A DNA stretch of 64,000 bases, from positions 6,349,501 to 6,413,500 of the forward strand of contig NZ_CP072827.1 of NCBI RefSeq assembly GCF_017916255.1, read 5' to 3'. A program made the translations under genes and the position numbers. This document shows positions 1 to 64,000 of this stretch, one piece after another. The notes below the pieces were generated by a model. It was not told the DNA's origin, made no database searches, and worked only from the letters and a program-made list of their open reading frames with translations. The stretch comes from Streptomyces mobaraensis NBRC 13819 = DSM 40847. Its GTDB lineage: Bacteria > Actinomycetota > Actinomycetes > Streptomycetales > Streptomycetaceae. The number at the start of each line of letters is the position of its first letter. Position 1 is the stretch's first letter.

Positions 1-3000
1 GCAGCCGCTGCGGGAGGCCCTCGCGGACCTGCGGCCCGCGGCCCCGGCCGTGCCGATGATCTCCACCGTGACGGGGGAGCCGGTGGACGGCACCGGCCTC
101 GACGCGGCGTACTGGTGGCGCAACGTCCGCGAACCCGTCGCGTTCGCCCCCGCCGTGGAACGCGCCCTCGACCTCGGCGCCGACATCCTCCTGGAGGTCG
201 GCCCGCACCCCGTCCTGAGCCCCTTCCTGCGGCGCGTCGCCGCCGGCCGGCCGCGCACGACGATCGCCGTGACCGGCACGCTGCGGCGGGGCGAACCCGG
301 GGCGGAGGCGATGGGACGGGCGGTCGCCACGCTGCTCGCCCAGGGCGCGGACCCGGACTGGCGCGCGTACTTCCCCCGCCGGGGCGCGGTGGCGGACCTG
401 CCCGCCTACCCCTGGCAGCGGGAACGTCACTGGAACGGCACGCCCCACAGCTGGCTGCGCACCAGCGGCTCCGGTGAACTGGACCACCCGCTGCTGGGCG
501 AGCGGATGCCGGCGCCGTGGCCGACCTGGCAAGGGACGGTCGAACCGGTCCTCGTGCCCTGGCTGGCCGATCACCGACTGGCCGGATCCGTGGTCGTCCC
601 GGCGACCGCCTACGTGGAGATGGCCCTGGCGGCGGGCAGGCTGGCGCTGGACCGCGCGGCCGAAGTGGACCATCTGGAGATCACCCGCCCCCTGGTGGTC
701 CCGTGGGCGGACGCCGGCAGCGTCCGGGTCCAGCTCGCGATCAGCCCCGATGACGGACGGGTGCACATCACCAGCACCGACGCCCAGGCCCAGCGGCCGC
801 GCCCCCATGTACGGGCACGGGTCCGGGCGCTGTACGGCCACGCCCCGGCGGACGTCGACGTGGCCGCCGCCCGGGCGCGCTGCCGCCGCACCACCATCAC
901 CGGCGCGGAGCACTACGAGTCCGTCGGCCGGGCCGGACTGCGCTACGGGCCCGGCTTCCGGCTCCTCGACGTGCTGCACGTGGGCGACGGCGAGGTGCTG
1001 GCGGCCTACCGGCACCAGGCGGCGGACGATGCCTTCTCCGCCCACCCGGCCCTGCTGGACGCCGCCTTGCAGGCGGGGGCGCCGCTGCTCGGCGACGCCG
1101 TGGCGGACGGCGCCGTGTACCTGCCGGCGGCGATCGGTGCCGCCCGGGTGTGGCACCGCCCGGCGGCGACCGGGTGGGCGTACGCGCGCCGGCTCTCGGC
1201 CTCCGGGACCGAGGTGTGCTGGGACGTCCTGGTCACGGACGACGACGGGCGGGTCAGCGCCGAACTGCGGAGCTGCCGCCTCCGCCGGCTGGCCGGAGCC
1301 CACCGCACCCCTGTGACCGTCCATCACACCGTCCTCCGCGCGGTCACTTCTTACGACGAGCCGGTATCGGACGCGCTGCCGCCGGACGAGCTGTTGACGA
1401 CGGCGGTCGACGAACCCGTGCAGGGCGGACCGTCGTTGGCCGCGGCTGACGGGTCCGCGCGGGGTGAGCCGTCAGTGACCATGTCGGACGGATCGGCGCG
1501 GGGTGAGCCGTCGGGGGCCGTGACCGGCCGGCCCGTCTCGGGTGAGCCGTCGGGGACCCTGACCGGCCAATCCGTTCCGGGTGAGCCGTCGGGGACCGCG
1601 ACTGACGGACCCGTGCCGGGTGAGCCGTCGGGGACCGCGACCGGGCAACTCGCCCCGGACGAGCCGCCGATGACCGCCACGGACATCGCCTCGGCGGCCG
1701 CGCGACAGGTGGCGGCGCTGCGCGCCGACTGGCGCGGTCATGACTACCCCCGATTCGTGGCGGCCCTCAAAAAGGCCGCCGCCCACTGCTACGCCGCCGC
1801 CCTCGCCGCCTTCCTCCCGCGGCCTGACGCCCCCTTCACCGCGGCCGACCTCCTCCGCGTCGGCACGGTGCCCCGGCACGCCACGTTCCTCTCCGCCGTG
1901 CTGCCCGAACTGCGCCGTCACCGCCTGGTCGGCCGGGACGACTCCGGCGGGTACCGGCTGCTCCGCACCCGGTTCGACGACACCAAGGCGTTGCGCGACC
2001 TGATCCTGCGCTTCCCCCGCTACGCCCCGGAAGGCCGCCTGGCCCTCCACGGTCTTCGCGTGCTGCGCGCCGCCGGCGACCACCGCCCGGTCGAGCACCT
2101 GCTGTCCGACGGCGGCTTGGCCGATCTCGAGCAGCTGTACGACACGGGCGTCATCGGCCGATTCCACAACCGGCTGGCCCAGGCGCTCCTGCGCGTCGTC
2201 GTGGAGCGTTGGCCCGACGACCGCCCGCTGCGCGTCCTGGAAGTCGGCGCGGGCACCGGCGGCACGACGGCGGCCCTGCTGCCGCTGCTGCCGCCCGAGC
2301 GCACCCGGTACGTCTTCACCGACGTCTCCCCGGCCTTCCTCACCCGCGCCGAACACCGCTTCGCCGCCTATGACTTCCTCACGTTCCGCACCCTCGACCT
2401 CGACGCCGACCCCGCCGCACAGGGCCTGCCCGAGGGCGGCTTCGACGTCGTCGTCGCGGCCAACGCGCTGCACACCGCGCGGTCCGTCGAGGCCGCCGTG
2501 CGCAACGTGGCGGCGCTGGCGGCACCGAACGGCCTGCTGCTGGCCGTCGAGAGCCACGACCCGTACGTCCTGGCTCCCCTCTTCGGCGCCCTCGACACCT
2601 TCTGGGACCGCACTGACCACCACGAACGTCCCCACTCACCCCTCTTGACGGCCGACCGGTGGGCCGCCCTGTTCACCCGCTGCGGCTTCACCGACGTCGT
2701 CCGCACCGGCGACGACACCGCGCCCTGCCGTGACGACTTCTCCGTCCTGCTCGCCACCGCGCCCCGGCGTCCCACTCCGCACCCCTACCCGTACCCGTAC
2801 CCGCACCCGTCGCCGCCGGGGCCCGGGCGCCACTGGACCGTCGTGGCGGAGACGCGTGGGGAACTCCCGCTGGCGCGGGAGGTGGCCGCCCGGCTCCCCG
2901 GGCCGGGGGACGGCCCCGCGCACTCGGTCGAGGCCGTGGACGACGTGCCCGCCCACCGGCCCTCGACGCCGAGCCGCGGCGCCACCGGAATCTGCCTGAT

Positions 3001-5581
3001 CCTGGGCGCCCACCAGCTGCCCGAGCCCGCCGCGACCGTGACGCTGACCACCCGCCGCGCGGCACTCCTGCGCCGGATCACGGCGGCCTGCCCCCGCCGG
3101 CCGGACGGCGCCCGGACGGCGCTGACCGTGGTCACCCGGCCCAGCGGCGCCCTGCCCCCGCCGGAACGCCCCCTCGCGCCCGAGGACGCCGCCGTCTGGG
3201 GCGTCATGCGCACCCTGGCCAACGAGGAGCCGGAACTGGACGTGCGCACCATCTCACTGGACCGCACCGGCCGGACGGAGACCGACGCCCGGCGCCTGGC
3301 CCGCGAACTGCTCACGGCGACCGGCGAGACGGAAGTGGCCCTCACCCGTTCCGGCGGCCGCTTCGCCCCCAGGGAACTGCCGCTGCCGGCCGGTCACATC
3401 ACGACGACCGCCGAACACGCCACCGCGTACGCCCTGGAGATCCGTACACCCGGCCTCTCCTACCGGCCGGCCTGGGTGGAATGCGCCCCCGAACCGGTGG
3501 GGCCCGGCGAGGTGGCCATCGACGTGCGCGCCGCCGCCCTCAACTACCGGGACATCATGCAAGCGGTCGGCCTGCTGCCGGCGGAGGCCGACGAGGGCAC
3601 GTTCACCGAGGCGGGCCCGGGCCTGGAGTGCGCCGGCGTGGTCACCGCCGTCGGCGACGGTGTCACCACCGTCCGCCCCGGCGACCGGGTCTTCGCCCTC
3701 GCACCGGCCTCCCTGGCGTCCCGGACCCGCACCGTCGTCCAGGCCGTCGGCCGCATGCCGCACACGATGTCGTTCGCCGAAGCCGCCACCCTCCCCGTCG
3801 TCTACGCCACCGTCCACTACAGCCTCCACGACCTCGCCCGCCTGCGTCCCGGGGAGACGGTCCTGGTCCACGGCGGCGCGGGCGGCGTCGGCCTGGCCGC
3901 GCTGCGCTACGCCCACCTGCGTGGCGCGCGCGTCATCGCCACGGCCGGCACCCCCGCCAAGCGGGAGCTGCTGCGCCACCTCGGCGCCGACCACGTCCTG
4001 GACTCCCGCGGCCTGGACTTCGCCGCGCACGTGCGGGACGTCACCGACGGCCGGGGAGTCGACGTGGTGGTCAACTCCCTGGCGGGCGAGGCCATCACCC
4101 GGGGTCTGGAACTCCTGCGTCCCGGCGGGCGGTTCGTCGAACTGGGCAAGCGCGACATCTACGAGAACCAGCCCCTCCTCCTGCGGCCCTTCCGGCACAA
4201 CCTGGCCTTCTTCGGCGTCGACCTGACCTCCCTCGCCTTCGACCCCGACCAGGGCGCCCGCCTGTTCGCCGAGGTCACCCGGCGCGTCCACGACGGCTCC
4301 TACCGGCCCCTGCCCCACAGCGCCTACCCGGCCGCCCGGGTGGCCGAGGCGTTCCGGCTGCTGCAGCACTCCCGCCACGTCGGCAAGGTCGTCGTCACCT
4401 TCGATCCCCTGGACGAACCCGCGGTCGTCGAACGGCCGGTCACCGCGCCCCGGTTCGGCTCCCAGGGCACCTACCTGGTCACCGGGGGCACGAGCGGGTT
4501 CGGGGCCGCCGGCGCCCGCTGGCTGGCCGACCGCGGGGTGCGCCGCCTGGCCCTGGTCAGCCGCCGCGGCCCGCACGCTCCGGAGGCCGCCGGCCTCCTC
4601 GCCGACCTGGCCGCACGCGGCGTCACCGCGACGGCGTACGCGGCCGACGCCGCCGACCCGGACGGCATGCGCCGCGTCATCCGGCTCATCGACGCCACCG
4701 GACACCCGGTCGACGGCGTCCTGCACTGCGCCATGCACCTGGACGACGACCCGCTGGCCGACCTGACCGACGAACGCTTCGCCGCCGTCCTCACCCCCAA
4801 GACCACCGGAGCCGCCGTCCTCGAACGCCTCCTCGCCGACCGCCCCCTGGAGACCTTCCTCCTCTACTCCTCGGACACCACGTTCCTCGGCAACATCCGC
4901 CAGGCCGCCTACGTCGCCGCCAACCTCCACCTGGAAGCGCTCGCCCGGCAGCGCCGGCAGCGGGGCCTGCCCGCCCAGACCCTCGCCTGGGGCGCCATCG
5001 ACGAGACCGGATACGTCGCCCGCAACGACCTCGCCCGCACCCTGACCGCCGTCGGCATCGAACCCCTCAGCCCGCGCGAAGCCCTCACCACCGCCGGCCT
5101 GCTGATCAGCCAGGGCGCCACCGTCGCCGGCGTGGGCCGCTACAACTGGGCCCGCCTCCGCGGCATCCTGCCCCTGCTCGCCTCCCCCCGCTGCGCCTCC
5201 CTCCTGCCCGAGGACCTCCAGGAGGCCGACCACACCCACGAGGAGATCCTCCGCATCCTGGCCACCATGCCCTACGAGGAGGCGGCGCGAGCGGTCGCCG
5301 CCACCCTGGCCCGGCTCATGGCCGACGTCCTGCACCTGGACGAGCGGAACATCGACCACGACCGGCGCCTCGACGAATACGGGCTCGACTCTCTCATGCT
5401 CGCCGAACTCCTGGTCTCGCTCCGCAAACGCTTCGACATCGACATCCCCCCGCTGGAACTGCTCCGCAGCGGCGGCACCATCACCGACATCTCCCACCTC
5501 GTCCTGCTCCGCCTGGGCATCACCGCCGACGACCCGGAGCCACCGGCACGGGACGCGGAGCTGAGCGTCGGTGAACGGTGA
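1..5581 (+). CDS. Highly reducing type I polyketide synthase, 3' part (AT-DH-MT-ER-KR-ACP), 5' truncated by window
   Basis: The reading frame is open from base 2 and begins inside an acyltransferase, so the KS and most of the AT lie upstream of the window. Counting from codon 50, the order is: AT C-terminus (1-90, with LEVGPHPVL); dehydratase (145-425, HxxxGxxxxP near 173 and a DAALQ motif); C-methyltransferase (SAM motif EVGAGTGG near 730); enoylreductase (GGAGGVG near 1270); ketoreductase (GGTSGFG near 1477, catalytic Ser/Tyr in YSS and YVAAN, LDD marker of B-type stereochemistry); and ACP (GLDSL near 1780). There is no thioesterase. A full set of reducing domains plus C-MeT in one module is the architecture of iterative fungal HR-PKSs and predicts a saturated, alpha-methylated acyl chain. 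With no TE, release must be in trans; the beta-lactamase-fold protein at 14791 is the obvious candidate. The DH-MT linker contains 13-residue tandem repeats, and a Pro-Tyr repeat lies after the MT. Confidence 0.95.
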   Translation, partial: QPLREALADLRPAAPAVPMISTVTGEPVDGTGLDAAYWWRNVREPVAFAPAVERALDLGADILLEVGPHPVLSPFLRRVAAGRPRTTIAVTGTLRRGEPGAEAMGRAVATLLAQGADPDWRAYFPRRGAVADLPAYPWQRERHWNGTPHSWLRTSGSGELDHPLLGERMPAPWPTWQGTVEPVLVPWLADHRLAGSVVVPATAYVEMALAAGRLALDRAAEVDHLEITRPLVVPWADAGSVRVQLAISPDDGRVHITSTDAQAQRPRPHVRARVRALYGHAPADVDVAAARARCRRTTITGAEHYESVGRAGLRYGPGFRLLDVLHVGDGEVLAAYRHQAADDAFSAHPALLDAALQAGAPLLGDAVADGAVYLPAAIGAARVWHRPAATGWAYARRLSASGTEVCWDVLVTDDDGRVSAELRSCRLRRLAGAHRTPVTVHHTVLRAVTSYDEPVSDALPPDELLTTAVDEPVQGGPSLAAADGSARGEPSVTMSDGSARGEPSGAVTGRPVSGEPSGTLTGQSVPGEPSGTATDGPVPGEPSGTATGQLAPDEPPMTATDIASAAARQVAALRADWRGHDYPRFVAALKKAAAHCYAAALAAFLPRPDAPFTAADLLRVGTVPRHATFLSAVLPELRRHRLVGRDDSGGYRLLRTRFDDTKALRDLILRFPRYAPEGRLALHGLRVLRAAGDHRPVEHLLSDGGLADLEQLYDTGVIGRFHNRLAQALLRVVVERWPDDRPLRVLEVGAGTGGTTAALLPLLPPERTRYVFTDVSPAFLTRAEHRFAAYDFLTFRTLDLDADPAAQGLPEGGFDVVVAANALHTARSVEAAVRNVAALAAPNGLLLAVESHDPYVLAPLFGALDTFWDRTDHHERPHSPLLTADRWAALFTRCGFTDVVRTGDDTAPCRDDFSVLLATAPRRPTPHPYPYPYPHPSPPGPGRHWTVVAETRGELPLAREVAARLPGPGDGPAHSVEAVDDVPAHRPSTPSRGATGICLILGAHQLPEPAATVTLTTRRAALLRRITAACPRRPDGARTALTVVTRPSGALPPPERPLAPEDAAVWGVMRTLANEEPELDVRTISLDRTGRTETDARRLARELLTATGETEVALTRSGGRFAPRELPLPAGHITTTAEHATAYALEIRTPGLSYRPAWVECAPEPVGPGEVAIDVRAAALNYRDIMQAVGLLPAEADEGTFTEAGPGLECAGVVTAVGDGVTTVRPGDRVFALAPASLASRTRTVVQAVGRMPHTMSFAEAATLPVVYATVHYSLHDLARLRPGETVLVHGGAGGVGLAALRYAHLRGARVIATAGTPAKRELLRHLGADHVLDSRGLDFAAHVRDVTDGRGVDVVVNSLAGEAITRGLELLRPGGRFVELGKRDIYENQPLLLRPFRHNLAFFGVDLTSLAFDPDQGARLFAEVTRRVHDGSYRPLPHSAYPAARVAEAFRLLQHSRHVGKVVVTFDPLDEPAVVERPVTAPRFGSQGTYLVTGGTSGFGAAGARWLADRGVRRLALVSRRGPHAPEAAGLLADLAARGVTATAYAADAADPDGMRRVIRLIDATGHPVDGVLHCAMHLDDDPLADLTDERFAAVLTPKTTGAAVLERLLADRPLETFLLYSSDTTFLGNIRQAAYVAANLHLEALARQRRQRGLPAQTLAWGAIDETGYVARNDLARTLTAVGIEPLSPREALTTAGLLISQGATVAGVGRYNWARLRGILPLLASPRCASLLPEDLQEADHTHEEILRILATMPYEEAARAVAATLARLMADVLHLDERNIDHDRRLDEYGLDSLMLAELLVSLRKRFDIDIPPLELLRSGGTITDISHLVLLRLGITADDPEPPARDAELSVGER
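1424..1684 (+). repeat. 39-bp in-frame tandem repeat in PKS DH-MT linker
   Basis: The 8-mer GGTGAGCC recurs at 1463, 1502, 1541, 1580 and 1619, exactly 39 bp apart. Diverged copies start at 1424 and 1658. The translated unit is 13 residues of the type GEPSGTATDGPVP. Because 39 is a multiple of three, gain or loss of a copy keeps the frame and only changes linker length. The sequence is Gly/Pro/Ser/Thr rich, so probably unstructured. Confidence 0.9.
2786..2809 (+). repeat. Hexanucleotide TACCCG repeat in PKS (Tyr-Pro run)
   Basis: Four near-perfect TACCCG/CACCCG units encode a short Tyr-Pro/His-Pro run in the linker after the methyltransferase domain. It is in frame and looks like slippage-prone linker sequence. 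Confidence 0.75.
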
Positions 5582-5660
5582 ACGCGGAGGCGTGTGTGTG
5601 AGGGGCGAACAGCGGGGGAGGGAACGACCGCTCGTGTCCCCCGGGAAGCGCCGCCGTGGG

Positions 5661-8453
5661 TCAGCCGGAGGAGCGTCCGTACAACTGGGACCGCGACGTG
5701 ACCCCCAGCTTCGGGAAGATCTTGTAGAGGTGATAGCCGACGGTGCGGGGGCTCAGGAACAGCCGGGCGGCGATCTCGCCGTTGCTCAGGCCCTGTGCGG
5801 CGAGCCGCATGACCTGGAGTTCGCGTGCTGTCAGACGCTGTTCCCCGCCCATGGGAACGGCCGCCGTCGAAGGCCCCTGGGTGGAGCGGCCGCCCGCGGC
5901 CCGTAGTTCGGCGCGTGCCAGTTCCGCCCATGGCAGCGCGCCCACGCTGTCCAGTTGGACCTCGGCGAGGTGCAGTTGCTCGCGGGCCGGTTTGATGCGG
6001 CGGTGGCGGCGGAGCCACTCGCCGTAGAGCAGGTGGGTGCGGCCGGTCTCGAAGGGGGAGAGGCCGGTGTCGGCCAGGGCGGCCAGGAACAGGTCCTCCG
6101 CTTCCTCGCCGGTGGCGAGCAGGGCCCGGCTGCGGTGCCAGCCGGAGCGCAGCTGTGGATGGTTCGCCGGCACCGGGTGGAGGGGGTCGCGGTCGGTCAG
6201 CACGTGGTGGGCGCGCTCGGGCTCGCCGGCTCTGACGCACGCCTCGACGAAGTCGGGCAGGACGATCCAGCGCAGCATGAAGTGTCCGGCACCGCCCTCG
6301 GGGGAGCAGACCTCGGCCAGCAGCTTGACCGCGTTCAGGGGCTGCCCCTCGGCCAGGGCGTTGAGGCCCTGCGCCCAGTGGGCCAGGGCGATGGCGGAGG
6401 CGATCCGGCGCGGGGTGGAGATCTCCAGCGAGTCGCGGGCCAGTTCGTGGCAGCGGTCGCCGTCGCCCTGTGCCGCGGCCAGCCAGGCGAGCATCGCCCG
6501 CAGGTGGGAGGCGGCGCCCAGTTGGCCGGTCTCCAGGGCCAGGGAGAGGGCCTCGGTGCCGTTGGCGGTGGCGGTGGGCCAGGGGCCGGTGACGAGCTGG
6601 AGCGCCACGAGAGGGGCCAGGGACATCGGGAGGGAGCCGATCGCGCCGTTGCGGCGCAGCGTGTCGACCGCGTGCTGATGGGCGTCGCGCAACGGCTCGG
6701 TGGCATGGAGGAGGTACGGCAGGAAGGTGGGCGGCCACACCCACGGTCTGGGGTCGGTGCCGGACAGCCAGATGACGGGGACGTCCTTGCCGTCGGCGCC
6801 CGTCTTCCCCTCCGGCCCGCCGCCGTGCGCCTCCAGAGCCGTACCGTCGTGGCGGGCGTCCGGGGCCGCGTGGCCGGACAGGCCCGCGAGGTACCGGAAA
6901 TGCGCCACGAAGCGGTCCCGGACGTCCGGTGTCACCGCCGGGAGCCGCGCCAGCAGACCGGCGATCTCCGCCAGCCGCGCCGGGTCGTCGGCCACCCAGG
7001 CCGAACGCGCCGCCATCACCAGCGTCTCGCAGGCCAGCCGGGGATCGTCCTCCTGTACGAGGCGCGCACCCTCCAGCAGGATCAGGCAGGCGACGGCCGG
7101 ATCGCCGGAGGCGTGGGCGATGGCCCCGCGCACCTGGACGAGCCGGGCGCGCAGCGCGGGCACGTCGGACAGCGGCTCGGCCTCGTTGAGCAGCGCCTCG
7201 GCCTGGGCGGTCTCGGCGGCCTTCCAGGCGCACTCGGCGGCGTCGACGAGCAACCGGGCGCGGTCGCGCGGGGTGGAGACCAGTGCGGCGGCCCGGCGCA
7301 GTGCCTTGGTGGCGGTGGCCACTCCACCGGAGCGCCGGGAGCGGCCGGCCATCTCGGCCAGCAGGTGCGCGACTCTGTCGTCGGGGCCCACCGCGGCGGC
7401 GGCCAGGTGCCAGACGTGCCGGTCGTCGCCCTCGCCCAGCGCGTCGGCCAGGGCGAGGTGCGCGGCGCGCCGTTCGCTGAGCGGCGCGCCCTGGTAGACG
7501 GCCGAGCGGACCAGGGGGTGGCGGAACCGGACCCGTTCCGGGTCCAGGGAGACCAGCCCCGCGGTGGCCGCGGCGGACAGCTCGTGCAGGGCGCGTTCGG
7601 TGTCCCCGGCGGCGCGGACGATGACCGCCAGGTCTCCGTCGCCCTCGGCGGCGGTCAGCAGCAGGGCGTTGCCGGGCTCGGCCAGCAGGCTGGTGGCCCG
7701 GCAGCGGAAGAGCCGCTGCAGCCGCTCGGTCAGCGGCAGTTCGTCCGGTAGGGCCGCCGCGCCGCCGAGCTGTTCGGGGCTGAGGGCGGCGGACAGTTCG
7801 ACCAGGGCGAGGGGGTTGCCGCCCGCCTCCCGCAGCAGTCGCTCGCGCACCGCGGGCGCGGCTTCGGGCAGCAGGTGGGTGAGCAGCGACCGGGCCGCGT
7901 CCGCCTCCAGGGGGGAGAGGCGCAGGTCGGGCACGCCCGGCGCCGGAAAGGGCTGGGACCCGTCCCGTACGGCGAAGACCACCGCGACGCCTTCGGCGCC
8001 GAGCCGCCGGGCCACGAAGAGGAGGGCGTCGGCGGAGGGGGAGTCCAGCCAGTGGGCGTCGTCCACCAGCAGGATCAGCGGTTCCGCGCGGGACGCCTCC
8101 GACAGGAGCGTCAGCGCGGCGAGCGCCACCAGGAACCGGTCGGCGGGTGCGGTGTCCATGCCGAAGGCCGAGCGCAGCGCCGCGCTCTGCGGGGGCGGCA
8201 GGGCGTCGGCCGCGCCGAGCAACGGGCGCAGCAACTGGTGCAGGGCGGCGAAGGGCAGCTCGGCCTCGCTCTCCACGCCGACGGTGGACAGCACCCGCAC
8301 CCCGGGTCCGGCGTGGTCCGCGAGGTGCTGGAGCAACGCGCTCTTGCCCACCCCGGCCGGGCCGCGCAGTACGAGGGCGTGGCTGCGCCCCTGGCGTACG
8401 CCGGCCGTGACCTCCGCCAACCGCCGTAACTCACACTCCCGTCCGACCAGCAT
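5661..8453 (-). CDS. LuxR-family large ATP-binding (LAL) transcriptional regulator
   Basis: A 930-residue protein with a Walker A GPAGVGKS at residues 31-38, a Walker B-type LLVDDAH near 135, a long alpha-helical middle part and a C-terminal LuxR helix-turn-helix (LTARELQVMRLAAQGLSN, about 865-925). LAL proteins are typical pathway activators in Streptomyces polyketide clusters. The ATG at 8453 was chosen because GGAAAGGAG precedes it; an upstream in-frame start at 8498 has no ribosome site. Codon 9 is TTA (8427-8429), so translation should depend on the bldA tRNA. The gene converges on the PKS and diverges from the operon starting at 8709, so it probably controls both. A palindrome overlaps the -10 of its promoter. 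Confidence 0.93.
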   Translation of the reverse strand: MLVGRECELRRLAEVTAGVRQGRSHALVLRGPAGVGKSALLQHLADHAGPGVRVLSTVGVESEAELPFAALHQLLRPLLGAADALPPPQSAALRSAFGMDTAPADRFLVALAALTLLSEASRAEPLILLVDDAHWLDSPSADALLFVARRLGAEGVAVVFAVRDGSQPFPAPGVPDLRLSPLEADAARSLLTHLLPEAAPAVRERLLREAGGNPLALVELSAALSPEQLGGAAALPDELPLTERLQRLFRCRATSLLAEPGNALLLTAAEGDGDLAVIVRAAGDTERALHELSAAATAGLVSLDPERVRFRHPLVRSAVYQGAPLSERRAAHLALADALGEGDDRHVWHLAAAAVGPDDRVAHLLAEMAGRSRRSGGVATATKALRRAAALVSTPRDRARLLVDAAECAWKAAETAQAEALLNEAEPLSDVPALRARLVQVRGAIAHASGDPAVACLILLEGARLVQEDDPRLACETLVMAARSAWVADDPARLAEIAGLLARLPAVTPDVRDRFVAHFRYLAGLSGHAAPDARHDGTALEAHGGGPEGKTGADGKDVPVIWLSGTDPRPWVWPPTFLPYLLHATEPLRDAHQHAVDTLRRNGAIGSLPMSLAPLVALQLVTGPWPTATANGTEALSLALETGQLGAASHLRAMLAWLAAAQGDGDRCHELARDSLEISTPRRIASAIALAHWAQGLNALAEGQPLNAVKLLAEVCSPEGGAGHFMLRWIVLPDFVEACVRAGEPERAHHVLTDRDPLHPVPANHPQLRSGWHRSRALLATGEEAEDLFLAALADTGLSPFETGRTHLLYGEWLRRHRRIKPAREQLHLAEVQLDSVGALPWAELARAELRAAGGRSTQGPSTAAVPMGGEQRLTARELQVMRLAAQGLSNGEIAARLFLSPRTVGYHLYKIFPKLGVTSRSQLYGRSSG

Positions 8454-8478
8454 CGATGCTCCTTTCCCTGGACGCACT

Positions 8479-8509
8479 CTGTCATATGACAGATACATTC
8501 ACTGATCAA
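8479..8509 (-). promoter_or_regulatory. LAL promoter with palindromic operator over the -10
   Basis: On the minus strand, TTGATC (8504-8509) lies 17 nt from TATGAC (8481-8486), a good vegetative-type promoter 28 nt upstream of the LAL start. The perfect 14-bp palindrome CTGTCATATGACAG (8479-8492) covers the -10, as expected for a repressor or autoregulatory site. Its core GTCATATGAC recurs at 60342-60351. Confidence 0.6.
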
Positions 8510-8708
8510 TCCGCTCTTATCCGGCCAGGATTGACGCACTTCCTCCGGTTACCTGATCGCCGGCCCCCGTCGAGCGACAGATGCCCGACCGTCCGGGGCT
8601 GCCGGAAGGTTGCTGTCGCGGCAGGCCCCCAGAGGCGGCACCACGCTCGGGGCACCGCCGCCACAGGACCGTTCTCACGAGGAATGCACGCCTGGCGTGG
8701 GTGGATAT

Positions 8709-10385
8709 ATGTCGTTGTCTGATGTTGCTTCGAGTCGCGTGTCCGCCGGCGAGGGAGTGGACGATCCCCACCCGCCGGGCCCGTACGCGGTGGTGGAGGG
8801 GCCGCTGGGCGTCACCGACCTGTTGGCGGTCGTGCGCACGGTCCTCGACGGGCACGGCCCGGCGTCCGTGCGGCCGGAACTGACCGTGCACGGGCCCGGC
8901 CGGTACACGGTGCGGGTGGACGGCGCCCGTCTGGACGTCCGCAGCAGTCCCCTGTCGGACCAGCCGCCGGGCACGCTGGACCCCGTCGTCGCCGGGCCGG
9001 GCACCCACCGGATCGTGCTCACCGCCTCGGGCGCCCCGTCCGAACGCGCTCACGACCTGTTCACGGCACTGGCCGCGGCCGTCGACCGGCGGGCCCAGTG
9101 CTACACGGAGGCCGAGGCCGCCGCCATCGTGGCCGGAATGCCGCTGCTGGACCGCTACGCCCGCCCCGAACCGGCGCTCTCCCGCTGGGCCCTGGTGTTC
9201 CGGGACCACTACGTGGAGAACAGCGTCGGCTTCCTGCTGGCCATGGAGCGCGCCGGACTCGCCCCCGAGTGGATCTTCGCGCTGTCCAAGGGCGACAGGA
9301 CGCAGCACCGTGAGCGGGTGCACTCCTGGTTCCTGCACCGCGGCTACGCCAGTGACGTCCTGGACAACTCCGTCATCAACGGCACCGCCGGAGCGGCCGA
9401 AACCGCCCACGCGCGCGCCGTGGACGCCCAGGTGGCCGATTTCGTCCGCCGGGCGCACGCCGCGGGCCGCAAGGTCCTGGTCATCGACGACGGCGGGCTG
9501 CTCGCCCAGGGCTACGGCGCCGACGGGCCGGGACCACGGGTGGACGCCGCCGTCGAACTGACGGTCAGCGGCCTCAAGCGCATCGCCGCCGCCCCCGGCG
9601 AACTGGCCATACCCGTACTGAACATGGCGCGCTCCCGGCTCAAGTCGAGGCTGGGCTACAACGAGATCGCCGACTCCTGCGTGCGCCGGCTGCGCGCCAT
9701 CGTGCCCGGCCAGAAGTTCATCGGCCGCCATGTCCTGTTGCTGGGCTACGGCACCCTGGGCGCCCGCGCGGCCCGTTCGCTGCGGGCCCTGGGCTGCCGG
9801 GTCGCCGTGGTGGACACCGACGTCCTCGCGCTGATCACCGCCGCCGAGGACGGCTTCGAGACCCACCGCACCATCGCGGAGGCCCTCGCCCGGCAGCGGC
9901 CCTTCCTCATCCTCGGCAGCAGCGGCGACACCGCCGTCACCGCCGAGGACGTGCCGCTGCTGCCCGACGGCGTGCTGCTGGCCGGATTCGCCACCAAGGA
10001 CTTCAGCGTCCTCACCGACGGCTACCCCGGCGCCACCGCGCTGCGCATCCCGCACGTCGGAGTGCGCTACGACCTGCCGCACGCCACCTCCGTCACCGTG
10101 CTCGGCGACGGACGCTCGCTGAACCTCTTCGAGTACGAGGGCATCGCCAACCGCGGCTACGACGCCTACCGTGCCGGCACCCTGCTCGCCGCGCTCGCCC
10201 TCTGCCGCGACATCGGGCGGTTCCCGCCCGGAGTCCACCTGGAACCGGTGGACCGGATCATCGACGAGGCCGGGCTGTTCGACGCGTACTACAGCCAGTA
10301 CCTGTGCGCCCGGACCGCCCCACTGGGCACCGGGGCGTTCTCCCGAGCCGACGCCATCGACCGCGAGACCGCCCATGCCCGGTAG
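8709..10385 (+). CDS. S-adenosylhomocysteine hydrolase-like NAD-dependent protein
   Basis: A 558-residue protein. Its C-terminal half has the AdoHcy-hydrolase/NAD-binding arrangement: a Rossmann GYGTLG near residue 346, then VVDTD, preceded by a region resembling the family's substrate-domain junction (KSRLGYNEIADS). It is longer than ordinary AdoHcy hydrolases (about 430-490) because of an extra N-terminal domain of roughly 120 residues that I do not recognise. Housekeeping AdoHcy hydrolase is unlikely given this divergence and its first place in a biosynthetic operon; oxidation/elimination chemistry on a cluster intermediate is more plausible. ATG 8709 was chosen over an upstream TTG; the ribosome site (GGTGGAT) is weak. 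The next gene starts inside its 3' end. Confidence 0.75.
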   Translation: MSLSDVASSRVSAGEGVDDPHPPGPYAVVEGPLGVTDLLAVVRTVLDGHGPASVRPELTVHGPGRYTVRVDGARLDVRSSPLSDQPPGTLDPVVAGPGTHRIVLTASGAPSERAHDLFTALAAAVDRRAQCYTEAEAAAIVAGMPLLDRYARPEPALSRWALVFRDHYVENSVGFLLAMERAGLAPEWIFALSKGDRTQHRERVHSWFLHRGYASDVLDNSVINGTAGAAETAHARAVDAQVADFVRRAHAAGRKVLVIDDGGLLAQGYGADGPGPRVDAAVELTVSGLKRIAAAPGELAIPVLNMARSRLKSRLGYNEIADSCVRRLRAIVPGQKFIGRHVLLLGYGTLGARAARSLRALGCRVAVVDTDVLALITAAEDGFETHRTIAEALARQRPFLILGSSGDTAVTAEDVPLLPDGVLLAGFATKDFSVLTDGYPGATALRIPHVGVRYDLPHATSVTVLGDGRSLNLFEYEGIANRGYDAYRAGTLLAALALCRDIGRFPPGVHLEPVDRIIDEAGLFDAYYSQYLCARTAPLGTGAFSRADAIDRETAHAR

Positions 10386-11493
10386 GCCGCACGTGTGCGT
10401 GGTCGGCCACGGGGTGGCCGGCCGGCTGCACCGGCAACTCCTCGAGGGCATGGGGCTGTCTGTCTCCGTCGTCGACCCCGCCGCTCCCCGCCACGACACC
10501 CCCGTCGCTACTGCCGCCACCCTCACCGAACTGCCCGCCGACCGGCCCGTGGACGTCTGGTCGGTCTGTACCCCGACCGCCGCCCACGTCCACACCGTGG
10601 CAGCCGTCCTCGACCGCGACCCCGAGGCCCGCGTCCTGGTGGAGAAACCGGCCTGCCGCTCCTGGGAGGGCCCCGAACTCTCCGCACTCCTCGACGCGCA
10701 CGACCGGGCCCGGCTGGTGGTGATGAACCAGTACGCGCACGCCAAGGCACCCGCCATCCTCGAAGCCGTACGGGCCGAGTTCGCGCCCCGGCACCCGGTG
10801 CGGGCCATCCGCGTGGCCTTCTGCAAGGACCGCCGTGAGGACATCGCGGCCGGCCGCTTCGTCGACCTCGACTACGGAGTGTTCGGCTACGAGTGGCTGC
10901 ACATGCTCGCCGTCCTCGGTTCCCTGCTGCCCGCCCCGGCCTTCGACCGCTACCTGCGGGACGCCCCCGCGCCGCACGCCGTACGGATCGCGCGCGATCC
11001 ACGGCTGGCCAGCACCGCGGCCCACGAGACCACGACGCTGAGGACGGCCGACGGGTCCGCGGTCGAGATCGAGCTGTACTCCACCATCACCGGCCCCGAC
11101 GCCCCGCACACGGCCCCCGCGCCCGCCTGGGCCCGCCGCACGGGACCCGCCACCGACAGCCGGCTGCGGCTGGCCCGGGTCGAGGCCGGACCGGTCGTCC
11201 TCACCCTCGAACTCGACCCGGTCTTCCTGCCCAACGGCACCCGGCTGCCCCGCAACACCCACCGGCTGACCCTGGACGGACCGGGCGGCCACCGCGAGTG
11301 GCTGGTTCCCGACTCCCCGATGGACAACGCGTTGCGGCACGCCGTCGCGACGCTGCTCGGACCCGGTCCGCGCCCCCCGCTCGACCTGCGGCCCCTCGGC
11401 CGCATCGGCCGGCTGGCCCGACTGGCCGCCCGTACGGACACCCCCGCCGACGCCCCCCACACGGCCCCCACCGCCCTGCCGACCCGACTGTGA
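10375..11493 (+). CDS. Gfo/Idh/MocA-family oxidoreductase
   Basis: A 372-residue protein starting at an ATG 11 bp inside the previous gene. The N-terminal dinucleotide fold begins VCVVGHGVAGRLH. VWSVCTPTAAH and VEKPA (about residue 92) are the cofactor-side landmarks of the Gfo/Idh family, EKP carrying the conserved lysine. The family oxidises or reduces hydroxyl groups on sugars, cyclitols and related small molecules using NAD(P). A second member is encoded at 12825, so two redox steps on the same scaffold are likely. The C-terminal 60 residues are Pro/Arg rich and may be non-domain. Confidence 0.8.
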   Translation: MPGRPHVCVVGHGVAGRLHRQLLEGMGLSVSVVDPAAPRHDTPVATAATLTELPADRPVDVWSVCTPTAAHVHTVAAVLDRDPEARVLVEKPACRSWEGPELSALLDAHDRARLVVMNQYAHAKAPAILEAVRAEFAPRHPVRAIRVAFCKDRREDIAAGRFVDLDYGVFGYEWLHMLAVLGSLLPAPAFDRYLRDAPAPHAVRIARDPRLASTAAHETTTLRTADGSAVEIELYSTITGPDAPHTAPAPAWARRTGPATDSRLRLARVEAGPVVLTLELDPVFLPNGTRLPRNTHRLTLDGPGGHREWLVPDSPMDNALRHAVATLLGPGPRPPLDLRPLGRIGRLARLAARTDTPADAPHTAPTALPTRL

Positions 11494-11506
11494 AAGCGAA
11501 CCGCCC

Positions 11507-12814
11507 ATGAGCCGGATCTGCCTCGTCATCCCCAGCAACAGGTTCGACCAGTACTTCATCCAGCTCCCTCTCGACGCCGTCACCGCCGCCGGCCAGCTGC
11601 GGGCGCAGGGACACACCGTCGCCGTGTGGGACCAACGCCTCCAAGAGGCCCCCGACGGCCAGGACTTCGACCTGCTGGTGGTCTTCTCCGCGATCGCCGA
11701 CCGCGCCCAGTGCTACCCCCTGGAACTGGAACCGGTACGGGCCGCCGTCGAACGCGCCGCCGCCCGCTACCCGGCGGCCCGTACCGTCGCGGTCGGCCCG
11801 CACGGCACCCACCTGCCCGCCGCCACCCGCGCCGAACTGGGCGTGGACCACATCGCCTGCGGCGAGACCGACTCGGCCACCGTCGGCGCCGTCCACAGCC
11901 TGCTCGGCGGCGCCGACGCACCGGTGCTGCCGGCCACCACCACCCCGCACAACCTGTTGGACTCCCCGGAGCCCCGCCCCCGGCCCTTCCCCAACATCCC
12001 CCTGGAGGAATTCGCCTTCCCCGCCTACGACCTGGTGCCCGTCGCGGACTACACCGCCGAGGTCATCTCCGGCGGGCTGCCGCTGCCCGGCCCCTGCGGC
12101 ATGGTGCTGGCCGCCCGCGGCTGCACCTACGGCTGCACCTTCTGCCACCTGCCGTTCGGCACCAGGATGCGCAACCAGCCACTGGACCGGGTCGAGCGCG
12201 AGATCGACGCCCAGCAGAGCGCTGGCCTGGACTTCGTGTTCTTCCTCGACTACGTCTTCGGCATCAACCGCGCCTTCTACGGCGACCTGTGCGCCCGGCT
12301 GGAGGGCCGCGGACTGGGCTGGGTCGGCCAGACCCGCGCCGAGGTCGTCCTCAAGAACGACGTCACCGCCTGGGCACGGGCCGGCTGCCAGGGCATGTGG
12401 CTGGGCGCCGAATCCCCCGCCATCGCCCAGACCGGCGTCCACAAGCGGGTCAGCGAGGCACAGATCGCGGAAGCCGTCCACAAGCTGAAGGACGCGGGCA
12501 TCACCCCCTTCGCCTTCGTCCTGCTGGGCCTCCCGCAGGACGAGGCGTGCACGTCCGGCCGCCTCGTCGACTGGGCCGCCGGACTGCCCGCCTGGTTCGG
12601 CATCAACCAGCTCTACCTGCGCCCCGGCACCACCCTCTACGACCGGCTCGCCCCCCGGTACAACGGAGGGACGCGCCCGGCCACCTGGCGCGAGGTGCAG
12701 GAGGTCACCCGCCGCTACCGCGCCTCCTACCCCACCGACCTCGACCACCAGCAGCGGCAACTCGAACAGCTGCCCAACTACCTGGGCAACGCCATCGCCC
12801 CGGTGGCGGGCTGA
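11507..12814 (+). CDS. Radical SAM enzyme with N-terminal B12-binding-like domain
   Basis: A 435-residue protein. Cys206, Cys210 and Cys213 form the CxxxCxxC [4Fe-4S] motif in RGCTYGCTFCHL. The N-terminal 170 residues have the alternating fold of the cobalamin-binding domain in B12-dependent radical SAM proteins (LPLDAVTAAGQLRAQGHTVAVWD), but I cannot see the DxHxxG cobalamin ligand, so cobalamin use is uncertain. The downstream part (GMWLGAES, VLLGLPQDE) fits the Elp3-like SAM barrel. It may perform C-methylation or a radical rearrangement on the cluster intermediate. The spacing to neighbours (13 and 10 bp) indicates one transcript. Confidence 0.85.
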   Translation: MSRICLVIPSNRFDQYFIQLPLDAVTAAGQLRAQGHTVAVWDQRLQEAPDGQDFDLLVVFSAIADRAQCYPLELEPVRAAVERAAARYPAARTVAVGPHGTHLPAATRAELGVDHIACGETDSATVGAVHSLLGGADAPVLPATTTPHNLLDSPEPRPRPFPNIPLEEFAFPAYDLVPVADYTAEVISGGLPLPGPCGMVLAARGCTYGCTFCHLPFGTRMRNQPLDRVEREIDAQQSAGLDFVFFLDYVFGINRAFYGDLCARLEGRGLGWVGQTRAEVVLKNDVTAWARAGCQGMWLGAESPAIAQTGVHKRVSEAQIAEAVHKLKDAGITPFAFVLLGLPQDEACTSGRLVDWAAGLPAWFGINQLYLRPGTTLYDRLAPRYNGGTRPATWREVQEVTRRYRASYPTDLDHQQRQLEQLPNYLGNAIAPVAG

Positions 12815-12824
12815 GGAGGCCGTC

Positions 12825-13937
12825 GTGCTGCGTTTCGGCATCCTCGGCTGCGGCTCCATCGGCGGCTTCCTCGGCCGGCTGCTGGCCCGGCCCGACGGCC
12901 CGCTGCGCGGACGGGCCCGGCTGGCCGCGGTCGCCGGACGGGACCCGGTACGGGCCGGGAAGCTGGCCGCCGAACTGGGCTGCGCGGCCCTCCCCGTCGA
13001 CGAGCTGCTGGCCCGCCCGGACATCGACGCCGTCGCCGTGTGCACCCCCTCCGGCACCCATGCCGACCTGGGCGCCGCGGCCCTGCTCGCGGGCAAGCAC
13101 GTCCTGGTCGAGAAACCCCTCGACGTCACTCCCGAGGCCGCCGACCGGCTGATCGCCGCCGCCCGGCACAGCGGCCGCACCCTCGGTGTCGTGTCCCAGC
13201 ACCGCTTCGACCCGGCGACCCGGGTGGCGAAGACCGCGATCGAGGACGGCGCACTGGGGCGGATCACCTCCGTCCTCATCGAGGTGCCCCTGTGGCGGGC
13301 GCCGTCCTACTACGCGTCGGGCCGGTGGCGCGGCACCCGCGCCCTGGACGGCGGGGGCGCCCTGATGAACCAGGCCGTGCACGCCGTCGACCTCGCCCAG
13401 TGGCTGGCCGGCCCCGTGGTGGAGGCCGCGGCCCACACCGGCCTGCTCGCCCACGACGGCCTGGAGGTCGAGGACGTGGCCACCGCCAGCCTGCGGTTCG
13501 CCGGCGGCGCGCTCGGCGCCCTGCTGGCCACCACCGCCGCCTACCCGGGGCGCACCACCCGCGTCGCGGTCAACGGCGAGCGGGGGTCGGTCGTCATCGA
13601 CGACGACGAACTGGCCTATTTCCACGCCGCCCGCGACGGCGAACCGACCGGTGCCTACGGCGCCTACGGAGACGGCAACCAGGCCGCCGAACACCGCACC
13701 CCGCCACCGGAGCCCCCGGTGCGCGACCGCGTCGGCCTGCTCCACCAGCCCCACCGCGACCAGCTCGCCGACTTCTGCGACGCGGTGCGCACCGGCCGGC
13801 CGCCCCTCGTCGACGGCGCCGCGGGACGGCGGGCGGTCGCCGCGGTGCACGCCGTGTACACCTCCGCCCGCACCGGGCGCACGGTGCGTCTCGACGACAG
13901 CGGCAACCCCGTACAGGACACGGAGAGGAACCCATGA
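12825..13937 (+). CDS. Gfo/Idh/MocA-family dehydrogenase (inositol 2-dehydrogenase type)
   Basis: A 370-residue protein starting at GTG with GAGGAGG upstream. FGILGCGSIGGF (residues 3-14) is the NAD(P) loop, VCTPSGTHAD and VEKPLD (about 96) are standard, and the C-terminal substrate domain contains GGGALMNQAVHAVDL, where the His belongs to the family's catalytic region. This is a more canonical family member than the gene at 10375. Likely substrate: a polyol, sugar or cyclitol hydroxyl. Its stop overlaps the next start (ATGA), so the two are translationally coupled. Confidence 0.87.
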   Translation: MLRFGILGCGSIGGFLGRLLARPDGPLRGRARLAAVAGRDPVRAGKLAAELGCAALPVDELLARPDIDAVAVCTPSGTHADLGAAALLAGKHVLVEKPLDVTPEAADRLIAAARHSGRTLGVVSQHRFDPATRVAKTAIEDGALGRITSVLIEVPLWRAPSYYASGRWRGTRALDGGGALMNQAVHAVDLAQWLAGPVVEAAAHTGLLAHDGLEVEDVATASLRFAGGALGALLATTAAYPGRTTRVAVNGERGSVVIDDDELAYFHAARDGEPTGAYGAYGDGNQAAEHRTPPPEPPVRDRVGLLHQPHRDQLADFCDAVRTGRPPLVDGAAGRRAVAAVHAVYTSARTGRTVRLDDSGNPVQDTERNP

Positions 13938-14794
13938 GCGCGACCCTTCGGCAGCCGGCGCCGGACGAGCACAAGGAGGCGCTGGCCCGGCTCTTCGACC
14001 GCAGCGCCCCGACCTACGAGCGGACCGGAGTCTCCCACTTCGCCGACCTCGGCCGACGGCTGGTGGAGCACGCCGGTCTCCGGGAGGGCGAGCGGGTCCT
14101 CGACGTGGGGTGCGGCACCGGCGCCGTGCTCGTCCCGGCGGCCCGGGCCGTCGGACCGCGCGGATCCGTGACCGGCGTCGACCTCTCCCCGGGCATGGTG
14201 GAACGGGCCCGGGCGGCCATCGCGGAGGAAGGACTGGACAACGCCCGCGCGCTCGTCGCCGACGCCGAGACCGCGCACTGGCAGCCCGACGGACCCGTCG
14301 ACGGCAGCCTCGACGCCGTACTCGCCGGCATCTCGATGTTCTTCTTCCCCCACCCCCGGGCCGCCGCCGCCCGGTACCGCCGCCTGCTCGGCCCGGACGG
14401 CCGGCTGGCCCTCTCCTGGTGGGGGGAGCAGGACGCGCGGTGGGCGCCGGTCTTCGCCGCCAGTGCGCCGTACGGGGGCGCCTCCTCCCACCGGCTCCCG
14501 CCGGACAGCCCGTTCCGCTCCGTCGAGGACCTGCACACCATGCTGTCCGAGGAGGGCTTCGGCTCCGTCGACACCGTGGAACGGCCCTGCGTCACCCGCT
14601 TCCGCGGCGTCCGCCAGTGGTGGCAGTGGGTGTGGTCCACCGCGGGCCGGCAGTTCTGGGAGAGCGTGCCCCAGGAGAGGATGCACGAGGCCATCGCCGC
14701 CGTCGAAGCGGAACTGTCCCGGCTGCGCGCCCCCGACGGCAGCCTGACCAGCCGGAACATCGTCCGCTTCACCGTCGCCCGGGTCGTACGGTGA
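13934..14794 (+). CDS. Class I SAM-dependent methyltransferase
   Basis: A 286-residue protein with SAM motif I VLDVGCGTGAV near residue 55, motif II GVDLSPGM, and a typical small-molecule (UbiE/Methyltransf_11-like) layout. It overlaps both neighbours by 4 bp (ATGA and GTGA). Presumed O-, N- or C-methylation of the operon's product; which cannot be told from sequence. Confidence 0.9.
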   Translation: MSATLRQPAPDEHKEALARLFDRSAPTYERTGVSHFADLGRRLVEHAGLREGERVLDVGCGTGAVLVPAARAVGPRGSVTGVDLSPGMVERARAAIAEEGLDNARALVADAETAHWQPDGPVDGSLDAVLAGISMFFFPHPRAAAARYRRLLGPDGRLALSWWGEQDARWAPVFAASAPYGGASSHRLPPDSPFRSVEDLHTMLSEEGFGSVDTVERPCVTRFRGVRQWWQWVWSTAGRQFWESVPQERMHEAIAAVEAELSRLRAPDGSLTSRNIVRFTVARVVR

Positions 14795-16413
14795 ACGACA
14801 CCCGTACGCTGCCGCACCACTCCCTCCCCACCGTGCCCACCGCCCACCCCCTGTTCTCCCCGGAGTGGCTGCGCGCCGCGGCCGACGCCGCGGCCGGACA
14901 GTCCCCGCACGACGACACGGCCCTCCGGCTCGGCCTGTGCCTCACCGATCCGCCCCCCGGGGTGGCCGGACGGCTCCTCGTCCTCGTGGACCAGACCACC
15001 GGCGCCCTCGCGTTCCGGGCGGGGGAGTGGGACGAGCGCCCCACCCTCACCCTGACCCTCACCCATGACGATGCCCGCCTCCTGCTGTTCGGGGACGCCG
15101 AGCAGCGGGTGCGGCTGTTCGAGCACGGCGGGCTCGTCCTGGAAGGCGTGTTCCTCTTCCTCTTCTTCCTGGACCGGCTGCTGCAGCAGGACCCCGCCGG
15201 GGTGCTGGCCCGGCTCCGGCGGTGCACCGCCGGTGCACCGCCGGAGGCCCGCCCTTGGCCCGACGCCGGACCCCTCGCCATCCCGGAGGACGAGGCCGCC
15301 GCGGCCCGCGCCGCCGCCGAGATCCTGCCCCGCACGATGGACGCCCTGCGTGCCGAACTCGGCCGCACCACCCCCGGCGCCCAGCTCCACGTCGGCCACG
15401 CCCCCAGCGGCACCGAGGTCTCCGCCGCCCTGGGCAGCTGCCGCCCGGGCGTGCCCTTCACCCGCGCCTCCCGGCCCATCTGGTACTGCTGCGCCAAGAC
15501 GCTGGGCGCGGTGGCCGTCGGCCGGCTGTGGGAACGCGGCCTGCTCGACCCGATGGCGCCGGTCAGCCGCTACCTGCCCTGGTACGACGGCGACGGCCGC
15601 GAACGCGTCACCCTTCACCAACTGCTCACCCACACCTCGTCCGTCCCCATGGGCCTGGACCCGCTGCACGGGGCCATGGCCGCCCCGGTCGCCCTCCGCC
15701 GCGAACTGCTGCGGCGGATGACGGTCCCCACCGGCACGCCTCCCGGCACCCGCATCACGTACGGGCCGTGGTGGGCGTGGTTCCTGATCGCCGAGGTCGT
15801 CCGCGCCCTCGACGGCCGCGACTACGAGCGCTACCTCACCGAGGAGATCCTGGCACCCTGCGGCATGGACGCCACCCGCGTGGTCCTCACCCCGCGGGAG
15901 TACCGCGCCGAGGCGGACCGGCTGCCCCTCATCCACATCACCGGCGGCGGCCTCCCGTCCCAGCCCACCCACTGGTACGCGACCGAGGCCGCCTGCACCC
16001 GGCCCATCCCCGGGCTCAACGTCCGCGGGCCCATGTCCGACCTGGCGCTGTTCTTCACCGCGCTCGCCGACGGCGGCCGCGGGCGCCACGGGCGCATCCT
16101 GCTGCCGCAGACCGTCACCGCGCTCACCACCCGCCACCGGGTCGGCCTGGTGGACGCGTTCGGCAACGCCGACTGGGGGCTCGGCTTCCGCGTCGAGTCC
16201 CGCCATCTCGGGGACGCGTGCACGGCCTTCAGCCGCCATGCCTCCCTGCGCACCTTCGGCCACTACGGGCTGTGGACGTCGGCGGTCTTCGCCGACCCGG
16301 ACGCCGGCCTGGTCGTGGCCCTGCACCTCAACGGCAAGACCTGGCAGGAGGAACACCAGCGGCGGATGATCACCATCGGTGACGCCGTCTACCAGGACCT
16401 CCGCCTGACCTGA
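14791..16413 (+). CDS. SCP2-like domain fused to beta-lactamase-fold acyltransferase-like domain with Cys nucleophile
   Basis: A 540-residue protein. Residues about 20-150 look like a sterol-carrier (SCP2) fold (TLTLTHDDARLLLFGD, then a hydrophobic helix rich in Phe/Leu), a lipid-binding module. The C-terminal 350 residues follow the class C beta-lactamase/serine hydrolase family: an alignable SxxK segment, LLTHTSS, a Tyr motif TYGPW near 325, and GHYG near the end. The nucleophile position reads Cys-Cys-Ala-Lys (Cys233, Lys236) instead of Ser-x-x-Lys. LovD, of this fold, takes an alpha-methyl acyl chain directly from a reducing PKS; here the neighbouring TE-less PKS also makes methylated chains. 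I infer a thiol-nucleophile acyltransferase loading a polyketide chain onto the small core. An esterase or inactive homologue remains possible. Confidence 0.8.
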   Translation: MNDTRTLPHHSLPTVPTAHPLFSPEWLRAAADAAAGQSPHDDTALRLGLCLTDPPPGVAGRLLVLVDQTTGALAFRAGEWDERPTLTLTLTHDDARLLLFGDAEQRVRLFEHGGLVLEGVFLFLFFLDRLLQQDPAGVLARLRRCTAGAPPEARPWPDAGPLAIPEDEAAAARAAAEILPRTMDALRAELGRTTPGAQLHVGHAPSGTEVSAALGSCRPGVPFTRASRPIWYCCAKTLGAVAVGRLWERGLLDPMAPVSRYLPWYDGDGRERVTLHQLLTHTSSVPMGLDPLHGAMAAPVALRRELLRRMTVPTGTPPGTRITYGPWWAWFLIAEVVRALDGRDYERYLTEEILAPCGMDATRVVLTPREYRAEADRLPLIHITGGGLPSQPTHWYATEAACTRPIPGLNVRGPMSDLALFFTALADGGRGRHGRILLPQTVTALTTRHRVGLVDAFGNADWGLGFRVESRHLGDACTAFSRHASLRTFGHYGLWTSAVFADPDAGLVVALHLNGKTWQEEHQRRMITIGDAVYQDLRLT

Positions 16414-16454
16414 CCCCGGGTCCTCGACCCGCACCACGGAAACGGAGAACGAGC

Positions 16455-17558
16455 ATGACCACCCCGCAGCCCGGGGCCGCACTCCCGGCCGGCTCACCGC
16501 ACGCCATCATCGACGTCGCGGTCGCCTTCTGGAAGTCCAAGGCGCTGCTGAGCGCCGTCGAACTGGGCGTCTTCGAGGAGCTCGCCGCAGGCCCCGCCAC
16601 CCGCCCCGACCTCACCCGGAAGCTGGGCATCGCCGGCCGCGGCGCCGCCGACTTCCTCGACGCCCTGGTGTCCATGGGGCTGCTGGAACGTGACGACACC
16701 GGCGTCTACCGCAACTCCCCGCTCGCGGACCGCTACCTGGACCCCCGCAAGCCGGCCACCGACATCTCGGGCTACCTCTCGTTCCTCAACGCGGGCTTCG
16801 GCTGTTGGACGGGCCTGACCGCCGCGCTGCGCAGCGGCGGCCGCCTGGACTTCTCCGCGGCCCTGGCGGCTTCGCAGGCCGCGGACCAGGGCGGCGCCGG
16901 CGACCCGAAGCTGGTGGACACCGGAGCCGCCGACGACACCTTCGGGGAGGCGTACGCCGCCCCCGACCAGGTGACCGGGTTCCTGCGCGCGATGACCGGC
17001 TACAGCATGGGCGCCAACCAGGCCCTCGCCGAGCGCTACGACTGGTCGGGGGTGCGCACCGTGGCCGACGTGGGCTGCGCCGAGGGCTCGCTGCTCGCAC
17101 AGGTGCTGTCCCGGCACCCGCACCTCCAGGGCATCGGCTTCGACCTCCCGGTGGTCGGCACCGGTTTCGACGCCCACCTGAAGCGGGTCGGCCTCGCCGA
17201 CCGGGCGCGCTTCGCCGGGGGAGACTTCCTCACCGGCCCGCTGCCGGTCGCCGACGCCATCGTGATGGGCCACGTCCTGCACGACTGGGACCTGGACACC
17301 AAGAAGATGCTCATCGGCAAGGCGTACGACGCACTGCCGCGGGGCGGCCGGCTGCTGATCTACGAGTCGCTGATCGACGACGACCGGCGCGAGCGCACCA
17401 CCGGCCTGCTCATCAGCCTCAATGTCTCCACCGTCTCGGCCGGCGGCCTGGGCTACACCGGCGCGGAGTGCGGCGACTGGATGCGCGCGGCAGGCTTCCG
17501 GGACATCGCTGTGAGCCACCTGGACGGCCCGGAATACCTGGTGGCCGGGGTCAAGTAG
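16455..17558 (+). CDS. Winged-helix O-methyltransferase (methyltransferase family 2)
   Basis: A 367-residue protein. The N-terminal dimerisation/winged-helix part (AVELGVFEELAAGPATRPDLTRKLG) precedes the SAM domain, which has DVGCAEGSLLAQV near residue 204 and GHVLHDWD near 275, the latter carrying the catalytic-type His-Asp found in plant-like O-methyltransferases. Expected reaction: methylation of a hydroxyl on the cluster product. Last gene of the operon; AACGGAGAACGAGC precedes its ATG. Confidence 0.9.
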   Translation: MTTPQPGAALPAGSPHAIIDVAVAFWKSKALLSAVELGVFEELAAGPATRPDLTRKLGIAGRGAADFLDALVSMGLLERDDTGVYRNSPLADRYLDPRKPATDISGYLSFLNAGFGCWTGLTAALRSGGRLDFSAALAASQAADQGGAGDPKLVDTGAADDTFGEAYAAPDQVTGFLRAMTGYSMGANQALAERYDWSGVRTVADVGCAEGSLLAQVLSRHPHLQGIGFDLPVVGTGFDAHLKRVGLADRARFAGGDFLTGPLPVADAIVMGHVLHDWDLDTKKMLIGKAYDALPRGGRLLIYESLIDDDRRERTTGLLISLNVSTVSAGGLGYTGAECGDWMRAAGFRDIAVSHLDGPEYLVAGVK

Positions 17559-18319
17559 CCGGCGGGCCCGCCCTGCGCCGTGACGGCATCGAGGTGCCGG
17601 ACGACCATGACGCGGCGCCACGCCGTCTCCCGTCCCCCGGTCCCGCCACGGACGTGCGTGCCCTCCGCGGCGCGGCCTCCCGGAAACGCCTGACGGGTCG
17701 GCCGCGCCGTGGCCCACCACCGGGACCCGCACGCCGTGGCGCTCTCCAGACCGTACGGGCGGCCCGGCCGTTCGGCGGATGGTCCGCGGGTGCGGCGCGG
17801 GCGCGGGCTCAGGGACCGTTCGCGAACGAGGCTTCTTGCGGGGTCACTTGGCTGAATCGCGCCGTCGCGCATCGTCAAGCCGTGGGCTACGGTAATACGA
17901 GCGAAGCTCGCGCGCCGGATGCCGAAGCGCGGGCCCGCAGACGCCCATCCGCAGGTGACGACACGAGCATCGCGCCGCATCGAGCCGGCCGTGAACCGCG
18001 ACTCCGTTGCTTTCCCCCTTCCTTCCGGACCGGATGGGCCACCTCTGCCCCGCCGCGTGGGCACGGCCCGACTCACCACTGTGGACAGCTCGTTCTTGAG
18101 GACTCGGGGGTGGGTGACGATCGCGACCGACCGGCCGCTCGACGGGGCCCGCTCCGAGCAACCGGCAGCGTGGAGCCGCCGTGCGGTGTCCGCTTCCTCC
18201 TGTGACGTCGAGCCGATCACCATTCCTCGTACGTGCGGCAGACAGTGCTGCTGCGACGGCGCCTCTTCCTGAGGTTGCCCGGCTCCCACTGTCCGCGTCC
18301 GCGCCTCGAAGGAACTTCC
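17559..18319 (+). other. Non-coding gap, no gene supported
   Basis: About 760 bp between the O-methyltransferase and the peptide transporter. Open frames exist on both strands but are Arg/Pro/Ser-rich without family features or convincing ribosome sites. One short hairpin, CGAGC-GAA-GCTCG, lies near 17898. The segment marks the right end of region A and presumably holds the transporter promoter. Confidence 0.5.
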
Positions 18320-19831
<1,512 letters not shown>

Positions 19832-20552
19832 CCGCCCGGGCGGAGCCCGGCGCGTCACTCGTGTGCGACGTCGCGAGACCTCCCGGATCCGTCGGGAGAC
19901 GCCGGGCCGGTCTCGTGGCCGCGGGCCCGAGGAGGCCGCGACCGCGCGGTGCGAAGTGGCGTCATCCGACCGCCTGTTCCGCATGGCGCGAAGCGGTCCA
20001 CTCCTGCGTGGGCCGCCCCATTGGGCCCGTATCATGGGGAGAGTCAGTATCCAGGACTGTTTCCGTAGGAACGGGGCAGATTGTCACGGGATGCATGGGC
20101 TGATCAGGATTTTTCCGGGGGACTCGTGCCTGACGACGAGGCGAGCACGGCACATGGCGGCATGGGCCGCTGCGGGGACCCGGACTCCGCGGTCGAACGA
20201 GCGGCCGACCGTCATGGCGCCGCCTTCACCGGCGCCGTCACCGCCGCGGGGTGGACCGAACGCCGCCAGAGCACGGCGGCCATGGGCGGGCCGCCGGGGG
20301 CGCGCCGGCGCTCCCGGGCGACGGCCGCCCCGGGGCCGCCGCCCGCGTTCGCGACTGCGGTGAGGAGAGGCCGCGCGACTCGCCCCTCGGGCGTGACAGC
20401 CCTGGTCCCCCTGGTGGGCGGGGGCGGGGTGGCCGCCGCGCGCCTCCGCCCCGCCCGCTCGTCCCGAAGGCCCACCGAGGCGAGTCGACGTCTCCGTCGA
20501 AGGCGCCGCGGCGTTCCCTGAAAGCCGTTTGCTCTCCGAAGGGATCGGCCCT
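19832..20552 (+). other. Non-coding gap upstream of SARP gene
   Basis: About 720 bp with no convincing gene. Just after the transporter stop are the self-complementary CCGCCCGGGCGG and a CTCCCG/CGGGAG hairpin, which may terminate the transporter. The part before the SARP presumably carries its promoter, but no clear -35/-10 pair was identified. Confidence 0.45.
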
Positions 20553-21395
20553 GTGTATTACGCAGTTCTCGGACCGCTTCGCCTGGTCGTCGACGGCGAG
20601 CCGCTGTCGATGCGATCCCGTAATCTGTCGATCATTCTGACCACGCTGCTCGTGCGGGCGGGGAGCGTCGTCACCGTCGACGACCTCATCCGCGAGGTAT
20701 GGACCCAGCCGCCGCAACGGGCACGCGACGCCATTTACGTCAACATCTCCAAATTGCGCCGGACACTCGGCGACATGTCCCAGGACGGCGTGTTGAGGAG
20801 CCGGTACCCCGGCTATGTGATGCGTCCTCACGACGGTCAGCTGGACCTCCAGGTCTTCCACCGCCACCGGGTCGAGGGCCACCGGTACATGGCGAACGGC
20901 GACTACCTGGCGGCGGTACACGCCTGGAAAGCCGGGCTCTCCCTCTGCCGGGGCACTCCGCTCGGCGGGGCGCACTGCGGAACCGGACCCATCCTGGGGA
21001 GTTTCGACTCGTGGCTGCAGCAGTCGCGGGCCGAATGCGTCGAACTGGCCGCTTGGTCCCAACTCCGCGGCGGCCTGTGTCACTCGGCGATCAGTTTCCT
21101 CACGCTCCATCTGGCGCAGTACCCGTTGAACGAAATCCTGCACCAGCAGCTTATGCTCGCGTTTTTCCTGTCACGTCACCGCGCTCAGTCCCTCGGAGTG
21201 TTCCAAAGGGCCTGCCGGGTCCTTGCCGACGAACTCGGTGTCGGTCCCAGCCGGGACCTCCAGGTGGTACGGGACATCGTCCTCACCGACGACGTCGGCC
21301 GCGCCGAGCGCGTCCTCGCGAGTGCCGTGGCGTCGTCCGTCAGCAGCTTGCGGCCGTCGGGAGAGCTCTGGTGCCAGCCTGATTCCGTTGACTAG
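20553..21395 (+). CDS. SARP-family pathway activator (OmpR-type winged helix plus BTAD)
   Basis: A 280-residue protein. The N-terminal OmpR/PhoB-like winged helix (about 10-95: VTVDDLIREVW, YVNISKLRRTLG, GYVM) is followed by a bacterial transcriptional activation domain ending ADELGVGPSRDL. This short form without ATPase is typical of cluster-situated activators such as ActII-ORF4 and DnrI. GTG 20553 was chosen because GAAGGGA lies 9 nt upstream and the mature-looking VYYAVLGPLRL follows. SARPs bind direct heptamer repeats spaced about 11 bp; four T-rich heptamers with that spacing lie in the divergent promoter at 40321-40362, the likely target. It converges on the MFS gene. Confidence 0.9.
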   Translation: MYYAVLGPLRLVVDGEPLSMRSRNLSIILTTLLVRAGSVVTVDDLIREVWTQPPQRARDAIYVNISKLRRTLGDMSQDGVLRSRYPGYVMRPHDGQLDLQVFHRHRVEGHRYMANGDYLAAVHAWKAGLSLCRGTPLGGAHCGTGPILGSFDSWLQQSRAECVELAAWSQLRGGLCHSAISFLTLHLAQYPLNEILHQQLMLAFFLSRHRAQSLGVFQRACRVLADELGVGPSRDLQVVRDIVLTDDVGRAERVLASAVASSVSSLRPSGELWCQPDSVD

Positions 21396-21426
21396 TCCGT
21401 TGATCGGCCGGCCACAGCGGGCGACG

Positions 21427-22689
21427 TCAGAGGGAGGCTCCCTCCTGCGCGAAACGGCGGATCCGCGGCACCGGGGAGAACATGATCGGCGCCACGGCGG
21501 AGACGAAGAGCAGGCCGGCCACCCAGAGGAGCGCCCGCGCGTCGGCGAGGCCGCCGAGCCAGGAGGTGACCAGGCCCCCGAGGGCGATGCCCCCGAACAC
21601 CAGGGCCCGGTACCCCGCCACGACCCGGCCCAGAAGCCCGTTCGGGGTGACGGTCTGCCGCAGCGTGGCGGTGAGGACGTTGCAGACCGCCAAGCCGCCG
21701 TTTATGACGACCAGGAGAACGGAGATGAGGAGGAGGGACACCTGCCGCCCCGATACGGCGGGGATGAGCAGGGCGGGGACGCCGCCGGCCACCATCGCCG
21801 CGAGGTACATGACGCCGACCGGGAGGCGCCGGGCGAGCCAGGCCGCGCCCGCGGCCCCGGCCAAGCCGCCGGCCGCGCCCGTCGCGAGGACCATGCCGAT
21901 CGCGCCGGCGCCGAACCCGAGAACACGGTTGACGTACACCAGGAACGCCGTCTGGAAGACGGTGTACGCCAGGTTGCAGAGCGCCCCGGCCATGGTCACG
22001 GCCCGCAGCGGGGGCGAACGCACCAGGAAACGCAGCCCGTCGCGGAAATCACGCCAGGGAGTGCCGGCACCGGGGACCGGGCCGGGCTCCGGCCGTTTGA
22101 TGAGCAGGAGGGAGAGGACCGACACCAGGTAGGAGCCGGCGTTGAGCGCCAGGCAGAGTGGTGCGGAGAGCCGCTGGACGAGCAGTCCGAACAGGCCCGG
22201 CCCCGCGATCTCCGCCGCCGCCTGGCTCACGGACACCCTGCCGTTGGCCGACAGCAGATCTTCCGGAGCCACGAACCTCGGCAGGTAGGCCACGAGGCAC
22301 AGGTCGAACAGCACGGTGAACGTCCCGATGCCCGTGGCGAGGATGGCCAGCCGGGACAGGGTCAGGCACCCGAACGCCGCGAGCACCGGAACGGCCCCGA
22401 TGAGGAGGGCGCGGGCGGCGTTGGCGGTGATCAGCAGAGGGCGGCGTCTGCTCCGGTCGACGAGGACTCCGAGCGGGAGCGCCAGGACGAGGAAGGGCAG
22501 GTATTCGGCGAACCGCAGCAGCCCCAGATCGGCGGCGTCGGCGCCCAGGACGACAAGGGCGGTTATCGGCAGGGCCAGCAGGCTGACCTCGGCGCCGAAC
22601 AGCGAGACCGTCTCGCCGGCCCAGAAGACGTGGAAATCGCGATTGCGTCGCAGCCCTCTCCGGGGTGAGGGCCGTGCCTCCGGGGGCAT
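21427..22689 (-). CDS. MFS exporter (DHA3/EntS-like)
   Basis: A 420-residue protein with about 12 hydrophobic helices and an MFS loop motif LPLGVLVDRSRRRPLL. It resembles DHA3-type drug and siderophore exporters. Its ATG overlaps the aminotransferase stop (ATGA), making it the last gene of the leftward operon, where self-resistance exporters often lie. Expected to export the NRPS product. Confidence 0.9.
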   Translation of the reverse strand: MPPEARPSPRRGLRRNRDFHVFWAGETVSLFGAEVSLLALPITALVVLGADAADLGLLRFAEYLPFLVLALPLGVLVDRSRRRPLLITANAARALLIGAVPVLAAFGCLTLSRLAILATGIGTFTVLFDLCLVAYLPRFVAPEDLLSANGRVSVSQAAAEIAGPGLFGLLVQRLSAPLCLALNAGSYLVSVLSLLLIKRPEPGPVPGAGTPWRDFRDGLRFLVRSPPLRAVTMAGALCNLAYTVFQTAFLVYVNRVLGFGAGAIGMVLATGAAGGLAGAAGAAWLARRLPVGVMYLAAMVAGGVPALLIPAVSGRQVSLLLISVLLVVINGGLAVCNVLTATLRQTVTPNGLLGRVVAGYRALVFGGIALGGLVTSWLGGLADARALLWVAGLLFVSAVAPIMFSPVPRIRRFAQEGASL

Positions 22690-23843
22690 CAGCGCGACAC
22701 CTGCCGGAGCGACCGGTCCGGACGCGACCGGATACCGCGTCCCCCCGCTCCTGTCGCACCGGAATCCGCCAACCGGTGGAGACGGCCGAACGCCGCGTCG
22801 AGGTACTCGGGAGCCGCGCCGAACGCCAGGCGCACACGGTCATCCGTTCCCCGCCAGAAACCCGGTCCGGGCATCAGCCGCACGCCGGTCTCCGCCAGCG
22901 TCCGGTCGCAGAACCGCCGGGCCCCGGCGGTCGGGTCGGTCAGCTTCAACCAGAAGCACAGGCCGCCCGCCGGAGGCGCGGCCGGCTCGAAGACGTCGAG
23001 GAGGGAGAGGGCCCGTACGGCGACGGCCCGGCGTTCGGCCAGCATCGGCAGGTTCCCGTCCAGCGGCTGTTCCAGCAGGGCCGCCGCCGCTCGCTGGGCC
23101 ACCAGCGACGGGCCCATGCGCAGCCGCTCGGCCACACCGGTGAGCATCCGGGCGACCGCCGGCGCCGTGGTGATCCACCCGACGCGGATCCCGGGGCAGC
23201 CGAAGGACTTCGACACCGAGTTCACCTTCGCCACATGGCCGGCGTCGAGGAGGGCCTGGTTCTCACGGGGGCGTTCGCCACCGACGATCAATTCGTCGTA
23301 GACCTGGTCCACGAGGAGCAGCGCGTCGTCGGCGCCCGCCGCCTCCGCGTGCCCGGCCATGGCACCGTCGGCCAGGACGAGGCCGTCGGGGTTCGACGGA
23401 CTGTGCACCCACCGCATGCGCGCCGGGGCGGCGCCGTCGGGCTCCGCGTCCAGCGGGACGACGACGGCGCCGAGGTTCTCGAGGATGTCCCGGTAGAAGA
23501 GGACGCTCGGCGCCTGGACGGCCACCCGGTCGCCGGGGTCCAGGAAGGTGTGCGCGAGCAGGAACAGCGCCTCGGTCGCCCCGTGCGTCACGACGATGTG
23601 GTCCTCGTCCACGGACAGACCGTACTTCGCGTTCTCCCGGGCCGCGATCCGGCGGCGGAGTTCCGGTTCTCCCCGCGGGTCGGGATAGTTCCCGGCACGG
23701 AATCCGACCCGGCCGGCCGATGTCGGCAGACCGTGCAGCAGGGCTTCCGCGAGATCCCACGTGGGATCTCCGCTGCCCTGCGCCGCACGGGCCTGTCGTT
23801 CGATCAGGGACAGCTCATGCCAGCGACGGCACGGCGTGATCAT
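22689..23843 (-). CDS. PLP-dependent class I/II aminotransferase
   Basis: A 384-residue fold-type I enzyme. VTHGATEALFLL is the cofactor phosphate region, VDQVYDEL holds the pyridine-binding Asp, and NSVSKSFGCPGIRVGW near 212 contains the PLP lysine and a conserved Arg. The ATG at 23843 sits 5 nt after GGAGG; a GTG six bases upstream lacks room for a ribosome site. In a cluster with a keto-acid elongation cassette, an aminotransferase is needed to convert amino acid to 2-keto acid at the start and back at the end. That is the role I infer, with Arg, Lys or homologues as substrate. Confidence 0.9.
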   Translation of the reverse strand: MITPCRRWHELSLIERQARAAQGSGDPTWDLAEALLHGLPTSAGRVGFRAGNYPDPRGEPELRRRIAARENAKYGLSVDEDHIVVTHGATEALFLLAHTFLDPGDRVAVQAPSVLFYRDILENLGAVVVPLDAEPDGAAPARMRWVHSPSNPDGLVLADGAMAGHAEAAGADDALLLVDQVYDELIVGGERPRENQALLDAGHVAKVNSVSKSFGCPGIRVGWITTAPAVARMLTGVAERLRMGPSLVAQRAAAALLEQPLDGNLPMLAERRAVAVRALSLLDVFEPAAPPAGGLCFWLKLTDPTAGARRFCDRTLAETGVRLMPGPGFWRGTDDRVRLAFGAAPEYLDAAFGRLHRLADSGATGAGGRGIRSRPDRSLRQVSR

Positions 23844-23913
23844 GGGCACCTCCGTGAGTTGTCAGGCGGCCCGGGAGGGCCGGACGGGAACGCCTCCGCT
23901 TCCGGACGCCGTC

Positions 23914-25695
23914 TCACAGCCGCAGCTGTATCGGCAGGGTGACCGGCGTCGCGCCGGTTTCCGGCGGAGCGGCGTCGAACAGCTCCGTGAGGTCCGCGTA
24001 CGCCCGGTCGAACGACCGCGGCGGCGTCGTGGGCTCGAACAGCCCGTCCGCCTCCCATCGTTCGGGATCCAAGCCGATCGCCCAGGCGTTGAGCCAGGAA
24101 TGCCCGTGCAGCCGCGCCCGTCGCTCGGGCATCGTGTCCTCCACGGCGATGAGGAAGACGGCCAGGGCCACCTCCTCCAGCACGGCCATCGAATGGCGGT
24201 GGTCGGCCGCGAGCTCGTCCGCCGACTTGCCCTCCACGAGGTTGCGTTCATATGCCTCACGCAGGAACGGGACCGTGTAGTAGTCGATGAAGCGGAAGTT
24301 CCGGCCTTGCCGTCCGTCCTTGCGCTCCCACTGTTTGAACAGCCGTTTGACCTGGAGGGTGAGGGCGTACAGGCCCGGGGTCGCGGCGCGGACCGCGGCG
24401 GCCTTCTCCTCGTCGAGGAAGATGCCGTTGAACATCTGCGGGGTCGCCGTGGTCCAGCCGACCAGCGTGTCCCAGATGAAGGACAGGGCCATGATCAGGG
24501 GCTCGCCGAAGTACGAGTACGAGCTGTGGATGTTGTACTCGACCCAGTCGTTCTGGCCGAGCACGAAGCGGTTCAGTTCCTCGACCCGCTCCGGGCGCAG
24601 GGCCTGCCGGGCATCGTCGCCGATCAGCTTGATCAGCGCCGAGTTCTCGAAGGCGATCATGTTGGAGCCCGGGGAGTAGAACGGGTCGGAGAAGGCCGCC
24701 GCCTCGCCCACGCAGCCCCAGCGGTCGGCCGAGAACACCCGGCTGGTGGTGTAGCTGTAGTCGCGGACCGCCAGGAAGTCGAGCACCTCGTGGCGGACCA
24801 GCGCGGAGGCGACCGCCGGCTCGTGCCGCTCCAGCCAGGCGACGGCATCGGGGAGGGTGCTCATGCCGTCGATGTCGTGGAACTCGCCGGACGACACGAT
24901 GCCGACGCTCGTGTTGCCGGAACCGAGCGGAATGAGCCAGACCCAGTACCCCGGGCCCATGAGATGGACGGTGGAGAGCCGGCGCCGGCGGCCCGGCACC
25001 CGTTTGTGCCAGTCGACCTGGTCGTCGGGGACGAAGTCCTCGACGTCGAGCCGGCCCGTGACGCGGAACCACGCGGCGTTGAACTCCCCCTCCGTGGGCC
25101 GCCCCAGCCCCAGTTTGCGCTGGAGGAACCGGGCCCGTCCCATGGCGTCGACCACCCACCGGCAGCGCGCTGTCCGGGCCACCCCGTCCCCGTCGGTGTA
25201 GCGCACCAGGTGCGGGTCCCGGCCGGGGGCCAGGTCGATGTCGAGGACCTTGGCGCCGGTGGCGATCTCGACGCCGGCCCGGCGGTTCATCGTGTAGAGG
25301 TCGTTCTCCAGGACCCCGCGGTCGATCTGGTAGGTGGGCCGCCCGCAGAAGGCCGACAACCCGATCTCCGGGGCGTCGGCGAACGGCTCGCCGGCCCGCC
25401 CGAAGAAGTAGCGCAGGCCCAGTTTGGGGAGGTGCTTCTCCGTCATGTACTCGGCGAGCCCGAGGACCGACGCGAAGTAGAACCCGGCGATGTCCACCGT
25501 CGACTCGCCGACCTTGTGGGCCGCCGGCGGCACCGGGTAGGTCTGCCCGTCGATCACCAGGACCGAGGCGTCGGGCCGCTCGCGGCGCAGGTGCCGCGAG
25601 AACGTGGCACCCGCGAGCCCGCCGCCGCACACGACCACGTCGTACCAGGGAACGCCTTCGTGGGCCGCGGAGGGCTCAGGAGCGAACAGGGTCAC
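23914..25695 (-). CDS. FAD-dependent halogenase (tryptophan-halogenase superfamily)
   Basis: A 593-residue protein with GGGLAG (24-29) for FAD binding and the halogenase signature WVWLIP (about 253-258) in PGYWVWLIPLGSGNTS. The length fits phenolic/PCP-substrate halogenases, which chlorinate activated rings using reduced FAD, chloride and O2. GTG 25695 lies after GGAGGACTCCC and overlaps the upstream NRPS by 20 bp, so translation is probably coupled. With an aromatic amino acid hydroxylase and an NRPS next door, the likely substrate is a free or carrier-bound tyrosine/DOPA residue. No flavin reductase is visible in the window. Confidence 0.92.
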   Translation of the reverse strand: MTLFAPEPSAAHEGVPWYDVVVCGGGLAGATFSRHLRRERPDASVLVIDGQTYPVPPAAHKVGESTVDIAGFYFASVLGLAEYMTEKHLPKLGLRYFFGRAGEPFADAPEIGLSAFCGRPTYQIDRGVLENDLYTMNRRAGVEIATGAKVLDIDLAPGRDPHLVRYTDGDGVARTARCRWVVDAMGRARFLQRKLGLGRPTEGEFNAAWFRVTGRLDVEDFVPDDQVDWHKRVPGRRRRLSTVHLMGPGYWVWLIPLGSGNTSVGIVSSGEFHDIDGMSTLPDAVAWLERHEPAVASALVRHEVLDFLAVRDYSYTTSRVFSADRWGCVGEAAAFSDPFYSPGSNMIAFENSALIKLIGDDARQALRPERVEELNRFVLGQNDWVEYNIHSSYSYFGEPLIMALSFIWDTLVGWTTATPQMFNGIFLDEEKAAAVRAATPGLYALTLQVKRLFKQWERKDGRQGRNFRFIDYYTVPFLREAYERNLVEGKSADELAADHRHSMAVLEEVALAVFLIAVEDTMPERRARLHGHSWLNAWAIGLDPERWEADGLFEPTTPPRSFDRAYADLTELFDAAPPETGATPVTLPIQLRL

Positions 25696-28600
25696 GGGAG
25701 TCCTCCGGATCGCCGGGGGCGGCACCGCCGCCCCGGATGTCGGTCGTCGGCCGGGTCAGTACCTCGGACCAGGTGGCCATCAGCCGTGCGGCGGCGGTCG
25801 CGTCGAGCCGGTCCGTGTCGTGCTCCAGGGTGGCGACGAGGCGCTGGGCCCCACCGGGAGCCACCGGTTCGAGCGACACCCCGAGGACGAGAGGATGGTG
25901 GAGCCGGCCGAGGGCGACGCACTCCTCGACCACGGTCAGCCGCCCGGCGCCCTCGCGGGCGTGGTGGAAGTGCACGAAGTTGAACCACCCCGCGACCGCC
26001 CGGTCGTCCGCGACGCGGCCGGCCAGCGGGAATCCCGCCCAGGGCTCCATCGCCTCGAGCCCGGCCTGGACCGCGGCCGCCGTGGGGGGCGGCGCGCCGC
26101 CGTCCCAACGGGCGGTGAAGGGCAGGATGTTCCAGAACAGGCCGGTGGTGCGCAGCGGGTCGGTGAGCCGCTCGGACCTGCCGTTGGCGACGACGCCGAC
26201 CGTCACGGACGGCGCGCCGCCGTGACGGTGGAGGGCGTCCAGGAAAGCGGCGAGGCAGCGGGCCTTGGGGGAGACGCCCTCCGCCCGGGCACTCGCCAGT
26301 ACCGCCGCGACCCGCTCCGGCGGCACCACGACCTCCGTGTCACCCACCCGCCGCGTCTCCCGGTGCCGTGGGGCCGACGTGTCGTCGGGGAGCGCGGCGA
26401 GGGCCTCGGCCCAGAAGCCGCGTGCCCGCGGGTCGCCGGCGAACGCCCGTTCCAGGGCGACGAATTCCCGGTACGAGTCCACCGGTGGCGCCGCGGTGTC
26501 CGGGAGGCGGCCCGCGCGGAGCGCTTCGTAGTCCTCCAGCAGCTCGTTGCGCAGCTGGACCCCGCTCCACCCGTCCGTCATCGCGTGGTGCGCGGACATC
26601 ACGACGTCCGCCTCGGTCGCGGAGCGCGTGACGACGCGGAAGCGGGTCCACGGCGCCGGGCCGTCGAGGACGAACGGGTCGGCGAGGTCGGCCTCGACCA
26701 CGGCGTTCAGCACCCCGTCGGCGTCGTCCCCGGGGCGGGTGCCAACGGTCTCGACGGGCGTGGCCTCCGGCGGCAGCACGCATTGCAGCAGGCGCCCCGA
26801 ACCGGCCGCCCGGATCACGGTGGTGCGCAGTGACCGGTGCCGCTCGACCAGGCCGCGCACGGCGTGCTGCAGCACCTCGACGTCCAGGTCGTCGTCGCGC
26901 AGCCGCCACCCCGCGACGCAGTGGTAGGCGTGCAGGGCCCGCTGGGCCGGCTCGGCGGACCATGCGACCATGCGCTCCTGGAGGTGCGTCAGCGGGTAGG
27001 CGTCCTCGCACCGCTCCGGCAGGTGCCGGGCCTCCTCCTCGGTCAGGGCCACCACCGGTTCCACGGCCGGTGCGGCGGATCCGGCGCCGTCGGTGTACCG
27101 GGCCACCCCGCGCGCCAGCGCCCGCACGGTCCGGTGCCGGATGACGTCGCTGGTGCGCAGGCCGATCCCCGCGCGCTGCGCGGCGTGCACGGCCTGGATC
27201 AGGCGGATCGAGTCGCCGCCGAGCCGGAAGAAGTCCTCCTCGACGCCGACCACGGACAGGCCCAGGACCTCCGCCCACACCTCGGCCAGGCGCGACTCGA
27301 GCGGGTTCGCGGGTTCGCCCACCGAACGTTCGGCCATCCGCCGCGCGTGCACCTCCATGAGGGCGCGGCGGTCCACCTTGCCGTGCTCTGTGGTGGGGAA
27401 GGCGTCGACGCCGTGCACGGCGGCGGGGACCAGGTGCGGGGGAAGCGTCCGGGCGAGGTGATCGCCGAGCTCGCGCGCCAGGACCTCGTCGTTCTTCGGG
27501 CCGTGGGCGCCCGGCCCGCGGACGAAGGCCACGAGGACCCCGCGGGCGGCGTCCGCGACCACGACGGCGTCCTCGACCCGCTCGTGGGCGCGCAGCGCGT
27601 TCGCGACCTCGGCGGGCTCCACCCGGAACCCGCGGATCTTCACCTGCTCGTCCCGGCGCCCGGCGAAGACCAGCTCCCCGTGCTCGTCCCAGGCGCCGAG
27701 GTCCCCGGTGAGGTGCAGCGGGCCCTGGTCCGGGCGGAAGGGGTGCGGGACGAACCGGCGGGCACTCTCCTCCCGGTCCCCGACGTATCCGGACGCCACG
27801 CCGCGCCCGGAGATCGCGATCTCGCCGATGACATGGCGGGGCAGCAGGTTGCGGTCCCGGTCCAGGACGTACACCTGCTTGTTCGCGCGTGGCCGGCCGA
27901 TCGGCACGGCGCGGTAGGCGCGCCGTGGGTCCACCCGGTGCAGCGTCGTGTTCACGCACGCCTCGGTCGGGCCGTACCCGTTGTACACCGCGACGCCGCG
28001 GGCCGCGTACGCCGTCAGATCCGCGGCGTTGGCCGGTTCCGCCGCCGAGATGAGCACCCGGAGGTCCGCCGGCCGTGCCGGGTCGAGGTGGGTGAGGTAC
28101 GAGGGGGTGATGGTGGTCGCCGTCACCGCGTGCTCCGCCATCAGGTCTTCCAGACGGCGCGGATCGGCGAGGGTCCGCTCGTCGGGGAGGACCAGCGCCG
28201 CCCCGGCGAGGTGGGTCATGACGACGTCGAGCAGGGCGCCGTCGAACGAGAGCGCCATGAACTGGAGGTAGCGGTCGCCCGGGCCGAGGCCGAGCTCCGT
28301 CACGTGGTCGAGGCCGACGTTCACCAGCCCGGCGTGGTCGAGGACGACCGTGCGCGGGGCCCCGCCCGAGCCCGAGGTCGTGATCACCGCGGCGGCGTCG
28401 CCGCCCCGGGAGTCCGGCCAGGCCGGGGCGGACGGCGGCCCCGCCGCCGTGCCCGCGGGGAACTGGAGGTCCACGCAGCACACGGCGAGCGCGGGCAGTT
28501 CGGCGACGCGGTCGAGCAGGCCGGAGTGCAGCGCGAGGGCCTTGGCCTTCGTGGTCCCGACGATCCGGGCGACGCGGTCGGCCGGGGTGCGCGGGTCGAT

Positions 28601-29614
28601 CGGGACGTACGCCGCCCCGGCGGCCAGGCACCCCCACAGCGCCACGAGGGTGTCCGCGGTGCGCGCGGCGAGGACGGCCACCGCCTCCCCGGCCGCGAGG
28701 CCGAGGTCGTCCCGCAGGTGGTGGGCGAACCGCGCGGCACGGTCGTGCAGTTCGCCGTAGCTCACCGTCCTGCCGCCCGCCAGCACGGCGGGGGCACCGG
28801 GAGCCGCGGCGGCCACCGCCCGGAACCGGGCGGCCAGGGAGTCGTCCGGGGTGTGGGCGGGGACGTCGGTGGCGTTGAGGGTGTCGAGCTGGTGGAGGAT
28901 CTCGTCGTCGTCGAGCAGGTCCAGGCGGGCCACCGCGGTACCGGTGTCGGCGAGGTGCTCCAGCACCCGTTCGACCAGTCCGACGACGTGGTCGGCGAAC
29001 CACACGGGGTAGAGGCCGTGCCGGTCCTCCACTTCGAAGCCGCCCTCGACCGGGTCGATCGTGATCACCAGGTCGGCGGCGTCGTCGGCCGGCACGGGCA
29101 GGTGCAGGCCGGCCGCGGTGACGAGCACACCGGTGTCCTGCGGCCCGCCCGCCCGGGCCCACAGGTCGCGCACGGGGAAGCCCTGCGTCGCGTAGGAGGC
29201 GGCGACCCGGTCGCGCACGTGCTCCAGCAGCGACCGGAGGCTGCCCCGCCGCTCCGGGCGGAAGACCAGCGGCACCCGGTCGTCGTGTGCGTAGGGGCTG
29301 TTCACCCCGCGGAGCCGGGGAGTGGTCAGCCAGACCACGTCGTGCGCCGACGTGCGCTGGACGACCACCACGAGGGCGGCGAGGAGCACGACGAAGCCCC
29401 CGAGGGCCTGCCCGCCGCTCACGGCGGCGACCCGGCGGCGGGCCTCCGGACCGATGGCGGCGCGGCGCCGCGTCCCCGGGGCGGCCGTCGCGGTGGTGAC
29501 GAAGGACTCGGCCCAGCGCAGGGCGTCCTCGGCGGACGGCATGGCCGCCAGCCAGTCGGCACGCTGCCGGTGGTGGGCAGGGCCCCGCAGGGCCTCGGCG
29601 CGCGAGACGGTCAC
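25676..29614 (-). CDS. Nonribosomal peptide synthetase: half-C - A - PCP - C
   Basis: A 1312-residue protein starting at a GTG that overlaps the upstream stop (GTGA). Residues 1-220 resemble only the C-terminal half of a condensation domain and lack HHxxxDG. The A domain (240-770) has NGYGPTE near 546, LTGD, and GKVDR near the end, but core A3 reads TSGSGGAPRT, lacking the usual PKG. PCP: LGGDS near 803. A complete C domain follows (HHAMTDG near 1011) and ends the protein without a thioesterase. The A domain begins the specificity pocket with Asp (FDGALLD). Given the neighbouring hydroxylase and halogenase, an aromatic residue is likely. The terminal C domain may release the chain or dehydrate a beta-hydroxylated residue. 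Confidence 0.93.
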   Translation of the reverse strand: MTVSRAEALRGPAHHRQRADWLAAMPSAEDALRWAESFVTTATAAPGTRRRAAIGPEARRRVAAVSGGQALGGFVVLLAALVVVVQRTSAHDVVWLTTPRLRGVNSPYAHDDRVPLVFRPERRGSLRSLLEHVRDRVAASYATQGFPVRDLWARAGGPQDTGVLVTAAGLHLPVPADDAADLVITIDPVEGGFEVEDRHGLYPVWFADHVVGLVERVLEHLADTGTAVARLDLLDDDEILHQLDTLNATDVPAHTPDDSLAARFRAVAAAAPGAPAVLAGGRTVSYGELHDRAARFAHHLRDDLGLAAGEAVAVLAARTADTLVALWGCLAAGAAYVPIDPRTPADRVARIVGTTKAKALALHSGLLDRVAELPALAVCCVDLQFPAGTAAGPPSAPAWPDSRGGDAAAVITTSGSGGAPRTVVLDHAGLVNVGLDHVTELGLGPGDRYLQFMALSFDGALLDVVMTHLAGAALVLPDERTLADPRRLEDLMAEHAVTATTITPSYLTHLDPARPADLRVLISAAEPANAADLTAYAARGVAVYNGYGPTEACVNTTLHRVDPRRAYRAVPIGRPRANKQVYVLDRDRNLLPRHVIGEIAISGRGVASGYVGDREESARRFVPHPFRPDQGPLHLTGDLGAWDEHGELVFAGRRDEQVKIRGFRVEPAEVANALRAHERVEDAVVVADAARGVLVAFVRGPGAHGPKNDEVLARELGDHLARTLPPHLVPAAVHGVDAFPTTEHGKVDRRALMEVHARRMAERSVGEPANPLESRLAEVWAEVLGLSVVGVEEDFFRLGGDSIRLIQAVHAAQRAGIGLRTSDVIRHRTVRALARGVARYTDGAGSAAPAVEPVVALTEEEARHLPERCEDAYPLTHLQERMVAWSAEPAQRALHAYHCVAGWRLRDDDLDVEVLQHAVRGLVERHRSLRTTVIRAAGSGRLLQCVLPPEATPVETVGTRPGDDADGVLNAVVEADLADPFVLDGPAPWTRFRVVTRSATEADVVMSAHHAMTDGWSGVQLRNELLEDYEALRAGRLPDTAAPPVDSYREFVALERAFAGDPRARGFWAEALAALPDDTSAPRHRETRRVGDTEVVVPPERVAAVLASARAEGVSPKARCLAAFLDALHRHGGAPSVTVGVVANGRSERLTDPLRTTGLFWNILPFTARWDGGAPPPTAAAVQAGLEAMEPWAGFPLAGRVADDRAVAGWFNFVHFHHAREGAGRLTVVEECVALGRLHHPLVLGVSLEPVAPGGAQRLVATLEHDTDRLDATAAARLMATWSEVLTRPTTDIRGGGAAPGDPEDSRDPVRS

Positions 29615-31245
29615 GACCAGCTCCAACGCTTCGCACCGTAGAGCCGCTCGGCGTGGCGGCCCTGCGCCTGGCAGGACTTGACCAGGCGTTCGGCTTCCTG
29701 GAGGGGGAAAGACTCGGTGGTGTAGGGGATGCCCAGCAGGGGGTAGAGCCACGGCTCCTCGCCCATCGCGTACACGTAGACCTCCGCGCCGTCGAACCGC
29801 TCGACGACGCCGAGGGCCTCCTGGGAGGTGGACGCCCGCCCCCGCCGGCCCTGGTCGTGGTCCCGGTCGAGCGGCCGGGCGAAGTACGGGCCGTAGACCC
29901 AGCTCGCCGGCGCGCCCTCGCACTCCATGCCCAGGAACAGCAGGTCGATGTCGCCGACCAGGTCGTGCACCCGCTCGTACACCGCCGGGTTGACGTTGGC
30001 GGTGTCGGCCCCGACCAGCACCGTCCGGCCGCCGAGGCGCAGGTGGTACGTGGTCTTGGAACGGATCGCGAGGTCGTGGTGCTCGCCGACGAACGGGACG
30101 GCGGTGATCGCCCCGTTCGGCAGGCGCACGACGTCGAGCTCCCGCACCTCCCGGACGTCGGGGAAGCCCAGGTGCTCGACCACGAGGCGCAGCGAGGGGT
30201 CCATGAGTCCGCCGCCGTCGCTGCCCGGCACCACGACCGTGCCCACCTTGTGCCGGATCTGCAGCAGCGCCTCGGGCAGGACGTGGTCGTGATGGGCGTG
30301 GGTGATCAGGACGTAGTCGATGCGGTCGGGCAGGTCGGCGAAAGAGAGGCGCGGTACGTCGGAGGCGTGGTCGTAGGCGATGACGGGATCGACGAGGATG
30401 CTGACGTCCCCGTCCTCGAACAGCACGCAGGCGTGCCCGAAGTAGCTCACCCGGACCCGCCCGCTCCCGGCCGGCGTGCCCTCGCCGCCCTGCCACGCCC
30501 GCGGGGGCTCGGTGGTGAACAGCGCCCGGAACCCCGGGCGGGACCCGGCGTCCAGGTTCAGCGCGTCGGCGAGCGCGTCCGGGTCGGCGGGTGCGGTGCG
30601 GGCCCGGAACAGCGCGTCGAGCTCCGGCGCGGCGAAGGGCACGGCGAGTTCCACGGCGCCTTCCCCGCCCCCGTCGGCGACGGGCAGGCGCGGGGTGGAG
30701 AACGCGAAGGGGCGGTCCCCGTCCCGGTCCGAGCGCACCAGGCGCAGGCACTGCTCCGAGGGGTCCGCCAACGCGCCGGTGTAGAGCAGCCGTTCGTACA
30801 GGCGGCACCGCGCCCGGTGGTGGCGGTCGTACTCCAGCTCCACCAGGCCGCGCAACGCGGCCGGGACGGAGGGGTACAGCGGTTCCAGCGCGGCTCCCGT
30901 CATGCCCTCCAGGAGCTCGTCCAGCTCGGCGAACGCCGCCACGAACTCCCGCCGGTGCCGCGCCCGGGCGCGCGTCGCCTCCAGCAGCGCCCGGACCTCG
31001 GCGACCCGGGCGCCGCCGAGGTCGAGGAACGGGCCGGAGCGCGTCGCCGGGTTGGCCGCCGCGGCGGCGTGCATCGCCGGGGAGCGGACGTAGGACTCCA
31101 TCATCCGCAGGTGCCGTTCGACGACGACGAAGGCGGCGGTCGCCGGCGCGACGAGGTGCACCCACGCGTACCAGCGGTCGACCAGCGGCTCGGCCTCGAC
31201 GTCGCCGCGCAGGAAGTACCGGGCGGTGGTCCCCGGCGCCGTCAC
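29611..31245 (-). CDS. CmlA-type di-iron beta-hydroxylase for NRPS-bound amino acids
   Basis: A 544-residue protein with an N-terminal all-helical domain (about 240 residues) and a C-terminal metallo-beta-lactamase-fold domain. The metal motif is HAHHDH (316-321), followed by VGEHHDL, where Glu replaces the usual His, and VGADTANVNP with the bridging Asp. This is the pattern of CmlA, the chloramphenicol-pathway oxygenase that beta-hydroxylates a PCP-bound aryl amino acid; it is not a hydrolase. GTG 31245 overlaps the hydroxylase stop upstream (GTGA). A second paralogue is at 45679. Two copies suggest two residues of the peptide are beta-hydroxylated; this one lies beside the aromatic module. 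Confidence 0.9.
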   Translation of the reverse strand: MTAPGTTARYFLRGDVEAEPLVDRWYAWVHLVAPATAAFVVVERHLRMMESYVRSPAMHAAAAANPATRSGPFLDLGGARVAEVRALLEATRARARHRREFVAAFAELDELLEGMTGAALEPLYPSVPAALRGLVELEYDRHHRARCRLYERLLYTGALADPSEQCLRLVRSDRDGDRPFAFSTPRLPVADGGGEGAVELAVPFAAPELDALFRARTAPADPDALADALNLDAGSRPGFRALFTTEPPRAWQGGEGTPAGSGRVRVSYFGHACVLFEDGDVSILVDPVIAYDHASDVPRLSFADLPDRIDYVLITHAHHDHVLPEALLQIRHKVGTVVVPGSDGGGLMDPSLRLVVEHLGFPDVREVRELDVVRLPNGAITAVPFVGEHHDLAIRSKTTYHLRLGGRTVLVGADTANVNPAVYERVHDLVGDIDLLFLGMECEGAPASWVYGPYFARPLDRDHDQGRRGRASTSQEALGVVERFDGAEVYVYAMGEEPWLYPLLGIPYTTESFPLQEAERLVKSCQAQGRHAERLYGAKRWSWS

Positions 31246-31976
31246 GACCGGCCTCCGTCGGTGACCAGGGCGTCCAGGTCCGCCAGCGCCGACTCGATCT
31301 CCTCCAGGTCCTCCACCGCGAAGTACCGGCTCTGGAGCCGGAGGATGTCGTACGTCGCGAACCGCACCACCTCCGGGTCGAAGGGCTCGACCGGGCAGGC
31401 CGGGTCGAGGCACTGCCGGATCTCGTCGGCCGAGGAGAGGATGGCACCCCCCAGCGCCCGGAGGCCGCCGGGCATCCGGATCAGACCGGTCTCCAGCGTG
31501 CTCCACAGGATGCCCTGCAGCAGCGCGAAGTCCTCGGGGCGCCCGGCGCACCGGACCCCGATCCGGCCGAACTCCTGATACAGGTCGGCCGTGCGCGCGT
31601 GGGCCAGGTAGGGGCCGTGGCCGAACAGGTCGTGGAACAGGTCGGGCAGCCGGGCGAAGCGCAGCTCCTCGGGCGCGCGCATCCGGCTGGTGACGGGAAA
31701 CCGCCGGTGCAGGAGCATGTCGAAGAACTCGGGGCCCTTCACCAGGCCGTCCACGGCCACGCAGGTCCAGCCGCTGACCGCGCTCAGACGCTCGTTCACC
31801 TGCCCGAGATCGGGCACGTGGTCGGTCGGGAGGCCGAGCAGGGCGAGCCCCTCCAGGTACAGGGGCGGCGCCGCCGCCGGCACCAGCTCCGCCTGCTGGC
31901 GGTAGAGGTGTCGCCATACCTCCTGGTCGACCGGCCCATAGGGTTCCTGAACCGGCGGTACTCCGTGAGTGTCCAC
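31242..31976 (-). CDS. Biopterin-dependent aromatic amino acid hydroxylase (phenylalanine hydroxylase family)
   Basis: A 244-residue catalytic domain without a regulatory N-terminus, slightly short for bacterial PhhA (about 260-300). Iron ligands are visible: the two His in FHDLFGHGPYLAH and the Glu in LWSTLETGLIRM. Starts at a GTG after GGAAGGAGC. It should supply tyrosine, meta-tyrosine or DOPA for the NRPS; the ring position cannot be read from sequence. It sits 50 bp after the NRPS at 32027 and is coupled to the CmlA-type gene downstream. Confidence 0.92.
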   Translation of the reverse strand: MDTHGVPPVQEPYGPVDQEVWRHLYRQQAELVPAAAPPLYLEGLALLGLPTDHVPDLGQVNERLSAVSGWTCVAVDGLVKGPEFFDMLLHRRFPVTSRMRAPEELRFARLPDLFHDLFGHGPYLAHARTADLYQEFGRIGVRCAGRPEDFALLQGILWSTLETGLIRMPGGLRALGGAILSSADEIRQCLDPACPVEPFDPEVVRFATYDILRLQSRYFAVEDLEEIESALADLDALVTDGGRS

Positions 31977-32026
31977 CTCTGCTCCTTCCGGCGGGAACGG
32001 CTCCGTGCCGGCCCCGGGATCCGCGC

Positions 32027-35000
32027 TCAGTACCGCAGTTCGATGGTCAGGGGGGCCGGGGAGTCCGCGGGCCGGGCGCCCACGGCCCGGTCCAGCGGAT
32101 CGCCGGCGTGATCGAGGAGCGTCCCCGCGATCCGGAGGAAGGCGCGCCCGAGCGCGGCGAGCGCGTCGGCGTCGGCGCGGGCGCGGGGCGCCACGATCTC
32201 GACGTCCAGGGTGTCCGCGCGCTCCGTGACGTCGAACCACAGCGGGGTGTGGGCACCGAAGACCACCTCGGACCGGGGCGCGTCGTCGGCGGCGGTCCGG
32301 GGCCCGAGGGTCGGCGTCCGCGGCTGGAGGGTCAGGCCGACGTCGGCGAGCGGCGCGTCGGCGGCCAGTCCCAGTGCCCGGCCGATGTCCCCCGGCGGGA
32401 CCCACCGGTGGGCGAGCGCGTCGCGGACCGACCGGCGCACGGAGGCCAGCAGAGCGGCGAAGGACGCGTGCGGCTCGACGCGGTCGCGGATGCCGACGGT
32501 GTTGATCAACGGGCCGAGCTGCTCGTCGAGGAGGGGACCGTCCCGCAGCGACACCGGCGACAGCACGACGAGGTCGGTCTGCCCGGTCATGGCGAACAGG
32601 AACGCCTTGACCAGGGCGTGCAGTCCGCCGAACAGCGTCGCGCCGGTGTCCGCGCAGAGCGCCCGCAGCGCGCGGGTGCGGCGGGCGTCCAGGCTCACCC
32701 ACCGGCGGCACCCGAGGAAGTCCCGGGGCCCCGACGGGCGGCCGATCCCGAGCGGCGTGAGATCGGGGCGGGTGTGCTCCGTCCCGGCCAGCCGCTCCGC
32801 CCACCAGGCCAGTCCGGCGCGCCCGGCGGGGCTCTCCAGGTGGGCGAGGTGGTGGGCGGCGACGTCGCGGAACTGACGCGCCGGCGGACGGGGAGCGGCC
32901 CCGCCGTTCCGCCGCGCCCGCTGGTCGCGCCGCCACCACCGGGCGAGGACGTCGCAGGACAGGCCGTCCCACACGATGTGGTGGGCGGTGAGCACGGCGA
33001 GGGTCGTCCCGCCGGGCCGCCGGACCAGGTGGAGCCGGAACAGGGGCCCCTCGGCCAGATCCAGCGGCTCGGCCGCCTCCTCGTGGAGCAGTGCGCGCAG
33101 GTCCCCGGCGGCGGGGGAGCGGGACAGGTCGGTCAGCCGGAGGGCGTCCTCGTGGCCGTGCGGCCGGATCCGCTGCCGGGGGCGGTCGCCGACCAGGGGG
33201 AACCCGGTGCGCAGGATCTCGAAGGACTCGACGAGCCCGGCGAACGCCGCGCGGGCGGCCGCGGGGTCCCACGGCGTGCCGAGGTCCAGGACCTCGGGCA
33301 GCGCCGCGGGCGTCTCCGGGTCCCGGAACTGGTCGAGCAGCCAGAACTCCGACTGCGCGGGCGACAGCGGGTGGTCGTCGGCGTCCGGGACCCGGCGGAT
33401 CGCGGCCGGCGGGCCGGCGGGCCGCCGCGCGGCCGGTGCGCGGCGGGCGTCGATCAGCTCCGCCTGGCGGGCGAGGGTGGGGTACGTCAGCACGTCCTCC
33501 AGCGCGAGGGCCGCGCCCAGCTCCTCCTCGACCCGGGTCACCAGCACCACGGCCAGCAGGGAGTGGCCTCCGAGGGCGAAGAAGTCGTCGTCGGGAGCGG
33601 GGTCGGGGCGTCCCAGCACTTCGCCCCACAGCGCCCGCAGCACGGCCGCCGTACCGGACGCGGAACCGCGCGGGGCCGGTGCGGCGGGGCCGTCCGACCG
33701 GTCCCCCGCCGGGGACCGCGCGAGGCCGGCGGACCGGGCGTGGAGCGCGTCCAGGTCCACTTTGCCGCTGGCCGTGACCGGCCAGTCGGCCACGGTGACG
33801 AACCGGTCGGGGACCATGGCCGGGAGCAGCAGCTCCCGCAGCCGCCGCCGTAGCGCGGGGATCCGCTCCCGGTCGCGGTCGTCGACGTAGGCGACCAGCG
33901 ACGGGGTTCCGGCGGACCCCGTCCGGGCGTCGGTCGCGGCGTCGCCGGTCAGCAGGCCGGTGCCCAGGATCGCGGCGCGGACCTCGTCCAGCTCCACCCG
34001 GTGACCGCGGATCTTCACCTGGCGGTCCCGCCGCCCCGCGAACACCAGGTCACCGGAGGGCAGGCGCCGGGCGAGGTCCCCCGAGCGGTACCGGCGGCGG
34101 GGCGGGAGCCCGTCCGGCGCGTGCGTCCCGAAGACGCGGGCGGTCTCGTCGGGCCGGCCGAGGTAGCCGCGGGCCACGGTGGGCCCGCTGATGACGATCT
34201 CCCCGACGGCGCCGTCGGGGACCGGGCGCCCGTCCGCGTCGAGCAGGTCCACGCTCGTCGTCCCGATCGGGCGGCCGATGTTCTGCGCGTCGGACGGCGG
34301 TCCGGGCGCCTCGGAGGGATCGAGCCGCTTGAAGGTGGTGAAGACGGTGGTCTCGGTGATGCCGTAGCCGTTGACGACGTCCGCCCCCGGTACGTGTCCG
34401 GCGAAGCGCCGGACGGCCCCGGGGCGGATGGGCTCCCCGCCGAGCACCACGTAGCGCAGCCGGTCCGGCGCGCGGCCGGGCCGGCGGTCGAGCTCGTCCA
34501 CCAGCCGCTCGAAGGTGCTCGGGACCTGGGACAGCACGGTCACACCGTGCCGCACGAGGGCCGGGAGCAGCCGGCGCGCGTCCCGGCGGGTGGCCTCGGG
34601 GACGATGACGACCCGGGCACCCCGGGACAACGGGAGGTGGACCTCCCAGACGGAGAAGTCGAACGCGATCGAATGGGTGCACGTCCAGACGTCGTCCTCG
34701 CGGAACTCGAACGGCCAGCCGCCCGCCCACAGCAGCGCGAGGGCGTTCGCGTGCTCCACCACGACGCCCTTGGGCGTGCCGGTGCTGCCGGAGGTGTAGA
34801 TGACGTACGCGGGGTCGTCCGCGCCGCACGCCGGAGGGAGGCCGTCCGCCTTCTCGTCGTCGTCCCGCGCGTCGGGCACCTCGTCCAGGGCGAGTACGGG
34901 AAGCCCCTCCAGCCCCTCGGGGAGCAGGCCGCGGCCGTGGCCGTCGACCACCAGGAGGGCCGGCCGGGAGTCCTCCAGCACGGCCCGGCGGCGCGCCTCG

Positions 35001-38000
35001 GGGTGGGCCGGGTCGATCCCGAGGAAGGCGCCGCCCGCCTTGAGGATCGCGAGCTGGGTGACGGGCACCCGCTCGGTGCGCTCGACCGTGTAGCCGACGA
35101 TCCGCCCGGGCCCCACGCCGAACTCGTCGCGCAGCCGGCGGGCGAGCCGGTCGGCCCTGCGGTCGAGCTCCCCGTAGGTGAGGACCCGGTCCTCGCACAC
35201 CACGGCGGGGCGCCCGGGAGTGAGCCGGGCGTGCCGTTCCACCGCCGTGTGCAGCAGGACCGGTGCCGTGGCGGTCGGCGCGGCGGCGGCCACCGCGGCG
35301 ACGGTGGTGCCGGACGAGTGCGGGAGGGCCGCGATCGTGGTGGACAGGCCGGCGACCCAGCGTTCGACCGTCGTGCTCGCGAAGAGGTGGGAGTCGTACT
35401 CCACCTCGCCGCGCAGCCCGCCCTCGTCCTCCACGAAGGTGACGATCATGTCGAGTTTGCCGACGCCGCGATCGACGTCGACCCGGCGGGCGCGGGGCTC
35501 CCCCCACACTGCCTCCGTCCGGGCCCCGGGCGCGTTCTGCAGGACCAGCATCACGTCGAACAGGGCCGAGCGCCCGGGGTCGCGCACCAGGCCGAGATCC
35601 CGGACGACCAGGTCGAGGGGGTACTCCTCGTGGGCGAACGCGTCCAGGGCGGCCGACCGGACCCCGGCGAGGAGCTCGTCCACCGACGCCTGGGGGTCCA
35701 CGTACGTCCGGAGGGCCACGCTGTTGACGAAGGAGCCGAGGACGTCCTCCAGATCGACGTGCGGCCGGCCGGCCACCGGAGTGCCGACGATCAGGTCGCG
35801 CTGCCCCGTCAGCCCGTGCAGCCACACGCAGACCGCGGTGAGCAGACCCATGAACAGGGTGGCCCGGCGTTCCCCGGCCCACGACCGCAGCGCGCCGGTC
35901 ACCTCGGGGCCGAGCACGAAGCGCCGCACGTCGGCGCCGGGAGCCTTCGCCGCGCCGCGCGGGGCGTCCAGCGGGAGGGCGAGGGCCGGTGGCGGCCCGG
36001 CCAGCCGGTCCGTCCAGAAGCGCCGCAGCCGCCGTCCCGCCGGCCCGGCGAGCCGCGCACGCTCCCAGGCGGCGTAGTCGCGGTACTGGAGGCGGGCGGG
36101 CGGCGGCTCGGCCGGGCCGTCCCCGGTGGCGAGGGCCCGGCACCGCGCCGCCAGCTCGGTGAGCATGAGGGTCAGCGACCAGGTGTCGCTGATCAGGTGG
36201 TGGATCACGAGGTACAGCACGGTTCCCCGGTCCGCCGCCGCCGGGGCGATGAGCCCGAGCCGCAGGAGGGGGCCCGCCTCGGTGTCGAACGGCCGCTCGC
36301 TCACGGTGCGCAGCAGGCGGGACGGGTCGGCCGCCGTGGTGTGCTCCACGGGCACCCAGCCGGGCTCGGGGGGCCGGACGCGCTGCACGAGCTCCCCGTC
36401 CACCAGCGAGAACGTCGTGCGGAGGATCTCGTGCCGGGCGACGAGACCGTCCACCGCCGTGCGCAGGACGCCGGGGTCGGGGACCTCCGTCAACTCGACG
36501 CCGATGGCGATGTTGTACGCCGAGGACGTGGCGTCGAAGCGGCTCGCGATCCAGTGGCGGAGCTGGCTGTGGGACGCCGGGACCGCCGCGGCCGGCGGCG
36601 TGGGCTCCAGGCGGGCGACCCGGCACGCGGCGTGGTCGCAGCCCCGGACCACCTCCGCCTGCGCGCGGATCGTGGGGTGCGCGAAGATCGTGATCACGTC
36701 CAGGCGCCCGCACACCCCCGCCGCCGCGCGCGTGGCCACCCGCGCGGCGTCCAGTGAGGTGGCGCCCCGGGCCAGCACGTCGTCGTCCGGGCCGGGCGCC
36801 GCACCGTCCAGGACGTCGCGCCACAGGGCGGCGAGGACGTCCTCGGCCGATCCCGGCGGGCCGGCGGCCTCGCGCGCCGCCGGGCCGCCCGGAGGCGCCG
36901 GGCGCGCCGTGGGGAGGGCTTCGACGTCGACCTTGTCGTGCGCGGTCCGGGGGAAGGCGTCCAGCACGTGGACGACCTCGGGGACCATGCCGGACGGCAG
37001 GAACGCGCCCGCGTGCGCGCGGAGGGCCTCCGGATCCGGCGGGGCGGACGGCGCCGCGCGGGTCACCCAGGCGGTCAGCCGCCCGCCGCCCGCCTCCGCC
37101 GACGGGCCGCCGCCCACCACGCGGACGACGGCCTCGTCCACGGCGGGATGGCGGCACAGCACGGCCTCGACCTCGGCCGGGGCGACGCGCAGGCCCCGGA
37201 CCGACAGCTCGTCGTCGAGCCGCCCCAGGAACTCCAGGTTCCCGTCGGCGCGCCACCGGACCCGGTCCCCGCTGCGGTAGAGCGGCTCCTGCCCTGCGAC
37301 AGGGCGCCGCACGAAGCGCTCGCCGGTCAGCTCGGCGTCGTTCAGGTAGCCGGCGGCCAGGCAGCGCCCGCGCACGTACAGTTCGCCCGGCACGCCCAGC
37401 GGCGTGAACCGCCCGTGGCGGTCGAGCACGGCGACGCCGACCCCCGGGATCGGACGGCCGACGGGCACGGGCTCGCCGACCGGCCCGGCCGAGCAGTCGA
37501 ACGACGTGACGTCCACGCAGACCTCGGTCGCCCCCCACCCGTTGAGCAGGTGGGCGCCCCCGCGGCGGCCGACGACCTCCTCGAACAGCCCGACCAGCCA
37601 CGGGTGCAGGGTCTCCGCGCCGGCCAGGACCCACCGCAGCGACGAGAGCGCGGGCTGGAGACCGAGCGCGGCCACGTGTTCGAGCAGGCTGCGCAAGGGG
37701 GAGGGCACCAGGTCCACCACGGTGACCCGTTCGCGCTCGATGGCGTCGAGCACCCGCGCCGGGTCGCGTTCGTGGCCGGTGGGCAGGAACCACACGCGGC
37801 CCCCGACCGGCAGCAGCCGGAACATCTCGCAGACGGCGGGGTCGAACGAGAGCGCCGTCCGCCCGAGCGAGACGTCCTCGGGGCCGAGGGCGAGGTGGTC
37901 GATGAGCCACCGCTGACGGTTGACGAACGACCGGTGGCGCACCAGCACACCCTTCGGCTCGCCCCGGGAGCCGGACGTGAACATGAGGTACGCGAGGTCG

Positions 38001-38953
38001 TCGCCGTGCGACCGCGGGAACTCGGGGCGCGCGTCGGCCGGACCGAGGTCCTCCAGGACGACGGCGGGGCGGTCCGCCGGGAGCGCGGCCCGGGCGGCCC
38101 GGGTGGTCACGGCCAGCCGCACCCCGGCCGCCGCCAGCAGCCGGGCCCGCCGGGCCGCGGGCAGCGTGGGGTCGAGCAGGAAGAACGCGCCTCCGGCGGT
38201 GAGCACGCCGAGGGCCGCGGTGAGCGTCGCGCAGGACCGCTCGGCGACGACGGCCACGATCTCCCCCCGCGCGATCCCGCGCGTCAGCAGGGCCCCCGCC
38301 ACGTGCTCGGAGCGCTCCACGAGCTGACGGTAGGTGAGGCGCTCCGCGTCGCAGGCCGCCGCGGTCCGCTCGGGGTGGCGGCCGGCCGCGGCCCGGACGA
38401 GGGCGTGGATCGTCGTCTCCGCCGGGACCCGGGACGGCAGGCCCGTGAGCCACCGCCGCTGGGCGTCGGTCTCGGCGGGGGAGAGCACCGGCAGCGCGGC
38501 GAGGTCCTGCTCGGGGCGGGCGGTACCGGCGGCGAGCACACGGGCGGCCGCCTCCCGGAGAGCGGCACCGGACGCGTGCGGGTGTTCGAGGGCGAGGGTT
38601 GGGGCGGCACCGGGCCGCAGGATGAGCTCGCCCCGGGCCGCGGGCCCGTCCCCCGGGGCACCGGCGTCCGCGACGGCGACGGTCCAGCGGCCCGCGGGCC
38701 GGGGGGCGGGGAGCCGGTTCGCGAGGGCCGAGCGCACGTGGGCGAAGGAGCGCGAGGGGGAGCAGTCCACGGTGACGCCGTGCGCCGCGGTGGTCCCGTC
38801 CGCCGGTTCCACGGTGACGACCAGGTCGAGCCGGTCCCGGTCCACGTACCGCTGGAGGACGATGACGGCGGCCGCGAGGACGTCGTGGACGGAGTGGTGG
38901 CCGCCGTCGCCGCCCTCGGCCCGGGGCGGAGCCCCGGTGTGCACCGGGCTCAT
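32027..38953 (-). CDS. Nonribosomal peptide synthetase: half-C - A - PCP - C - A - PCP - C
   Basis: A 2308-residue protein whose ATG overlaps the aminomutase stop (ATGA). Residues 1-160 are a condensation-domain remnant. A1 (about 200-700) has TSGSRGEPKG near 325, pocket start FDPAVCEMF, and NGWGATE. PCP1 is atypical (GATSLDA near 728). C1 has HHLISDT near 918 (Gly of HHxxxDG replaced by Thr). A2 (about 1250-1720) has TSGSTGTPKG near 1388 and a pocket read by eye as beginning Asp-Phe-Trp with VNGYGITETT, close to threonine-type codes but with Gly where Thr codes usually have Met. PCP2: LGGHS near 1793. C2: HHIVWDG near 1993. No TE. I infer a basic beta-amino acid for A1 and valine or 3-hydroxyvaline for A2, passed to the NRPS at 25676. 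Confidence 0.94.
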   Translation of the reverse strand: MSPVHTGAPPRAEGGDGGHHSVHDVLAAAVIVLQRYVDRDRLDLVVTVEPADGTTAAHGVTVDCSPSRSFAHVRSALANRLPAPRPAGRWTVAVADAGAPGDGPAARGELILRPGAAPTLALEHPHASGAALREAAARVLAAGTARPEQDLAALPVLSPAETDAQRRWLTGLPSRVPAETTIHALVRAAAGRHPERTAAACDAERLTYRQLVERSEHVAGALLTRGIARGEIVAVVAERSCATLTAALGVLTAGGAFFLLDPTLPAARRARLLAAAGVRLAVTTRAARAALPADRPAVVLEDLGPADARPEFPRSHGDDLAYLMFTSGSRGEPKGVLVRHRSFVNRQRWLIDHLALGPEDVSLGRTALSFDPAVCEMFRLLPVGGRVWFLPTGHERDPARVLDAIERERVTVVDLVPSPLRSLLEHVAALGLQPALSSLRWVLAGAETLHPWLVGLFEEVVGRRGGAHLLNGWGATEVCVDVTSFDCSAGPVGEPVPVGRPIPGVGVAVLDRHGRFTPLGVPGELYVRGRCLAAGYLNDAELTGERFVRRPVAGQEPLYRSGDRVRWRADGNLEFLGRLDDELSVRGLRVAPAEVEAVLCRHPAVDEAVVRVVGGGPSAEAGGGRLTAWVTRAAPSAPPDPEALRAHAGAFLPSGMVPEVVHVLDAFPRTAHDKVDVEALPTARPAPPGGPAAREAAGPPGSAEDVLAALWRDVLDGAAPGPDDDVLARGATSLDAARVATRAAAGVCGRLDVITIFAHPTIRAQAEVVRGCDHAACRVARLEPTPPAAAVPASHSQLRHWIASRFDATSSAYNIAIGVELTEVPDPGVLRTAVDGLVARHEILRTTFSLVDGELVQRVRPPEPGWVPVEHTTAADPSRLLRTVSERPFDTEAGPLLRLGLIAPAAADRGTVLYLVIHHLISDTWSLTLMLTELAARCRALATGDGPAEPPPARLQYRDYAAWERARLAGPAGRRLRRFWTDRLAGPPPALALPLDAPRGAAKAPGADVRRFVLGPEVTGALRSWAGERRATLFMGLLTAVCVWLHGLTGQRDLIVGTPVAGRPHVDLEDVLGSFVNSVALRTYVDPQASVDELLAGVRSAALDAFAHEEYPLDLVVRDLGLVRDPGRSALFDVMLVLQNAPGARTEAVWGEPRARRVDVDRGVGKLDMIVTFVEDEGGLRGEVEYDSHLFASTTVERWVAGLSTTIAALPHSSGTTVAAVAAAAPTATAPVLLHTAVERHARLTPGRPAVVCEDRVLTYGELDRRADRLARRLRDEFGVGPGRIVGYTVERTERVPVTQLAILKAGGAFLGIDPAHPEARRRAVLEDSRPALLVVDGHGRGLLPEGLEGLPVLALDEVPDARDDDEKADGLPPACGADDPAYVIYTSGSTGTPKGVVVEHANALALLWAGGWPFEFREDDVWTCTHSIAFDFSVWEVHLPLSRGARVVIVPEATRRDARRLLPALVRHGVTVLSQVPSTFERLVDELDRRPGRAPDRLRYVVLGGEPIRPGAVRRFAGHVPGADVVNGYGITETTVFTTFKRLDPSEAPGPPSDAQNIGRPIGTTSVDLLDADGRPVPDGAVGEIVISGPTVARGYLGRPDETARVFGTHAPDGLPPRRRYRSGDLARRLPSGDLVFAGRRDRQVKIRGHRVELDEVRAAILGTGLLTGDAATDARTGSAGTPSLVAYVDDRDRERIPALRRRLRELLLPAMVPDRFVTVADWPVTASGKVDLDALHARSAGLARSPAGDRSDGPAAPAPRGSASGTAAVLRALWGEVLGRPDPAPDDDFFALGGHSLLAVVLVTRVEEELGAALALEDVLTYPTLARQAELIDARRAPAARRPAGPPAAIRRVPDADDHPLSPAQSEFWLLDQFRDPETPAALPEVLDLGTPWDPAAARAAFAGLVESFEILRTGFPLVGDRPRQRIRPHGHEDALRLTDLSRSPAAGDLRALLHEEAAEPLDLAEGPLFRLHLVRRPGGTTLAVLTAHHIVWDGLSCDVLARWWRRDQRARRNGGAAPRPPARQFRDVAAHHLAHLESPAGRAGLAWWAERLAGTEHTRPDLTPLGIGRPSGPRDFLGCRRWVSLDARRTRALRALCADTGATLFGGLHALVKAFLFAMTGQTDLVVLSPVSLRDGPLLDEQLGPLINTVGIRDRVEPHASFAALLASVRRSVRDALAHRWVPPGDIGRALGLAADAPLADVGLTLQPRTPTLGPRTAADDAPRSEVVFGAHTPLWFDVTERADTLDVEIVAPRARADADALAALGRAFLRIAGTLLDHAGDPLDRAVGARPADSPAPLTIELRY

Positions 38954-40215
38954 GCGCCGCCGCCCCCTTCCGGGCCCGCCGGCGACCGCGGTGCGGAGAG
39001 CATGTCGGACACGGTGCGCACGTCGGAGGGCGGGAGCGGGGCGGACGGCTCGGGCAGCCGCAGCGGCGGCGTCGTGCCGGACCGGTACCCGGCCGGCCCT
39101 TGGTACTCGGACACCTCGCCCGCCCAGTTGCGCAGGACCGCCCGTTCCGGCGACAGGCTGAGCAGGTAGTTCGGAGCGACCGGGATCTTCCCGCCGCCAC
39201 CGGGGCTGTCGATCACATAGGTCGGGACCGCGTAGCCGCTGATGTGCCCCCGCAGGCCCTCGATGATCTCGATGCCCTTGGTGACGCTCGTCCTGAAGTG
39301 GCCCGCGCCCCGCACGGAGTCGCACTGGTACAGGTAGTAGGGGCGCACGCGGATCCGCACGAGCTCGGTGCACAGCCGGCGCTGCACCTCGACGCTGTCG
39401 TTGATCCCCGCGAGGAGGACCGCCTGCGCGCCGATGGGGGCGCCGGTGCGGGCGAGGCGGGAGCAGGCCGCGGCGAGTTCCGGGGTGATCTCGTACGGAT
39501 GGTTCACATGGATGTTCACCCACATCGGGTGATTCGCCTCGATGATGTCGCACAATTCGTCGTCCACGACGAACGGATTGAAGACCGGGGCGCGCGTGCC
39601 GAGCCTGATGATTTCGACATGCGGGATCTCCCGGATTTCCGCGACGATCTCGGCCAGCCGTTTGCGCGCCATCGACAGGGGATCGCCACCGCTGATGAGG
39701 ACGTCACGCACCCGCGGCGACTCCCGGATGTACCGGATCTGCTCCCGCCAGTCCGTTCGGCTGTAATTCTGCTGCCCGTCCCCGACGAATCGGCTCCGCG
39801 TACAGTACCGGCAATACGACGTGCAGGAACTGGTGACGAGCATGACGAGCCGGTCGGGGTACTTGTGGATGATTCCGCGCACCGGCTCGTGCTCGACCTC
39901 CGAATTGGCGTCGGGCAGCCATCCGTCGAAGGCCTCCATCTCCCGCGAGGTGGGAACGACCTGGCGCCGCAGCGGGCACCGCGGGTCGTCCCCGTCGATG
40001 AGGCTGAGGAAGTACGGGGTGATGTCCACCCGGAACAGGTCGTCCGAGCCGAGGGCGCTCTCCTCCTCCTCGGTGAGCTTGATCACCTCGCGCAGCTGCG
40101 AGGCGCGGCGCAGCCGGTGGGTCATCTGCCAGCGCGGGTCGGTCCACTCGGCCTCGGGGACGTCCGCCCATCGGGGATGACGGGCACCCGATTCACTCCG
40201 CACACCGCTTGGCAT
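38950..40215 (-). CDS. Lysine 2,3-aminomutase-type radical SAM enzyme
   Basis: A 421-residue protein with CTSYCRYC (CxxxCxxC), SGGDPL, and the PLP-lysine loop SPGGGGK. The two Asp residues that in lysine 2,3-aminomutase bind the side-chain ammonium (Asp293 and Asp330 of the clostridial enzyme, as I recall) are kept, in QCDSVRG and VIDSPGGGG. This favours a terminal-amine substrate such as lysine or homolysine over glutamate. Reaction: 2-amino to 3-amino shift, giving a beta-amino acid. ATG 40215 follows GGAGG by 6 nt. First gene of the leftward operon and coupled to the NRPS, fitting delivery of a beta-amino acid to A1. Confidence 0.92.
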   Translation of the reverse strand: MPSGVRSESGARHPRWADVPEAEWTDPRWQMTHRLRRASQLREVIKLTEEEESALGSDDLFRVDITPYFLSLIDGDDPRCPLRRQVVPTSREMEAFDGWLPDANSEVEHEPVRGIIHKYPDRLVMLVTSSCTSYCRYCTRSRFVGDGQQNYSRTDWREQIRYIRESPRVRDVLISGGDPLSMARKRLAEIVAEIREIPHVEIIRLGTRAPVFNPFVVDDELCDIIEANHPMWVNIHVNHPYEITPELAAACSRLARTGAPIGAQAVLLAGINDSVEVQRRLCTELVRIRVRPYYLYQCDSVRGAGHFRTSVTKGIEIIEGLRGHISGYAVPTYVIDSPGGGGKIPVAPNYLLSLSPERAVLRNWAGEVSEYQGPAGYRSGTTPPLRLPEPSAPLPPSDVRTVSDMLSAPRSPAGPEGGGGA

Positions 40216-40504
40216 CTGCAACCTCCGGCTTGATCCGGGCGAACCGAGTTTCCACCATAGGCACATTCCCGACGGCTGTTCAAGTAATACTGAATTGCCC
40301 TTCAGGTGCTGTGCACGGCATTTTTAAGGTCCTTTTTCAGGTGCTTTTTAGAACGTTTTTAGAGTCGCCGCCCGATGGCTTCCGGGCTCTCTGGCGCGCC
40401 GGGGGACGGCTCTGGTACACCATTTCGGTGCGTCGAATTTGTTCGTTCCGGTCGGGCCGATCGCGGCCGGACCGTCCGGCCGGCCTGGAATCAGGGGTGG
40501 AGCG
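40216..40504. promoter_or_regulatory. Divergent promoter region of the NRPS cluster
   Basis: The only gap between the leftward and rightward operons, and strikingly AT-rich in the 40260-40370 part. It holds an inverted repeat CTGAA-N6-TTCAG (40290-40305), the 10-mer TTCAGGTGCT twice (40301-40310 and 40336-40345), and four T-rich heptamers (separate entry). TATTAC on the minus strand (40285-40290) is a possible -10 for the aminomutase operon. All structural genes of the cluster can be transcribed from here. Confidence 0.75.
40321..40362 (+). promoter_or_regulatory. Four phased T5 heptamers, candidate SARP operator
   Basis: TTTTTAA, TTTTTCA, TTTTTAG and TTTTTAG start at 40321, 40333, 40345 and 40356, i.e. 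12, 12 and 11 bp apart, leaving 4-5 bp spacers. Heptameric direct repeats on one helix face are the known binding pattern of SARP activators. The phased T-tracts would also bend DNA. Assignment to the SARP at 20553 is inference. Confidence 0.6.
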
Positions 40505-41740
40505 GTGACTGGGACTACCGGGAAAGTGTTCACCTGGAATCCACGGCCGGGGGGCCTCGACCGCGTGGGAATCGAGGACGACAGCCTGCGGGACGGGTTG
40601 CAGGGCGCCTTCGTGCGCCACCCCGCGCTCGACGAGAAGAAGGCGCTCCTGGAGTCCTCCGCGGCGATCGGGGTCCAGGCCGCCATGCTCGGGTTCCCCT
40701 CCGCCTCGCCGGGCGCCCGGGCCGAGGCGGGCCGCCTCGTCGAGCACCTGGATCGCCGGGGCGTCCCGCTCGTCCCGCGCTTCCTGGCGCTGGCCGACCC
40801 GGCGAGCATCGCCCCGATCACCGAGCTCGACCGCGGCAGCGACCGGGACGTGTGGGCCGACTTCTTCGTCGGGTGCAGCCCGCTGCGGCGGCGCGTCGAG
40901 GGCTGGACCCTCGACAGCGTCCTCGACCGCATCACATCGGCCGGGGCGGCGGCCCGCGAGGCCGGCACGCGGTTCGGCGTCAGCCTGGAGGACGCCACCC
41001 GCACGCCGCCCGAGGAACTCGCCCGGATGGTCGACGCGGCGGTCGGGGTGGGGGCGGAGGTGCTCACCGTCTGCGACACGGTGGGGGAGTCGACACCCGA
41101 GGGCGCCGCGCGCGTCGTGCGGGCGGTGCGCGAGGCCGCGCGCGGCGCGGCGGCCGGCCGCGGCCCGGAACCGGAGATCTGGTGGCACGGCCACGACGAC
41201 CGCGGATTCGCGCTGGCGAATGCCATCGCCGCCGCCGAGGCCGGGGCGGACACCATCAGCGGCGCGTTCCTCGGCCTGGGGGAGCGGGCCGGGAACACCG
41301 CGCTCGAACTGGTCGTGATGTACCTCTACCAGGCCGGACACCCGGGCTACCGGCCGGACCGGGTGCTCGGCCACTGCCGCCGGCTCGCGGAGGCGACGGG
41401 CATGCCGGTGCGGCCGAACGCCCCCCTGATCGGCGATCAGGCGTTCGCCACGTGCACGGGGACCCATGTCGCGGCGCTGGTCAAGGCGCGCCGCTGGGGA
41501 CGTGAGACGGAGGACCTGGTCTTCTCCAGCGTGCCCGCCGCCGCGCTCGGACGCACTCAGACGATCATGGTCGGCCCGACGAGCGGACGGGCCGCCGCCC
41601 GCGAGGCCCTCGCCTCGATCGGCGCCCCGGCCGACGAGGACACCGTGGAAGCGGTCCTGGCGCGCGCCCGGTCCCGGGACCGGTGGCTCCCGCCGTCGGA
41701 GATCCGCGCACTGCTCGGGACCGGAGGTGCGCCGGCATGA
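40505..41740 (+). CDS. LeuA/homocitrate-synthase-type condensing enzyme (DRE-TIM family)
   Basis: A 411-residue TIM-barrel protein. EDDSLRDGLQ near the N-terminus carries the metal Asp and catalytic Arg, and WHGHDDRGFALANA carries the paired metal His. It should condense acetyl-CoA with a 2-keto acid, the first step of one-carbon chain elongation. At 411 residues it lacks the C-terminal regulatory domain of housekeeping 2-isopropylmalate synthase (over 500), so it should escape leucine feedback. GTG 40505 is preceded by GGTGGAG. It is coupled by ATGA to the dehydratase subunit. Proposed substrate: a guanidino- or amino-alkyl 2-keto acid. Confidence 0.88.
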   Translation: MTGTTGKVFTWNPRPGGLDRVGIEDDSLRDGLQGAFVRHPALDEKKALLESSAAIGVQAAMLGFPSASPGARAEAGRLVEHLDRRGVPLVPRFLALADPASIAPITELDRGSDRDVWADFFVGCSPLRRRVEGWTLDSVLDRITSAGAAAREAGTRFGVSLEDATRTPPEELARMVDAAVGVGAEVLTVCDTVGESTPEGAARVVRAVREAARGAAAGRGPEPEIWWHGHDDRGFALANAIAAAEAGADTISGAFLGLGERAGNTALELVVMYLYQAGHPGYRPDRVLGHCRRLAEATGMPVRPNAPLIGDQAFATCTGTHVAALVKARRWGRETEDLVFSSVPAAALGRTQTIMVGPTSGRAAAREALASIGAPADEDTVEAVLARARSRDRWLPPSEIRALLGTGGAPA

Positions 41741-43005
41741 TCCCGCAGAGCATGACCAGCAAGATCCTCGCCCGGGCGGCGGGCCGGGACCACGTGGTCG
41801 CCGGGGAGATCGTCGAGATCGCGATCGACATGGCGTTCACCCACGACCCCGTCTGCGAGGGCCTCCGCCGAGAGTTCCACGACGCGTTCGGTCCGGACGC
41901 CACCGTCTGGGATCCCGACCGGATCGCCCTCTTCGAGGACCACCTCGTGCCGGCCAAGGACGCCGAGTCGCGGCGGCTCGCCGCGAGCATGGCGCGGTTC
42001 GCCGCCGAGCAGGGCATCACCCACCACTACCCGTACGGCGAGAACTACGGCATCTGCCACGTGATGATGTGCGAGGAGGGGTTCGTCCAGCCCGGGACGG
42101 TGGTCCTCGGCACGGACTCCCACTCGGTGACCTACGGGGCGTTCAACGCCTTCGGCTCCGGCGTCGGCATGATCGACATGGTGAACGCCTTCTACACGGG
42201 CGACTTGTGGTTCCGGGTCCCGGAGACCGTCGAGGTCCGGATCGAGGGTGTCCTCCCCCCGGGTGTGCTGGCGAAGGACGTGATCCTGACCCTCATCGGC
42301 GACCTCGGCCTGGGCGGCGCCTCCGGCCGGTCGATCGAGTTCTCCGGCTCCACGGTCGACGCGATGTCGGTCGAGGAGCGCATGACGCTGTGCAACATGG
42401 TCGTGGAGGCCGGGGCGGTCAACGGGATCATGAGCCTCTCGGCCGCCGCCGCGGACTACCTGGCCACCAGGCCGCGCACCACCGCCTACCAGCCGGTGAC
42501 CGGCGACCCCGGAGCGCCGGTCGCGCGGCGCCTGGAATACCGCGCCGAGCGCCTGCGCCCCGCCGTCGCCTACCCGCACCGACCGGACAACGTGCGCTCC
42601 ATCGACGAGGCGATGGCCGACCGCATCCGGGTGGACCAGGTCTACATCGGGTCCTGCACCGGTGCGAAGTACGACGACATCGAGGTGGCCGCCGCCGAGC
42701 TGGCCGGCCGGCGCGTGGCGCCGGGGGTCCGCCTCATGATCGTGCCGGCCACCATGGGGATCTACCGCCGGCTGATCCTGTCCGGCGTCATGAGCACGCT
42801 GCTCGCCGCCGGGGCCGTGATCGAGTCGCCCGGCTGCAAGGCGTGCTACGGCGCGCACGGCGGCGTCGTCGGGGACGGCGAGGTGTGCCTGTCCACGACC
42901 AACCGCAACTTCCGCGGGCGCATGGGGAACCCCAAGTCGTCCGTCTACCTGGCATCGCCGGTCATCGCCGCGCGCAGCGCGCTCGCCGGCCTGATCACGG
43001 AGTAG
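41737..43005 (+). CDS. LeuC/homoaconitase-type dehydratase large subunit
   Basis: A 422-residue aconitase-family protein with LGTDSHSVTYGA and the three iron-sulfur Cys in GSCTGAKYDD and PGCKACYG. Together with the small subunit at 45158 it would isomerise the 2-alkylmalate made by the preceding enzyme to the 3-alkylmalate through dehydration and rehydration. The large and small subunits are separate, as in leucine biosynthesis, but the small-subunit gene is placed two genes downstream. Confidence 0.93.
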   Translation: MIPQSMTSKILARAAGRDHVVAGEIVEIAIDMAFTHDPVCEGLRREFHDAFGPDATVWDPDRIALFEDHLVPAKDAESRRLAASMARFAAEQGITHHYPYGENYGICHVMMCEEGFVQPGTVVLGTDSHSVTYGAFNAFGSGVGMIDMVNAFYTGDLWFRVPETVEVRIEGVLPPGVLAKDVILTLIGDLGLGGASGRSIEFSGSTVDAMSVEERMTLCNMVVEAGAVNGIMSLSAAAADYLATRPRTTAYQPVTGDPGAPVARRLEYRAERLRPAVAYPHRPDNVRSIDEAMADRIRVDQVYIGSCTGAKYDDIEVAAAELAGRRVAPGVRLMIVPATMGIYRRLILSGVMSTLLAAGAVIESPGCKACYGAHGGVVGDGEVCLSTTNRNFRGRMGNPKSSVYLASPVIAARSALAGLITE

Positions 43006-43008
43006 CCG

Positions 43009-44094
43009 GTGACGCCGACCACACCACCGACGGTGCTCGTCCTCCCCGGCGAGGGGATCGGACCGGAAGTCGTACGCGTCGGACGCGCCGTCCTCGAACA
43101 CGTCCTCGACCGGGCCGGGTTGCCCGCCACCATCAGCGAACACGCCGTGGGCCGCCCGGCGTACGAGCGCACCGGGCAGTGGCTGCCCGACCCCGTGCGG
43201 GACGCGCTCGACCAGGCCGCGGCGGAACCGCGCGGCGCCGTCCTCTTCGGCGCGACGGCGGACGAGCCGATCGGCGAACTCCGCAGCCGCTACGACCTGT
43301 ACGCCAACCTCCGCCCGGCCCGCCCGCTGCCGGCCCTGCACGCCGTCTCACCCCTCCGGCCCGAGCGCCTGGAAGGCGTGGACGTGCTGATCGTGCGGGA
43401 ACTGGTGTCGGACGTGTACTACGGGCGCCGCAGGACGGGCACCGACGCGGGGCGGCGGTGGGCCGGACAGGAGATGTACTACCGGGAGGACGAGGTCCGC
43501 CGCATCGTGCGCTGCGGCCTCGGGCACGCCGAGGCCCGGCGCCGCCACCTCACCCTGGTGCACAAGGCCAACGCCATCCCCGACGTCTTCGGGCTGTGGC
43601 TGGACGTCCTCGCCGAGGAGCGCGCGGCCTACCCGCACGTCGAGGTCCAGGACAGGTACGCCGACACCATGGCGATGGAACTCGTCCTGCGGCCGGCGGA
43701 CTTCGACGTCATCGTGACCGGAAACCTGTTCGGCGACCTGCTCTCCGAGATCACCGGCGCGGTGCTGGGATCGCTGGGACTGATGCCCTCGGCGTCCCTG
43801 AGCCCCACCGGGTTCGCGCTGTACGAGCCGGTCGGCGGCACGGCCCCCGACATCGCCGGCACGGGACGCGCCAACCCGCTCGGGACGATCGGCTCCGTCG
43901 AGCTGATGCTGCGGCACACCTTCGGCGCCCCCCGATGGGCCGACCGCCTGGCCGCCGCCGTCGCCCTGGCGGTCGGGCTGTGGCGCACCCCCGACATCGC
44001 CGGCCCGGGGGACAAAACGTGCACCACCGAGGAGATGGGCGCCGCGGTGTGCGACGCGTTCGACGCAGTGGCGACGGAGGAGGCGACGGAGTGA
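43009..44094 (+). CDS. LeuB/homoisocitrate-type beta-decarboxylating dehydrogenase
   Basis: A 361-residue protein with LPGEGIGPEV at the N-terminus, VRELVSDVYYG (substrate-recognition region), HKANAIP, the metal-binding VTGNLFGDLLSE, and EPVGGTAPDIAG for NAD. Expected reaction: oxidation and decarboxylation of the 3-alkylmalate to a 2-keto acid one carbon longer. Leu-type enzymes carry a leucine-side-chain pocket in the VRELV/T segment; the sequence DVYYG instead fits an altered substrate. Starts with GTG three bases after the previous stop. Confidence 0.93.
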   Translation: MTPTTPPTVLVLPGEGIGPEVVRVGRAVLEHVLDRAGLPATISEHAVGRPAYERTGQWLPDPVRDALDQAAAEPRGAVLFGATADEPIGELRSRYDLYANLRPARPLPALHAVSPLRPERLEGVDVLIVRELVSDVYYGRRRTGTDAGRRWAGQEMYYREDEVRRIVRCGLGHAEARRRHLTLVHKANAIPDVFGLWLDVLAEERAAYPHVEVQDRYADTMAMELVLRPADFDVIVTGNLFGDLLSEITGAVLGSLGLMPSASLSPTGFALYEPVGGTAPDIAGTGRANPLGTIGSVELMLRHTFGAPRWADRLAAAVALAVGLWRTPDIAGPGDKTCTTEEMGAAVCDAFDAVATEEATE

Positions 44095-45161
44095 TGACCC
44101 CACCCACACCCGGCGGACCGGGCGGGACCCCCGACGACGCCCCGCGGGACTACGACGACGCGGTCCACCGGGCCGGCTACCGCGGGGTGTTCGGCCCCGC
44201 GACCTCGTTCCTCGGACTGCCCCGGTGCGACCAGGGTCCCACCGGGTACGCGGGCGCCGACGTGGTGATCCTCGGCGCGCCCTTCGACGGCACCACGTCC
44301 CACCGGCCGGGGGCGCGCTTCGGGCCCCAGGCCATCCGGCGGGCCGACTACCTGCCCCACGTCCCCTACCGCCCCCACCTCGGGCTCGGCATCGATCCGT
44401 TCGGCGAGCTGACCGTCGTGGACGCGGGGGACGTGCCCACCCCTCCCGGCGAGACGGAGCAGGCCCACGCGCTCCTGGAGCGCGCGGTGGGGGACGTCGT
44501 GGCCGCGGGCGCCGTTCCCTTCACCCTGGGCGGAGACCACAGCGTCGCCTGGCCCGCGATGCGGGGCATCGCCGGCCGACGCGGCGCCGGGACGTTCTCG
44601 GTCATCCACTTCGACGCCCACGCCGACATCGGCGACACCAGCGACTTCGGAACGAAGTACGGACACGGCACCGTGATGCGCCGGGTGCTGGAGGCGGGCA
44701 TCGTGCCGGGAGACCGGTTCGTGCAGATCGGACTGCGCGGCTACTGGCCCGGACCGCGCACGCTCGCGTGGGCGTCCGAGCTGGGGGTCCGTTCGGTCAC
44801 GATGCACGAGCTGCGCTCCCGGGGCCTCGACGCCTGCCTGGCCGCGGTCCTCGCGCAACTCGGCGACGGACCCGTCTATTTGACGATCGATATCGATGTG
44901 GTCGATCCGGGCATGGCCCCGGGGACGGGGACACCCGAACCGGGCGGGCTGACCAGCCGCGAACTCCTCGACGCCGTGCGGACCTGCGCCCAGCGCACGG
45001 ACCTCGTCGGGGCGGAGGTCGTCGAGGTCTCGCCCCCCTACGACGGGCCGGGCGAGATCACCGCCTTCCTGGCCAACCGCGTCGTGCTGGAGGTGCTGTC
45101 GGGCATGGCGTGGCGACGCCGCGCCGCGTCGCAGGCCGGGAACGGAGGAGCACCCTCATGA
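44094..45161 (+). CDS. Ureohydrolase (agmatinase/arginase family)
   Basis: A 355-residue protein with all Mn ligands in place: GGDHSVAW (His), HFDAHADIGD (Asp-His-Asp) and TIDIDVVDP (two Asp), then the agmatinase-like APGTGTPEPGG. The family hydrolyses guanidino compounds to urea plus an amine. It is embedded between the LeuB- and LeuD-like genes and overlaps both, so it belongs to the same pathway. I infer removal of a guanidino group from a chain-extended arginine homologue to give a terminal amine, matching an aminomutase that prefers terminal-amine substrates. The ATG is fused to the preceding TGA; a GTG one codon earlier is possible. Confidence 0.92.
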   Translation: MTPPTPGGPGGTPDDAPRDYDDAVHRAGYRGVFGPATSFLGLPRCDQGPTGYAGADVVILGAPFDGTTSHRPGARFGPQAIRRADYLPHVPYRPHLGLGIDPFGELTVVDAGDVPTPPGETEQAHALLERAVGDVVAAGAVPFTLGGDHSVAWPAMRGIAGRRGAGTFSVIHFDAHADIGDTSDFGTKYGHGTVMRRVLEAGIVPGDRFVQIGLRGYWPGPRTLAWASELGVRSVTMHELRSRGLDACLAAVLAQLGDGPVYLTIDIDVVDPGMAPGTGTPEPGGLTSRELLDAVRTCAQRTDLVGAEVVEVSPPYDGPGEITAFLANRVVLEVLSGMAWRRRAASQAGNGGAPS

Positions 45162-45682
45162 TGCTCAGCGGCCTCGCCTACGGGGTGGGGGACTTCGTGG
45201 ACACCGACGTGATGAGCCCCGGCCGCTTCGAGCCCTACGAGGGGCCGGAGCAGCTCGCCCGGATCGCGCTGATCGACTACCCGGCCGCCACCCCGTTCGT
45301 CGATCCGGCGACGGGCCGCTCACCGTACACGGTCATCTTCGCCGGGACGGAGTTCGGCTGCGGTTCGAGCCGGGAGACCGCGCCGCAGGCCCTGCACCAC
45401 GCCGGGGCCCGCGTGGTCGTCGCCAAGTCCTTCGGCAACATCTTCTTCCGGAACTGCGTCAACATGGGCCTGTTGTTCCCCGTCGTCGCCGACCACGGCC
45501 TGGACGAGTCCGTCACCGGCCGGCCCGTCACCGTGGACCTCACCCACCGGGTGGTGACCTGCGCCGGCCGCCGGATCGAATTCGCCGACCTCGGGCCCCT
45601 CCAGGGCATCGTCGACGTCGGCGGCCTCACTCCCTACACCCTCGCCCGCGTCCGGTCGGGACAGAAAAGGTGTGACCGATGA
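45158..45682 (+). CDS. LeuD-type dehydratase small subunit
   Basis: A 174-residue swivelling domain with DTDVMSPGRF and FGCGSSRETAPQAL, the hallmark of LeuD, plus SFGNIFFRNCVNMGLL. It pairs with the large subunit at 41737. Both ends overlap neighbours by ATGA, so it is translated together with the ureohydrolase and the CmlA-type enzyme. Confidence 0.93.
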   Translation: MMLSGLAYGVGDFVDTDVMSPGRFEPYEGPEQLARIALIDYPAATPFVDPATGRSPYTVIFAGTEFGCGSSRETAPQALHHAGARVVVAKSFGNIFFRNCVNMGLLFPVVADHGLDESVTGRPVTVDLTHRVVTCAGRRIEFADLGPLQGIVDVGGLTPYTLARVRSGQKRCDR

Positions 45683-47289
45683 GTGCGCCCCACCCGTCCC
45701 CGCGACTCGTCTCGCTGCGTCCCGACGTCGTGGCCGAGCCCCTGATCGACCGCTGGTACGCGTGGTCGCACCTGCTCTCACCGGCCACGGCGGCGCGCAA
45801 CATCGCCCGCCGTCACCTGCCCATCATGACCTCCTACCTGAAGGCACCGGCGGTGCACCGGCGGTCGGCCCGGACACCGGCCCTGGCCGGCGGCCCGTTC
45901 ATGGACCTGGACGGAGACCGCTCGGCGGACGTCGAGGAACTGATCGGGACCACCCGGCGCCGCGCCGCGCGGCTGCTCGCACTCGACGCCGCGGTGGACG
46001 CCCTGCAGGACCTGCTGGCCGACGCCGACCCCCGCATGCCGCTCGAACAGCTCTACCCCCAGGTCCCGGAACCACTCAAGGGCTACGTGGAACTCGTCTA
46101 CGACCTGCGAGGCAACGCCTCCTTCCGGCTGATCGAGGCCCTGCTGTACCGCAGCGACTACGCCGCGCCCGACGGGCAGTCCCTCGCCCTGTCACCCCTG
46201 CGGGCGGACCGCCGCCCCTTCGTCCTGTCCACCCCCCGCCTCGACGCCGACGACCGGACCGTACTGCCCGTCGCCTTCGACCACCCCGGCCTCGACGTCA
46301 TGTTCTCGACGACGCGCTCACCCAGGCCGTTCGGCGAGATCGCGGAGGCCCTGGAGCTCGGCCCCGACACGGCGGCGGCACTCGCACCGTTCTTCACCCC
46401 GGCCGATGCCTCCGCGGCGGCCCCGCCCCGGGAGCCCGTCGGGGCGCCGCGCCTCCGCTACCTCGGCCACGCCTGCGTCCTGGCCGAGAACGCCCACGGC
46501 TGCCTCCTGGTGGACCCGCTGCTCCCACCGGAGTTCCCGGGCGCCGGCCCCCGCCTGGCCGACGGCGACCTGCCCGACCGCATCGACCACGTCCTGATCA
46601 CCCACGGACACCAGGACCACTTGGTGCTGGAGACACTCCTGCGCCTGCGCCACCGGATCGGGACGATCGTCGTCCCCCGCTCGGACGCGGGGTCGCTGCA
46701 GGACCCGTCGCCGCGCCTGGCGCTGGAGGCGGCGGGCTTCCCCCGGGTGATCGAGCTCGGGGAACTCCAGGAGACCGAGACGCCGGTGGGCCGGATCACG
46801 GCCGTGCCCTTCTTCGGCGAGCACGGCGATCTCGCCATCTCGGCGAAGACGGCGTGGCTGCTGGAGGCCGGGGGCCGGACCGTGCTCTTCGCCGCGGACA
46901 CCGCCACGGTCGATCCCGACGCCTACGCGCACGTCCGGCGGGCCGTCGGCCGGGTGGACGTGCTCTTCCTGGGCATGGAGTGCGAGGGCGCCCCGCTGAC
47001 CTGGCTCTACGGCCCCCTCTTCACCCCCGAGCCCGACCGCGAGGTCGCCGCGCGCCGGCGCCTGAACGGCAACGACGACCGCGGCGCGGCGGCCCTCGCC
47101 GAGGCGATGGGGTGCGGTCGGGCGTACGTGTACGCCATGGGCCACGAGCCGTGGGTGTGGTACCTGACGACGACGACCTTCGACGAGGCCGCGGTCCCGG
47201 TGCGGGCGGCCGAGCGGTTCGTGGCGGCCTGCCGGGCCCGGGGGATCGAGGCGCGGCGCCTGCACGGTTCGTGCGACCTGCCGTGGTGA
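45679..47289 (+). CDS. CmlA-type di-iron beta-hydroxylase, second paralogue
   Basis: A 536-residue protein, almost the length of CmlA (532). The metallo-beta-lactamase-fold ligands His309, His311, Asp313 and His314 (HGHQDH), Glu381 (FFGEHGDL) and Asp407 (FAADTATVD) all lie exactly four residues after the CmlA ligands I recall (305, 307, 309, 310, 377, 403). The helical N-terminal domain, which contacts the NRPS in CmlA, is present. Predicted to beta-hydroxylate an amino acid held on an NRPS carrier with O2. Since the paralogue at 29611 sits with the aromatic module, this one may act on valine to give 3-hydroxyvaline, or the roles may be reversed. Confidence 0.9.
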   Translation: MSAPHPSPRLVSLRPDVVAEPLIDRWYAWSHLLSPATAARNIARRHLPIMTSYLKAPAVHRRSARTPALAGGPFMDLDGDRSADVEELIGTTRRRAARLLALDAAVDALQDLLADADPRMPLEQLYPQVPEPLKGYVELVYDLRGNASFRLIEALLYRSDYAAPDGQSLALSPLRADRRPFVLSTPRLDADDRTVLPVAFDHPGLDVMFSTTRSPRPFGEIAEALELGPDTAAALAPFFTPADASAAAPPREPVGAPRLRYLGHACVLAENAHGCLLVDPLLPPEFPGAGPRLADGDLPDRIDHVLITHGHQDHLVLETLLRLRHRIGTIVVPRSDAGSLQDPSPRLALEAAGFPRVIELGELQETETPVGRITAVPFFGEHGDLAISAKTAWLLEAGGRTVLFAADTATVDPDAYAHVRRAVGRVDVLFLGMECEGAPLTWLYGPLFTPEPDREVAARRRLNGNDDRGAAALAEAMGCGRAYVYAMGHEPWVWYLTTTTFDEAAVPVRAAERFVAACRARGIEARRLHGSCDLPW

Positions 47290-47365
47290 CGGCGGCGCAC
47301 CCCGGTGCGACGAACCGTGCCACCGGGCCCACGTCGTTCCCCCCAGCCCGCAGAAAGGAGCGGCC

Positions 47366-48040
47366 GTGACCCCTCCCGACCCGCCCTCGACGGCCGAGCG
47401 GCTCATCCGCGGCCGGCGCGCGGTCCGCGCCTACCGGCCCGATCCCGTACCGGACACGGTGATCACCGCGATCTTCGACCTGGCCGCCGCCGCGCCGTCG
47501 AACGGCAACACCCAGCCCTGGTCGGTCGACGTCGTCAGCGCCGGGGCCCGCGAACGGCTCGGCGAGGCGCTGGTACGGGCCGCCGAGGAGGGGAAGCAGA
47601 CCCCCGACTTCCCGGTGCGCCCGTACACGGGCGTGGCCGCGGAGCGCTGCGCCGCGGCCGGAGCGCTCATGTACGGAGCGCTGGGGGTCGCGCGCGGCGA
47701 CCATGCCGGCCGGCGCCGGGCGTTCCTCGCGGGACTGCGCTTCTACGGAGCGCCGCACGTCGCGCTGCTGTCGCTCCCCGCCGACGCGGACGAACGCATG
47801 GCGGCCGACCTCGGCATCTACGCGCAGACCCTCATGCTCGCCATGACGGCCTACGGCGTCGCCAGCTGTCCGCAGGGAGTGCTCGGACTCTTCGCCGACG
47901 CGGTGCGCTCCGTCCTCGGCCCGACGACGGACAAGCTGTTGTTCGGCGTCTCGTTCGGCTACGCCGAACCGAAGGCGATGAGGGCGATGCCGGTGGTTCC
48001 CCGGGTACCGCTGGCGGAGACGACGCGCTTTCATCGGTGA
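47366..48040 (+). CDS. Nitroreductase-family FMN oxidoreductase
   Basis: A 224-residue protein with RGRRAVRAYRPDPVP (FMN-phosphate Arg cluster), APSNGNTQPW and a C-terminal FGVSFGYAE. The GTG start follows GAAAGGAGC. The family includes nitro and ring reductases but also flavin oxidases that introduce C=C bonds, such as the cyclodipeptide oxidase AlbA. As the last gene of the rightward operon in a cluster whose suspected product has a dehydroamino acid, alpha,beta-desaturation is a possible role, inferred only. Confidence 0.9.
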   Translation: MTPPDPPSTAERLIRGRRAVRAYRPDPVPDTVITAIFDLAAAAPSNGNTQPWSVDVVSAGARERLGEALVRAAEEGKQTPDFPVRPYTGVAAERCAAAGALMYGALGVARGDHAGRRRAFLAGLRFYGAPHVALLSLPADADERMAADLGIYAQTLMLAMTAYGVASCPQGVLGLFADAVRSVLGPTTDKLLFGVSFGYAEPKAMRAMPVVPRVPLAETTRFHR

Positions 48041-48157
48041 ACGGGCCGGGTCCCGGGCAGCCGGCAGGGCGCTTCCGCCGCGTTGTGTCCGGGCCCGGCG
48101 CACGGCCCGTCCCGGCGCGGCGTCACCGGCCGGGCGCGGGCTGGGGTCGAGTCGACG

Positions 48158-48410
48158 GTGTACCGGGCGGCGGCGGGCATGTCCGTTGCCCAAGAGGCGT
48201 GTTCGCGTGGTGGCGGGAGCGGTGCCGCGCGCGCCGAAGAGACGATGTCGCGGTGGCGTCCGTTGTCGTAGCCGCGGACGAGTTCGCGCTGTTGCGTGGC
48301 CTCCGGCGAGGTGGCGGCCGGGGGCCACACCGGCCAGGTCGATCGAGCGGCGGTCGGAGCGGACGGAGGTACCGCCGGGTGGTGGCCCGGATGCCCCGCC
48401 GGGCACCCGA
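48158..48410 (-). pseudogene. Possible decayed IS5-type transposase fragment
   Basis: On the minus strand one frame reads RGYDNGRHRD followed, after a shift to another frame, by a stretch like GARGTAPATTRTRLLGNG. This resembles the RGYD...ARG...RRGT...GLG segment near the catalytic end of Streptomyces IS5-family transposases. No complete ORF, terminal repeats or target duplication can be seen. The 403-bp gap (48041-48443) otherwise holds nothing recognisable. It marks the right edge of the NRPS cluster. Confidence 0.35.
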
Positions 48411-48443
48411 TGCCGTTCTCCGGCGGATTCGTCGGCAACGGGG

Positions 48444-49181
48444 TCAGCTCTGGGCGGTGGGCCGGACGACGATCTCGTTCACGTCGACGGTCGGCGGCTG
48501 GTCGATGGCGAACGCGATGGCCTGGGCGATCGCTTCGGGCGGTATCGCGATCCGGTCCCGCATCGCCGTGATCTCCGCTCGGACCCGCGGGTTCGTTGAC
48601 GCCTCGGCGAAACCGGTGGCGACGACACCGGGCGAGACGGTGGTCACCCGCAGGGAGTCACCGGCTTCTTGGCGCAGTCCTTCGCAGATGGCGCGGACCG
48701 CGAACTTCGTGCCGGCGTAGACCGCCATGGCCGGCACGACGCGGAACGCGGCCGTGGACGCGATGGTGACGAAGTGGCCCGTGCCCTGGGCCCGGAAGAC
48801 CGGCAGCGCGGCGCCGATGCCGTGCAGGACGCCCTTGATGTTGACGTCGACCATCCGGTCCCACTCGTCGACGCGCAGGTCGTCGAGCGGTGAGATCGTG
48901 CCGGCTCCGGCGTTGGCGACCAGTACGTCGAGCCGGCCGAAACGCTCGCCGGCGAGTGCGACCAGGGCGTGGAGGTCGTCCCGTCGGGTCACGTCCGTGC
49001 GGGTCTGCACGGCCGTGCCGCCCGACTTCTCGATCCGCGACACCAGCTCCGCGAGGCGCTCGGAGCGGCGAGCGCCCAGGACGAGGCGCGCGCCTCGCGC
49101 GGCGAGCAGCAGGGCGGTCGCCTCGCCGATGCCGCTGCCGGCTCCGGTGATCGCCACGACTTTGCCGTCGATTCCTGACAC
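48444..49181 (-). CDS. Short-chain dehydrogenase/reductase (classical SDR)
   Basis: A 245-residue protein with TGAGSGIG (NADP loop), NAG, Ser in TIASTAAF and the catalytic YAGTK. Arg in GARRSER favours NADP. GTG 49181 is preceded by a purine-rich GAAGGAAGAGG. It is divergent from an XRE regulator with a shared operator between them, a common actinomycete pairing in which the regulator represses the SDR. Substrate unknown. Confidence 0.92.
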   Translation of the reverse strand: MSGIDGKVVAITGAGSGIGEATALLLAARGARLVLGARRSERLAELVSRIEKSGGTAVQTRTDVTRRDDLHALVALAGERFGRLDVLVANAGAGTISPLDDLRVDEWDRMVDVNIKGVLHGIGAALPVFRAQGTGHFVTIASTAAFRVVPAMAVYAGTKFAVRAICEGLRQEAGDSLRVTTVSPGVVATGFAEASTNPRVRAEITAMRDRIAIPPEAIAQAIAFAIDQPPTVDVNEIVVRPTAQS

Positions 49182-49318
49182 GGTGTCTTCCTCTTCCTTC
49201 TGAAGGGATTTCGGTGATCGCTCGGGGGCCGCGGCCGGAGGGCGCCACGGCACCGCGTCCGCAGGCCGCCGGTGAGGGCCGAACTGCCCCCGGGAGCATC
49301 AGTCTGAGGCGGCTTTAG

Positions 49319-49353
49319 CCTGGTATCCAGAACGTGTTTATTCTGGAACCAGG
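49319..49353. promoter_or_regulatory. Inverted-repeat operator between SDR and XRE regulator
   Basis: CCTGGTATCCAGAA and TTCTGGAACCAGG form a two-block inverted repeat centred near 49336, in the divergent gap 14 nt before the regulator start. It is the natural binding site for the dimeric regulator at 49367 and could silence both genes. Confidence 0.65.
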
Positions 49354-49366
49354 AGTGCCAACCACC

Positions 49367-50281
49367 GTGCCGCGACAGCCGCATCAACGCCATGAGCTGG
49401 GGGCTTTCCTCCGCAGCCGCAGGGAGCGGATCACTCCTGACGAGGTCGGGCTGCCCCGCACCGGCCGACGCCGGACCCCGGGCCTGCGGCGGGAGGAACT
49501 CGCGCTGCTCGCCGGGATCAGCGCGACCTGGTACACGTACCTCGAACAGGGCCGGGACATCCGCACCTCGGACCAGGTGCTCGACGCCCTCGCCGCGGCG
49601 CTGCGGCTGGACCGGCACGAACGCGGCCACCTCTTCCGGCTCGCCGGACACGCGCCCGCGGCCGAACCCGAAGGACCCGAGCCGCTCACGGCCGAGGTGG
49701 CGGCGGTCCCGCTCCTGCTCCAGCCGCACCCGGCGTACATCATCGACGGCAACTACGACGTGCTCGGCTTCAACCAGGCGGCCGGCGAGCTCTTCCCGGG
49801 CCTGGCCGCGGCCGCGGACCGCCCGGCGAACTTCGCCCGGTGGGTCTTCCTCGAACCCGCGGCCCGGGACGTCCTGGTCGACTGGGAGCCCGAGGCACGC
49901 GGCCTGCTCGCCCGGTTGCGGACGCTGGCCGGACGCCACCCGGGTGACGTCCGGTACACCCGGGTGATCGACGAGTTGCACGCCGGCAGTCCGGAAGCAC
50001 GCGCCTGGTGGCCTCGGTACGACGTGCAGGCCCGGCAGGGCGGACGGAAACGGCTGCGGCGCCCGGGGCGCGGGGTCGTCGAGTTCTCCTACACGGCGTT
50101 CCACCTGGCCGAACACGCGGAACAGACCCTGGTGATCTACTCCGAGGGCCGGGAGTCGGTTGACGCGGGGCCCGCGGCGTCGGGGCCTGTGGCGTCGGGG
50201 CCTGTGGCGTCGGGGCCTGTGGTGTCGGGACCTGTGGTGCCGGGGCCCGCTTTGTCGGGTCCCGTGGAGCCCGGGCGTTGA
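49367..50281 (+). CDS. XRE-family regulator with MmyB-like ligand domain
   Basis: A 304-residue protein. A helix-turn-helix of the XRE type (RTPGLRREELALLAGISATWYTYLEQGRD, about 35-70) is followed by an MmyB-like PAS-related domain (IIDGNYDVLGFNQAA, WWPRYDVQ). GTG 49367 was preferred because it lies downstream of the operator and after AGGAG; GTG starts at 49334 and 49355 are in frame. The C-terminus is a run of five-residue GPVxS repeats with no family counterpart. Confidence 0.9.
   Translation: MPRQPHQRHELGAFLRSRRERITPDEVGLPRTGRRRTPGLRREELALLAGISATWYTYLEQGRDIRTSDQVLDALAAALRLDRHERGHLFRLAGHAPAAEPEGPEPLTAEVAAVPLLLQPHPAYIIDGNYDVLGFNQAAGELFPGLAAAADRPANFARWVFLEPAARDVLVDWEPEARGLLARLRTLAGRHPGDVRYTRVIDELHAGSPEARAWWPRYDVQARQGGRKRLRRPGRGVVEFSYTAFHLAEHAEQTLVIYSEGRESVDAGPAASGPVASGPVASGPVVSGPVVPGPALSGPVEPGR
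50168..50272 (+). repeat. 15-bp tandem repeat at 3' end of XRE regulator gene
   Basis: Seven 15-bp units (GGGCCTGTGGCGTCG and variants) encode GPVAS-type pentapeptides. The middle copies are identical, so the array is recent and length variation would only alter the protein tail. Confidence 0.9.
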
Positions 50282-50405
50282 CAAGGGCCCGTCCAGGGCC
50301 GCGGACCGGCGTTCGCCGCCCGCACGCTGCCGTTGCCCGGGCGGGGGAGCGTGACGGACCCCTGCCCGGACACCGGCGCCGGCGCACCCGGCCGACCGGA
50401 TCCGG

Positions 50406-50678
50406 TCAGGGCTCGGCCCGCCAGTCGGCTTCGAGGCGCCTGCGGCCGTCGGGCCCGGTCACCGCCCTCCAGTGGGCGCGGGGCCGCGTGGGCGCGGCCC
50501 CTTCGGCGGTCGTACCGGGACGGGCGGGAGCGCCGAGGGCCCGCAGGACGGGGGTGTCGACGGCGCCGTCGGCGACGCGGCGCGCGGTGCGCCGGAGGAA
50601 GGCGCGGGCGGACGCCGTACGGCAGTGCACCGCGCCGGGGTCACGGCGGCGGATGTGGATGAGGGGCAGGACGGTCAT
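50406..50678 (-). CDS. Small hypothetical protein
   Basis: A 90-residue Arg-rich protein starting MTVLPLIHIRRRDPG and ending GRRRLEADWRAEP, no family recognised. GGAGG lies 10 nt before the ATG, a little far. The non-random ends and own ribosome site suggest a real small gene in an otherwise empty 700-bp gap, but it could be chance coding in GC-rich DNA. Confidence 0.45.
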   Translation of the reverse strand: MTVLPLIHIRRRDPGAVHCRTASARAFLRRTARRVADGAVDTPVLRALGAPARPGTTAEGAAPTRPRAHWRAVTGPDGRRRLEADWRAEP

Positions 50679-50848
50679 GGGCGGCTCACCTCCGCGGGGT
50701 GGTGGGGGCGGGGCGCGGCCGGGGCCCGCGATGTGCGGCGCGTCCGGCGGCGGGGGCCGGTGGCGGGGAGAGGCCGGCCGGGGAACGGCACGGCGGCCTC
50801 CGCGCCGCGGGCCGCGGCGGGATCGACAGGGCAGGGCAGGGCAGGGCT

Positions 50849-50937
50849 ACGGCTCCGCGCGGGAAGCCGGTGGGCAGTCGTCGTCGCGGAGGGCGGCGAC
50901 GGTGCGGGGCACGGCTCCGCGCGGGAGGCCGGTGGGC
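50849..50937 (+). repeat. 27-bp direct repeat pair and GGGCA run
   Basis: ACGGCTCCGCGCGGGA followed by A/G and GCCGGTGGGC occurs at 50849-50875 and 50911-50937 with one mismatch, 62 bp apart. A GGGCA pentamer run lies just before it. No gene is supported here. Confidence 0.75.
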
Positions 50938-50943
50938 GGGGTG

Positions 50944-50983
50944 CCCCGGGCGGCCGGCGGGGGGAGCCGCCGGCCGCCCGGGG
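50944..50983 (-). terminator. Long perfect hairpin downstream of Nramp-type gene
   Basis: A 17-bp perfect stem (CCCCGGGCGGCCGGCGG with its complement) and a 6-nt loop begins 3 nt after the transporter stop. There is no T-run, as usual for Streptomyces terminators. Confidence 0.8.
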
Positions 50984-50986
50984 CGC

Positions 50987-52651
50987 TCAGTGGCCCAGGG
51001 CGAGCTGCGCGACGCGGACGACGACCAGGGCCATCGCGGCGAGCAGGTAGACGCGCAGGGCGGTGAGGCCGACCTTGCGGCCGGTGGAGATGAGGGGCCG
51101 GGGCAGTTCGTGGAGCGGCGGCATCCGCCAGTTCTCCTTGCCGGTGCGGTCGACGGGCCCGCCGAGCGCCCATCCCTTGCGACGGCGGCGCGTCTCGGCG
51201 TAACCGAGGGCGAGGATGCCCGCGACCCCGCAGACGCCCATGATGTCGAGGATCGCGCCGGAGGTGATGTCCGGGAAGAGGACGGCCGCGGTCAGGATGA
51301 TGGAGAGGGTGACGAGGACGGCGACGACGAGGGAGGTGAACACGTTCATCGCGCGCCCGTTGACCCACGGCCCGAGGACGGCCTTGTCGTTGCAGAGCAG
51401 GAGGAGGAAGACCGAGGCGGAGGGCAGCAGGACGCCGGCGAGGGTCTGGACGCCCTCGGTGAGCAGGCCGAGCGGTGAGCCCGGGATGACGACGATGACG
51501 GCGGCGGTGAGGACGAGCCCGGCGAAGACGGCGTAGAAGCCCTTGGCGCCCTTGACGCCGCGGTGCAGCGAGTGCTTGAGGCCCATGACGTCGCCGATGG
51601 CGTAGGCGGTGGAGAGGGAGACGGCGGAGGCGCCGATGATCGACGCGTCGAGCAGCGCGATGGCGAACAGCACGCCCGCGGTCTTCCCCGCGTACCTTTC
51701 CAGGCCGGCCGCCACGTCACCGGCGTCGGTGAAGTCGCCGAACTCCCCGTGCCCGGCGAACGCGGCGGCGCAGAAGCCCATCATGGCGGCGGCGCCGATG
51801 ATGACGATCCCGATGCCCAGCCACAGGTCGGCCTTCTCGTAGCGCATGAAGCGCGGGGTGATGCGCTTGTCGATCACGTACGACTGCTGGAAGAACAGCT
51901 GCCAGGGGGCCACCGTCGTGCCGACGATCGCGATGATCAGCAGCATGACGTCCGACAGCCGCGCGTGCTGCGGCATGGTGGGGACGACGAGGTCGTGCGC
52001 CATCCGCCCGGTGGCGGGGTGGACGATGAAGTAGACGGGGACGAGCAGCAGCGAGCCGGCGCACAGGAGGATCGCGGTGCGCTCGAAGCGGCGGAACGAG
52101 CCGGTGGACGCGGCGGCGACCACGATCACGGCGGCCAGCAGCACGCTCGGCACCTTCGGCAGCCCGAGGTAGCCGACGGCCAGGGTGATGCCGATGAACT
52201 CGGTGACGAGCGTGAGGGCGTTGAGCAGGAACAGGTCGATGACGGAGAACGCGCCCCAGAACCTGCCGAACCGCTCCAGGATCAGCCGCGCGTGCCCGAC
52301 CCCGGTGACGGCGCCGAGCCGCAGCACCATCTCCTGGTTCACGTACAGCACGGGTATGAGCAGGACCAGGGTCCACAGCAGGCTGGTGCCGTAGTCCTGC
52401 CCCGCCTGGGTGTACGTGCCGAAGGCGCCGGCGTCGTTGTCGCCGACCATCACGATCAGGCCGGGGCCGACGATCGCGAGCAGCGTCTTGAGCTTGGCGG
52501 ACAGGCCCCGGCGCGGAGCGGTGTCGTCCAGCCTGATGGTGCCCAGGGCGCCGCGGATGTCGCCGACGTGGGCGTCGTCGAGCACGGCGGTGGCGCGGGG
52601 CGCGGGAACGGTCGCGGTGGTGGTGGGGTCGGTGGTGGTGAGGTCGGTCAT
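50987..52651 (-). CDS. Nramp-family divalent metal transporter (Mg2+-type subgroup likely)
   Basis: A 554-residue protein with about 11-12 transmembrane helices and the Nramp core. The TM1 metal motif, DPGN in Mn/Fe transporters, reads VGDNDAG here, and the TM6 MPH motif is replaced by APWQLFF. Loss of the TM6 Met is typical of Nramp-related Mg2+ transporters. The M-box Mg2+ riboswitch upstream independently points to magnesium. The C-terminal RRRRKGW/DRTGKENWRMPPL segment is a cytosolic tail before a last helix. ATG follows CGGGAGGCTGTC. Confidence 0.9.
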   Translation of the reverse strand: MTDLTTTDPTTTATVPAPRATAVLDDAHVGDIRGALGTIRLDDTAPRRGLSAKLKTLLAIVGPGLIVMVGDNDAGAFGTYTQAGQDYGTSLLWTLVLLIPVLYVNQEMVLRLGAVTGVGHARLILERFGRFWGAFSVIDLFLLNALTLVTEFIGITLAVGYLGLPKVPSVLLAAVIVVAAASTGSFRRFERTAILLCAGSLLLVPVYFIVHPATGRMAHDLVVPTMPQHARLSDVMLLIIAIVGTTVAPWQLFFQQSYVIDKRITPRFMRYEKADLWLGIGIVIIGAAAMMGFCAAAFAGHGEFGDFTDAGDVAAGLERYAGKTAGVLFAIALLDASIIGASAVSLSTAYAIGDVMGLKHSLHRGVKGAKGFYAVFAGLVLTAAVIVVIPGSPLGLLTEGVQTLAGVLLPSASVFLLLLCNDKAVLGPWVNGRAMNVFTSLVVAVLVTLSIILTAAVLFPDITSGAILDIMGVCGVAGILALGYAETRRRRKGWALGGPVDRTGKENWRMPPLHELPRPLISTGRKVGLTALRVYLLAAMALVVVRVAQLALGH

Positions 52652-52804
52652 GACAGCCTCCCGGTTCTCCCCGTCGGGGGAGGTCTGGGCACGCGGCAGC
52701 GATCCTCCCTGCGAGCGGGCAGCACGAGGCCCCGAGACGGCGGGGTGCCGCGACGGGAGGGGGCTGCGTCGGCTGTGGCGCGTGGGAGCGCGCAGGGAAG
52801 GTCG

Positions 52805-52882
52805 TTACCGCATACCGGAGGTCAACGAGGACATACGGATGGGGGGCCTACTGTGGCCCGGACTGTGACTGTTGCCGTCCAT
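52805..52882 (-). CDS. Short leader ORF between M-box and Nramp-type gene
   Basis: A 25-residue ORF (ATG, Ser/Pro/Arg-containing, ending TAA) directly after GGGAGGAGG, a stronger ribosome site than that of the transporter. It lies in the transcript between the riboswitch and the transporter. After it, CTTCCCTGCG near 52794 can pair with CGCAGGGAGG near 52705, enclosing further GC hairpins, so its translation could set the structure ahead of the transporter start. A Mg2+-responsive leader peptide (compare mgtL of enterobacteria, analogous only) is an inference. Confidence 0.6.
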   Translation of the reverse strand: MDGNSHSPGHSRPPIRMSSLTSGMR

Positions 52883-52936
52883 GTCTCGCCTCCTCCCGGC
52901 CGGGGCGCGCGCGGGCGCCATAACGGACACGGCAAG

Positions 52937-52965
52937 GAGCCAACCGGCCCGGTACGGACCGGCTC
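52937..52965 (-). promoter_or_regulatory. Hairpin after M-box, candidate expression platform
   Basis: GAGCCGG and CCGGTTGGCTC flank a short loop immediately after the aptamer on the minus strand. It has no T-run. It may be the switch element controlled by the M-box. Confidence 0.5.
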
Positions 52966-53128
52966 ACCCCAACTCGTCAGAGCTTTGGCACTCCACGGCG
53001 TAATCCCTCGGTCCGGGCAGCCACTTGGGATCACCCCTTAGGCCGGGGAGATCTGTCCTGAACCTGGGCGTCTCTCGACGTCGTGGGGTCAGTGGCCTGT
53101 GTCCGTGAAGACGCCTCACCGAACGAGG
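52966..53128 (-). ncRNA. M-box (ykoK leader) Mg2+ riboswitch
   Basis: On the minus strand the conserved blocks appear in order: CGTTCGGTGAGGC (consensus GTTAGGTGAGGC), GACGTCGAGAGACGCC (consensus ACGTCNAAAGACGCC) followed by CAGG, then AGTGCCAAAGCTCTGACGAG (consensus AGUGCUAAAGCUCU). Spacing and order fit the M-box aptamer. M-boxes bind several Mg2+ ions and switch expression off when Mg2+ is plentiful. The downstream gene is an Nramp-type transporter lacking the Mn/Fe motifs, consistent with Mg2+ uptake. Confidence 0.93.
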
Positions 53129-53183
53129 TGCCTCATGCGATTCGAAACCTCGGGTCGAAACCGAAGCGTCGCGAACGTTCAGC

Positions 53184-53216
53184 AGCATAGCGTGATACTT
53201 GCGTCCGAACGCAAGT
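53184..53216 (-). promoter_or_regulatory. Promoter of riboswitch transcript with perfect inverted repeat
   Basis: ACTTGCGT-N4-ACGCAAGT (53197-53216) is a perfect 8-bp inverted repeat. On the minus strand its TTGCGT (53209-53214) can act as -35 with TATGCT (53184-53189) as -10, spacer 19. A repressor on the repeat would block this promoter in addition to the riboswitch. Confidence 0.55.
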
Positions 53217-53505
53217 GTTTGACTCATTCTTGACGCCTCGGACGGACGGGTGGCCGAGGCCGACGGTACCGGCACGGTCCGCTTCCAGGCCGCGGCGTCG
53301 GGGAAGGTGCTGCGGCGGCCGACGCCGGACGGCCGCCACCGGGTACGCGGCCGTCAACCGGGTCCGGCCCCCCGGTCGGCCCTCTGGTCCAGGTCCGGAT
53401 CCAGGTCCCTGGTGGAGCTGCGCAACGGCTCGGCCGCCGGGCTGGACGGCACCTCCGCTGGGTAGACACGAGGAGGAGGCGGGGAAGCGTCGGGGCGTCT
53501 CCTCG

Positions 53506-53569
<64 letters not shown>

Positions 53570-53599
53570 GCCGCGATCGACCTGCGAAGGCGGTGCTCG

Positions 53600-54949
53600 A
53601 TGCTCGTGTCGTCCCCTGAGGGCCGTGTTCGCGCCGTGCCGCTGCACCGGGTGGTGGCCCAGGTGGTGGCGAACGGTCCGTTGGGGTTGATGGAGGAGAC
53701 GGGCCGGCAGGGACAGGGCGACGTGGTGCGGCTGGGGCTGGGGGCCTTCCGGCCGTTGCTGGTCACGCATCCCGAACACCTGCGGCACGTGCTGCGCGAC
53801 GCGGCGGAGAACTACGTCCGCGGGACCGCGATGTGGAACGCGCTGGGCCGGTTGACCGGGCAGGGCATCGCGGGGGAGGGACCGGGATGGCTGGCCAGCC
53901 GCAACGCGCTGCGCAAGGCGATGTCCGCCACCTACCTGCAGCGGGTGGGCGCGACGGTCGCCGATGCCGTCGAAGAGGCGGTGGAGGCGTTGGCGGGCCG
54001 GGCGGAGCGCGGGCCGGTGGACGCGGTGGCGGAGATGACCCGTCTGGTGCACCGGGTCATCAACCCCGTCTTCTTCGCCTCCCGCATCGACGCCGCCCAG
54101 TGCGACCGGCTGGGCGAGGAGGTGGCCGGCGCGCTGGGTTCGCTGCTGTGGCGGATGGCGATGCCGTTCGTCCCGTACTGGGTGCCGCTGCCGGGGGACC
54201 GGGCGTTCGCCCGCGCGACGTCCGTCATCAAGGACATCCTGCTGCCGGTCATCGAACGGGCCCGGCGCGCGGAGAACGACGGACCCGACCTGATGAGCGC
54301 CTTGCTGCGGGCCCGGGACGCCCACGGGCGGCCGCTCGGCGACGAACACGTCCGCCAGGACATCGTGGCCCTGTTCGTGGCCGGTTCGGAGTCCAGCGCA
54401 CTCACGCTCACCTGGACGTGGGTGGTGCTCTCCCGCCATCCGGAGATCGCGGCCCGCGTCCGCCGGGAAGCCGACGAAGTGCTGGCCGGCGGGCCGCCGA
54501 GGTTCGAGCACGCGCGGCGCCTGGTGTACACGCAGCGGGTGCTGGCCGAGGTGATGCGGCTGTACTCGATGGCCTGGGCGGTGCCCCGCGTCGCCCGGCG
54601 GGACGACCGGCTCGGCCGGGTCCCGGTACCGGCCGGTACCACCCTCGTCGTCTCCCCTTATCTGACGCACCGGCTGGCCGACTTCTGGCCCGATCCGCTG
54701 CGCTTCGACCCCGACCGGTTCGAGAGGAGCGCCGTACGCGCACGCCACCCGCTGGCCTACCTGCCGTTCGGCGACGGCGCCCACCAGTGCGTGGGCCAGG
54801 GCTTCTTCACCCTGGAGGCGACGCTGGTCCTGGCCGCCGTGCTGAGCCGGTACGAGGTGCGCGTGCTCGGTGATCCCCGCCCCCGCCTGGCCGTGGCACT
54901 GCCCCCCGACCGGCCCGTCGGCCTCGCCCTCACCCGGCGTACCCGCTGA
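53600..54949 (+). CDS. Cytochrome P450
   Basis: A 449-residue P450. I-helix LFVAGSESSALTLTW (Ser in place of the usual Thr after the acid), K-helix ExxR in AEVMRL, FDPDRF, and the heme loop FGDGAHQCVGQGF with the Cys ligand. The sequence style (AGEGPGWLASRNALRKAM) resembles P450s acting on hydrophobic terpenes or fatty acids. It faces the terpene synthase at 55004, stop to stop, and probably oxidises its product. A weak GAAGG precedes the ATG; the heptamer array lies just upstream. Confidence 0.95.
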   Translation: MLVSSPEGRVRAVPLHRVVAQVVANGPLGLMEETGRQGQGDVVRLGLGAFRPLLVTHPEHLRHVLRDAAENYVRGTAMWNALGRLTGQGIAGEGPGWLASRNALRKAMSATYLQRVGATVADAVEEAVEALAGRAERGPVDAVAEMTRLVHRVINPVFFASRIDAAQCDRLGEEVAGALGSLLWRMAMPFVPYWVPLPGDRAFARATSVIKDILLPVIERARRAENDGPDLMSALLRARDAHGRPLGDEHVRQDIVALFVAGSESSALTLTWTWVVLSRHPEIAARVRREADEVLAGGPPRFEHARRLVYTQRVLAEVMRLYSMAWAVPRVARRDDRLGRVPVPAGTTLVVSPYLTHRLADFWPDPLRFDPDRFERSAVRARHPLAYLPFGDGAHQCVGQGFFTLEATLVLAAVLSRYEVRVLGDPRPRLAVALPPDRPVGLALTRRTR

Positions 54950-54964
54950 CGTCCGCACCCAGCG

Positions 54965-54988
54965 AAAAAAGGGTTCCTCGCGGGAACA
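54965..54988 (-). terminator. Intrinsic terminator of terpene synthase
   Basis: On the minus strand, GTTCC-CGCGA-GGAAC followed by CCTTTTTT: a compact hairpin with a six-T run, rare in this GC content. It lies 15 nt after the terpene synthase stop, between the convergent P450 and synthase genes. Confidence 0.85.
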
Positions 54989-55003
54989 CCGCCGGCCGCC
55001 CGG

Positions 55004-56086
55004 TCAGCCGTACCCGGGGAGTTCCCACAGCCAGGACAGGGCCGCGATGCCGGGTGCTCCGGCGGGCGGTGCGGTGTCGGTGAAGGACCCGGTGGTGACC
55101 ACGGCCCCCGGGTGGCGGCCGTCCGGGTCGCTGTAACGCCCGGCCCGCAGACCCCACTCCGCGTTGCCCCTGAGCAGCGTCGACAGATGGTCGAGGTGCT
55201 GCCGTAGCGGTCCGCTCGCCGTGGGGAGGACTTGCTCGCGCAGGCGCGCGAACCGGGCCGTGAGGCGGTTGGTCAGTGCGACGGCCTCCTCCAGCGCCTT
55301 GTGTACCGGCAGGCCCCGCTCCTGGGCGAGGATGTCCACCAGGTTCAGCCGGCAGCCGGTGGCGTGCGCGCTGCGCGCGGCCAGCCACCGCTCCTTGCCG
55401 TAGGAGAACAGGTCGTCGTCGAAAGCCGCCGTGGTGAACGCCAGTTCGCGCAACGCCCGTACGGCAGGGGAGGCCATGTCCCGCTCCGGGATCTCCACGC
55501 CGTCGACGATCTCCGCCCAGCAGAGTGTGGCCGGGCCCGCGGCGGTGTGCTGCCGCATGTGCGCGTAGTCGTTCAGCGCAGGCGTCCGGTCCTGGGCCCG
55601 GCACGCGAACTCCCACAACACGCCGTAGAACCACCCCCGGTGTTCCTCGACCACCCGTGCCCACTGCGCGGCGGTACTCCAGGTCCGGCCGCGCTCGGCC
55701 AGATCGCGCACGGCGGCCAGGAGCACGTCCCCGGGCGGCCCCATCACCGCCCGCGGCACCTCCAGCACCCGCAGGACCCGTGAGGCGAGCCTCGCGAAGT
55801 CACCCGGGCGCACGCCGGCCGCGCCCTCGTCGCAGTGGGCGTCGTCGAAGGCGAACATCAGCGTGCACCAGTCCACCGCCAACTGCAGCCGCCCGGCCGG
55901 TGCCCGGGGCATGATGCGTCCGTAGAACTCACCGCAGTCGTTGTTCAGCATCCGCGACCGCTCGGGCTCGCGCAGGCCCAGCCCGAATCCGTTGAGCCAG
56001 CGTCCGCCACGCTCCGTCATCCGCCAGGCATCGGGGTGCGCGGGCGAGGCGAACGGACAGTAGCGGGGCGCGAGCACGACCCGCAC
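55004..56086 (-). CDS. Class I terpene synthase (sesquiterpene-type)
   Basis: A 360-residue all-helical enzyme with the aspartate-rich FDDAHCDE near residue 80, the NSE-type triad DDDLFSYGKE near 225 (first ligand Asp instead of Asn), and a C-terminal GRYSD carrying the Arg-Tyr pair. Length and motifs fit bacterial sesquiterpene cyclases acting on farnesyl diphosphate with Mg2+; the product is not predictable. GTG 56086 was chosen (AGAGGGGG upstream); GTG 56077 is an alternative. It probably works with the facing P450. Confidence 0.93.
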   Translation of the reverse strand: MRVVLAPRYCPFASPAHPDAWRMTERGGRWLNGFGLGLREPERSRMLNNDCGEFYGRIMPRAPAGRLQLAVDWCTLMFAFDDAHCDEGAAGVRPGDFARLASRVLRVLEVPRAVMGPPGDVLLAAVRDLAERGRTWSTAAQWARVVEEHRGWFYGVLWEFACRAQDRTPALNDYAHMRQHTAAGPATLCWAEIVDGVEIPERDMASPAVRALRELAFTTAAFDDDLFSYGKERWLAARSAHATGCRLNLVDILAQERGLPVHKALEEAVALTNRLTARFARLREQVLPTASGPLRQHLDHLSTLLRGNAEWGLRAGRYSDPDGRHPGAVVTTGSFTDTAPPAGAPGIAALSWLWELPGYG

Positions 56087-56383
56087 ACGCGCGCCGCCCC
56101 CTCTTCCAGCACTTGCGCCACCGCCACGTGACTCCTCCCGCGGTCCGCCGTCCCGGGGTGGATACCCACCTGCGCGTCCCCCGGGCCGGGATCCCGGCTC
56201 CGCACATGCGAGCGACCCGTGACCGAAGCACCGCCCCGGCCCCAGGACCGGACAGGTGACCCGCCATCCCCTTGGACCGCGGCCGGATCATCGGCAGGCT
56301 CACCGGCTTCCGCACCACCCACCTCACCCGCTTCGCCACCACCGGTGAGCACCGCCGGCGCTCCGCAAGGCAGTATGGGGACT

Positions 56384-56917
56384 ATGACCGAGATCCACAC
56401 CCCCCGCCTGCTCCTGCGCCGCTGGAGCGACGACGACCTGGCCCCCTTGGCGGACGTCAACGCCGATCCGCACGTCATGCGCTGGATCGACGACGGCTCG
56501 GTCCTCGACGCGGACGGTACGGCGGAGACCGTCGAGCGGTGGGAGGAGGAGTGGGACGAGGAGGGCTTCGGGGTCTTCGCCGTGGAGCTCCTGGGGTCGG
56601 GCGAGCTGGCGGGCGCCGTCGGGCTGTCCGTCCCCGAGTCCCTGCCGGAGGTCCTGCCCGCCGTGGAGATCACCTGGCGGCTCGGCCGGCCCTTCTGGGG
56701 CCAGGGTTACGCCTCCGAAGCCGCCCAGGCCACCCTGGAGTTCGCGCTCCAGGATCGCGGCCTCGACCGGGTCGTCGGCATCGTGCGCCCGGGCGACGCG
56801 GCCTCGAAGAACGTGCTGCGCAAACTCGGTATGGAACCGGAGCGCGCGACGACCCACCCCGTCCACGGCTTCCCCCTGCACATCCACTCCATCGACCTCA
56901 CGGAGTACGCGGCCTGA
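56384..56917 (+). CDS. GNAT-family N-acetyltransferase (RimJ/RimL type)
   Basis: A 177-residue protein opening MTEIHTPRLLLRRW, the typical start of RimJ/RimL-like acetyltransferases, with ITWRLGRPFWGQGYASEA as the acetyl-CoA binding motif and NVLRKLGM near the end. ATG 56384 follows GGGGA; an ATG three codons earlier is possible. Upstream in-frame sequence is Pro/Ser-rich and not part of the fold. Substrate unknown. Confidence 0.92.
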   Translation: MTEIHTPRLLLRRWSDDDLAPLADVNADPHVMRWIDDGSVLDADGTAETVERWEEEWDEEGFGVFAVELLGSGELAGAVGLSVPESLPEVLPAVEITWRLGRPFWGQGYASEAAQATLEFALQDRGLDRVVGIVRPGDAASKNVLRKLGMEPERATTHPVHGFPLHIHSIDLTEYAA

Positions 56918-56952
56918 GCGTTCCCACCCAGTGCTGCGCACCACCGGGAGTA

Positions 56953-56984
56953 GCACGCCGCGCCCCCCGGGGGACGCGGCGTGC
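56953..56984. terminator. Bidirectional terminator hairpin
   Basis: GCACGCCGCG and CGCGGCGTGC flank a C/G-rich centre that can extend the stem, between convergent genes ending at 56917 and 56992. Confidence 0.8.
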
Positions 56985-56991
56985 CCGCGGA

Positions 56992-57525
56992 CTACCAGGT
57001 GAAGGCAGCCGACTGCTTGCCGGTGGCGGTGCAGTAGGAACTGAAGCTGCCGGTGGGCTTGTTGACGGTGAGCTTCAGGGACCAGTTGGTCTCGCTCGGC
57101 GCTCCCCCGAGAGCGGCCGAGTCGGTGGTGTCACCGTCGGACAGCGAGCCGGTGGTGAGCGGAAGCGGACCGAACGAGATCGGGTCGCCCGTGGCCGCGG
57201 CCGCATGCGCGGTGCCGGAGAACCGCACCTCGCTCGTCGCACCGCCGGAGGTCTTGTTCAGCTTCAGCGTGGCGGTCACGGTGTTGGCTTTGAGCGGGTA
57301 CTGGGTGCGGATGTCCGTGGAGTCGACGCGTATCGTCTTGCCGCCGCCGGAGTCCGCGGCGGTGAGTGTGACGGTGCCGACGCCGGCGGAACCGCAGTCG
57401 TACGTGGCCGTCGCCGTCGCCGGAGCGACGGCCGCCGCCGGTCCGGCCAGGGCCAGGGAAGCGGCGAGCGCGCTCGCGGCGGCGATCGAGGTCAGGGCGA
57501 CGCGTCGCGCCGAGAAGCCGTGCAT
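56992..57525 (-). CDS. Small secreted protein
   Basis: A 177-residue protein with a classical Sec signal peptide (HGFSARR, then an Ala/Leu-rich core ending GPAAAVA). The mature part is Thr/Ser/Gly rich, beta-type in appearance, with two Cys (YDCGSAG and SYCTATG) able to form one disulfide. AAGGAG precedes the ATG. No catalytic motif; function unknown. Confidence 0.85.
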   Translation of the reverse strand: MHGFSARRVALTSIAAASALAASLALAGPAAAVAPATATATYDCGSAGVGTVTLTAADSGGGKTIRVDSTDIRTQYPLKANTVTATLKLNKTSGGATSEVRFSGTAHAAAATGDPISFGPLPLTTGSLSDGDTTDSAALGGAPSETNWSLKLTVNKPTGSFSSYCTATGKQSAAFTW

Positions 57526-57732
57526 AGGGTGCTCCTTCGCGGATGTGCCGTGTTCCTGGCGGAACCTGGATACGTGCGAGTGCCGGGCCCGGCGTCTCGA
57601 CCGCAGTAAAGCCCGCGCTTCTCTTGCGGCGGTTGGTGATCGGTTGGCGATTTCTTGGTCCGGTGTCCCCATAGGCCGCGTATGGCACATCCGGGCAAGA
57701 TGGGCTCGAATGTTCCGACTCAGGGAACCCCC

Positions 57733-60375
57733 ATGACCCGAAAAGGAGCAGCGTTGTTTGAACCACGGGATGACGCCCGCGCGCAGTGGCGTGTCGTGCT
57801 CAACGACGAGGGGCAGTACGCGATCTGGCCGGCCACCCGGGAACTGCCCGCCGGCTGGTGGGCGGAGGGTGTCGGCGGGGTACGGGAGCGGTGCCTGGCC
57901 CGGGTGCAGGAAGCGTGGACCGATCCGTGTCCGGTGAGTCTGCGCCGTCGCGTGGCCGAGGGGGTGACCGGCGGTGCTGTCGACGTGACGACGGTCACCG
58001 GGCGGCTGGCGCGCCGGGTGCCGGGGGCGGAAGCCCTGCGCGGGGAGGGGTTCGCCCTGACCTTCGGGGAGTTGGAGGCGGTGTCGAACCGCTGGGCGCG
58101 GTACCTGCGGTCGCTGGGCGTGGGGCGCGGAGCGGTGGTGGGGGTGCTGCTCGGGCGGGGGGCCGACCTGCACGCGGTGACGCTCGGCGTGTGGAAGGCG
58201 GGGGCAGGGTGCCTGCCGCTGGAGACCGAGTCCCCGGTGGCCTCGCTGTGCGCACTGCTCAGCGTCGCGGGGGCGCGGTTCCTGGTCACCGAGATGCCCT
58301 ACGGGGTCGGTGGTTTCGGCGGACGGGTGCGGTACGCGGACGATCCCGAGGTGCGCGGCGTGCTGGCCCGGCTCTCGGACGAGCCGCTCGGAGGGGCACC
58401 GGATCCCGAGGACGTGGCGTATGTGATGCGGGTGCCCGCGGTGGCCGGGCCCCCGCTCGCCGTCGCGGTCCCTCACCGGGGACTGGCACATCACCTCGGC
58501 TCGGTCGCAGCGGAGTTCGCGGGGACGGGTGGCGGCGGTACGGCGGTCTGCGCGCCGGTCGCCTCCGAGGGGGCGGTGACGGGGTTGTGGGCGCCGCTCT
58601 GGGCCGGGCGGCGGGTGCTGCTCGCACCGAGGGCGCTGGACCCGGGGCGGCCCGGCGAGTGGCTCTCGCGGGCCGGAACGTGCGCGTTGCTGGCCATGAC
58701 GGCTTGTCAGCTGGAGCACGTGGTAACACAGTTGGGCGAGGCAGGCGGCGCGGCGCTGGCCCGGCGGTTCGTCGTCACGGGCGGCGCACCCGGACCCGCG
58801 GCGGCCCGACTCGCCCAGCGGCTCGGCCCCGGCCGGCTGCGCACCGCGTACGGGGCGGCCGAGACGTCGTTCGGTCCCCTGCTGCCCCCCGAGCCTGACG
58901 GCGACACCCGGACGCGCGTGCTGGACGGCGATTTCCTGCCGGTTCCGGACGGTGCGGTGGGGGAGCTGTACGTGACCGGCCCGGGCGTGGCGCGTGGCTA
59001 TGTGGGGCGGCCCGCGCTGACGGCGCAGCGGTTCGTGCCGGACCCCTACGGTCCGGCAGGGGCCCGGATGTATCGCACCGGGGAGTCGGCCCGCCGGACG
59101 AGTACGGGTGAGGTGCGGCTGCTCGGCCGTACCGACCGGCAGCTGTGGGTGCGTGGCCACCGGGCCGATCCAGTGGAGACCGAGGAGGCGCTCCACGATC
59201 ACCCGGGCGTCGCCGAGGCCGTCGTCATGGGTGTCGAGGACGCGCCGGGCGTCGTCCGGCTGGCCGCCTACGTGGTGGCGCGCCCCGGCGCGGAGGGGCT
59301 GGACGAGGCGGCTCTGGCGGCCCACTGCGAGCGGCGGGTGCCCGCCCACCTGGTCCCCGCCGACGTCACCCTCGTCGACGAGGTGCCGCGCGGCGCCGAC
59401 GGGCGGGTGGAGCGGTCGGCGCTGCACGGACGGACCGCGGGGCGCGGGCCGGGGGAGCCCGACGGGCGCCGCGGGCGGGCCGACCCCTGGAAGCGCTCGT
59501 TCCGCGGCGGATCCGGCCTCGTCGCTTCGCTGGCGGCGCACCGGGTACCGGGAGTCTGCTTCGCGTTATGGGAGGGCGGGCGCCTGGTGGCGGTCGAGGC
59601 GGCGGGCAGCGACGGCGCGGGCCGGCCGATCACCCCACGCACCGCCTTCCCCGCGGGGCGGCTGAGCCGGCACGTCGCGGCGCTGGGTGCCCTGCGCCTG
59701 GTGGACCAGGGGCTGCTGGCGCTGGACGCCCGGGTCGGCCGCGCCGGGGGCGTCCCGGTCACCTTGGCGGACCTGCTGTGCCGCCGCCGAGCCGATGTGG
59801 GCGCCGCGTTGCTGCCCGGGCTGCTGGAGGACGCCACGGGCGAGGCGCTCGGCCCCCTGCTGCGACGTCTGGTGCTGGGGCCGCTCGGCCTGGACGGCAG
59901 CCGGTTCGGCGCGCCCCCGTCGGGGAACGGCGGCGGCGTGCCCGTGGCCCGGGTGGGTCATGACGCCACCGGCCGGGCGCTGCACGGCGTCGGCCGGTCC
60001 GCCGGTCGGCTCCAACTGTGGGCGACGGCGCCGGATTTGGCCAAGGTGACGTGGGAGCTCCGGCGCTCCCTGCGTGGCGCGCCGTGCGAGCGGGACTCCA
60101 TGGCGCCCGTCGCGGTTCCGTGCCCGGGCGGCCTCCACGGTCTCGCCGCGGAGACCGAGGCCCAGGACGGCGAAGCCCGCGGTGCCCAGGAGGCGTGCGA
60201 TGCCGCCGACGCGGCGCCGCCCGGCTACTACGCGGCGTCGGCGTTCTGCCCGGGCGCGGACCGCGGTCTCGTCGTGCTGGCCAACGGCAGTGCGGGGGGC
60301 CGCGTCGGCAGGGAGATCGCGGCCGGCCTGAAAGAGCGTACGTCATATGACGGACAGCTGCCGGACGGGTGGTGA
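57733..60375 (+). CDS. MbtH - degenerate adenylation - degenerate beta-lactamase-like fusion protein
   Basis: An 880-residue protein of three parts. Residues about 8-70 are an MbtH-like domain with its three Trp: VLNDEGQYAIWP, LPAGWW and EAWTDPCP. Residues about 80-610 follow an adenylation domain, with TAYGAAETSFG, YRTGE, LLGRTDRQLWVRG and GRVERSAL, but core A3 is YVMRVPAVAGPP with no SGTTG-PKG loop and A10 lacks the catalytic Lys. The C-terminal 260 residues resemble class C beta-lactamase-like proteins, with the SxxK site replaced by Arg-Leu-Ser-Arg. Both enzymes therefore appear inactive. TTA codon at 59566-59568 implies bldA control. A TTG at 57754 has the better ribosome site (AAAAGGAG) and may be the true start. 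MbtH proteins chaperone NRPS A domains; no other MbtH is seen in the window. Confidence 0.85.
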   Translation: MTRKGAALFEPRDDARAQWRVVLNDEGQYAIWPATRELPAGWWAEGVGGVRERCLARVQEAWTDPCPVSLRRRVAEGVTGGAVDVTTVTGRLARRVPGAEALRGEGFALTFGELEAVSNRWARYLRSLGVGRGAVVGVLLGRGADLHAVTLGVWKAGAGCLPLETESPVASLCALLSVAGARFLVTEMPYGVGGFGGRVRYADDPEVRGVLARLSDEPLGGAPDPEDVAYVMRVPAVAGPPLAVAVPHRGLAHHLGSVAAEFAGTGGGGTAVCAPVASEGAVTGLWAPLWAGRRVLLAPRALDPGRPGEWLSRAGTCALLAMTACQLEHVVTQLGEAGGAALARRFVVTGGAPGPAAARLAQRLGPGRLRTAYGAAETSFGPLLPPEPDGDTRTRVLDGDFLPVPDGAVGELYVTGPGVARGYVGRPALTAQRFVPDPYGPAGARMYRTGESARRTSTGEVRLLGRTDRQLWVRGHRADPVETEEALHDHPGVAEAVVMGVEDAPGVVRLAAYVVARPGAEGLDEAALAAHCERRVPAHLVPADVTLVDEVPRGADGRVERSALHGRTAGRGPGEPDGRRGRADPWKRSFRGGSGLVASLAAHRVPGVCFALWEGGRLVAVEAAGSDGAGRPITPRTAFPAGRLSRHVAALGALRLVDQGLLALDARVGRAGGVPVTLADLLCRRRADVGAALLPGLLEDATGEALGPLLRRLVLGPLGLDGSRFGAPPSGNGGGVPVARVGHDATGRALHGVGRSAGRLQLWATAPDLAKVTWELRRSLRGAPCERDSMAPVAVPCPGGLHGLAAETEAQDGEARGAQEACDAADAAPPGYYAASAFCPGADRGLVVLANGSAGGRVGREIAAGLKERTSYDGQLPDGW
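60341..60352. promoter_or_regulatory. CGTCATATGACG palindrome before AfsR-like gene
   Basis: A perfect 12-bp palindrome inside the 3' end of the fusion gene, 190 bp before the regulator start, sharing the core GTCATATGAC with the LAL operator at 8479-8492. A second short hairpin, CCGGATC-TC-GATCCGG, follows at 60397-60412. Confidence 0.4.
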
Positions 60376-60540
60376 CGGAACGTCGACGGAAGCCCGCCGG
60401 ATCTCGATCCGGGGCCAACTGACTGGTACGCAGAGTGAGTTGTTGGGCAAGTGTGTTGTCGACGGCGGGTCTGCTCCACACAATGATTTGGCAATGTCTT
60501 CGCGGGGGGCGGGGCGTGCGCGGTCCCGGAAGGAGGCGGA

Positions 60541-63500
60541 GTGGCGCCCCGATTGGCGTTTCAGGTACTGGGGCCGCTCAAGGTGAGCGCGGACGGCAGG
60601 CCACTGCTGTTGCGCAGCGCACGGCAGCGCGCGGTACTGGTCCTGCTGCTCCTCACCCCGGGACGGCCCGTTTCCGTCGAGGCCCTCGCGGAGGCCGTCT
60701 GGCATGGGGACCCGCCCGCCACCGCGCGCAACCAGATAGCCATCTGCGTCTCCGCGCTGCGCAAGACGTTCCGCGACGAGGCGGGCGTGGACGACCTCAT
60801 CGAGACGCTGCTGCCCGGCTATGTGTTGCACAGCGAGGGCCATTACGTCGACGTGGCCGACCTGTACGAGTCGGCCGCGGCCGCCCGGGCCGCCGTCGAG
60901 GCGGGGAACGCGGCGGAGGCCGCGGCACGCTTCGAGCACGCCCTCGCGCTCTGCTCGGGGCCGGTACTCGACGGCGTGGACGGCGGCGCGCTCAGCGGCA
61001 CCGCCGGCAGGATCACCGAGTTGCGGACCAATCTGATCGAGGAGTACGCCACCCTTCGGCTCGGGCAGGGCCACTACCGGTCGGCGGTGGAGTGCCTGGC
61101 CCCGGTCGTCGCCGAACACCCGCTGCGCGAGAACGCCCGCGCCATCCTCATGCGGGCGTACCACCTGTCGGGCCGACGGTCCGAAGCGCTGGACTGCTAC
61201 CGCGAGGGACGCCGCGTCCTCGTCGCCGAACTGGGCGTCGAGCCCGGTCCCGAACTGCGGGAGGCGCACCGCGAGGTGCTGGAGGACGACGGGTGGACCG
61301 CGGCCGTGCCGGGCGCCGTCACTCCGGACGCCGCCCCGGACACCGCGCACGACGCCGCCCCCACGTCCGTCCCCGTCCCGGTCGCCGTGCGTCGCCGGAT
61401 GCCCCTGCCCCCCGAGCCGTTCGTCGGGCGCGAGGCCGAACTGCGGCTCCTGGAGCGGCTCGTGCCGATGGCGCCGGGCCGAACCAGCGGCGCCACGGCC
61501 GGCGTCGTGGCGATCCGCGGGCCGGCCGGGGTCGGCAAGAGCGCGCTGGCCCTGCACTGGGCCGACCGGGCGGCGGAGCACTTCCCCGACGGCCGGCTCT
61601 ACCTGGACCTCGGGGATCCGCGGGGGCCCGGCGGTCATGGCCCGGCCGAGGCGGCTCTGGAGCAGGCGCTCCGCGCGCTCGGGATACCCGGGACCTCGGT
61701 CCCCGCGGATCCCGTGGACCGGGCGGCGCTCTACCACGCCGCCCTCGACGGCAGACGGCTGCTCGTCGTCCTCGACGACGCCCGCTCCCTCGAGCAGATC
61801 CGCCCGTTGCTGCCCGGCCGCGGCCCCGCCCGGGCCCTGGTCACCAGCCGCGACCCGCTGCACGGGCTCGCCGGGACGGCCGACGCGGTGCGGGTGGACC
61901 TCGACGTCATGAGCCGGGCCGAGTGCCTGGACCTGCTCGCCGCCACGATCGGGGAGCACCGGGTGGCCGCCGAACCGGACGCGGCCGAGCGGCTGGTGGA
62001 CCTGTGCGACCGGCTTCCGCTCGCCCTGCGGGTCATCGCCACCCGGCTGCTGTCCGACCACCGGTGGTCGCTGCGCCAGATGGCGGCACGGGTGGAGGAC
62101 CGCCGTGAGCGGGTGAGCACCCTCAGCCCGGGCGAGAGCGGGGTGCGCTCGAGCGTCTGGCTCGGCTACCGGGCGCTCCCCATGCGCGCCGCGCGGCTCT
62201 ACCGGCAGCTTTCCATGCTGGACGTGCCCGACTTCCCGTCGTGGATCGGCGTTCCCGTCCTCGGTGTCACCCCGGAGGTGTCCGAGCGACTGCTGCACCA
62301 ACTCGTCGGTGCCCGGCTCCTGGACGTCCGTCCCGCGCACGGTGGAACGAACCGCTTCCGTTTCCAGGAGGTGATGCGCCGGTTCGCCCGGGAGCGGTGC
62401 CTGGCCGAAGACGACGAGCAGGAGCGCGAACAGACCCTGGAAAGGGTCCTGAACGCCGTGCTCTCGGTGGTGTACGCGGCACAGGAGCAGTTGTACGGGA
62501 GAGGGGAGACCCCGCACAGCTGCCCGCAGTCCCCCGAGCCGGTCCCGGGCGAGACGGTGAGCGAACTCGTCGCCGATCCCATCGAATGGTTCGAAGGGGA
62601 GCGTGAGGCGCTCGGCGCGTTGGTGGTGCAGGCGGTTCGGGAGGGGCGGACGAAGCGCGCGTGGCTCCTCGCCGTCGGAATGGTCCCGTTCTACGAAATA
62701 CGCAACTACCTGGAAGACTGGCGACGCACCGCCGAGTGCGCCCTGGAAGGCGCCCGGCGCGCGGGTGACACCCGCGGGGCGGGCACCATGCTCCGCTCCC
62801 TGGGGACGCTCGCGATCTACCAGCGCCGCTACGAGGAGGCGCGGGAGCGGCTGCTCACCGCCCTGTCCTACCTGGAGCGGAGCGACGACACCCAGGGCCG
62901 GGCCATCGTGCGGCGCAACCTCGCGGTCTGCGCCCGCTTCTACGGCGACCTCACCGAGGCGGCCCGCTACTGCGAGGAGTCCCTGACGCTGTTCCGGCGG
63001 TCCGGGGACAACTCCGGCCTCTCCCACGCGCTGGGGCTGCTCGCCCAGATCGAGATCGAGCAGGGCGATCCGGAACGCGGTGTGGAGCTCAGCAACCAGG
63101 CCATCCAGGTGAGTTACGAGGCGGGGTCGCTGCGCAGCCGCACCCAGAACCTCTACCGCCTGGCGGAGGCGCTGCTCGGAGCGGGCCGGCCGGTGCAGGC
63201 CGAGCGGGTCTGCCACGATGTGGTGGGACTCGCCCGCGGCCAGGGCGACCGGCTCGGGGAGGCCCACGGCCTCTGCGCGCTCGGCGAGGCGCAGTGGCGG
63301 CAGCACCGACCGCACAAGGCCCGTGCCAGCCTGTTGCTGGCGCTGCGCCTCGCCGAGGAGGTGGGCGACCGGTTCCTGCAGGCCCGGATCGTCACCCACC
63401 TCGCCTGCGCGGACGCGGTCCGCGGCGGCACCGGCGCGGGCGAGCCCCTGGACTGGGCCCTGGAGGAGTTCCGTACCCTCAACGCGCCGCTGTGGGAGCG

Positions 63501-63594
63501 GCGCGTCGGCCGGCTGCGCGAGGCGTTGGAGTCGCACGACGCGGTCCATCCCATCGAAGGCGCGTTCCTGGCCTGTCTGCTCGCCGACCGCTGA
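60541..63594 (+). CDS. AfsR/SARP-type large regulator (winged helix - BTAD - NB-ARC - TPR)
   Basis: A 1017-residue protein: OmpR-like winged helix (1-95, FQVLGPLKVSADGRPLLL), BTAD (100-250, ending LGVEPGPELREAHREVL), NTPase with Walker A GPAGVGKS near 328 and LLVVLDDA, then TPR-like repeats (about 690-1000). This layout matches AfsR, a nucleotide-responsive activator. GTG 60541 follows GGAAGGAGG. It is downstream of the MbtH-fusion gene and may control it or genes beyond the window. Confidence 0.92.
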   Translation: MAPRLAFQVLGPLKVSADGRPLLLRSARQRAVLVLLLLTPGRPVSVEALAEAVWHGDPPATARNQIAICVSALRKTFRDEAGVDDLIETLLPGYVLHSEGHYVDVADLYESAAAARAAVEAGNAAEAAARFEHALALCSGPVLDGVDGGALSGTAGRITELRTNLIEEYATLRLGQGHYRSAVECLAPVVAEHPLRENARAILMRAYHLSGRRSEALDCYREGRRVLVAELGVEPGPELREAHREVLEDDGWTAAVPGAVTPDAAPDTAHDAAPTSVPVPVAVRRRMPLPPEPFVGREAELRLLERLVPMAPGRTSGATAGVVAIRGPAGVGKSALALHWADRAAEHFPDGRLYLDLGDPRGPGGHGPAEAALEQALRALGIPGTSVPADPVDRAALYHAALDGRRLLVVLDDARSLEQIRPLLPGRGPARALVTSRDPLHGLAGTADAVRVDLDVMSRAECLDLLAATIGEHRVAAEPDAAERLVDLCDRLPLALRVIATRLLSDHRWSLRQMAARVEDRRERVSTLSPGESGVRSSVWLGYRALPMRAARLYRQLSMLDVPDFPSWIGVPVLGVTPEVSERLLHQLVGARLLDVRPAHGGTNRFRFQEVMRRFARERCLAEDDEQEREQTLERVLNAVLSVVYAAQEQLYGRGETPHSCPQSPEPVPGETVSELVADPIEWFEGEREALGALVVQAVREGRTKRAWLLAVGMVPFYEIRNYLEDWRRTAECALEGARRAGDTRGAGTMLRSLGTLAIYQRRYEEARERLLTALSYLERSDDTQGRAIVRRNLAVCARFYGDLTEAARYCEESLTLFRRSGDNSGLSHALGLLAQIEIEQGDPERGVELSNQAIQVSYEAGSLRSRTQNLYRLAEALLGAGRPVQAERVCHDVVGLARGQGDRLGEAHGLCALGEAQWRQHRPHKARASLLLALRLAEEVGDRFLQARIVTHLACADAVRGGTGAGEPLDWALEEFRTLNAPLWERRVGRLREALESHDAVHPIEGAFLACLLADR

Positions 63595-63630
63595 CGCGCC
63601 CGCCGAGCGCCTCCCGGGCCCGGGTACGCG

Positions 63631-63729
63631 TCACGTCCAGGGCAGGTCGTCCTCGTCCGCCCGGGGCCCGGGGGCGGGGAACGCCGCGGTCCCGGCGGGC
63701 ACTTCGGTGACGGTACGGGGATCGCGCAT
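63631..63729 (-). CDS. 32-residue peptide gene
   Basis: ATG preceded by GTGAGGAGA at ideal distance; the peptide ends in an acidic run followed by LPWT. A -10 hexamer TAGAAT lies upstream at 63796-63801, so it has its own promoter. No family recognised. It could be a precursor or signalling peptide linked to genes beyond the window, or a short regulatory leader. Confidence 0.5.
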   Translation of the reverse strand: MRDPRTVTEVPAGTAAFPAPGPRADEDDLPWT

Positions 63730-63795
63730 GAAGGAATCTCCTCACGGGTGCACCGGAAATGTTTCCCGTAATCCTTGGGATCGTCTTCTGCCGGG

Positions 63796-63801
63796 ATTCT
63801 A
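63796..63801 (-). promoter_or_regulatory. Probable -10 element of the small peptide gene
   Basis: TAGAAT on the minus strand, 67 nt upstream of the peptide start; no clear -35, which is common for Streptomyces promoters. Confidence 0.4.
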
Positions 63802-63884
63802 GTGGCGGGCGTTTTTCTCGTCGTTTCGCCGCTGTTTCGCGCGCTCGAAATCGATCCGATAACACGCGGAGAGGGCCCGGGGAT

Positions 63885-64000
63885 ATGGTCCTGGAAAGTC
63901 GTGCCCAGGAGATGCCGTGGGACGGAGATTGCGCTGTGCTGAACTCTGCTGGTGTCGCTTCCCGGTCCGCCGGAGGGGATTCCGGACCGGCCGGCCCGGG
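63885..64000 (+). CDS. Start of an unidentified ORF running off the window
   Basis: The frame is open from ATG 63885 (also ATG 63912 and GTG 63936, the latter after GACGGAGATT) to the end of the window. Only about 38 residues are available, Ser/Gly/Ala rich at the end, so no identity can be given. Confidence 0.3.
   Translation, partial: MVLESRAQEMPWDGDCAVLNSAGVASRSAGGDSGPAGP

Follow-up and report, generated by a model that had tools for sequence, protein, structure and literature searches.

In desertomycin biosynthesis, an amidinohydrolase unmasks an amine that is protected as a guanidine to avoid cyclisation of the starter (PMC4737276). The amidinohydrolases DstH and PriH, of desertomycin and primycin, belong like the ureohydrolase of the present cassette to the ureohydrolase superfamily and are encoded in actinomycete clusters. 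DstH has been shown to unmask an arginine-derived guanidine that guarded against cyclisation, PriH is proposed to do so, and a similar role is proposed below for the cassette enzyme. Theirs is the final step, on a polyketide whose starter unit is 4-guanidinobutanoyl (PMC4737276). In the cassette, by contrast, the guanidine would be carried by a free keto or amino acid undergoing LeuABCD-type elongation and would probably be removed early. Proclavaminate amidinohydrolase of the clavulanate pathway (PDB 1gq6), the second-best PDB match of the cassette ureohydrolase, presumably takes the amidino group off an arginine-derived intermediate, but no chain elongation is involved and its loop after the DAHxD motif lacks the extra Asp of the cassette enzyme. 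To our knowledge, no ureohydrolase takes part in pathways of the HphA type. The HphA-dependent homologation of Phe and Tyr and the cassette each appear to rely on a dedicated LeuA-like gatekeeper and pathway that supply an NRPS with a homologated amino acid; of the five LeuA specificity positions tabulated, four differ and Ser242 is shared (PMC12961565). A literature search, conducted mostly outside subscription papers, showed among the papers listed no resormycin pathway, no arginine chain elongation and no guanidino masking in LeuABCD-type elongation. A 2024 title in Toxicon reports a gene for homoarginine biosynthesis in the pathway to microcystin. The sequence-only reading had regarded this use of urea removal, as a deprotection step in amino acid elongation, as new, which stands for such elongation and not in general, desertomycin having been published (PMC4737276).

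In the window (the whole stretch of DNA analysed, 64,000 nucleotides), leuA-leuC-leuB-ureohydrolase-leuD form a single coupled operon on the plus strand (40505-45682), and the whole set lies within a three-module NRPS cluster (21427-48040; Table 1). These genes had been described as overlapping end to end; this holds for leuA/leuC, leuB/ureohydrolase and ureohydrolase/leuD, which overlap by 4 nt each, and not for leuC and leuB, which are separated by a 3-nt gap. The operon extends beyond leuD through a 4-nt overlap with the CmlA-like gene, and then to the nitroreductase-like gene.

Table 1. Features of the cluster, with positions in the window.
Feature	Coordinates	Strand	Remark
LeuA/HCS-like Claisen-condensing synthase	40505..41740	+	HMGL-like domain is the only domain found
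LeuC/HacA-like aconitase large subunit	41737..43005	+	PRK00402, 490 bits vs cut-off 385
LeuB-like beta-decarboxylating dehydrogenase	43009..44094	+	PF00180, 6e-88
Ureohydrolase, proposed amidinohydrolase for elongated guanidino amino acid	44091..45161	+	PF00491, 5e-91
LeuD/HacB-like small subunit	45158..45682	+	TIGR02087, 97 bits, under cut-off 109
CmlA-like diiron beta-hydroxylase	45679..47289	+	PF18456, 9e-75
Nitroreductase-family protein, conserved operon end in G063	47366..48040	+	PF00881
KamA/lysine 2,3-aminomutase-like radical SAM protein, proposed homolysine 2,3-aminomutase	38950..40266	-	likely start 40215
NRPS A1-T-C-A2-T-C	32027..38953	-	A1 DPCDLGGVDK (cationic), A2 DFWSVGGVFK
Biopterin-dependent aromatic amino acid hydroxylase	31242..31976	-	PF00351, 2e-30
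Second CmlA-like diiron beta-hydroxylase	29611..31245	-	PF18456, 4e-67
NRPS A3-T-C	25676..29614	-	A3 code DGLTIAGVNK
FAD-dependent halogenase-like protein	23914..25695	-	PF01494 and PF04820, each above cut-off
Class I/II aminotransferase	22689..23849	-	PF00155, 6e-32; kept in G063
MFS exporter, left edge of conserved cluster	21427..22689	-	

On balance, we incline to the view that the product of the cassette is 3,7-diaminoheptanoate (homo-beta-lysine), formed by guanidino-masked elongation of arginine and placed at the N-terminus of a chlorinated dehydro-tripeptide of the resormycin type. Arginine would be deaminated to 2-oxo-5-guanidinopentanoate; LeuA would add acetyl-CoA, LeuCD would carry out the isomerisation and LeuB the oxidative decarboxylation, and two turns of this cycle would give 2-oxo-7-guanidinoheptanoate. 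Re-amination would yield 2-amino-7-guanidinoheptanoate, from which the ureohydrolase would take the guanidine off as urea to leave homolysine. Migration of the 2-amino group to C3, catalysed by the KamA-like enzyme, would then provide the homo-beta-lysine for activation by NRPS module 1. The class I/II aminotransferase of the cluster is a candidate for both keto acid formation and re-amination. With its terminal amine masked as a guanidine, none of the keto acids could close into a cyclic imine; against this, keto-arginine itself can cyclise to some extent. We infer all of the substrates, the cycle number and the step order of this pathway. If it is true, natural protecting-group chemistry would reach beyond polyketide starters into the chain elongation of amino acids, the synthesis of homolysine in cells would be explained although the keto acid of lysine cyclises, a set of enzymes for making C7 diamino acids would be at hand, and the ureohydrolase loop Asp together with the mutase Ser-Ser would provide a searchable marker for related clusters. 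The gene set, its coupling and conservation, the active-site residues and the group-specific pocket changes are established at the level of sequence.

The order of 15 genes, from the nitroreductase to the MFS exporter, is also found in a second Streptomyces genome (G063), at identities of 73-91% (79-91% for the five operon genes); as G063 retains the identical order, the grouping is more than chance. The ureohydrolase is present at both of the close LeuA loci (window and G063) and, within the flanks read, at none of ten distant Streptomyces LeuA loci. Farther away, two LeuA-ureohydrolase pairs (contigs of 20506 and 21429) and one LeuA-KamA pair (306199) are tied by contigs of equal length, the ties resting on these lengths and not on DNA read. 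LeuA-like proteins occur in 107 of the 297 genomes that share a phylum with one acidobacterial genome (E 1e-60); among eight LeuA loci read in that group, none had a ureohydrolase, kamA, leuC or leuD within the flanks, and one had a leuB homologue. Starting from 295 ureohydrolase relatives in genome_contigs, no homologue of leuA, leuB, leuC, leuD or kamA was found at the 80 loci kept (tblastn, E 1e-15, in the flanks fetched), some of which are short and which may not include genomes near that of the window. The chances seem to us a little better than even that a LeuABCD-type pathway, run twice on a guanidino keto acid with the guanidine of arginine itself protecting the amine, is followed here by an amidinohydrolase dedicated to this task and by a 2,3-aminomutase for homolysine, and that the LeuA-ureohydrolase-KamA trio is a transferable module, found also outside Streptomyces.

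The ureohydrolase, which had been called complete, is so: it carries GGDH, DAHAD and DIDVVDPGMAPGTGTPEPGG, and all of the metal-binding motifs of the family (GGDH, DAHxD and DxDxxDPxxxPGTGTP) are present. Its top PDB matches are guanidinobutyrase, proclavaminate amidinohydrolase and guanidinopropionase. It scores above the NCBIfam agmatinase cut-off (195 vs 174 bits), and its nearest named relatives among the matches listed carry the agmatinase annotation. The protein lacks, however, the 10-residue loop between DAHxD and GHG that is typical of the ordinary agmatinase-annotated actinobacterial group and is seen in 110 of the 120 best relatives. An 11-residue loop with [SN]DFG is found in P0080-P0086 and P0089 (8 of these 120, the cassette enzyme included); P0097 has 11 residues without this motif, and P0103 has nine. 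The extra Asp in this substrate-selecting loop is shared by all eight cassette and tied ureohydrolases and is absent from the 112 other relatives listed. By alignment, the loop corresponds to loop A of arginase, a segment that holds the alpha-carboxylate and contributes to the choice between arginine and agmatine (PMC9224512). In a tree of 51 rows chosen from 123, in which P0089 and three outgroup rows are long, 40 ordinary rows split from the cassette rows, P0086 and P0089 with support 100/99; a single clade for the eight loop-Asp proteins depends on root placement. A second ureohydrolase, encoded at 2714272 in the same genome, lacks the loop signature. A chance neighbour or a housekeeping agmatinase was considered as the identity of the cassette protein and judged unlikely, given its conservation, its loop signature and this second copy. 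The earlier proposal that the ureohydrolase is part of the elongation set is borne out by the order in G063, the distant LeuA ties and the loop signature, and the protein's standing as a conserved, specialised member of that set is supported by these comparisons.

As had been noted, the aminomutase is read divergently, from a minus-strand ORF, with both amine-binding Asp residues present. Its database copy, P0200 (the window's own protein), is 421 aa long, which places the start at 40215. The protein aligns with lysine 2,3-aminomutase (PDB 2a5h, E 3e-122) and, like it, retains the CxxxCxxC motif, the PLP Lys, D293 and D330, which we take to serve in cluster binding (CxxxCxxC), PLP attachment (Lys) and amine binding (both Asp). 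It differs from that enzyme in Ser294 and Ser331 and in its score: it is over the cut-off of the KamA family TIGR00238, under that of the curated lysine 2,3-aminomutase equivalog (451.9 vs 525.4 bits), and it fails the arginine 2,3-aminomutase model TIGR04468 (379 vs 600 bits). The two Ser residues, each beside one of the Asps, are found in the ten nearest aminomutases, itself included, and in none of the 110 others listed; these ten rows were grouped with support 99 in a quick tree with long-branch warnings, and only four of them (P0200, P0202, P0204 and P0206) are tied to LeuA. D330, kept here, is absent from nine of nine arginine 2,3-aminomutases, so that the substrate of the mutase seems to carry an amine as its distal group, as the sequence-only reading had it. 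Since the enzyme is lysine-like and not arginine-like, urea removal probably precedes it.

Best matches of the LeuA-like protein include homocitrate synthases (HCS), and the Streptomyces LeuA rows were grouped with support 100, again in a quick tree with long-branch warnings. Its pocket, mapped by alignment and with the table in PMC12961565, consists of Arg85/Asp112/Gly151/Ser153/Thr181/Ser245 and departs from the homocitrate, isopropylmalate and HphA patterns alike. The Leu/Glu/Asn residues and the C-terminal regulatory domain of 2-isopropylmalate synthase (IPMS) are absent. Arg85, paired with Asp112, stands at the specificity position, where HCS has His and IPMS has Leu; by alignment, Arg85 and Gly151 replace the His/Arg pair that holds the side-chain carboxylate in HCS. 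Arg85 would be an odd neighbour for a guanidinium and counts against a guanidino substrate; the pocket appears compatible with the keto acid of lysine, or with other keto acids, and does not single out one.

Pfam finds two A, two C and one T domain in the A1-T-C-A2-T-C protein; the first T domain, whose motif is atypical, was recognised by visual inspection. We take the A3 code to be aromatic-like. The A1 code is acidic at 278 and 331, as reported for Arg-activating A domains (PMC12283262), a pattern found in a Lys/Orn code as well; it agrees with the Arg-activating cluster of that source at seven of ten positions and with the Lys/Orn code DMEDVGSVDK at six of ten. A ureohydrolase relative at 85% identity is found in S. 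glebosus, and a LeuA relative at 80% in S. platensis, the reported producer of resormycin, on which basis the cluster was assigned to a putative resormycin-type tripeptide. Resormycin presumably contains homo-beta-lysine. The gene types present are a three-module NRPS, a halogenase, an aromatic hydroxylase, beta-oxidation enzymes and a putative homo-beta-lysine supply; the predicted cationic-aliphatic-aromatic tripeptide, the halogenase and the two beta-hydroxylases would agree with the structure of resormycin.

Unmasking might instead come late, with the KamA-like enzyme and the NRPS using guanidino forms and the ureohydrolase acting on the finished peptide, as DstH does. The desertomycin precedent (PMC4737276) and the likeness of A1 to Arg-activating domains speak for this order, but we consider it unlikely: the aminomutase is of the lysine type at D330, A1 fits the Lys/Orn code nearly as well, and the ureohydrolase gene is coupled to leuB on one side and to leuD on the other. 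This coupling, together with conservation alongside the operon and a loop signature that the separate copy at 2714272 lacks, also makes it unlikely that LeuACBD elongates the lysine keto acid directly in one cycle and that the ureohydrolase has a secondary function, for example in supplying arginine or agmatine, even though Asp112 could bind an ammonium group and the relatives of the ureohydrolase are annotated as agmatinases. An AksA-like route, in which chain extension of 2-oxoglutarate yields a dicarboxylic keto acid for subsequent reduction and amination, is barely credible; homocitrate synthases are among the best LeuA matches, but Arg85/Gly151/Thr181/Ser245 stand in place of the HCS residues His/Arg/Ser/His, no side-chain carboxylate reductase was evident among the cluster genes scanned, and the ureohydrolase would be left unexplained.

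The masked elongation that we favour would start from arginine. It was previously argued that no amidinotransferase is present, which is correct for the window and not for the whole genome, where homologues lie at 7536008 and 516900. Lysine might thus be guanidinylated to homoarginine by an amidinotransferase encoded outside the cluster, after which one elongation cycle would suffice before unmasking. This seems distinctly improbable to us, as the stronger homologue belongs to a string of same-strand genes that also includes MFS, ATP-grasp-like, TruD-like and GMC oxidoreductase genes, and G063 carries the full cassette with no match to the amidinotransferase of the window's genome. The earlier preference for arginine over guanidinylated lysine is upheld because G063 has the cassette without a detectable amidinotransferase; its one PF02274 protein is matched over 377/377 positions, like the two arginine deiminases of the window's genome.

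The window occupies positions 6349501-6413500 of a one-contig genome of 7.57 Mb. All five cassette genes picked out in the sequence-only reading proved complete in the window sequence; their end-to-end overlap was borne out in part, as 4-nt overlaps couple genes but a 3-nt gap separates leuC from leuB. The operon extends beyond leuD into a CmlA-like gene and then a nitroreductase-like gene, and the divergent side carries kamA, a two-module NRPS, a biopterin-dependent aromatic hydroxylase, a second CmlA-like gene, a one-module NRPS, a FAD halogenase-like gene, an aminotransferase and an MFS exporter. Those relatives of the cluster's proteins that carry a name, at 79-86% identity, belong to Streptomyces or Streptoverticillium, and the host is therefore taken to be a Streptomyces. 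Since the genome holds two other aconitase-family genes and two further, distant LeuA matches (33% and 39%), the cassette is unlikely to be the leucine pathway.

Coordinates of the features discussed
Feature	Coordinates	Located in
leuA-leuC-leuB-ureohydrolase-leuD cassette	40505-45682	window
kamA, divergent	38950-40266	window
Aminotransferase	22689	window
Separate gene group	8757-19831	window
Long left-edge ORF, 1843 aa	50-5581	window
ATP-binding regulator-like ORF, 930 aa	5661-8453	window
Group of these two ORFs	50-8453	window
Second ureohydrolase	2714272	window's genome
Amidinotransferase-like protein	7536008	window's genome (G000)
Second amidinotransferase homologue, 38% relative	516900	window's genome
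Same-strand run with the amidinotransferase-like gene	10006-17680	L131 (G000:7536008)
Arginine 2,3-aminomutase	C1:430139-431188	G063 (L114)

A LeuA-like match at E 1e-40 was found in 12 of the 392 genomes of the genus (the window counted), and the only close one was in G063 (80%). There, 15 genes stand in identical order, the nitroreductase at one end and the MFS gene at the other, with identities of 73-91% (kamA 82%, leuA 79%, leuC 91%, leuB 83%, ureohydrolase 85%, leuD 82%). At the remaining 10 LeuA loci of the genus (33-43% LeuA identity) no ureohydrolase homologue was present within the 20 kb read, and nine had leuB and leuC. Nine Streptomyces sets (L100-L108) combine leuA, leuC, leuB and aminotransferase homologues without a ureohydrolase, seven of them with an NRPS match within the 20 kb read; they are putative further cassettes for amino acid homologation. 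Another LeuA relative (L099 in genome G252, 43%) adjoins an NRPS, with leuB, leuC and leuD homologues absent from the 20 kb. Across 396 genomes from the phylum, just two more LeuA matches (35-38%) appeared at E 1e-40; among 296 relatives, matches at E 1e-80 were confined to the window and G063. A LeuA-like family (33-45% identity) occurs in 107/297 genomes of the acidobacterial group at E 1e-60; at the eight loci read (L146-L153) no leuC, leuD or ureohydrolase was seen, and a leuB homologue at one.

At E 1e-20 the protein search listed 79 LeuA relatives. Most with 46-60% identity bear the source labels lgn, jgi or ena, taken here as metagenome assemblies. Genes were paired when two proteins were recorded on contigs of equal size. 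By this test LeuA P0013 pairs with ureohydrolase P0086 (both contigs 20506), P0017 with ureohydrolase P0089 (both 21429; KamA P0205, at 21439, is near but unequal) and P0015 with KamA P0206 (both 306199). Close relatives of the window's cluster are recovered in the same way (P0002/P0081, 79888; P0012/P0085, 15331; P0003/P0202, 8381923; P0008/P0204, 80794). Equal contig sizes are strong but indirect evidence that LeuA is tied to ureohydrolase or KamA in distant sequences.

The best PDB relatives of the cassette ureohydrolase are guanidinobutyrase, proclavaminate amidinohydrolase and guanidinopropionase, with agmatinases and arginases ranking lower; it scores over the NCBIfam agmatinase cut-off. 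Among the best 120 of 7902 relatives scoring over threshold, P0080-P0086 and P0089 have a loop of 11 residues that carries [SN]DFG behind DAHxD; none of the other 112 shows the motif, their loop having 10 residues in 110, 9 in P0103 and 11 in P0097. Five of the eight motif-bearing proteins are tied to LeuA (by the window or equal contig size); P0082-P0084 were assigned to the cassette by 84-85% identity. This loop aligns with arginase loop A, which, according to PMC9224512, carries ligands for the substrate alpha-carboxylate and when shortened converted an arginase to an agmatinase. Such a loop probably adapts the cassette enzyme to a guanidino amino acid of an unusual kind. The second ureohydrolase of the window's genome lacks the loop motif.

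Alignment to 2a5h confirmed that the cassette KamA retains both Asp residues, which presumably bind the substrate amine as they do there. Among the best 120 of 7994 relatives, Ser occupies LAM positions 294 and 331, right behind both Asps, in five Streptomyces proteins and P0205-P0209, and in 0/110 of the others (294: 109 Leu, 1 Met; 331: 109 Ala, 1 Gly). Four of the ten Ser proteins have a LeuA tie (P0200, P0202, P0204, P0206). In 9/295 genomes an arginine 2,3-aminomutase scored above the cut-off of TIGR04468; in all nine proteins the second Asp is missing, a deletion of 2 residues lying at its site, and position 294 is Asn. The cassette KamA thus resembles a lysine-type mutase whose amine end has been remodelled, something that a C7 diamino acid might require, and this probably places urea removal ahead of the mutase step. 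One arginine 2,3-aminomutase scoring above the curated cut-off is also encoded in G063, at a distance of ~105 kb from its cassette.

The preference for arginine over guanidinylated lysine as starting amino acid had been based on the lack of an amidinotransferase, and it stands with a qualification. The window's genome encodes two homologues elsewhere, besides two more PF02274 proteins whose C-terminal MSCPVER we take to mark likely arginine deiminases. A search of G063 for the first homologue gave no match, and its one PF02274 protein was matched along the full 377 positions; arginine is for this reason the likelier guanidine source, if the cassette works in G063 and no amidinotransferase of another family is present there. 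In the window's genome the amidinotransferase-like gene lies close to the chromosome end and shares its same-strand run with genes of the MFS, ATP-grasp-like, TruD-like and GMC oxidoreductase kinds.

Adenylation domain codes, read from motifs by the position rules for such codes (final Lys by eye), were DPCDLGGVDK (A1), DFWSVGGVFK (A2) and DGLTIAGVNK (A3), with one change in G063. A1 agrees at 7/10 positions with the Arg-activating cluster and at 6/10 with a Lys/Orn code, both given in PMC12283262. Among LeuA relatives at 80-82%, P0011 (25 sequences) belongs to S. platensis and P0004 to S. nigrescens; a ureohydrolase relative at 85% is from S. glebosus (P0082). Resormycin is composed of homo-beta-lysine, a derivative of valine and a dehydroalanine bearing a chlorinated dihydroxyphenyl group. 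The predicted product of the cluster, a cationic-aliphatic-aromatic tripeptide made with the help of a halogenase, two beta-hydroxylases and an aromatic hydroxylase, fits this structure. S. platensis is the resormycin producer reported in PMC10525753.

In the proposed route, arginine would bring its own protecting group, the guanidine, into elongation, and two cycles would act on the guanidino keto acid. Re-amination, for which the aminotransferase is a candidate, would come next, and urea removal followed by 2,3-migration would give 3,7-diaminoheptanoate. Urea removal as deprotection in amino acid elongation had been thought undescribed. The masking logic itself has a proven precedent: in desertomycin, unmasking of a guanidino-masked amine was shown by deletion and in vitro assay (PMC4737276). 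The cassette would differ in using the mask inside LeuABCD-type elongation. That use appears to be new, no publication on it having been found among the search results listed, with subscription journals mostly outside coverage.

The separate gene group encodes a radical SAM protein whose B12-binding match is weak, two each of methyltransferases and MocA-like oxidoreductases, one beta-lactamase-fold protein and one POT-family transporter, and is perhaps a second natural product cluster. The left-edge ORF is PKS-like by eye, with the regulator-like ORF behind it.
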